IMG/VR virus record: IMGVR_UViG_3300050020_000374
Coordinates: 1 to 23,468 of that record
Source: a virus
Reading direction: 5' to 3' (one strand)
Length of the DNA: 23,468 bases
This document shows, in pieces, positions 1 through 23,468 of the stretch. The notes under the pieces were generated by a model. It saw nothing but the letters and a program-made list of their open reading frames with translations. It was not told where the DNA came from and searched no databases. The translations under genes were made by a program, and so were the position numbers. The stretch's first letter is position 1. Every line of letters starts with the position of its first letter.

Positions 1-2
1 GC

Positions 3-977
3 AAATCATTCATAGAATTGACTGACGCCACTTGGAACCCAAAGCGCGGCTGTTCGCGTGTGAGCGAGGGCTGCCGAAACTGCTATGCGGAGAAGTTCGC
101 CGCGCGATTTGCAAGGCCCAAAGCCTCGGGCGCCGCGCCAAAATCTCCAGCGGGAATATACGCCGGATTTGTGCAGTTGACCTCGGCCGGCCCGCGCTGG
201 ACGGGCAAAGTTGAGTTGGTGAAGTCGAAACTTGAAGTGCCGCTGCACTGGCGAAAACCGCGCAGAATCTTCGTCAATTCGATGAGCGATTTATTCCACA
301 AGGACGTGACGCTTACGGACCTGGAGCGAATCTTCCGGGTGATGTTCAGCGCCCCACAACACACGTATCAGATCCTCACGAAACGCGGCGATGTGATGGC
401 GGCGCGTGTCCCCATTGTGATGAATCGAATCTTCGGGATGCACTGGACAATGCCGGAATTCATTTGGCTCGGCGTCTCTGTGGAAAATCAGGAAGCCGCC
501 GATGCGAGGATTCCGTTGCTCCTCCAGACGCCGGCGGCCGTGCGTTTCGTGAGCGTGGAGCCGTTGCTAGGGCCGGTGGACCTGCAAAATCTGCCGAGTG
601 CGAGCGGAATTGGCCGGTACCTGGATGCGCTGAGTAATGCAGGCGTGGACCCAGGCGCCCTCGTTCCACGCAAACTCGACTGGGTGATTGTCGGCGGCGA
701 GTCCGGACCTGGCGCGCGGCCCATGCACCCCGACTGGGTACGGTCCATCCGCGGCCAATGCGTAGCGGCGGCGGTGAAGTTTTTCTTCAAGCAGTGGGGC
801 GAGTACGCGCCGGCACGTCTCGAAATGATCGAGGGGGCAATCAATAAGACGGGCGGAAAATATCGCTTCGAATTCGATCCACGCTGCGGAAACGATCTTC
901 TTCATCTCGGCAAGCACGCCGCTGGCCGAGTGCTGGACGGCCGCGAATGGAATGAGATGCCGGAGGTTTCCCGATGA
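3..977 (+). CDS. DUF5131 (phage Gp37/Gp68 family) protein, 5' end cut by window
   Basis: Member of the phage Gp37/Gp68 family (DUF5131), a three-cysteine family common in phages; its biochemical role is not established. The family signature is near the start: residues read TDATWNPKRGC, then C-x6-C-x2-C ending NCYAE. The C-terminal hallmark GGESGPGARPMHPDW and FFFKQWGEY are also present. A TTG codon sits at 18, but the frame is open to the window edge and the residues before it (S-F-I-E-L) match the family's usual I-E-W-T-D start, so the true start lies upstream and TTG 18 is an artefact. The usual Trp before TDATWNP is Leu here. The stop overlaps the next start by ATGA, which suggests translational coupling. 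TcmP, the frequent partner of this family, is not visible in the window. Family call is firm; function is unknown. Confidence 0.93.
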   Translation, partial: KSFIELTDATWNPKRGCSRVSEGCRNCYAEKFAARFARPKASGAAPKSPAGIYAGFVQLTSAGPRWTGKVELVKSKLEVPLHWRKPRRIFVNSMSDLFHKDVTLTDLERIFRVMFSAPQHTYQILTKRGDVMAARVPIVMNRIFGMHWTMPEFIWLGVSVENQEAADARIPLLLQTPAAVRFVSVEPLLGPVDLQNLPSASGIGRYLDALSNAGVDPGALVPRKLDWVIVGGESGPGARPMHPDWVRSIRGQCVAAAVKFFFKQWGEYAPARLEMIEGAINKTGGKYRFEFDPRCGNDLLHLGKHAAGRVLDGREWNEMPEVSR

Positions 978-1744
978 CGAAAGATAACCCGGGGGTAATT
1001 GCAGGGTTGGAGGACGCTCTCGCCAACGCGAAGATCGACCTGCGCATGGCAAAGGCGCGGGAGTGCCGGATGCAAACCGCTATCCGATGGGCGCTGGGAG
1101 AGTTGGGCGGGTTCCATGGTCGCGAAGAAGGGCAGGGCGCGTACTGGTGGCGTACGGAATTGCGTGAGCGTTCCGCCCTCGCCGCCTCGGGGCCGTGCGA
1201 GCATGCCGAAGAAGTGGAGCGGCTGAAGGCGCTGTGCGGGGAGGCTGCTCCGTTCCTCGACGATCTGGCGAGACACCTCGAAGAGATTGATGGCCTGCAT
1301 GGCATAGAGACTGGGCTTGCCGCTCGCCTGCGGGCAGCGGCGAAAGGCGGCGGGGAGTGCCGGATGCGGGAGGCAGTAAAGACATACGTCGAGAAACTGG
1401 AAAGCGGGCTGGACCGGATGGGCGGTGACGACCCGCTCATGTCCATACAGAGGCTCAAGTTGCAGCCGTTGCGTGCCGCCCTCGCAGCCTCGGGACCGTG
1501 CGAGCACGAAGCAGAGATCGCCGCCCGCAAGGAGCACGAGGCGGCCCTATTCCGTTCGGTCGAGAAGAACCGGGCGCTTGCTGAGGAAGCGGTCGCAGGG
1601 GTGGAGCGGCTGCGGAAGTTGCTCGTGCGCACCGCGGATGGAATGGAGAACGACGCAGAACTGCTCGAGGAAGGCGGTTTCAGCAATTCGGCGGAGTCCT
1701 GCCGGATGAGCATCATCGAATTGCGTGCGGCGGCAAGGGGCTGA
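974..1744 (+). CDS. Hypothetical protein with an internal ~100-residue duplication
   Basis: No recognised domain in this 256-residue, Glu/Ala/Arg-rich, probably helical protein. It contains two diverged copies of one module. E-C-R-M occurs at residues 30-33 and 128-131, and ALAASGPCEH occurs at 68-77 and 169-178, followed both times by a charged helix. A third short echo, S-C-R-M, lies near residue 243. The spacing of about 98-101 residues indicates a tandem duplication of about 300 bases. The start ATG at 974 overlaps the DUF5131 stop, and the next gene begins two bases after this stop, so all three probably share a transcript. Repeated Cys and His could bind metal, but this is only inference. 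Confidence 0.85.
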   Translation: MTKDNPGVIAGLEDALANAKIDLRMAKARECRMQTAIRWALGELGGFHGREEGQGAYWWRTELRERSALAASGPCEHAEEVERLKALCGEAAPFLDDLARHLEEIDGLHGIETGLAARLRAAAKGGGECRMREAVKTYVEKLESGLDRMGGDDPLMSIQRLKLQPLRAALAASGPCEHEAEIAARKEHEAALFRSVEKNRALAEEAVAGVERLRKLLVRTADGMENDAELLEEGGFSNSAESCRMSIIELRAAARG

Positions 1745-1745
1745 C

Positions 1746-2159
1746 ATGGGCCTCTACGGATTCAACAAGCGTTTCGTGCCCTACATCGTTGAGGGGAGCA
1801 AGACCCACACCATCCGGGCGGTACGCTGCCTGCGCGACAAGCCCGGCAACACGATGCACCTTTACACTGGCCTCCGGCAGAAGGGAGCGGTCCTGCTGGG
1901 GCGGTTCCCATGTATAAAAGTCGAGCCGATTCGCATAACCGAGGACCATCGCGTCTTCGTCGACGAGGTTGAGTTGGACAGCGACGAGAAGGACCTGCTC
2001 GCCTGGCGGGACGGTTTTCGCCTGGACGCGACGGTCTGGGCCATCACCGATCCTCCGCTGCCGAAACATACCGGCTGCTTCGAGCTCCTGATGATGCCGT
2101 TCTGGGACGAGCGCCTGCCGTTCGTCGGCCACGTCTATCACTGGCGGTGGAGCAAATGA
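1746..2159 (+). CDS. ASCH-domain protein
   Basis: Small ASCH-fold protein of 137 residues; the fold is related to PUA and is thought to bind RNA or modified nucleotides. The start of the domain is typical: GLYGFNKRFVPYIVEG followed by K-T-H-T-I-R and later MHLYTGLR. I chose ATG 1746, two bases after the previous stop; an upstream GTG at 1725 would overlap the previous gene and adds a segment that does not look like the family. The next gene overlaps by ATGA. ASCH genes are frequent in phage early regions, but the substrate here cannot be told from sequence. Confidence 0.85.
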   Translation: MGLYGFNKRFVPYIVEGSKTHTIRAVRCLRDKPGNTMHLYTGLRQKGAVLLGRFPCIKVEPIRITEDHRVFVDEVELDSDEKDLLAWRDGFRLDATVWAITDPPLPKHTGCFELLMMPFWDERLPFVGHVYHWRWSK

Positions 2160-2389
2160 GTGAGTCGGCCCCAAAGGTGTGCCCGACGTGCGGCCGCCCG
2201 ATCACGACCGGGCCGCGGCGGATCTGTTTCGCCTGTGGCGGCCCGATCGGACAGCACCACAGATACCACTTCGAAGGCGGACGCGTGATGCACAACGACT
2301 GTGGGGCGCCCAAGGGGGTGCAGCGCCAGGAGAGCGCGCCGCTGCTGGATGTGTGCGGAGAGAATGAACGACCGCTGGAGGCTAATTAG
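2156..2389 (+). CDS. Small double zinc-ribbon protein
   Basis: 77-residue protein with C-P-T-C-G near residue 9 and C-F-A-C-G near residue 23, then a His-rich stretch (QHHRYHFEGG) and H-N-D-C. This is the pattern of a zinc ribbon with four or more Cys/His ligands. ATG 2156 overlaps the ASCH stop by ATGA and is preferred over GTG 2147. The stop TAG is directly followed by the GTG start of the HNH gene, so the two are very likely co-translated. It may bind nucleic acid or another phage protein; no specific function can be given. Confidence 0.8.
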   Translation: MSESAPKVCPTCGRPITTGPRRICFACGGPIGQHHRYHFEGGRVMHNDCGAPKGVQRQESAPLLDVCGENERPLEAN

Positions 2390-3109
2390 GTGCCTCGTAG
2401 ATTCTGGACCGATGATGAGCGTGCGCGATTGAAAGAACATTACGCGGTGCGCCCGACTCTGGAGCTCGCCAAGGCACTGGGGCGTGGGCGCACGGCCGTA
2501 TACGGGATGGCTTTTAAGCTCGGGCTGTCGAAGTCGCTGGAGTTTCTCGATAGCGAAGAATCCGGCCGCCTCCGAAAAGGCCAGGCCATGCGGGGTTCTG
2601 AACGGACGCAGTTTCCGAAGGGCCATGTGCCGGCGAACAAGGGTTTGAGGCGTCCGGGCTGGCATGCCGGCCGGATGCAGGAAACGCAGTTCAAAAAAGG
2701 AGGTCGATCTGGCGTCGCGGCGAGGAACTGGAGGCACATCGGCACGATACTTCCAGACCCCCAAGGCTACCTCCGGATCAAGGTCCGGGAGGCGATGTAT
2801 GGGAAAGAGCCTACGGGTTTCGGAAACACGAAGGTATGGCCGCTGTACGGTCGTTATGTTTGGGAGCAACACAATGGCCCGATACCTCCGAAGCACGTGG
2901 TGCTGTTCAAGGACGGCGATCGTTCGCGCTGTGTGATCGAGAACCTGGAGCTGCTCTCCATGGCTGACAACGCTCGCCGGAATAGCATGTGGAACCGGTT
3001 GCCGCGCGAGTTGGCGGAAGTGATCCAGCTGAGCGGCGCACTGAAGCGCCAGATAAGGAAGCGGGATGGCAAAGAACAAAATAACCGATCTCCGAGACCA
3101 CCTGTTTGA
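2390..3109 (+). CDS. Phage HNH-type endonuclease-like protein
   Basis: 239-residue protein of a phage family with an N-terminal helix-turn-helix (residues about 1-50, WTDDERARLKEHY then AKALGRGRTAVYGMAFKLG), the family linker FPKGHVPANKG, a Q-F-K-K-G segment, and a C-terminal HNH-like region with YVWEQHNGPIPPKHVVLFKDG and NLELLSMADNARRNS. Such proteins are annotated as HNH nucleases and often sit in phage early or replication regions. The usual catalytic His positions are poorly kept: a Tyr-Gly-Arg stands where L-H-R is common, and Phe precedes K-D-G. It may therefore be a weak nuclease or purely DNA-binding. The start is GTG 2390, immediately after the previous stop. The end overlaps the next gene by 44 bases. 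Confidence 0.85.
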   Translation: MPRRFWTDDERARLKEHYAVRPTLELAKALGRGRTAVYGMAFKLGLSKSLEFLDSEESGRLRKGQAMRGSERTQFPKGHVPANKGLRRPGWHAGRMQETQFKKGGRSGVAARNWRHIGTILPDPQGYLRIKVREAMYGKEPTGFGNTKVWPLYGRYVWEQHNGPIPPKHVVLFKDGDRSRCVIENLELLSMADNARRNSMWNRLPRELAEVIQLSGALKRQIRKRDGKEQNNRSPRPPV

Positions 3110-3371
3110 GACGCTCGAAGCGCTGAAGGATCCTGACAACCCCATGGACCTGGAACGGGCCCGGGTGATCAGCGGAGTTGCACAGACGATTATTAACTCT
3201 GCCAAGGTCGAGGTCGATCTCGTAAAGGCCGTATGCGGTAGTGCTCCCGGCAACACTGCGTTTTTTAATCTTCCGGACGAGAGAGACGATCGCCCGGATC
3301 TCCTGAAGATTTCGCGGGCCAACGGAGGACACCGCAACTCAGCACTGCTGTCGGAGAGGAAGACTGGTTGA
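3066..3371 (+). CDS. Conserved phage protein that follows the HNH gene
   Basis: 101-residue protein with the N-terminal pattern ITDLRDHLFETLEALKD, then PMDLERARVISGVAQTIINS and AKVEVD. Proteins with this helical N-terminal pattern are commonly found directly after HNH genes of this type in phages; their role is unknown. Here it overlaps the HNH gene by 44 bases in another frame, and its ATG lies inside the HNH C-terminus, consistent with translational coupling. The last 35 residues are polar and probably disordered. No transmembrane segment or metal motif is visible. Confidence 0.8.
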   Translation: MAKNKITDLRDHLFETLEALKDPDNPMDLERARVISGVAQTIINSAKVEVDLVKAVCGSAPGNTAFFNLPDERDDRPDLLKISRANGGHRNSALLSERKTG

Positions 3372-3375
3372 GCAG

Positions 3376-3723
3376 ATGAGCACTTTGATCAGTGCGAATG
3401 TGAAGCGAACCGCTGCAGATATCTGCGAGGGCCTGGGCGTGGCCAGTGGCGATCCCGCGGCGGAAGTGGTCGCCGAGCTGGTCCAGGCGCGCGTCGAGGC
3501 CGAGCTGGAAGCGGCGCTGTCTGCGCCCGGGGCGGCCGCTGTGGCGCTGGCGGGCGGCCTTGATATCGACGCAGCCACGGTCCAGCACGACCTCGCCACG
3601 GCCGACTATCGCGCGCCGACTGAAGCGTGGCAAAAGGGCCACAGTTCAAAAGTTGATTTTGAAGTCGCGAAAACCCGACTTCAAGAACCTCTGGGCGAGC
3701 AAAGAAAGGACGGTGCGAGATGA
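3376..3723 (+). CDS. Hypothetical protein, Ala/Glu-rich
   Basis: 115-residue protein without a recognised domain. Residues 10-65 are Ala/Glu/Val-rich and probably helical (AAEVVAELVQARVEAELEAA). The C-terminal third is basic. It starts five bases after the preceding stop and overlaps the next gene by ATGA, so it belongs to the same operon. Third-position GC is high, as in its neighbours, which supports coding. Function cannot be inferred. Confidence 0.65.
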   Translation: MSTLISANVKRTAADICEGLGVASGDPAAEVVAELVQARVEAELEAALSAPGAAAVALAGGLDIDAATVQHDLATADYRAPTEAWQKGHSSKVDFEVAKTRLQEPLGEQRKDGAR

Positions 3724-3956
3724 CGCTCGAGCTGAATGAGGAGGAACGCCAGGTCACGCTGCTTGCCTTGGCTCACCTGGCAGTTGAGCGGCCTGGTTGG
3801 GACGACGTGCTCGCCGCGATCGCGAAGCGGATCGATAACGTCGTCGCCGATCGACCGGAGCTATATGACAACTTCCGTTATCTGCACGGTCAATGCGCGG
3901 GCCATGCGCCGCCGAGTGCACCTCAAGTAAAGGCGGCATTTTACGCAAGCAAATAA
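3720..3956 (+). CDS. Small hypothetical phage protein
   Basis: 78-residue protein, LELNEEERQVTLLALAHLAV followed by E-R-P-G-W-D. The N-terminus is a probable amphipathic helix. Short proteins with this N-terminal pattern recur in phage early regions, but I cannot name a family. ATG 3720 overlaps the previous stop by ATGA. The end overlaps the open frame of the Cys-rich protein that follows, which has no standard start codon; see that entry for the possibility that the two are connected. Confidence 0.65.
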   Translation: MTLELNEEERQVTLLALAHLAVERPGWDDVLAAIAKRIDNVVADRPELYDNFRYLHGQCAGHAPPSAPQVKAAFYASK

Positions 3957-4257
3957 ACGTGGGCGCCGGCAGAAGAAGGGGAACGAGCCAGCGGCGAGGC
4001 CGAAGTACCTGCACGATCGGGACGGGCTTCTGCGGTGCAGGGTCTGCCGCTGCACAGACCGCGAGCCATGTAACCCGCCTTGCTTCTGGGATCCGACGGA
4101 CGCGCGCGGCGACCTCTGCTCGAGCTGCTCGGTTGTGATATACGAGCTGCTCAGCTGGCGCCTGTGCGCGCACCGGCCGACCAAGGCGGCGCTCGTGCGC
4201 GAGCTGGACGCACGCATGAAGACGGTGTTCAAAGCTGCAGGAGGCGGAGCGGCATGA
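3931..4257 (+). CDS. Cys-rich zinc-binding phage protein lacking a standard start codon
   Basis: An open frame from 3931 (after TAA at 3928) to TGA at 4255-4257 encodes a typical phage cysteine protein: R-C-R-V-C-R-C-T-D-R, then E-P-C-N-P-P-C-F-W-D and L-C-S-S-C. It ends in a helix containing LVRELDARMKTVFKAAG. The motif order is like the small zinc proteins often found just before phage replication genes. The frame has no ATG, GTG or TTG before the Cys cluster; the only ATG lies near the C-terminus. Candidate starts are CTG at 4009 (just before H-D-R-D-G-L-L) or CTG at 4030. Otherwise it may be made by frameshift from the preceding gene, or an indel removed its start. Its stop overlaps ATG 4254 of the DUF1376 gene by ATGA, a strong sign that the frame is really translated. 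Confidence 0.62.
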   Translation, partial: RRHFTQANKRGRRQKKGNEPAARPKYLHDRDGLLRCRVCRCTDREPCNPPCFWDPTDARGDLCSSCSVVIYELLSWRLCAHRPTKAALVRELDARMKTVFKAAGGGAA

Positions 4258-5258
4258 TGCAGAGTTACCCGTGGTACATATCCAACTGGCGCCAGGACAC
4301 CGCCGTGCTCGCGATGAGCGCAGAGCAGCGTGGCGTGTATCGCGACCTCTTGGATATCTGCTGGGATCAAGGCAGCCTGCCTGCAGATGAGAACACGCTG
4401 TGCCGTTTGGCCATGTGCGATTCGAAAGAATTTAAGAGGGCGTGGCCTGTGGTATCGAAGTGCTTCTTCGCGGTGGACGGACGGCTTCACAACAAAAAAG
4501 TGGATGAAAAGCGTCCGAGCGTTTTGCAGTCTAAAGAGGACCGGAGGCGCGGCGCCGAAGAGACCAATCGGAAACGCGCAGCGAAGCGCCAAGCGGAGCG
4601 ATCAGCGCAGGCGCAGCGTGACGCCGAGCGTGACGCTGGCGAAGGGTCAGCAACCTCCGGCGGCATCGGCACGGAGGACCAAACCGAACCAAAGGAAAAG
4701 CGAAACACGATAGAAAAAAATAGCGAAAATGGTTTCTTTCGCGACGGAAAGATAGGGCGAACAAACGCTAGAAAATACCGTAACTCTTCTGGAATCAGCG
4801 TATCGCCGGACGCTGAGCGCGACGCCCAGTGTACGCCCCCTCCGTCTCCGTCTCCGTCTCCGTCTCCGTCTCCGTCTCCGTCTCCGTACAGCGGCGGCGA
4901 AGAGGGTCCGAAGGTTGTTACGCCGCCGCCGCCGCCGCGAAACGGGACTGCAAAAGCAGCGAACGGAACGCAGCCGTGGTGGGAGCAGCACTGGAACCAC
5001 ATCGCCGAATGCCTCGTCGAGATTCGGACTCATGCCGGGAATTTGCAGAACGGACCGGCTCGCTACCCGGATGAGGCTATTTGCCTAGAGGTCGGCGCCT
5101 ACTTCGCAACCGTCCAGGATTTCGACGATTGGATCCACGAGAAATGCAAGGCCAAGCAGGGCGGCGGCGCGCGAGGATGGAAATGGTTTGCTCATCTGGC
5201 GCAAGCAGAGGGGACGCGCAAAGGTCCGGAACAGAGCTGGCTGCCTGGGGGTGTTTAA
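4254..5258 (+). CDS. DUF1376 (YdaU-type) phage replication protein with Pro-Ser repeat
   Basis: 334 residues. The N-terminal DUF1376 domain (about residues 4-80) starts SYPWYISNWRQDTAVLAMS, followed by E-Q-R-G-V-Y-R-D-L-L-D; it is common in phage replication proteins such as YdaU of the Rac prophage. It is followed by a charged linker, a (Pro-Ser) run at about residues 197-211, a Pro5 run, and a C-terminal domain with W-W-E-Q-H-W and GARGWKWFAHLAQAEG. The likely role is initiating phage DNA replication or recruiting host helicase; this is inferred from the family. ATG 4254 is chosen because it overlaps the previous stop and begins the conserved domain; the open frame upstream to 4080 is antisense-like sequence out of phase with the Cys-rich gene. 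The stop overlaps the next start (TAATG). Confidence 0.88.
   Translation: MMQSYPWYISNWRQDTAVLAMSAEQRGVYRDLLDICWDQGSLPADENTLCRLAMCDSKEFKRAWPVVSKCFFAVDGRLHNKKVDEKRPSVLQSKEDRRRGAEETNRKRAAKRQAERSAQAQRDAERDAGEGSATSGGIGTEDQTEPKEKRNTIEKNSENGFFRDGKIGRTNARKYRNSSGISVSPDAERDAQCTPPPSPSPSPSPSPSPSPYSGGEEGPKVVTPPPPPRNGTAKAANGTQPWWEQHWNHIAECLVEIRTHAGNLQNGPARYPDEAICLEVGAYFATVQDFDDWIHEKCKAKQGGGARGWKWFAHLAQAEGTRKGPEQSWLPGGV
4841..4888 (+). repeat. Hexanucleotide microsatellite TCCGTC, seven perfect copies plus a partial
   Basis: TCCGTC is repeated in perfect tandem from 4841 to 4882, followed by TCCGT of an eighth copy. It lies in frame inside the DUF1376 gene and encodes alternating Pro-Ser. As a multiple of three, copy-number change by slippage would lengthen or shorten the linker without a frameshift. 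A CCG run encoding Pro follows at about 4923-4938. The repeat also opens spurious Ser-Val and poly-Arg frames in other phases. Confidence 0.95.
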
Positions 5259-5569
5259 TGCCGAAATGCATTCTCTGCGATGGTCACGGGCACCGCATGA
5301 TTTACACGCTGCGGCCGATCCGCCGGCAGCCTGACGGCAAGCTGCTGAAGTTGCGGGCGGTGGTGCTCAGCGAGGCCCAATATGTGGAGCTGTCGAAGCA
5401 CTTACCGACGTCGCCGCTGGACTGGCGCCCGGAGAACGAGGGCGTGGTCTGCATAGAAAGTTGCCCCTGCACCTGCCGGCCGCTGCCTCGCAAGCGGAAG
5501 GATAAGCGCGGGCCCGCGAAGCCTGCGCGAAATAGCAAGGCCCGGCGCGAGTATTGGTGGAACAGATAA
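5258..5569 (+). CDS. Small Cys-rich hypothetical protein
   Basis: 103-residue basic protein. It begins M-P-K-C-I-L-C-D-G-H-G-H and later has C-I-E-S-C-P-C-T-C-R, a likely zinc site made from the two Cys clusters. The C-terminus (KRKDKRGPAKPARNSKARR) is strongly basic and could contact nucleic acid. ATG 5258 overlaps the replication gene stop as TAATG; the open frame upstream to 5081 is only the shadow of that gene. Its place directly after the DUF1376 gene suggests a replication accessory role, which is inference. Confidence 0.75.
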   Translation: MPKCILCDGHGHRMIYTLRPIRRQPDGKLLKLRAVVLSEAQYVELSKHLPTSPLDWRPENEGVVCIESCPCTCRPLPRKRKDKRGPAKPARNSKARREYWWNR

Positions 5570-5670
5570 TGCCGGCGATCGGGTCCGTCTGGCAGCTCTT
5601 GGAGCGCGGGTGCGGAGCAGTTGGCGATGCTGCAGCCCAAAGCAGCGCAATCGGAGAAAGACATGGATGA
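5569..5670 (+). CDS. Possible 33-residue coupled leader ORF
   Basis: ATG 5569 overlaps the previous stop (TAATG). The frame runs 33 codons (MPAIGSVWQLLERG...) to TGA 5668-5670, overlapping the next gene's start at 5663 by eight bases. The double overlap would let ribosomes pass from the Cys-rich gene through this ORF into the HTH gene. No domain is recognisable. It may be a real small protein or only a translational bridge. Confidence 0.4.
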   Translation: MPAIGSVWQLLERGCGAVGDAAAQSSAIGERHG

Positions 5671-6337
5671 TCCACTGTTGAACCTTCTCAAGTTAGGCAT
5701 CACCAATCACGCGACTCGGTGCTACATTGCGCTCGACTGGCACAAGCAAGAGCGGATTTTAAAGATTGAAAACGGCGTCGAGTTCTGGGGCGAATTGGTC
5801 GAAGGGCGCCCGCTCGGAGCAATGGCGAACGAGTGCGAGTTGTCTGAAAATGAGGCTCTCCTTGGCATTCAAGAACTGGAATCCATTGGAGTCGTCGTCG
5901 TGTATTGGGGAGAGTTTCCAGAATTGGGAAGGTACAACATTTACGAATTTGCACGCTGGCAAAAGCGCGTCCCGGACGCTGTTGAAGAAGAGGACCGGAA
6001 AAAAGCGAGGGAAGGCCTGCGCGCTGAAGGGGAGGATCAGGAGAGGACGCGGCGACTCAATTACGCCCAAGGTCTTGCGAAGCTTAAAAGAGAAGTCTGG
6101 TGCCTCTCTCCCGGCCAAGCGGCGGTGCTCCTGGGTATCGAGAGGTCAGCAGTTATCAGTGCAATGGACGCCGGCGTCTTGTCGTTTCGGCGGGTCGAGC
6201 ATCCGAACGGTCGTTCGCCCATCCAACTGGCCCGACGCATCAGACCAATCGACCTAGACGCGTTTAGGAAACAGCTCGAGAAAAGGTGCGCATTGGAACC
6301 CGCGCAGATTTCTGGAGTCGCCGCGGCCGAATCTTAG
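5663..6337 (+). CDS. Two-HTH DNA-binding protein, replication region
   Basis: 224 residues. The N-terminal part (about 1-100) looks like a winged-helix of phage replication or DnaD-like proteins: LLNLLKLGITNHATRCYIAL, then C-E-L-S-E-N-E-A-L-L-G-I-Q-E-L-E-S-I-G, ending YNIYEFARWQ. After a charged linker, the C-terminal part (about 150-215) resembles a MerR/excisionase-type HTH (LSPGQAAVLLGIERSAVISA, then a wing with NGRSPIQLARR). ATG 5663 is preferred over TTG 5621 or ATG 5627 because GGAGAAAG precedes it and the conserved part begins there. It probably binds phage DNA, as a replication partner of the DUF1376 protein or as a regulator. Two consecutive TAG codons end the gene. Confidence 0.72.
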   Translation: MDDPLLNLLKLGITNHATRCYIALDWHKQERILKIENGVEFWGELVEGRPLGAMANECELSENEALLGIQELESIGVVVVYWGEFPELGRYNIYEFARWQKRVPDAVEEEDRKKAREGLRAEGEDQERTRRLNYAQGLAKLKREVWCLSPGQAAVLLGIERSAVISAMDAGVLSFRRVEHPNGRSPIQLARRIRPIDLDAFRKQLEKRCALEPAQISGVAAAES

Positions 6338-6517
6338 TAGAGCACTTCAGTTGGTGGAAGGCCGGCGAAGGTTGACGCTGGTTTGCTTGAACAATTGTTT
6401 AATGATATGTTCATTGCAGCAGGCCTCCCCGCGCGGGGCTGAGCGATACGGGTCGCTTGTGCCGAACTGGCGGCGCTCGTCTCAACCAGATCCCGGTCTC
6501 CACTCCATAACATTGCT
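6338..6517 (+). promoter_or_regulatory. 180-base gap with AT-rich island and perfect palindromes
   Basis: This gap breaks the otherwise overlapping gene series. Positions 6381-6416 form an AT-rich island in GC-rich surroundings and hold the perfect palindrome AACAATTGTT (6390-6399), a possible operator. A weak promoter match is TTGCTT (6383-6388), 17 bases, TATGTT (6406-6411). A second perfect palindrome, CCCCGCGCGGGG, lies at 6427-6438 without a T-run. A promoter for the genes from 6518 onward is plausible but not proven. Confidence 0.35.
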
Positions 6518-6856
6518 ATGCCTAAACCGAGGCGCTTCAAACGCCGCGTCGCCGTGTACCGCGGCGCAGAGGACGTGTTCTATGCGGCGCCGGCCGCCGC
6601 CGCGCATCTGCTCGACGCGGGCCTGGCGACCGTCCGGCAGAAGTCTGCGAAGGTCATTGGAGAGATTTTGCTCGGCGGCGCCGCTGACGGCAGCGCCTGC
6701 GGCAGAATCGACATCAGCCGGCTCGAGCTGCGGCCTGGTTCTTTCGGGATCCGGCGCGAGCATCTCGAGGTCAGCGGGCATTTGTGCTTCAGCCATCGCC
6801 GCTCGTGGGACGAAGTAATTCGGGCGGAGGCCACCGCTTGTAGCGGCAACGAATGA
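6518..6856 (+). CDS. Hypothetical protein
   Basis: 112 residues with a basic N-terminus (PKPRRFKRRVAVYRG) and an Ala-rich segment (FYAAPAAAAHLLDAGLATV). No family recognised. Third codon positions are strongly G/C, and the stop overlaps the next ATG by ATGA, both supporting coding. No good ribosome-binding site is visible before ATG 6518, so the start is uncertain. It opens a small cluster with the coiled-coil and holin-like genes. Confidence 0.58.
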   Translation: MPKPRRFKRRVAVYRGAEDVFYAAPAAAAHLLDAGLATVRQKSAKVIGEILLGGAADGSACGRIDISRLELRPGSFGIRREHLEVSGHLCFSHRRSWDEVIRAEATACSGNE

Positions 6857-7464
6857 ACTCTGACGAACCGGTTAACCCGGGAAGGGAGGCCGATCTGACG
6901 CCTCGGCCAGACCCGACCTTGTTAACGACCGCGCAGTTGCGGAGGGAGATTTCTCAACTCAAGGACCTCCTCAATCTGCGTCTCGACCAGATGGACAAGG
7001 CAGTCACACTGGTTCACGAGGCCCGGGATAAAATGCCCGCTCGGGTAGACGAGAAAATCGCCGCACTCCAGGCGGTCCAGGATGTCAAATTTGAGTCCAT
7101 TCAGATTCAGTTCAAGGAACGGGACGTTCGAGTAGAACAATCGTCAAAGGATGCCAAAGTCGCTGTGGATGCGGCTCTCCAGGCGGCGAAGGAAGCCGTC
7201 GAAAAGCAGAACACAAATTTTGCACAGACGATCGGTAAATCGGACGCGGGGACGACGAAACAGATCGATCAGATGAACGTTCTCATCGATAAGATCACGT
7301 CTGGTTTGAACGACAAGATCAGCGATATAAAGGATCGGCTTGGGCGCGGCGAAGGTGTGGGAGAAGGCAAGCACGATTCGAGCGCATTCATGTTCGCGAT
7401 TGTGGCGGCGCTGGTTTCGATGGGCTCTTTGATCGCGGCCGTGGTGATCGCGTTCCGTAAGTGA
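6853..7464 (+). CDS. Coiled-coil protein with C-terminal membrane anchor
   Basis: 203 residues. The pattern is shared with a group of tail-anchored coiled-coil proteins in phages: D-Q-M-D-K-A-V-T-L-V-H-E, M-P-A-R-V-D-E-K-I, KFESIQIQFKERDVRVEQSS, KDAKVAVDAALQAAKEAVEK, then a second coiled coil (T-T-K-Q-I-D-Q-M, D-K-I-S-D-I-K-D-R-L). A single hydrophobic segment follows at about 179-200 (FMFAIVAALVSMGSLIAAVV) with a short basic tail. It is directly upstream of a holin-like gene, so a role at the membrane in lysis is reasonable but inferred. ATG 6853 overlaps the previous stop. Confidence 0.78.
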   Translation: MNSDEPVNPGREADLTPRPDPTLLTTAQLRREISQLKDLLNLRLDQMDKAVTLVHEARDKMPARVDEKIAALQAVQDVKFESIQIQFKERDVRVEQSSKDAKVAVDAALQAAKEAVEKQNTNFAQTIGKSDAGTTKQIDQMNVLIDKITSGLNDKISDIKDRLGRGEGVGEGKHDSSAFMFAIVAALVSMGSLIAAVVIAFRK

Positions 7465-7465
7465 T

Positions 7466-7732
7466 ATGCAACCAACTTCGTGGAGATCTACCGTCTGCGG
7501 CCTGGTCGCTGCACTGGCGGCATTCGTCGTCATCAATCCGGACCTGTTTGCCGTGTGGCCTTGGATCCTGTCGCTGGCGAAATACATCATGGTCGGCGGT
7601 CTAGCGGGAATAGGTATTGCCGCTAGGGACGCGGGCGTCCACTACACGCCGCCAGACACGCTGCAGGCGATCGCAGAGGCGAAACAGAAGGAAGGCCTGC
7701 AGATCGTCGCCGACGAAAAGAAGGCGGGCTAG
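7466..7732 (+). CDS. Holin-like small membrane protein
   Basis: 88 residues with two hydrophobic segments: about 8-24 (TVCGLVAALAAFVVINP) and about 33-52 (ILSLAKYIMVGGLAGIGIAA), then a charged, probably cytoplasmic tail (AIAEAKQKEGLQIVADEKK). Size, topology and the phrase WRSTVCGLVAAL resemble small phage holins, which make the membrane lesion that releases the endolysin. It starts one base after the coiled-coil gene's stop. No endolysin gene is visible in the window, so the lysis assignment rests only on topology and context. Confidence 0.62.
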   Translation: MQPTSWRSTVCGLVAALAAFVVINPDLFAVWPWILSLAKYIMVGGLAGIGIAARDAGVHYTPPDTLQAIAEAKQKEGLQIVADEKKAG

Positions 7733-8077
7733 ATGCTGGAGCGATTTCTATTGTAATAGACGGGATCGGGCGCGGCCCGGCTGTCGCGCCACGACGGACG
7801 GGGCGACGTCGACGCCGGCGGGGTAGGTAACGAGGCCAGCAGCGGCGGGCGGCGCGAGGGTGCTGCCACGGGGCGCGGGGACGGCCGGCTGCGGCGGCCG
7901 TGGGTGGGTGCGGCGGCCCGCAAAAAGCTTAGGTACTTGGAGCGGTTTCAATCGCGGGAGGTGGCAGTGCCTCCGGATTTCGCTAGTCGCTGGCCGAAAA
8001 GTGGGTTTTACAAGTGGGTTTTACAAGCCTGATGATCGGAGGTCCGGCGGCGCAGCCCGACGAGCGCGTAACCACAA
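7733..8077. other. Stretch without a convincing gene; several small inverted repeats
   Basis: Very GC-rich DNA. ATG 7733 gives only seven codons. Hairpins include GGCGCG/CGCGCC (7769-7774, 7785-7790), ACGGCCG/CGGCCGT (7881-7887, 7895-7901) and GGAGG/CCTCC (7957-7961, 7970-7974). One plus-strand frame is open from 7760 to TGA 8030-8032; its last 40 codons, from a GTG at 7904, have a protein-like composition (KKLRYLERFQSREVAV, then VPPDFASRWPKSGFYKW). That may be a small gene or the remains of one. The stretch ends at the hairpin at 8078-8107. Confidence 0.5.
8001..8026 (+). repeat. 13-base perfect tandem duplication
   Basis: GTGGGTTTTACAA occurs twice back to back (8001-8013 and 8014-8026). 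Thirteen is not a multiple of three, so if the frame 7904-8032 was once coding, this duplication changed its C-terminus; with one copy the frame would continue past 8032. Confidence 0.95.
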
Positions 8078-8107
8078 GAGCAGCCGCCCCTTACGAGGCG
8101 GCTGCTC
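8078..8107 (-). terminator. Hairpin downstream of the minus-strand gene 8128-8427
   Basis: A perfect 11-base stem (GAGCAGCCGCC at 8078-8088, GGCGGCTGCTC at 8097-8107) with an eight-base loop. On the minus strand it follows the stop of the 8128-8427 gene by 20 bases and is followed by TTGTGGTT, a weak U-run. It could also stop plus-strand transcription arriving from 7732. Confidence 0.65.
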
Positions 8108-8127
8108 GCGCGCTTGGACGCTCATCG

Positions 8128-8427
8128 TCAGACGAGCAGCCCGTAACCCGCCGGCAGATCCTCGAGCAGGCGTCTCATATCCGGCGTCCAGACGCGACCG
8201 TTATAGGAAACGCGCGCTACCAGTTCACCCTGGTTCGATCGGATCTCTCCAGAATCCCGTTTCAGATCGCTTCCGGCGAGCTCGTTCTTCTTGACGAAGA
8301 GCCACCAGATGGTGCTGGCCTCTTCCGCCGTTCGAACGGGCACTTTGATCGTTTTGAAACCTCGGGCGGAAAGCACGATGTATCCGCCGGCGGCCGTTTG
8401 CATGGTCTGTTGATTTGGTGTGGTCAT
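8128..8427 (-). CDS. Hypothetical protein, minus strand
   Basis: 99 residues. The region GGYIVLSARGFKTIKVPVRT looks like a beta-rich fold, followed by a helix with EASTIWWLFVKKNEL. No family is recognised. The start is ATG at 8427 because AAGGA lies nine bases upstream; ATG 8451 is an alternative that overlaps the preceding gene's end more closely. It lies 27 bases after the zinc-ribbon gene on the same strand and is followed by a hairpin, so the two form a short transcription unit opposing the rest of the left half. Confidence 0.65.
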   Translation of the reverse strand: MTTPNQQTMQTAAGGYIVLSARGFKTIKVPVRTAEEASTIWWLFVKKNELAGSDLKRDSGEIRSNQGELVARVSYNGRVWTPDMRRLLEDLPAGYGLLV

Positions 8428-8454
8428 CCGGGTGAGTCCTTGTATCACCATTGG

Positions 8455-8679
8455 TCAGTCGCAGCCCCGTTCAGCGCGCTCCGCGCACTCATCGCACTGG
8501 TAGCCCAGCTGCACATCGCGTGGCGTGAGCCTGTTCCGTTTTCGGCAATTTGGGCAGGACCGGTTCCGCGGGTTCGCTTTGGTGGCTGCGCGGAGCGCGC
8601 TTCCTCCACCAGGATCCGCGAAGTCATCAACATTCCCGCTCGTGATCTCGTCATCGTAGAGTTCGTCTCCGGCGTACAT
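8455..8679 (-). CDS. Small zinc-ribbon protein, minus strand
   Basis: 74 residues; acidic N-terminus (YAGDELYDDEITSG), then a zinc ribbon formed by C-P-N-C and C-D-E-C with R-K-R-N-R-L-T-P-R-D between them. ATG 8679 is chosen for the AAGGAG nine bases upstream. A longer overlapping frame (8445-8714) lacks any motif and is judged a shadow. Such ribbons bind nucleic acid or act as adaptors; a specific role is not visible. Confidence 0.65.
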   Translation of the reverse strand: MYAGDELYDDEITSGNVDDFADPGGGSALRAATKANPRNRSCPNCRKRNRLTPRDVQLGYQCDECAERAERGCD

Positions 8680-8755
8680 TTTGTTTGGTGCTCCTTGCAC
8701 GACTCATTCATCACTCCTCCGCCGCCCCCGATCCAGTCGATTCGGATGCAAACCG

Positions 8756-8785
8756 AAAAGAAAAAGCCCGGCGCGTGGCCGGGCT
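8756..8785 (-). terminator. Rho-independent terminator after the DUF3489 gene
   Basis: Stem AGCCCGGC (8765-8772) and GCCGGGCT (8778-8785) with a five-base loop. Read on the minus strand it is followed by TTTTTCTTTTC, a classic U-run. It lies 24 bases after the DUF3489 stop and separates that gene from the two minus-strand genes further on. Confidence 0.92.
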
Positions 8786-8808
8786 TCGTGGCGGGCGCGA
8801 TCGCGCGA

Positions 8809-9237
8809 TTACTCTGCGATCTGGTAGCACCGTTCGCCAGTTTCGTTCTTAAAGGACCGGATCACGACGCCCTTCTTACCCTGGCTCGAGATGAAGCCGC
8901 GCACGGAGTGCTTCTGCCAGCCGGCCTGCTGCATGATTTCCGTGAGTTTGGCGCCCTCCTGGCGGCGCAGAAGCGCCAGAATCATCGCAGTCTTGTTGCC
9001 CTCGCGCGGAGCGGCCGGCTCCTTTTTCTCGCGTTTAACGAGCGTTTTGGCTGCTTTGGCAGGCTCTGCTTCCTTCTTGGTGGCCTTCCTGCTGGCGCCC
9101 GTGGGCTTGGGCGGCGTCTGGCTGCCCTTCCTGGCGTTGCCCTTAGACTTGGCGGTCGGCGGCGCGTCTGTGGCCGTCTGTGCGTCTGCGGGGCCGGCGA
9201 ACGGCGCCGACGGCGTGCGTTTGGAACTGAGTTTCAT
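8809..9237 (-). CDS. DUF3489-domain protein with long basic, low-complexity N-terminus
   Basis: 142 residues. About residues 1-80 are Lys/Pro/Ala/Thr-rich and probably disordered. The C-terminal 60 residues match DUF3489: NKTAMILALLRRQEGAKLTE, then IMQQAGWQKHSVRGFIS and a final CYQIAE. This is a winged-helix-like domain of unknown function, found in bacteria and phages and probably DNA-binding. ATG 9237 is preferred over the upstream 9282 start because of AAGG eleven bases before it and the compact disordered start. It is transcribed away from the ParB gene and has its own terminator, as expected of an independently expressed 'moron' gene. Confidence 0.8.
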   Translation of the reverse strand: MKLSSKRTPSAPFAGPADAQTATDAPPTAKSKGNARKGSQTPPKPTGASRKATKKEAEPAKAAKTLVKREKKEPAAPREGNKTAMILALLRRQEGAKLTEIMQQAGWQKHSVRGFISSQGKKGVVIRSFKNETGERCYQIAE

Positions 9238-9343
9238 AGAGTTTTGAACCTTTCGAGCGAACTCGTACCCCACATCGATCACTCAGATCCGACGTTGATT
9301 GCAAGCCAAAGCCGGATCTTCCTCGCGGCATGAGCTGAACAGC

Positions 9344-9919
9344 ATGGCGAAAACCAAACCGAACAAGTCTGTAGGGATCCGCGACCAGCAGTATGAGCTG
9401 GTGTCCATCGCGGCGATCCAGCCACACCCACGGAACCCGCGGCAGGGCGACGTGAACGCGATCATTGCATCGATTAAGTCCAATCAATTCTTCGGCGCTT
9501 GCGTAGTGCAACGTTCCACGGGGAACATTCTGGCGGGCAACCACCGCTGGCTCGCCGCCCGGGAGTGCGGACTGCCGGTCGTCCCGGTCATTTATGTCGA
9601 TTGCGACGATGCAGAGGCCCTCCGGATCTTGCTCGTCGACAATCGCACGAACGATCTGGCCGGCTATGACGACGCCGCGCTGGCCCAGCTCCTGCAGGAA
9701 GTTCAGGCGGAGGCCGGAACGCTCCTCGGCACGGGGTTCGACATCGAGTCTCTCGACGATCTGCTGCGGGGACTTCAAAGCGACAGCGCCAGCGAGGGCG
9801 CAACGGCAGACGATGCGGTTCCGGAACCGAAGGAGAACCCGGTCACGCGGCCTGGCGATCTGTGGCTCCTTGGCTCGCGAGTCATCTGTCCGCACTGCGG
9901 CACGGAGAATGATGTTTGA
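9344..9919 (+). CDS. ParB-like nuclease-fold protein upstream of methyltransferases
   Basis: 191 residues. The ParB/sulfiredoxin-type domain spans about residues 18-110: AAIQPHPRNPRQGDVNAIIA, then F-F-G-A-C-V-V, the signature A-G-N-H-R-W-L-A-A and V-P-V-I-Y-V-D. In many phages and mobile elements this domain is fused to, or adjacent to, a DNA methyltransferase and supplies DNA binding. Here the end reads VTRPGDLWLLGSRVICPHCG and then stops. In fused homologues P-G-D-L-W-L-L-G leads directly into H-R-L-L-C-G-D of the methylase, so this looks like a fusion split in two. ATG 9344 is chosen over 9299 because family-like sequence starts there. It overlaps the methyltransferase by 11 bases. Confidence 0.85.
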   Translation: MAKTKPNKSVGIRDQQYELVSIAAIQPHPRNPRQGDVNAIIASIKSNQFFGACVVQRSTGNILAGNHRWLAARECGLPVVPVIYVDCDDAEALRILLVDNRTNDLAGYDDAALAQLLQEVQAEAGTLLGTGFDIESLDDLLRGLQSDSASEGATADDAVPEPKENPVTRPGDLWLLGSRVICPHCGTENDV

Positions 9920-10901
9920 CTGTACCTGCAGGAAGTGTCACCGCTCGCTCGAGGCGATCGTGCCTCCGCGCCACCGGTTGCTATGCGGCGACTGCCGCGA
10001 TCCAAAGCAGGTCGATCGACTCTTCGACGGGACGCGCGCAAACGTCGTGATCACCTCGCAGCCTTATGCATCGCAGCGCGAATACGATGCATCGAGCGGC
10101 TTCAAGCCCGTCCCGGTGGACGAATACATCGAGTGGTACGGCGCGGTGGCCGAGATCATCGCCTCGCACCTGGCGCCGGACGGCTCCTATTTCCTCAATA
10201 TCAAAGCCCACGCCAAGGATGGCGAACGCAGCCTCTATGTGATGGACCTGGTAATCGCACACAAGCGGCGGTGGGGCTGGCGCTTCGTTGACGATCTATT
10301 GTGGCGCAAACCCGACAATGGCGTCCCCGGCGGCTGGCCCAACCGGTTCAAGAACGCGCACGAGCCGGTCTTTCACTTCTGCCGGCAGGCGGAGATCAAG
10401 TTTCGGCCGAAAGCGGTGGGCCACGTCTCGGAGGACTGCTTCAACTACTCGCCGGACAATCCGAAGTCGACGTCGGGTAGCGGGCTGCTGGGCACAGGAG
10501 CGCGCGGCTCTGCTGCAGGAAAGCAGGACGCCGGCGACAGCGACCGCCGTTTCGTGGACATTGCGCGGCCATCGAACGTGATCGAATGCAAGAGCGAGTC
10601 AACGCAGGGATCGCACTCCGCGCAGTTCCCGCGGATGCTGGTCGAGTTCTTCTTGAATGCATACTCAGACGCCGGCGACACCGTTTACGACCCGTTCATG
10701 GGCAGCGGCACTACCATGGCAGCCGCGCACCTGCTGGGCCGCGCCGGGTTCGGCTGCGAGATCTCGCCGGCATACTGCGACGTAATTCTCGAACGCCTAT
10801 CTCGTCTGGGCGCCTGCTCCATCACACTGGCGGCAACCGGCCAGACGTTCGACCAGGTCGCAGAGGAAAGATTCCAGGCTCCGGTCGAGGCCATAGCATG
10901 A
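9909..10901 (+). CDS. DNA methyltransferase, beta class, with motif IV changed to SQPY
   Basis: 330 residues. It would transfer a methyl group from S-adenosylmethionine to an amino group of A or C in DNA. An N-terminal Cys cluster (C5, C7, C10, C26, C29) is probably a zinc site. Motif IV at residues 50-53 is S-Q-P-Y within VITSQPYASQREYD; the family has S-P-P-Y. The region after it is typical (DGSYFLNIKAHAKDG, WGWRFVDDLLWRK, PGGWPNRFKNAHEPVFHF). Motif I, D-P-F-M-G-S-G-T-T (261-269), follows motif IV, which is the beta-class order, and is intact. The Pro-to-Gln change is at codon 10059-10061 and may reduce or abolish catalysis. ATG 9909 or 9912 can start; GGAGA precedes both. The stop overlaps the next gene by ATGA. 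Confidence 0.88.
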   Translation: MMFDCTCRKCHRSLEAIVPPRHRLLCGDCRDPKQVDRLFDGTRANVVITSQPYASQREYDASSGFKPVPVDEYIEWYGAVAEIIASHLAPDGSYFLNIKAHAKDGERSLYVMDLVIAHKRRWGWRFVDDLLWRKPDNGVPGGWPNRFKNAHEPVFHFCRQAEIKFRPKAVGHVSEDCFNYSPDNPKSTSGSGLLGTGARGSAAGKQDAGDSDRRFVDIARPSNVIECKSESTQGSHSAQFPRMLVEFFLNAYSDAGDTVYDPFMGSGTTMAAAHLLGRAGFGCEISPAYCDVILERLSRLGACSITLAATGQTFDQVAEERFQAPVEAIA

Positions 10902-11746
10902 AGTGCAAATGCTGGAAGTGCGGGCTGGACTTCAACGTGAAGCCGAGCCCTCGCCACGCGCTGTTGTGCGGCGATGCGACCGACACTGCACAGGCGTCGC
11001 GAGCGATGTGCGGGGAAAAAGCGCATCTGGCGTTCATTGATCCGCCCCACAACGTTGATTATGAAGGATATACGGACGACAGGTTAAAGATCCAAGGCGA
11101 CAAAAAGACCCCCGAGCAGTTCCGGATCTTCCTGTTGGCTGCGTTTCGATCCTGCGCCACGGCGGTGCGCACGGATGGATCGATGTATGTGTGCCACTCC
11201 TCGTCGTGGCAACGTGAGTTCCAGGACGCGCTCGAGGCTGCCGGTTTCGAGATCCGTTGCCAGATCATTTGGGCGAAGAACACTTTCGCCTGGGGGTTTG
11301 GAAGGTATAAGTTCCAGCACGAGCCCATGTTCTATGTTCACGTCGCCGGCCAATCGGACGCCTGGTACGGAGACAAGAGTGAGTCGACGCTCTGGCAAAT
11401 ACCCAAGCCGGCGGCCAGCCGGTTGCACCGAACCATGAAACCGATTGCGCTGGTAATTCGGGCGATCGAAAACTCGAGCCGGAACGGTGACATAGTCGGG
11501 GATCTCTTTGCAGGCTCCGGCTCGACGCTAATCGCCTGTGAAAAGACCGGGCGCCGGGCGAGGCTCATGGAACTGGATCCGATCTACTGCGACGTGATCG
11601 TGCGCCGCTGGCAAAACTTCACCGGGCGCGAGGCAACGCTCGAGGGGGACGGCCCCACGTTTGCACATGTTGAATTTGGCCGCATGCAGGAACGCGAAGA
11701 CCACGACAAGGACGACGCACTGCGGCTTTTAGAGGAGCGCGCATAG
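10898..11746 (+). CDS. DNA methyltransferase, beta class, with motif IV changed to DPPH
   Basis: 282 residues, second methyltransferase in tandem. The N-terminus has C-K-C-W-K-C-G (C3, C5, C8) and then R-H-A-L-L-C-G-D, closely parallel to the first enzyme. Motif IV at 48-51 is D-P-P-H, in AFIDPPHNVDYEGY; the family has D-P-P-Y, whose aromatic residue stacks on the target base. The rest is typical of N6-adenine-type ParB-linked methylases (HSSSWQREFQDALEAAGFE, IIWAKN, Y-K-F-Q-H-E-P-M-F-Y, RLHRTMKPIALVIRAIENSS). Motif I, D-L-F-A-G-S-G-S-T, is intact at 202-210. ATG 10898 overlaps the previous stop; the open frame upstream to 10586 is a shadow of the first gene. Confidence 0.88.
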   Translation: MKCKCWKCGLDFNVKPSPRHALLCGDATDTAQASRAMCGEKAHLAFIDPPHNVDYEGYTDDRLKIQGDKKTPEQFRIFLLAAFRSCATAVRTDGSMYVCHSSSWQREFQDALEAAGFEIRCQIIWAKNTFAWGFGRYKFQHEPMFYVHVAGQSDAWYGDKSESTLWQIPKPAASRLHRTMKPIALVIRAIENSSRNGDIVGDLFAGSGSTLIACEKTGRRARLMELDPIYCDVIVRRWQNFTGREATLEGDGPTFAHVEFGRMQEREDHDKDDALRLLEERA

Positions 11747-11749
11747 CAT

Positions 11750-12394
11750 GTGGCAACCCCATCAAACGATCTTATAACCGTCGCTCGGCTTGCAGCAGAG
11801 TGGGGGTGCACGCGCCAGAACGCGAATACGAGCGTTAGGGTTTTGGGCATCGGGCGAAGCGCGGATGGCCTGGTCAGCCGGTCGGAAGCGAATCGGAAGC
11901 GGGCGCAACTCGGCAGCCCGCGTCAGACGCAGAACTCCGCGAAACGGTGGGGCAAGCAGGAGCCCCAGGCGCAGGGAAAGGCTCACAGCGGGAACGGGAA
12001 TGGCAGCGGCAATGGCAACGGCAATCGGTTCGGCCCAGGAAACGGGCGAGGTGAACCAGACCGGCCGGACGGCAAGACCAAGGCCGAGGCCGAGCGGACG
12101 GCGGCCTGGCTTCGCGTGGCCAAGGATCAGATCAGCCTGCAGCGCGAGATGGGAGCCGTCGTCAAGGTGGAAGAGGCCGTCGCCACCTTTCAAACGATCG
12201 GACGCATCCTTGCAGCAGATCGTGAAAACGGGCCCACGCAACTGGCGCCGCTGCTGGTCGGCAAGACGGACGTTGCCGAAATAGAAGCAATTCTGAGGCG
12301 CGAGAAGAGAGTAACAGACGAGCGCATCGCCGCGGAGATTGCACTGAAGTTAGGGTCGCTTGGAAATGTCAACGGTAACGGAAATCGTAAGTGA
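11750..12394 (+). CDS. Terminase small subunit-like protein (Nu1-type HTH)
   Basis: 214 residues. The N-terminal HTH, ITVARLAAEWGCTRQNANTS, is like the DNA-binding domain of lambda Nu1, which recognises the packaging site. A Gly-Asn-rich linker (about residues 80-105, GNGNGSGNGNGNR) is followed by a helical C-terminal part (AEAERTAAWLRVAKDQISLQ, REMGAVVKVEEAV) of the kind used for oligomerisation and binding the large subunit. GTG 11750 is chosen: ATG 11748 in the other frame stops after nine codons. The 3' end overlaps the large subunit gene by 29 bases, the expected TerS-TerL order. Confidence 0.78.
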   Translation: MATPSNDLITVARLAAEWGCTRQNANTSVRVLGIGRSADGLVSRSEANRKRAQLGSPRQTQNSAKRWGKQEPQAQGKAHSGNGNGSGNGNGNRFGPGNGRGEPDRPDGKTKAEAERTAAWLRVAKDQISLQREMGAVVKVEEAVATFQTIGRILAADRENGPTQLAPLLVGKTDVAEIEAILRREKRVTDERIAAEIALKLGSLGNVNGNGNRK

Positions 12395-14306
12395 CGCGTT
12401 TGTAGCCGGCTTCCGGCCCGAACCCGAGATGACCGTCTCGGAATGGGCCGACCGCTACCGGTACGTCTCGAAACCCAGCCCTGAGCCAGGCTTCTGGCGG
12501 ACGTCGCGCGTGCCCTATATGAAGGAAGTGATGGACCGGCTGTCACCCTCCGACCCGGCACAGATCATCGTGCTCGCCAAGGCTGCGCAGGGCGCCGGGA
12601 CGGAGGGCGGCATTAACGCGATCGGCTGCTGGATGCATCGCTACCCCGATTCGATCCAATATGTGCTGGGCTCGATCCAGAGTGCCCGGCGATTCGTCAG
12701 CCGCCGACTGGACCCGATGATCCAGGCAAACGAAGTTCTCCGGAACATCGTCTCGGCCAAGCGATCCCGGGGGAGTTCGAACACCACGACGCTCAAGGAG
12801 TTTGGCGACTCGCAGCTGGTAATCAGCACCGCGGCGTCCACATCCGACGCCAGGGCGGATTCCTACCGCTACCAGGTGCAGGACGAGGTCGATTCGTTCC
12901 GTGTGGACCTGAACAAGGAGGGCTCGTCGGTCGAACTGTTCATGCAGCGGACCGCTGGCTATCGCAACCGCAAGGTGTATCTGGTTTCGACGCCCACGCT
13001 TTATCATCTCTCTCAGATCTGGGAGTGGTTTCAGCGGGGTGATCAGAACTATTTCCACCTGCCCTGCCCGCGTTGCGGAGCGTTTCAAGCGCTGATCTTC
13101 GGGGAGGACCGCGCGCGTGTCGGCGACCTCGGAGGCCTGCGCTGGGATAAGGGCGACCCGGCCTCGGTCCGCTACCAGTGCGAAAAATGCGGCGGCACAT
13201 TCGAGGAGTGGGAAAAGGTCGCGCTGCTCCAGAACGGCGTGTGGATTCCTTCGGCGCCCGGCAACGGCGCCGCGCAGAAGATCCGCACCTATCAGATCAA
13301 CGCGCTGTATTACCCTTACGGCTGGCCAGGCAACTCCTGGCTGAATCTGGCGGCCGAGTGGGAGAAGGTCCACAAGGACCCCGTCAAACGCAAGACCTTC
13401 GTCAACCTCAAGCAGGGCCTGCCATACTCCGACCCCGCAGAGACGCGCGCCGACGCAGACACGCTAATCGCGCGGCGCGAGGCCTATGGGCCAGAGCTGC
13501 CGCCCTTGGTCGCCGTGCTGACCGCTGGCGCCGACGTCCACGCCGAACGCATCGACGCCGTACTGGTGGGCTGGGGCGCCGACGAAGAGTCCTGGCGCCT
13601 CGAGCGGCGGTCGTTCCTCGGCGACACCTCGGAGATGGTATCCAAGGATCCCAAGCGCTTCTCGCCTTGGGAGCAGCTCGAGACCTGGCTGCATGCAGAG
13701 CGGTGTTCGGAACTGGGCCTGCAGCTGAGCGTCAAGGCGGTCTGCATCGACTCAGGCTACAAAACCCAGACAGTGGTGCAGTTCTGCGGCGAGCGCAAAG
13801 GCAAGCGTGTCTGGGCGACCAAAGGCCGCGAAGGTAACCGCCCCATCTGGGCGGTTCAGAACCGCAGGGCGCGCGGAAAATTCCCGCCGCCCAATATCAT
13901 CGGCGTCGACGTCGCCAAGGAGCGCATTTACGCGCGCCTCCGCATGAGCGAACCCGGCCCGGGCGCCATCCACTTCCCGCTTGCGCCGGAGTTCGACCGG
14001 GATTACTTCGAACAGCTCACCGCGGAAGTGCGAGTGCCCGACTACACCGGCCCAACGCCCAAATATGCATGGAAGAAGCGCTCGCCAGGCGCCGCCAATC
14101 ACATGCTCGACTGCGATGTCCAGGCCTATGCCGCTTTGATCGGCTGGCAAATCTCTTCCGCCAGCTCCCTGAACCGGGAAGTCGCGCGAGTCCGGACTCT
14201 CGCGGCGTCTGTCTCTCCCGCGGGCCGGCAGAACCAAGCCGCCCGCGATCCGGCGGCCTATGCCGCGGCGTTCAAACCGATCGTCTCAGACAATCCCTAC
14301 CTCTAA
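12366..14306 (+). CDS. Terminase large subunit, GpA family
   Basis: 646 residues, full length for the family. It cuts concatemeric phage DNA and drives it into the prohead by ATP hydrolysis. The N-terminus T-V-S-E-W-A-D-R-Y-R is typical. The Walker A-like loop is KAAQGAGTE (72-80), where GpA proteins usually have K-G-A-Q-x-G-x-T-E; Walker B is D-E-V-D-S-F (173-178) and YLVSTPT is the coupling segment. A zinc ribbon is seen (C-P-R-C-G then C-E-K-C-G). The nuclease half shows TAGADVHAERIDAVLVGWG, then E-E-S-W and KAVCIDSGYKT, ending with Y-A-W-K-K-R-S-P-G-A-A-N-H-M-L-D. ATG 12366 is preferred over TTG 12360. The stop overlaps the gpW-like start (TAATG). Confidence 0.93.
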   Translation: MSTVTEIVSDAFVAGFRPEPEMTVSEWADRYRYVSKPSPEPGFWRTSRVPYMKEVMDRLSPSDPAQIIVLAKAAQGAGTEGGINAIGCWMHRYPDSIQYVLGSIQSARRFVSRRLDPMIQANEVLRNIVSAKRSRGSSNTTTLKEFGDSQLVISTAASTSDARADSYRYQVQDEVDSFRVDLNKEGSSVELFMQRTAGYRNRKVYLVSTPTLYHLSQIWEWFQRGDQNYFHLPCPRCGAFQALIFGEDRARVGDLGGLRWDKGDPASVRYQCEKCGGTFEEWEKVALLQNGVWIPSAPGNGAAQKIRTYQINALYYPYGWPGNSWLNLAAEWEKVHKDPVKRKTFVNLKQGLPYSDPAETRADADTLIARREAYGPELPPLVAVLTAGADVHAERIDAVLVGWGADEESWRLERRSFLGDTSEMVSKDPKRFSPWEQLETWLHAERCSELGLQLSVKAVCIDSGYKTQTVVQFCGERKGKRVWATKGREGNRPIWAVQNRRARGKFPPPNIIGVDVAKERIYARLRMSEPGPGAIHFPLAPEFDRDYFEQLTAEVRVPDYTGPTPKYAWKKRSPGAANHMLDCDVQAYAALIGWQISSASSLNREVARVRTLAASVSPAGRQNQAARDPAAYAAAFKPIVSDNPYL

Positions 14307-14560
14307 TGCCAACGCCACCGTCTGGATTCTCGCTCGACCAGGCCGCGACCTGGCTCGCAGAGGCGCTGCAGGCCAAGCATGACCTGCTCACCGGCAAGTC
14401 CATCGTTCGCGTCAATGGGCCAAGCGCGCAAGTCGAATTCAATCGCTCCTCGGCGGGCGACCTCGAGAAACTCGACGCCTGGATTTCGACGCTCCAATCC
14501 ATGCTGACCACTGGCAGCGCTGCCGCGCCCACGCCGCGGCCCATTTATTTCGGCTTCTAA
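14306..14560 (+). CDS. gpW-like head-tail connector protein
   Basis: 84 residues. The helix LDQAATWLAEALQAKHDLLT, then K-S-I-V-R-V-N-G and a beta hairpin (AQVEFNRSS) and a second helix (DLEKLDAWISTLQSML) follow the layout of lambda gpW, which completes the DNA-filled head before tail joining. In lambdoid phages gpW directly follows the large terminase, as here. ATG 14306 overlaps the terminase stop. Portal, protease and capsid genes should follow but do not. The short C-terminus (PTPRPIYFGF) is unlike the core. Confidence 0.72.
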   Translation: MPTPPSGFSLDQAATWLAEALQAKHDLLTGKSIVRVNGPSAQVEFNRSSAGDLEKLDAWISTLQSMLTTGSAAAPTPRPIYFGF

Positions 14561-14573
14561 GCAAAGGAGAATC

Positions 14574-14972
14574 ATGCCACTCAAAAACAAGATCGAACGA
14601 ATTCTGGCCACGCTTGCGGCATTCTGGCTGCTCAGCGGTCCGCTGCTCGCGGCGCCCCCTCCAATTCTTGCGGCGGGCGGCGGCTCGCCAGAGCGCTGGG
14701 ACATCGCGCTGTGGCCTATCCCGGTAGGCACGACCGTGATTACAACCAGCGGCGCGCACCTCTATGGCTTCGCGGTGAGCAACGGCGTTGCCAACACTTC
14801 CGCGTGCCATTTTGTACTGGCTGACGGTAGCGGCAATTCGCCAGCAGACTGGTCGATCCCTCCCGGACAATCAGTGCCATTTCCGACGCCCTGGGGCATG
14901 CGCATGGCGGGCGGATTCACTGTGACCAGCGACGTAACCGGCTGCACGCTGACCGCCCAGTGGGGCAATTAG
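14574..14972 (+). CDS. Small exported protein of unknown function
   Basis: 132 residues with a clear Sec signal peptide: basic start (PLKNKIERI), hydrophobic core (LATLAAFWLLSGPLL) and an A-A-P cleavage region near residue 27. The mature part is beta-rich (IPVGTTVITTSGAHLYGFAV, ADWSIPPGQSVPFPTPWGMR) with two Cys, near N-T-S-A-C and V-T-G-C, that could form a disulfide after export. A strong ribosome-binding site, AAAGGAGA, precedes ATG 14574. It probably acts outside the cytoplasm and may work with the next gene, which is also exported. Virion proteins rarely carry signal peptides, so this may be a host-surface modifying gene carried by the phage. Confidence 0.7.
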   Translation: MPLKNKIERILATLAAFWLLSGPLLAAPPPILAAGGGSPERWDIALWPIPVGTTVITTSGAHLYGFAVSNGVANTSACHFVLADGSGNSPADWSIPPGQSVPFPTPWGMRMAGGFTVTSDVTGCTLTAQWGN

Positions 14973-14981
14973 GAGGCTGAC

Positions 14982-16607
14982 ATGCGGCGATTCATTTGTT
15001 TTGCAGTCTTGCTGTGCGCGCTGGCGGCAGCGGCAATCGCGCAACCGGCAGTGCCGGGCCCGCGGCCGCCCTGCAGTGCCACGACGACGAAGTTGTGCAC
15101 GCCGCAGGCCGACGCGACGGGCGCAGTGCAATTCCCAGGGCCCGTTTCGGTGGGGAATGGGGTGCCTACTGTACTAGGCGATGGTATATCGGCACTTACA
15201 TGCCCTGGGAAGTTTGCCAGTCTTACCGCTTGCTTGAACGCTGGTAATTCGTTTGTTACAGCAGGAAAAGCGCTGCGTATTGAGATCCCGCAAGGTACCT
15301 ATACTCTCACTAGTTACCCATACTCACTTGCATCAGGGATGCAAATATATGGCGTCTTGCCTACTTTTGTTTCCGCTGGTGGGGGAGATACAGATGACTT
15401 CGAAACACCTGCCGGAGGCACTTGGATTGACTGTGGCGGGTCACAGTGTTTTGCTGGTACTGGATTGACTGGAGTGGTTTTGGAGAATCTCGGGTTTTTG
15501 CACTTCGGCACTGTTGGCGTATCATTTGGAGCACACAATGTTGCTGGGCTGTCTGCGTCCCGATTGCAAAATCTTTATTTCGTCGGGTCTGCCACACTCA
15601 ACGGATCCGGGACCGCTCTAGAAATCTATAACTTTCAAAACGTCAATGCGGATGTGATTCATGCCTTTAGTGTGAATACTGGACTACATCTCGTTGGGGA
15701 CAACTCAGCCTTTCTGCTTCCCGGAAACTCAACTTTTGTCTCGGTGTATATAAATACTTATGCGAAGTCAGTAGCTAATGGAAATAACACTACGTGCGGA
15801 CTTAAAGCCGAAGCCCTGCAAGGAGATATTCTCTACACAACATTCGTCCGCCCACAGGTGGTTACTGGTCCGGGTGGTGACTCCACTGGAAGTTTAATGT
15901 GTCTTTCTGGGCTAGATTTTGCGGGTGTTCATGACGCTGACCTTGAGGGGAATGTCTTGAACGCCTTGAAACTTGTCAACACGACTCAGTCGCTTCTGGG
16001 AATCATGGCAACCTCAGGGACGGTTACTAACACTGTCAACTTTGACGTTAACTCTGTCAGGAATGTAGTCTTATCGGCCAATGCAAATCTGAGTGTTACC
16101 GACGCCAATGGAGCCAGCAGTTCAAATATTGTGCTTGGGGGCTATCTGGACGCCACTTATGGTCAACAGACTTTTGGTAAGGGTGCATTCTCCGCAGTGG
16201 GAAGCCTATCAATAACAGGACCAATAGCAGCGACGGGGAACCTTTCAACTCAGGGCGTGGTGGGACTCAGCGGAACTGATACAGGCCACCAAATATTCAG
16301 CAGTGGAAATACAACAACCCTGAAGGAGTACACAGGCAGTTGGCATTTGCTAGACACGTACAGCGGAGACGTTTTTAATGGAGCAGCGGGTGTGGCCACT
16401 GCAAGAGCTGTTTTGAATGGTAATGGCTGGAGTTTGTTCTCAGTTGCATATGGATCTTTGCCCTCAGGCGCTCCTGCTTTTACCCAGATAGGCTGTACGG
16501 ACTGCAAAAATGTGATTGACGACGCTGCCATACCTGGGGCAAATTGCGTTGCTGGTGGAAGTGGGACTATAGCCCGGAGGGAGCATAATACTTGGCGTTG
16601 CAACTAG
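14982..16607 (+). CDS. Exported beta-helix (pectate lyase-like/tailspike-like) protein
   Basis: 541 residues. Signal peptide at 1-20 (RRFICFAVLLCALAAAAIAQ). Residues 60-130 have the pectate-lyase-type entry to a beta helix: an aspartate-glycine (V-L-G-D-G), a Cys pair, then IEIPQGTYTLTSYPYSL and GMQIYGVLP. Long stretches rich in Gly, Asn, Ser, Thr and Val follow, as expected of helix rungs. The C-terminus GSGTIARREHNTWRC is compact with a Cys. Such folds bind or cut polysaccharide; no catalytic residues could be assigned. Base composition switches near codon 60: the signal peptide and linker are GC-rich, the rest is AT-richer. This suggests a new body was joined to a local export leader. AGGAG lies ten bases before ATG 14982. 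Confidence 0.7.
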   Translation: MRRFICFAVLLCALAAAAIAQPAVPGPRPPCSATTTKLCTPQADATGAVQFPGPVSVGNGVPTVLGDGISALTCPGKFASLTACLNAGNSFVTAGKALRIEIPQGTYTLTSYPYSLASGMQIYGVLPTFVSAGGGDTDDFETPAGGTWIDCGGSQCFAGTGLTGVVLENLGFLHFGTVGVSFGAHNVAGLSASRLQNLYFVGSATLNGSGTALEIYNFQNVNADVIHAFSVNTGLHLVGDNSAFLLPGNSTFVSVYINTYAKSVANGNNTTCGLKAEALQGDILYTTFVRPQVVTGPGGDSTGSLMCLSGLDFAGVHDADLEGNVLNALKLVNTTQSLLGIMATSGTVTNTVNFDVNSVRNVVLSANANLSVTDANGASSSNIVLGGYLDATYGQQTFGKGAFSAVGSLSITGPIAATGNLSTQGVVGLSGTDTGHQIFSSGNTTTLKEYTGSWHLLDTYSGDVFNGAAGVATARAVLNGNGWSLFSVAYGSLPSGAPAFTQIGCTDCKNVIDDAAIPGANCVAGGSGTIARREHNTWRCN

Positions 16608-16632
16608 GCAACCTTTTTGTGTAAATCCAATA

Positions 16633-16712
16633 CCTACCCTACTCTAAACCAACCATCCAAAAATAAACCTTGCAGGCCCCTTGTATCCCAGGGGGTTTGG
16701 GTATAGGGTAGG
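16633..16712 (+). repeat. Imperfect inverted repeat at the module border, terminator-like
   Basis: CCTACCCTACTCTAAACC (16633-16650) pairs imperfectly with GGTTTGGGTATAGGGTAGG (16694-16712). Between them is a smaller stem, CCCCT/AGGGG (16677-16681, 16690-16694), followed by GTTTGG. It lies just after the beta-helix gene and before the hypothetical protein gene at 16728. It may be a terminator or the remains of a recombination junction. Confidence 0.5.
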
Positions 16713-16727
16713 GATGGAATCAAATCA

Positions 16728-17321
16728 ATGTCAGTCGAACACCCGTTCCCTGGTATGCCCCAGACCGTTACGCCAACCGTAACCAAACCGACAACCTCCA
16801 CCCCCTCAAAACCCCTTGCCCGTACAGCGATTGTGCAAGGCTTCCCTTCCCTACCCACACACCCCCCCTCCAGCGATTCGTGTACGGCCCTCGTACAATC
16901 GACGTACAGCGATTCCCCGCGAAAATGGATAGTAGTAGACCATGACGGCGCGGAGACGTGGTTCTCAGGGCACGATGGGGCATGGGGATGGTTCATGGCA
17001 TCCCCTTTCGCGGCACGTCTCTACCTGCTCACCGGAGGGGAACGTTCCTTGATTGGTGGGTTGCCCTATTCCCTCAAACCTTGGCATTCCAACTCCCTGC
17101 CCCGTCCATTTGTTCCTCGATTTGGGGATAGGGTAGCTTGCTACACCCCTAATGGTGAAAGATTGGGGATGTGCGAGTTTGACAGTAAAGGGTGGAGATT
17201 CTACCCCAATGTAGGGGTTATTGTTGGTCGCCGTCCTGGGGTAAAATTCCACCCTACCTATCGGGCTTGTATCCCAGCTTGGGCAACCCCGTTGATTACG
17301 AAATGGATACTTTGTGAGTAA
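16728..17321 (+). CDS. Hypothetical protein with Pro/Thr/Ser-rich N-terminus
   Basis: 197 residues. The first 65 are low-complexity (TVTPTVTKPTTSTPSKPLA) and probably disordered. The rest is a compact, Trp- and Gly-rich part (WIVVDHDGAETWFSGHDGAW, then GWFMASPFAARLYLLTGGE, FGDRVACYTPNGERLGMCEF). No family recognised. GGAATCAAATCA precedes ATG 16728, related to the leader seen before other genes in this half. It ends with a TAA that overlaps the GTG start of a tiny membrane protein. Confidence 0.65.
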   Translation: MSVEHPFPGMPQTVTPTVTKPTTSTPSKPLARTAIVQGFPSLPTHPPSSDSCTALVQSTYSDSPRKWIVVDHDGAETWFSGHDGAWGWFMASPFAARLYLLTGGERSLIGGLPYSLKPWHSNSLPRPFVPRFGDRVACYTPNGERLGMCEFDSKGWRFYPNVGVIVGRRPGVKFHPTYRACIPAWATPLITKWILCE

Positions 17322-17412
17322 ACTACCTTGGTGGGTTAAAGATTGGTTTCTCCCTGCCTTAACCATATTGGTAACGGTATGGGTATTCACTTGGATTGTT
17401 TTAGGAGACTAG
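17314..17412 (+). CDS. Tiny single-pass membrane protein (32 residues)
   Basis: GTG 17314 overlaps the previous stop and starts MSKLPWWVKDW, then one hydrophobic segment FLPALTILVTVWVFTWIVL ending G-D. The charge pattern (Lys before, Asp after) suggests the N-terminus stays inside. It is too short for usual gene finders, but overlap with the upstream gene and a ribosome-binding site for the next gene within its end support a real operon member. Its role is unknown; single-pass phage peptides include holins, antiholins and spanin parts. Confidence 0.5.
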   Translation: MSKLPWWVKDWFLPALTILVTVWVFTWIVLGD

Positions 17413-17415
17413 TTT

Positions 17416-17652
17416 ATGACTCTTCCCTTAACTCACGGTGCTCCAATCGGTAGGATATTTGTTTTCAGGGCTGTATTAGAAGGAGCAGTGACTCATCAAA
17501 AAGAAGTGATGGAGATTCCCGTTGCAGCGTTTGATTTTGAGCAGGCTATGTCCAATTTACAAAGGGCATACCCCCAGCTTGAACCGTGGCTTGACGAAAT
17601 GCGTATCCAGAAAGCGATAGGAGAAATTCATGAGCCTCCGTGTATTGGCTGA
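17416..17652 (+). CDS. Small hypothetical protein
   Basis: 78 residues: GAPIGRIFVFRAVLEGA, then KEVMEIPVAAFDFEQAMSNL and Y-P-Q-L-E-P-W-L. The order strand-strand-helix with 'I-F-V-F-R-A-V-L-E-G' and 'A-x-D-F-E-Q-A' resembles small alpha/beta proteins that process a feature per residue position, but no family can be named. AGGAG lies eight bases before ATG 17416. Its end overlaps the following membrane protein gene by 23 bases. Confidence 0.65.
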   Translation: MTLPLTHGAPIGRIFVFRAVLEGAVTHQKEVMEIPVAAFDFEQAMSNLQRAYPQLEPWLDEMRIQKAIGEIHEPPCIG

Positions 17653-17797
17653 CCAATTCCTGGCTTTACCTTGGATAGCCCAATTTATGATTGTGGTTGG
17701 TGGTTTTGTGATTGGGGCTATTTTGCTGGGGGTGGTGGTAGACCGTCTCAATGCCTGGGACGAGAGACGACGATGGGCGCGGCGATGGAGGCCGTAA
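17630..17797 (+). CDS. Tiny membrane protein with Arg/Trp-rich tail (55 residues)
   Basis: ATG 17630 has an excellent ribosome-binding site (AGGAGAAATTC) and overlaps the preceding gene. The product has a hydrophobic region of about 25 residues (WIAQFMIVVGGFVIGAILLG then V-V-V) and a basic C-terminal tail (DERRRWARRWRP), which should face the cytoplasm. No family recognised. Together with the 32-residue protein at 17314 it may form a membrane-acting pair, for example in lysis; this is speculative. Confidence 0.6.
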   Translation: MSLRVLADQFLALPWIAQFMIVVGGFVIGAILLGVVVDRLNAWDERRRWARRWRP

Positions 17798-17905
17798 CGT
17801 AGAGGGGTGCCCTTGGACGTAGGATCGGTGTGGGCACGCCGGCGTGATTGGGGGGTACCCTGGGGGGTGCCCTGGGGCGTAACGCGACCAAACCCCCACG
17901 TGACG
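17798..17905. promoter_or_regulatory. Palindrome- and repeat-rich GC island before the ten-gene array
   Basis: Non-coding and clearly more GC-rich than its surroundings. It contains the 12-base perfect palindrome CACGCCGGCGTG (17835-17846), the palindrome GGGTACCC (17853-17860), CACGTG (17898-17903), and an 18-base near-repeat GGGGTGCCCTTGGACGTA (17804-17821) against GGGGTGCCCTGGGGCGTA (17864-17881), with two mismatches. A shorter related copy is at 17852-17863. Dense, spaced inverted repeats of about 110 bases are what an operator, a replication origin or a resolvase site would look like. Confidence 0.5.
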
Positions 17906-17913
17906 TTATGTTC

Positions 17914-17919
17914 TATAAT
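17914..17919 (+). promoter_or_regulatory. Candidate -10 box TATAAT for the ten-gene array
   Basis: A perfect TATAAT lies 31 bases before ATG 17951, giving a leader of about 25 bases. No good -35 hexamer sits 16-18 bases upstream (the region reads CCCCC), so it may need an activator bound to the palindromes just upstream. Confidence 0.45.
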
Positions 17920-17950
17920 GATGAGGCTCAGCAAATAACGAGGTTTTTGA

Positions 17951-18172
17951 ATGGATAGGGAATCAAGAAAGGAATCAAAATTGCCTAGAGGCACTAAACC
18001 AAATAATTCTTGTACCAGACCTTTTCATGCAAATAGAAAGGTTTGGGTGCTAAAAAGTCTGCCTACTTATTGTGGTAAATGTGGTCATCGAATTACCATA
18101 CTATCACCATACAGATTTAAGGCTATTTGTGTTGATTGTTGGGAAAAGGAATCAAAATGCCAATTCAACTAA
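17951..18172 (+). CDS. Small zinc-ribbon protein
   Basis: 73 residues, basic N-terminus (DRESRKESKLPRGTK). A zinc ribbon is formed by C-G-K-C-G near residue 41 and C-V-D-C near residue 60, with HRITILSPYRFKAI between. GAGG lies seven bases before ATG 17951. It is the first gene after the TATAAT box and overlaps the next gene by 16 bases. It is probably an accessory nucleic-acid-binding phage protein; no family name can be given. Confidence 0.7.
   Translation: MDRESRKESKLPRGTKPNNSCTRPFHANRKVWVLKSLPTYCGKCGHRITILSPYRFKAICVDCWEKESKCQFN
18148..18156 (+). promoter_or_regulatory. Translation leader GGAATCAAA directly before ATG 18157
   Basis: AAAAGGAATCAAA precedes ATG with no gap. The same nine bases directly precede ATG 21467. 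The AAAGGA part is a Shine-Dalgarno sequence with ideal spacing and fixes the start at 18157 rather than at the upstream TTG 18136. Confidence 0.7.
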
Positions 18173-18408
18173 AAAAGGATGAATACGTTATCGTACCCAT
18201 CCTCCCTAAGTGTGATTTTTGCCACGCTATGGGACGCGAAGTGAATGCAAAAGTGGATGGTAAAACAACCCTCGGAGTATGGGCGAATATGTGTGCTCGC
18301 CACTACGTTACCAAGGGAATAGCCTTAGGGTTAGGTAAAGGGCAGCGATTGATATTGAAAGGGAGCAAGGAAGCAAATGGTATCACCAATCAAAATTCAT
18401 GTGGATAG
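18157..18408 (+). CDS. Phage zinc-finger-like small protein (CDFC...MCARHY type)
   Basis: 83 residues. Ligand pattern C-D-F-C near residue 19, then G-K-T-T-L-G-V-W-A-N, M-C-A-R-H-Y, and the ending G-L-G-K-G-Q-R-L-I-L-K. Small proteins with C-D-F-C, 'W-A-Y-M-C-x-x-H' and 'L-G-x-G-K-G-Q-x-L' occur repeatedly in phage genomes as conserved hypotheticals; a zinc-binding fold is likely. The start is set by the GGAATCAAA leader. It overlaps both neighbours (16 and 32 bases). Function unknown. Confidence 0.75.
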   Translation: MPIQLKKDEYVIVPILPKCDFCHAMGREVNAKVDGKTTLGVWANMCARHYVTKGIALGLGKGQRLILKGSKEANGITNQNSCG

Positions 18409-18655
18409 TTTGCTCTCTGGGTTTACTACTCAATCACTTTCTGATGCTAGAAAGATACTCCAGTATCTACGTACCCAAGTAGGTATGCACGTTACTACCA
18501 GCTTGGATGAAATGAGGGGTAATGCTGTTGCTTGGCATACTCTTTTCTCCGCAGATGTCTATCTGTGGAATCAAGAGCAACAGAGTAAACGTCTAACCTC
18601 CAAGAAAAATCGCTGGGGTTATCATAATGCCACCAGGGCGAAAACCAGCTTGTAA
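18377..18655 (+). CDS. Small hypothetical protein
   Basis: 92 residues: SPIKIHVDSLLSGFTTQSLS, a helix (DARKILQYLRTQVG), then a helix containing RGNAVAWHTLFSADVYLW and a basic tail. No domain recognised. AAGGA precedes ATG 18377 by about five bases. It lies within the array in which each gene overlaps the next (32 bases upstream, 29 downstream), which supports real translation. Confidence 0.6.
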   Translation: MVSPIKIHVDSLLSGFTTQSLSDARKILQYLRTQVGMHVTTSLDEMRGNAVAWHTLFSADVYLWNQEQQSKRLTSKKNRWGYHNATRAKTSL

Positions 18656-18884
18656 TTGTGGGGAGTGCAGAGTATGCAAGCAGCGATACTATCGCTGGGT
18701 GTACGCCCATAAACATAACACTGCACTCCCCAAGCCCTATGTAAAAAACATGAATGAACGGGGCTGCTATCATACAGTGACAATCAAAGATATGGTAGCA
18801 AATGGCGAATTACTACCTATTGGGGAGTCTTGTAAAGTGTTAGATAGAGAGTTTCCATGGTTGAGGGAGGTAACATTAAAATAA
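18627..18884 (+). CDS. Small protein with Cys cluster CNCGECRVC
   Basis: 85 residues. The N-terminus P-P-G-R-K-P-A-C-N-C-G-E-C-R-V-C-K-Q-R carries four Cys in ten residues, a compact metal site seen in small phage and WhiB-unrelated proteins where residues after it are basic (RYYRWVYAHKHN). The C-terminal part VTIKDMVANGELLPIGESC is likely alpha/beta. It may bind DNA through the basic stretch following the Cys cluster. It shares TAATG with the next gene. Confidence 0.68.
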   Translation: MPPGRKPACNCGECRVCKQRYYRWVYAHKHNTALPKPYVKNMNERGCYHTVTIKDMVANGELLPIGESCKVLDREFPWLREVTLK

Positions 18885-19069
18885 TGTTCCGAAAATGGAA
18901 TGGCGATAACAAACCACCTAAGGGTGTAGGCCCAAGGCCAAAGGGAGATCCAAGGGATAAGATCAATGCCCACAATCGCTCCCTCGCCCGTAGGGAGATA
19001 CGTGAGGAATTACGTAAACTAGAGATGGAGAATAATTATGAGTCGTTTACTCTACCCACGAATAGCTAA
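18884..19069 (+). CDS. Small basic hypothetical protein
   Basis: 61 residues, rich in Lys, Arg and Pro (FRKWNGDNKPPKGVGPRPKG) with a C-terminal helix (LARREIREELRKLEMENN). ATG 18884 overlaps the previous stop as TAATG; an in-frame ATG at 18857 is possible and is preceded by no better site. Overlaps the next gene by 32 bases. No function can be given. Confidence 0.55.
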   Translation: MFRKWNGDNKPPKGVGPRPKGDPRDKINAHNRSLARREIREELRKLEMENNYESFTLPTNS

Positions 19070-19283
19070 GTACTGTAAGGATGCCAAGCTATCTAGGGGG
19101 TTAGATCCTATTGTGCTTATGGGTAAGATTCGTCAGGGGAGACTTAGATCGTTTGCACTAATTGGAGACTCCCTATCTATCCAAATAGCTGCATCCCGAT
19201 TCTTAGACAGGGTTACACTCCATTTGCTGGTAGGGCAACCCTCTGATGCCACCGAGTCACTTTATAGGGAGATAGATAGATGA
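19038..19283 (+). CDS. Small hypothetical protein, possible DNA-binding
   Basis: 81 residues: LLYPRIAKYCKDAKLSRGLD, then MGKIRQGRLRSFALIGDSLS and SRFLDRVTLHLLVGQPSDA. The mid part 'P-I-V-L-M-G-K-I-R-Q-G-R-L-R-S-F-A-L-I-G-D' resembles the short recognition arm of excisionase-like proteins (a helix then 'G-x-L-x-x-x-x-I-G'), so a small DNA-binding protein is possible but not certain. GGAG lies eight bases before ATG 19038. ATGA overlap with the next gene. Confidence 0.58.
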   Translation: MSRLLYPRIAKYCKDAKLSRGLDPIVLMGKIRQGRLRSFALIGDSLSIQIAASRFLDRVTLHLLVGQPSDATESLYREIDR

Positions 19284-19444
19284 CCCTATTTATTATTGAG
19301 ATTTGGACTGGTAACCACTGGGAGCCTATCCCGGAAACTGTCACTAGTACAGAAGCAATCGCCTACCGTAGAATGGAGTATAGGAAATCAACCCACCCTC
19401 ATATTAGGTATAGGGTGGCAAGGTATGTTAGGGTAAGGGTATGA
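19280..19444 (+). CDS. Small hypothetical protein (54 residues)
   Basis: ATG 19280 and stop 19442-19444 share ATGA overlaps with both neighbours and GGGAG precedes the start, so this short frame is very likely translated. It reads TLFIIEIWTGNHWEPIPETV, then a helix (STEAIAYRRMEYRK) and a basic end (R-Y-R-V-A-R-Y-V-R-V-R-V). The shape beta strand, 'W-E-P-I-P', helix, strand is like small phage proteins that append to a DNA-binding complex; no family recognised. Confidence 0.62.
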   Translation: MTLFIIEIWTGNHWEPIPETVTSTEAIAYRRMEYRKSTHPHIRYRVARYVRVRV

Positions 19445-19659
19445 ACATCCATCTTAATTTCGGCATAGGGGATACAGTTAGGGTACCTTGGGGATCAGAG
19501 GGAGCTTTTGTGGTAGAGGAAATAAGGGTATTAGTGGAAAGATCAATAGGTAAACTAGCCCAATGTGTGCCCTACTCTGTATCAATTGAGTATCACCAAG
19601 TAGACCCCCCAACCGATTGGGTCCACCAAAAAGAACTAATTAGGATAAAAAGGGGATGA
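19441..19659 (+). CDS. Small hypothetical protein, probable SH3-like barrel
   Basis: 72 residues, almost all beta: NFGIGDTVRVPWGSEGAFVV, then E-E-I-R-V-L-V-E, VPYSVSIEYHQVD and W-V-H-Q-K-E-L-I-R-I. 'G-D-x-V-x-V' with a following Gly-rich turn and 'V-V-x-E-I' is the common beginning of SH3-like or KOW-like barrels. Linked by ATGA overlaps to the 54-residue gene upstream and the recombinase downstream. Its role is unknown; it could be a recombinase accessory. Confidence 0.62.
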   Translation: MNIHLNFGIGDTVRVPWGSEGAFVVEEIRVLVERSIGKLAQCVPYSVSIEYHQVDPPTDWVHQKELIRIKRG

Positions 19660-20333
19660 AAGCCGCAATTTACTCCCGAGTCTCCACCCTCGATAAGGGT
19701 CAATCCACTGAGGTACAAACAGCATCCCTATCTAGCTACTGCTTTCGTATGAAATGGGAATATGAGGTATTCGAGGATTACATTTCAGCCAAAAACCTCA
19801 AACGTCCCAATCTTGAGATATTGCTAAACAAACTTCGTAAACACGAATTTGATATACTTCTAGTATCAAAGGTAGATAGGCTATCCCGTAGTGTGCTAGA
19901 CTTTTGTAACCTTTCTGCCCAACTTGTAGCTTGGCACATACGGTTGATAGTGTTGGATCAAGGGTTGGATACCGATGATTCAAACCCTATGGCGAAAATG
20001 CTGATTCAACTATTGATTGTGTTTGCTGAATTTGAGCGGGAGATGATACGCGACCGTACCAAACGAGGTATGGAAAACGCCCGTCGCAAAGGCAAACAAA
20101 TAGGGGGGAAACGTAACGCTGCACTAACAGAGATATTTGATCTAGTCCAAACCTATCACAAACATGGTAGAACCACCCGTGAAATAGCTAAGTTATTAGC
20201 TAAAAATTACAAGCTAAAGGTGTCCCATATGACAATCCATAGACGATTGGTGGAATCTGGGGACATCATAGCTGGGGAACCAAAACTAAATGGAGGTAAA
20301 ATTCATGGCAAAGTCTATGAAACTTCGATTTGA
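19656..20333 (+). CDS. Small serine recombinase (resolvase/invertase family)
   Basis: 225 residues. Cuts and rejoins DNA at specific sites through a covalent serine intermediate. The catalytic domain (about 1-140) begins AAIYSRVST with Ser10 as nucleophile, and keeps D-R-L-S-R-S, a long helix E with M-A-K-M-L-I-Q-L-L-I-V-F-A-E-F-E-R-E-M-I and R-D-R-T-K-R-G-M-E-N-A-R-R-K-G. The C-terminal HTH is at about 165-205 (GRTTREIAKLLAKNY, V-S-H-M-T-I-H-R-R-L). Its size fits the resolvase/invertase group, not the large phage integrases. ATG 19656 overlaps the preceding gene by ATGA, and the 3' end overlaps the following HTH gene by 29 bases. Likely uses: dimer resolution, inversion of a segment, or integration. 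The palindromes at 17798-17905 are a possible site. Confidence 0.93.
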   Translation: MKAAIYSRVSTLDKGQSTEVQTASLSSYCFRMKWEYEVFEDYISAKNLKRPNLEILLNKLRKHEFDILLVSKVDRLSRSVLDFCNLSAQLVAWHIRLIVLDQGLDTDDSNPMAKMLIQLLIVFAEFEREMIRDRTKRGMENARRKGKQIGGKRNAALTEIFDLVQTYHKHGRTTREIAKLLAKNYKLKVSHMTIHRRLVESGDIIAGEPKLNGGKIHGKVYETSI

Positions 20334-20766
20334 GGCAGTAAATCTAGCTCCTATCCAAATCCATCTAATGAGACAATTAGGGTGGGAGGTGGAGACGAAA
20401 ACCGTAGATTGGACTACCACCAATATTTATAGTGAAGTAAGACTACCCAAAAAGGATAATATTCTAGCAGATTATTTAATCATGCTGTTTGGAGGAGCTT
20501 GGGAAGTGCTAGAAATCCCCCCTACCCTGAGCCTAGTAAAACCAAATGGCCGTCCCGCCACCCTATCCACAAAATCTCAACTTGTGGCCCTACGTGCCTT
20601 ACGCGATTGCAAAACGGTTGCCCTAGCTGCTAGACGGGTGGGGGTGTCTCGCACCTCTCTATGGGCCATTGCGAAGGGTAAGAGAGGTATTCTAGCATCC
20701 CCTCAAGAAATCGTGGATGAGAAATTGGAGTACATGATCCCAAGCCGAAAAAATCCTCACTCCTAA
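20305..20766 (+). CDS. HTH protein coupled to the recombinase
   Basis: 153 residues. The N-terminal 80 residues are of unknown fold (LRFEAVNLAPIQIHLMRQLG, LADYLIMLFGGAWEVLEIPP). The C-terminal part carries a clear HTH: VALRALRDCKTVALAARRVG then VSRTSLWAIAKGKRG, like Fis-type or homeodomain-like three-helix modules. GGAGGT precedes ATG 20305, which lies inside the recombinase C-terminus. It is likely a DNA-binding regulator or a recombination directionality partner, given the overlap; this is inferred. A GTG/ATG at 20290 in the same frame is less likely. Confidence 0.75.
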   Translation: MAKSMKLRFEAVNLAPIQIHLMRQLGWEVETKTVDWTTTNIYSEVRLPKKDNILADYLIMLFGGAWEVLEIPPTLSLVKPNGRPATLSTKSQLVALRALRDCKTVALAARRVGVSRTSLWAIAKGKRGILASPQEIVDEKLEYMIPSRKNPHS

Positions 20767-20855
20767 TCCAAATTGGGTGTAAGCTAGTGGGTAGATAGGG
20801 AATCAATCCCAATCGAGACCGAGTATCGAGACTGAATCAAAAAGAGGTACCAGTT
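20767..20855 (+). promoter_or_regulatory. Intergenic segment with ATCGAGAC direct repeats
   Basis: After ten overlapping genes this is the first gap. ATCGAGAC occurs at 20812-20819 and again at 20825-20832, thirteen bases apart. GGGAATCAATCCC nearby is a short inverted repeat. AGAGG lies eight bases before ATG 20856. A regulatory site, perhaps for the HTH protein upstream, is plausible; no promoter consensus is clear. Confidence 0.35.
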
Positions 20856-21368
20856 ATGGCCGAATTCATTAGTCGCACATCGCTCCCCGCTCCCACAAGG
20901 GGCAAAGCCGCCGCAACCGTTCCCGCGCTCTCCATTTCAGAGATGGGTGGGACTAGGATGAACAAATGCCTTACTCAGAAATGTGAGGATGCCATAGGGC
21001 TTCACCTTGGATGGGATGAAACCAAACGGGTGATGACCTTCACGGCAGTCCAAGTCCTGCCCAAGAACGTTACAAAAGAGGACCTGTTTGAAATCAACCT
21101 TGCTAAAGACAACGGGCAAGCCTCTATCCCTGGGATGGCTTCGTTCTACCGGCTCAAGGGGTATGACTTCAAGGCGTCTAGTCAACAGACCATGCCCCTT
21201 ACTCTCAATGAGACTGCCAAGGCAGGGTTTCAATTCTCGTTTGTGCTCCCCTCTGGGGCACTAACCCCTAACCCTAAGGCTCCCCGCAAGCCTCGTACTG
21301 TTAAGGGCACCCCTCCGGTATCTGGTAAGGCTCCTATCGCGGATAGCGCGGTTGCTGACCTTATCTAG
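20856..21368 (+). CDS. Hypothetical protein, probable phage accessory or structural
   Basis: 170 residues. The N-terminal 35 are Ala/Thr/Pro-rich (RTSLPAPTRGKAAATVPALS). The core (about 38-130) is beta-rich: GLHLGWDETKRVMTFTAVQV, then KEDLFEINLAKDNGQASIPG and AKAGFQFSFVLPSGAL. The tail is Pro/Lys-rich (PNPKAPRKPRTVKGTPPVSG). Codons are more GC-rich than in the array before it. No family recognised. AGAGG precedes ATG 20856, and a hairpin follows the stop. Confidence 0.68.
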   Translation: MAEFISRTSLPAPTRGKAAATVPALSISEMGGTRMNKCLTQKCEDAIGLHLGWDETKRVMTFTAVQVLPKNVTKEDLFEINLAKDNGQASIPGMASFYRLKGYDFKASSQQTMPLTLNETAKAGFQFSFVLPSGALTPNPKAPRKPRTVKGTPPVSGKAPIADSAVADLI

Positions 21369-21404
21369 TTTTGCTCTAGCACCCCCGCCAGAGCCACTAG
21401 AGAT

Positions 21405-21434
21405 GCCTCCCTTCCCTACCTGGGGTGGGGAGGC
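21405..21434 (+). terminator. Terminator-like hairpin after 20856-21368
   Basis: GCCTCCC (21405-21411) pairs with GGGAGGC (21428-21434); further C/G pairs are possible inside. It is followed by GTTCTCTTATTT, a moderate T-run. A second inverted repeat, CTCTAG/CTAGAG, lies just before it (21375-21380, 21397-21402). Confidence 0.6.
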
Positions 21435-21457
21435 GTTCTCTTATTTAGAGATAGAAA

Positions 21458-21466
21458 GGAATCAAA
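21458..21466 (+). promoter_or_regulatory. Translation leader GGAATCAAA directly before ATG 21467
   Basis: GAAAGGAATCAAA precedes ATG, the same leader as before 18157. GGAATCAAA also recurs inside this gene at 21473-21481. The related string AAAGGACAAAAA precedes ATC at 21872 in the next gene. Confidence 0.7.
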
Positions 21467-21814
21467 ATGTTTGGAATCAAATCTCTCAATACTGAATTGG
21501 CAGAAACATTGTCTGAAGTTGCCAAACTTACTAACGAAAACTTAACACAAATAGCTGTGCTAAATAAATGCCTCTCTAGCCTTGAAGTAGGTTTATCTTC
21601 GGCACAAGCTAGAATGAGTGCACTTACTGACCTGCAAACTGCGGTAGTCAATTTAGTTACCGCTTCTGCTAACGAGATCACTGCTGTAACTACGGCTCTT
21701 ACAGTACTAGGTGATGATGCTAGCTATGCTGACGTTGAAGCTGCTGTGACTTCGATTAACTCAGCCGTCGCAACCATGCAGGCTGAGACTGCTGCTATCA
21801 CGCCCAAAGTCTAA
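21467..21814 (+). CDS. Coiled-coil hypothetical protein
   Basis: 115 residues, nearly all helical with heptad-like spacing: LNTELAETLSEVAKLTNENL, then LNKCLSSLEVGLSSAQARMS, LQTAVVNLVTASANEITAVT and VEAAVTSINSAVATMQAETA. It is poor in charge and rich in Ala, Thr, Val and Leu. Small coiled-coil proteins of this type occur among phage structural and head or tail accessory proteins; no family can be named. Start fixed by the GGAATCAAA leader. The next gene encodes a similar helical protein, perhaps its partner. Confidence 0.7.
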   Translation: MFGIKSLNTELAETLSEVAKLTNENLTQIAVLNKCLSSLEVGLSSAQARMSALTDLQTAVVNLVTASANEITAVTTALTVLGDDASYADVEAAVTSINSAVATMQAETAAITPKV

Positions 21815-21871
21815 TTTACTTAACAATGGTAGTTAGACTTACAGTAAAAAACAAACAGCAAAGGACAAAAA

Positions 21872-22105
21872 ATCATACCCCCTATCAATGCTCTGCAATC
21901 TGCACTAGCTAACCTGAAAAGTGCTGTTGATAACACAAGTCCCAATGTTTCATCTGTTGCTGTACAAGCATCAGTCAATCACATTGAGGCTGCTATTGAT
22001 GCCTTGAAACAGCAAGTGGGTAACCTCGATCCAGTGGCCCAAAGGCTTCCTTCCGAGGGTGCAGGGGTTGGCCCAATTCCCCCTAGTGCTAATCGTACCT
22101 ATTAG
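21872..22105 (+). CDS. Helical protein without a standard start codon, partner of 21467-21814
   Basis: The frame is open from 21848 to TAG 22103-22105 and looks coding: INALQSALANLKSAVDNTSP, then V-Q-A-S-V-N-H-I-E-A-A-I-D-A-L-K-Q-Q-V-G-N-L and a Pro/Gly-rich end (LPSEGAGVGPIPPSANRTY). The helix pattern matches the gene before it. No ATG, GTG or TTG is present in the first half. AAAGGA with seven bases' spacing points to ATC at 21872 as the initiation codon (ATA 21875 is the other option), in the same place where ATG stands in the AAAGGAATCAAAATG leaders. Alternatively ATG 21826 in another frame could reach it by a +1 shift on the six-A run at 21867-21872. A strong terminator follows. Confidence 0.65.
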   Translation: MIPPINALQSALANLKSAVDNTSPNVSSVAVQASVNHIEAAIDALKQQVGNLDPVAQRLPSEGAGVGPIPPSANRTY

Positions 22106-22134
22106 CATCTCCCTCTCATCTAACCCAAACGTAG

Positions 22135-22162
22135 CCCCCCAGTGCCGATGCTGGGGGGTTTT
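22135..22162 (+). terminator. Strong rho-independent terminator between convergent genes
   Basis: Stem CCCCCCAG (22135-22142) and CTGGGGGG (22151-22158) with an eight-base loop, followed by TTTT. It ends the plus-strand genes just before the convergent minus-strand helicase gene, whose stop is at 22168-22170. Confidence 0.93.
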
Positions 22163-22167
22163 GGTGT

Positions 22168-23468
22168 CTAGGTAGGTAGATCTGGATTCTCATCCTTCCA
22201 AGCACACCCCATAATCACATACGTTTGCTCACCCGAAATCCTCACTCGCGTGAATGTCCAATCCCTTTTTACGTTACGGACATATCTCCAGAAATGTTCA
22301 TTTGTGGATGGCCGTAGCCCACGCTCTTTGCAAAATTCACAATACCCATGATAGATATCATCCTTGGGAATAGTGCTATTTCGTTTATCTACTAGGGCAG
22401 TCGCTACAAACCGTTTCTCTGGGGCCTCCGCATCCACATATCTATCTAACTCCCGCTCCATAGATTTGGAGGGTTGGATACCAAAAATAATGGTACTAGG
22501 TAAATACTTTAAGGCAATGTTGATAGCTGATGAACATTCATAAGGATCTGCTAATGATTCAGCCAACTCCAATCCTATTTTAGGGTCCTGAGCAAATGTT
22601 CTTGAGAAACGAAATATACTAAATCGTCTAAAGAATCCATAGCTAGTATCCATAGTTTTAGGGAGTGAGTTTGTTGCAAGTACAAGGCGAGCAAATATCT
22701 TCGCCATTACAGGCATTTTGTGTTTAATATCAACCGAGATTGGCTCCCCTGCCACGATTGATTTGAATATTGCGCTATCCTCTAATGGGGCAATTGATTC
22801 CTCTGTTGCAATGTTGGCGAGTTTACCTACTAGCAGGGAGGTAGAGAACCTATCATTGATTTGGTTTAGCATGAGTACACTGTAATTATGCTCCCCAAGG
22901 AGATGTTGTACAGCTTCTAAAAACATCCCTTTACCATTTGACCCCTCTCCAAGTAGGATAACTGCTTTTTGAGCTTTGGTAAAAGGTATTAACAATAACC
23001 CTACCACCCTCCACAATGCCTCTATACTATCTGTTGGTACCACCCCTTCGATAAACTTTTTCCAAACTACCCCTGTAGCATTTAAATCATAATCTACTGG
23101 AATCTGTATCATGGATTTATAGCTGGGAGAGTGAGGGGTAAATACATTTTGTACCACTTCATATATGCCATTCTTAAAATTGATAACACTCATTGGAGGG
23201 ATCAATGGAGCAGGGGGAGTCATGTTGGCAATGTAGGTTAGCATCTTTATCATACTCTGTGGGGTACAGAGATTCATGTTTTTATGCTTGGTACAATAAG
23301 ATGAAATAAGACATTTTAATACTTGTTCATTGAAATCTAGATGGTAAACCCCATTTTGGTAATAATAAATACGGGATGCCCCATCTACTAATAGGGGGAT
23401 TTCCCGCATTATTATTTTAGCAACTCCATCCCATTTCTTGTTACGGACATTATCCCCCTCTGCGGATT
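22168..23468 (-). CDS. D5/P4-type phage helicase-primase, 5' end beyond the window
   Basis: At least 432 residues visible; the N-terminus lies beyond the right edge. Superfamily-3 helicase that unwinds DNA at the replication origin, often fused to a primase domain. The Walker A loop is G-E-G-S-N-G-K-G-M; the usual Ser/Thr after Lys is Gly here. Then T-E-E (Walker B), the D5 segment GEPISVDIKHKMPV, LVLATNSLP (sensor motif) and GFFRRFSIFRF with the arginine finger. An ATG at 23409 exists, but the upstream frame (N-V-R-N-K-K-W-D-G-V-A-K-I-I-M) looks coding and reaches the edge, so the ATG is probably internal. Convergent with the plus-strand genes and isolated on its strand, it suggests that this half has its own replication system, separate from the DUF1376 replication block. 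Confidence 0.88.
   Translation of the reverse strand, partial: SAEGDNVRNKKWDGVAKIIMREIPLLVDGASRIYYYQNGVYHLDFNEQVLKCLISSYCTKHKNMNLCTPQSMIKMLTYIANMTPPAPLIPPMSVINFKNGIYEVVQNVFTPHSPSYKSMIQIPVDYDLNATGVVWKKFIEGVVPTDSIEALWRVVGLLLIPFTKAQKAVILLGEGSNGKGMFLEAVQHLLGEHNYSVLMLNQINDRFSTSLLVGKLANIATEESIAPLEDSAIFKSIVAGEPISVDIKHKMPVMAKIFARLVLATNSLPKTMDTSYGFFRRFSIFRFSRTFAQDPKIGLELAESLADPYECSSAINIALKYLPSTIIFGIQPSKSMERELDRYVDAEAPEKRFVATALVDKRNSTIPKDDIYHGYCEFCKERGLRPSTNEHFWRYVRNVKRDWTFTRVRISGEQTYVIMGCAWKDENPDLPT

Follow-up and report, generated by a model that had tools for sequence, protein, structure and literature searches.

A ParB-linked phage methyltransferase pair, probably ordinary, with altered catalytic motifs in both enzymes

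The window analysed here, the whole 23,468-base metagenomic virus record IMGVR_UViG_3300050020_000374, carries a ParB gene followed by two neighbouring DNA methyltransferase genes (MT1 and MT2), and catalytic motif IV is altered in both enzymes. The explanation that we consider probable, if well short of certain, is that of an ordinary ParB and two-methyltransferase cassette with an allele-level change, in which MT2 is probably inactive and MT1 is weakened or possibly active. The altered pair most likely represents ordinary allele-level loss of function and not a new kind of protein. The ParB, MT1 and MT2 genes overlap head to tail, with a small terminase-like gene and then the large terminase gene downstream; MT1 and MT2 start with ATG at 9909 and 10898, with an ATGA overlap between them. 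The features of the locus are listed below.

9344-9919, + strand: stand-alone ParB-like protein, the usual N-terminal domain of the family as a separate gene (PF02195, E-value 9.5e-9; N-terminal part of phrog_498, E-value 7.5e-39)
9887-9898, + strand: CPHC knuckle of the ParB C-terminus, at the point from which the chain of fused relatives runs on into the methyltransferase (similar tails on stand-alone ParBs of related loci, by pattern search)
9909-10901, + strand: MT1, beta-class amino-methyltransferase, PvuII-like, N4-cytosine type by resemblance (PF01555, E-value 1.8e-34; best PDB match, by sequence and by fold, M.PvuII)
9921-9938, + strand: N-terminal CTCRKC knuckle of MT1, shared among relatives by unfused ones only (from the sequence)
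10056-10067, + strand: MT1 motif IV, SQPY in place of SPPY, with the Gln51 codon CAG at 10059-10061 (translation and family comparison)
10689-10709, + strand: MT1 motif I, DPFMGSG, intact (from the sequence)
10898-11746, + strand: MT2, beta-class amino-methyltransferase, CcrM-like, N6-adenine type by resemblance (PF01555, E-value 2.3e-22; phrog_498, E-value 1.1e-83; best PDB match, by sequence and by fold, CcrM)
10904-10921, + strand: N-terminal CKCWKC knuckle of MT2, a small beta hairpin in the predicted model (sequence and model)
11039-11050, + strand: MT2 motif IV, DPPH in place of DPPY, with the His51 codon CAC at 11048-11050 (translation and family comparison)
11426-11443, + strand: MT2 HPTxKP motif, changed to HRTMKP (P178R, codon CGA at 11429-11431; Pro in 186/186 nonredundant relatives)
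11501-11521, + strand: MT2 motif I, DLFAGSG, intact (from the sequence)
11750-12394, + strand: small terminase-like gene downstream of MT2 (phrog_57, E-value 7e-8)
12375-14306, + strand: large terminase subunit, 94% identical to that of the sibling phage L107 (phrog_15, E-value 7e-200)

The Pfam N6_N4_Mtase profile gave 120 bits for MT1 and 80 bits for MT2 against a cut-off of 26.7. Among the PHROGs, ParB resembles the N-terminal part and MT2 the C-terminal part of phrog_498, a phage family in which a ParB-like domain is linked to the methyltransferase and for which the window supplies this domain as an adjacent separate gene; phrog_67 was also matched by both MT1 and MT2. The AlphaFold models (mean pLDDT 81 for MT1 and 88 for MT2, with confident cores) show a Rossmann-like beta-class fold with motif IV preceding motif I, the beta-class order, and match PvuII, CcrM, RsrI and MboIIA. 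The best solved match of MT1 is M.PvuII (PDB 1boo; E-value 2.6e-13 by sequence and 6e-17 by fold), which has TSPPF where MT1 has TSQPY, while that of MT2 is CcrM (PDB 6pbd), which has DPPY and HPTQKP where MT2 has DPPH and HRTMKP. Judged solely by resemblance to PvuII and CcrM, MT1 would target N4-cytosine and MT2 N6-adenine, and the cassette is best read as an ordinary ParB-linked phage pair of one N4C-type and one N6A-type enzyme. A different target base, which a sequence-only reading of this DNA had offered as one possibility, found no support; MT1 is 77% identical over residues 21-321, target-recognition region included, to an SPPY relative (L002).

Translation bore out the replacements noted in that reading, with MT1 residues 49-53 reading TSQPY and MT2 residues 48-51 reading DPPH, as well as the intact motif I (D-x-F-x-G-S-G) of both enzymes. 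SQPY and DPPH both depart from the canonical motif IV of active m4C/m6A DNA methyltransferases (S/D/N-P-P-Y/F/W). Nor does MT1 have the (A/S/N)(L/I/V)P(Y/F) form of the KsgA/Erm-like rRNA adenine dimethylase family, since Gln is not L/I/V and the sole Pfam match is N6_N4_Mtase. The surroundings of the motifs had been described as well conserved; there is indeed no broad decay in either gene, but P178R in the otherwise invariant HPTxKP motif of the MT2 subfamily of active enzymes had been missed. Each of the three altered codons (MT1 Gln51, MT2 His51 and MT2 Arg178) lies one nucleotide from common family codons.

The frequency of these motifs among ParB-linked relatives, a check that had been proposed earlier, showed how rare they are. 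With some viral scans using patterns that contain P-Y or DPPY and are hence blind to certain variants, motif IV was SPPY in 163/163 MT1-type matches from viral contigs and bacterial genomes (some duplicate contigs included; SQPY in none), and nearly all of 287 MT2-type matches (again with some duplicate contigs) had DPPY, the first Pro being replaced by Leu, Ser or Ala in 9 (about 3%; DLPY, DSPY or DAPY) and the motif being DPPW in 1. A genome scan for MT2 that was independent of motif IV gave DPPY in 76/80 and first-Pro variants in 4/80. In nonredundant sets, Pro51 of MT1 was conserved in all 97 gap-free relatives, and the MT2 family had Asp48 and Pro50 in 186/186, Pro49 in 179/186 and Tyr51 in 185/186 (the exception being Trp). 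Outside the window, DPPH occurred in the MT2-type set only in L113/L114, which had been retrieved deliberately with a DPPH pattern; these two contigs are identical over 4,900 bases, and we rejected them as independent cases and counted them once. The gene in question (L113, 3549-4337) is an unrelated ParB-type methyltransferase with HPTMKP intact. A further DPPH, in L112, was judged fortuitous, and L115, the sole TSQPYAxQR match in the viral contigs, was likewise rejected as an SQPY case, both lying in frames full of stops. A search for SQPY methyltransferases in the literature collection covered found no report. Among the sequences compared, the motif IV changes of MT1 and MT2 are private to the window virus, save for the one unrelated DPPH virus.

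Within the MT2 family, Leu, Ser or Ala stands in for the first Pro of DPPY on separate branches, in MT2-type genes of L007, L038, L039, L152, L279, L329, L345 and L347 (7/186 nonredundant). We looked for a clade of relatives with altered motif IV and found none; the altered members were mostly singletons on scattered branches, with nearest relatives mostly DPPY. This pattern fits repeated private events, which may have been tolerated or selected.

Published work bears on how far the changes would affect activity. Amino-methyltransferases hold the target amino group with the Asp/Asn and with the backbone carbonyl of the first Pro, and their Tyr is stacked on the base (described for N6-adenine enzymes; PMC3814359). 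Changing the S and Y of SPPY to Ala abolished N4C methylation (PMC8885841), APPA killed two N6A enzymes (PMC7736820), Y107G inactivated HP0593 (PMC3036652), and Tyr108 mutants (Ala/Gly) of M.TaqI had lowered activity, as cited in PMC3036652. Because MT2 has two breaks (Tyr51 to His and P178R) and published mutants of the motif lose or lower activity, loss or strong weakening is likely, and efficient methyl transfer by MT2 has most likely gone. MT1 may be weakened or possibly still active, because the first-Pro contact in the related N6-adenine mechanism is made by a main-chain carbonyl, which Gln would retain. The earlier claim of altered or lost activity in both enzymes is thus the best reading for MT2 and only plausible for MT1.

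The first-Pro variants bear on a further reading, in which neither enzyme has lost activity, the changes from Pro to Gln and from Tyr to His being tolerated, and the phage DNA is methylated as in relatives; we consider this unlikely, though by no means far-fetched. First-Pro replacements recur in the MT2 family, bacterial genome contigs included, in proteins that are otherwise intact and whose Asp and second Pro never vary, which suggests that such changes are tolerated there and makes the case for loss weaker for MT1. The first Pro acts through its main chain, and the KsgA and Erm RNA adenine dimethylases function without it in motif IV (PMC3814359); they resemble MT1 in this respect, but belong to another family with another substrate and have a small hydrophobic residue where MT1 has Gln. 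The DPPH of L113/L114 stands beside an intact HPTMKP. The Tyr51 deviants (Trp once, and His once outside the window) are all ring-bearing, a tiny count that hints that the stacking role may be kept. Against this, MT1's own family is invariant at the first Pro, MT2 additionally carries P178R, and changes of the Tyr inactivate or weaken several enzymes (PMC3036652).

The sibling phage L107 (a 48 kb contig) is syntenic with the window from about 7.4 to 14.6 kb and has canonical motif IV in both genes (SPPY in MT1 and DPPY in MT2). MT1 is only 39% identical to its L107 counterpart over residues 125-234, with flanks at 83% and 73%, and MT2 is 32% identical over residues 36-195, with the C-terminus at 82%; the methyltransferase middles (10281-10610 and 11003-11482) thus differ from L107, and the ends are common to both. 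These divergent middles look like exchange of the target-recognition region, as would be expected if specificity were under diversifying pressure. In another relative (L042, 221-2165), MT1 is split over different frames with a motif I region that looks garbled, and MT2 is intact; the cassette resembles that of the window, and its MT1 seems to have decayed.

Both genes of the window keep intact open reading frames. Among sites conserved at 98% or more, 1/38 was broken in MT1 and 2/30 in MT2. Counting deviations at sites that at least 90% of near relatives conserve placed the window 10/61 for MT1 and 11/61 for MT2, so that broad decay is not apparent in the sequence of either gene. Relative to L107, dN/dS was 0.06-0.13 in the main shared methyltransferase segments, 0.40 in the short MT2 head, 0.06 in ParB and 0.07 in the terminase, pairwise values that average over long branches, in which a recent loss would not show and cannot be dated. 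Since the shared segments gave 0.06-0.13, MT1 and MT2 would have been constrained across most of the divergence from L107. The sequence-only reading had argued that two hits in adjacent genes imply selection. When the broken sites are treated as random among those at least 98% conserved, of which motif IV holds 4/38 in MT1 and 3/30 in MT2, the chance of a motif IV break in both genes is 0.105 x 0.19, or about 2%; computed post hoc, this figure is suggestive, not compelling, and the argument from adjacency is weak. Selection, for example by methyl-dependent restriction, or drift may equally have fixed the changes.

Under the preferred reading of allele-level loss, the course of events may be pictured as follows. 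By analogy with other phage orphan methyltransferases, a cassette beside the terminase genes would mark the phage's own DNA against restriction. In the window lineage, both enzymes have gained private single-nucleotide substitutions in the catalytic motif; the folds and motif I are retained, so the proteins would probably still bind DNA and cofactor. The marks might have become less necessary, or an Mrr-type methyl-dependent nuclease might have selected against methylation. Under Mrr restriction, nearly all plasmids with a methyltransferase transformed 10 to 10,000-fold less well, and all five sequenced survivors had mutations in the methyltransferase gene (PMC7736820). Restriction of this type would offer a concrete route to losing both enzymes with the rest of the cassette intact. 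If the losses are real, the phage offers a natural example of a cassette with point changes in its two modification enzymes and with its other parts intact; taken with the scattered altered motifs of relatives, it would allow a test of whether phage methyltransferases are repeatedly inactivated under pressure from methyl-dependent host nucleases.

The intact frames, motif I, predicted folds and ParB partner, and the clustering of the changes at catalytic or near-invariant positions, would also suit proteins selected as non-catalytic DNA binders, serving as ParB-docked regulators or, against restriction or methyl-dependent defence, as decoys or shields. We regard this as improbable: a lost enzyme accounts for the same facts, the altered state is common to no clade of relatives, so that no long-kept pseudoenzyme is visible, and nothing indicates DNA binding or host interference. 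The decoy role proposed in the earlier reading accordingly gained no positive evidence. METTL14-type inactive methyltransferase partners combine a degenerate catalytic motif with an intact fold and are paired with an active subunit, whereas in the window both neighbours are altered.

Since the window comes from a metagenome, one or both codons might be artefacts of the assembly, produced by consensus errors or by the mixing of strains. Across 15-18 kb the GC content drops from about 62% to 44%, and the synteny with L107 stops near 14.6 kb, so that the contig may be chimeric. We hold this origin of the codons to be decidedly unlikely, because all genes aligned with L107 are free of frameshifts and most have low dN/dS, which indicates a good consensus, the three altered codons are three different base changes, and all of them, like the methyltransferase region as a whole, lie well within the part supported by L107. 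On the same alignments, we rejected decay or poor consensus of the whole contig. Damage to a terminase motif was also rejected, the odd-looking KAAQGAGTE being nearly the same in L107. From about 15000 to 23468, the GC content is 43-47% and L107 synteny is absent; where it is lost, L107 has a portal-like gene (our own reading of its sequence). A search for viral relatives of the low-GC primase of the window found none. Beyond about 15-17 kb, the contig may thus be a chimera or a recent mosaic.

The N-terminal Cys-rich extensions, which the sequence-only reading had rightly pointed out on both enzymes, turned out to go with the unfused state. In most relatives, ParB and the methyltransferase are fused through a linker of the form G-D-x-W-x-L-G-x-H-R-L-L-C-G-D. 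Among 446 classified methyltransferase ORFs, 383 had this linker, none of them with a Cys knuckle before the domain; the knuckle was present in 21 linker-less ORFs, and some of the other 42 are fusions with a degenerate linker. The unfused methyltransferases begin with CxC or CxxC, and stand-alone ParBs that end in C-P-x-C exactly at the fusion point were found in L031, L057, L058, L068, L107, L119, L134 and the window (L201 repeats L057, and L203 repeats L068), in a tail search that demanded C-x2-C and would leave stand-alone ParBs with other tails unlisted. The Cys-headed relatives L031, L042, L057, L068 and L107 retain canonical motifs (SPPY or DPPY). By this comparison, the Cys-rich heads are a mark of unfused family members, not of altered enzymes. 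We hypothesize that one zinc site would be made up of two Cys supplied by ParB and two by each methyltransferase head, as a ribbon split between proteins. A search for ParB-zinc ribbon methyltransferases in the literature collection covered found no report. The split ParB with matching Cys knuckles suggests how a single DNA-binding protein might serve two modification enzymes, an idea open to testing. That the pair has become a non-catalytic ParB-docked DNA-binding module, with one ParB serving two pseudo-methyltransferases through an intermolecular zinc ribbon (CPHC tail and CxCxxC heads) in a role other than methylation, seems to us highly doubtful.

Related systems are known from other phages. 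Gp24 and Gp25 of the Acidithiobacillus phage AcaML1, to which MT1 and MT2 are about 30% and 47% identical, are likewise a tandem pair of one SPPY and one DPPY type with a four-base overlap and a small terminase-like neighbour; unlike the window pair, each is fused to its own ParB domain, lacks Cys knuckles and has canonical motif IV. The methyltransferases of Wolbachia prophage WO (met2 type; gp13 of phage WO) are homologues of MT2 at 43-45% identity, reported to have an N-terminal ParB-like domain (PMC3089641), which is fused there and separate here. WO met2 carries a disrupting stop codon or insertion in some strains (PMC3089641), whereas the window has catalytic point changes. The nearest bacterial homologue of MT2 (67%) comes from a Bryobacterales MAG from a fen, and this suggests a host among the Acidobacteriota.
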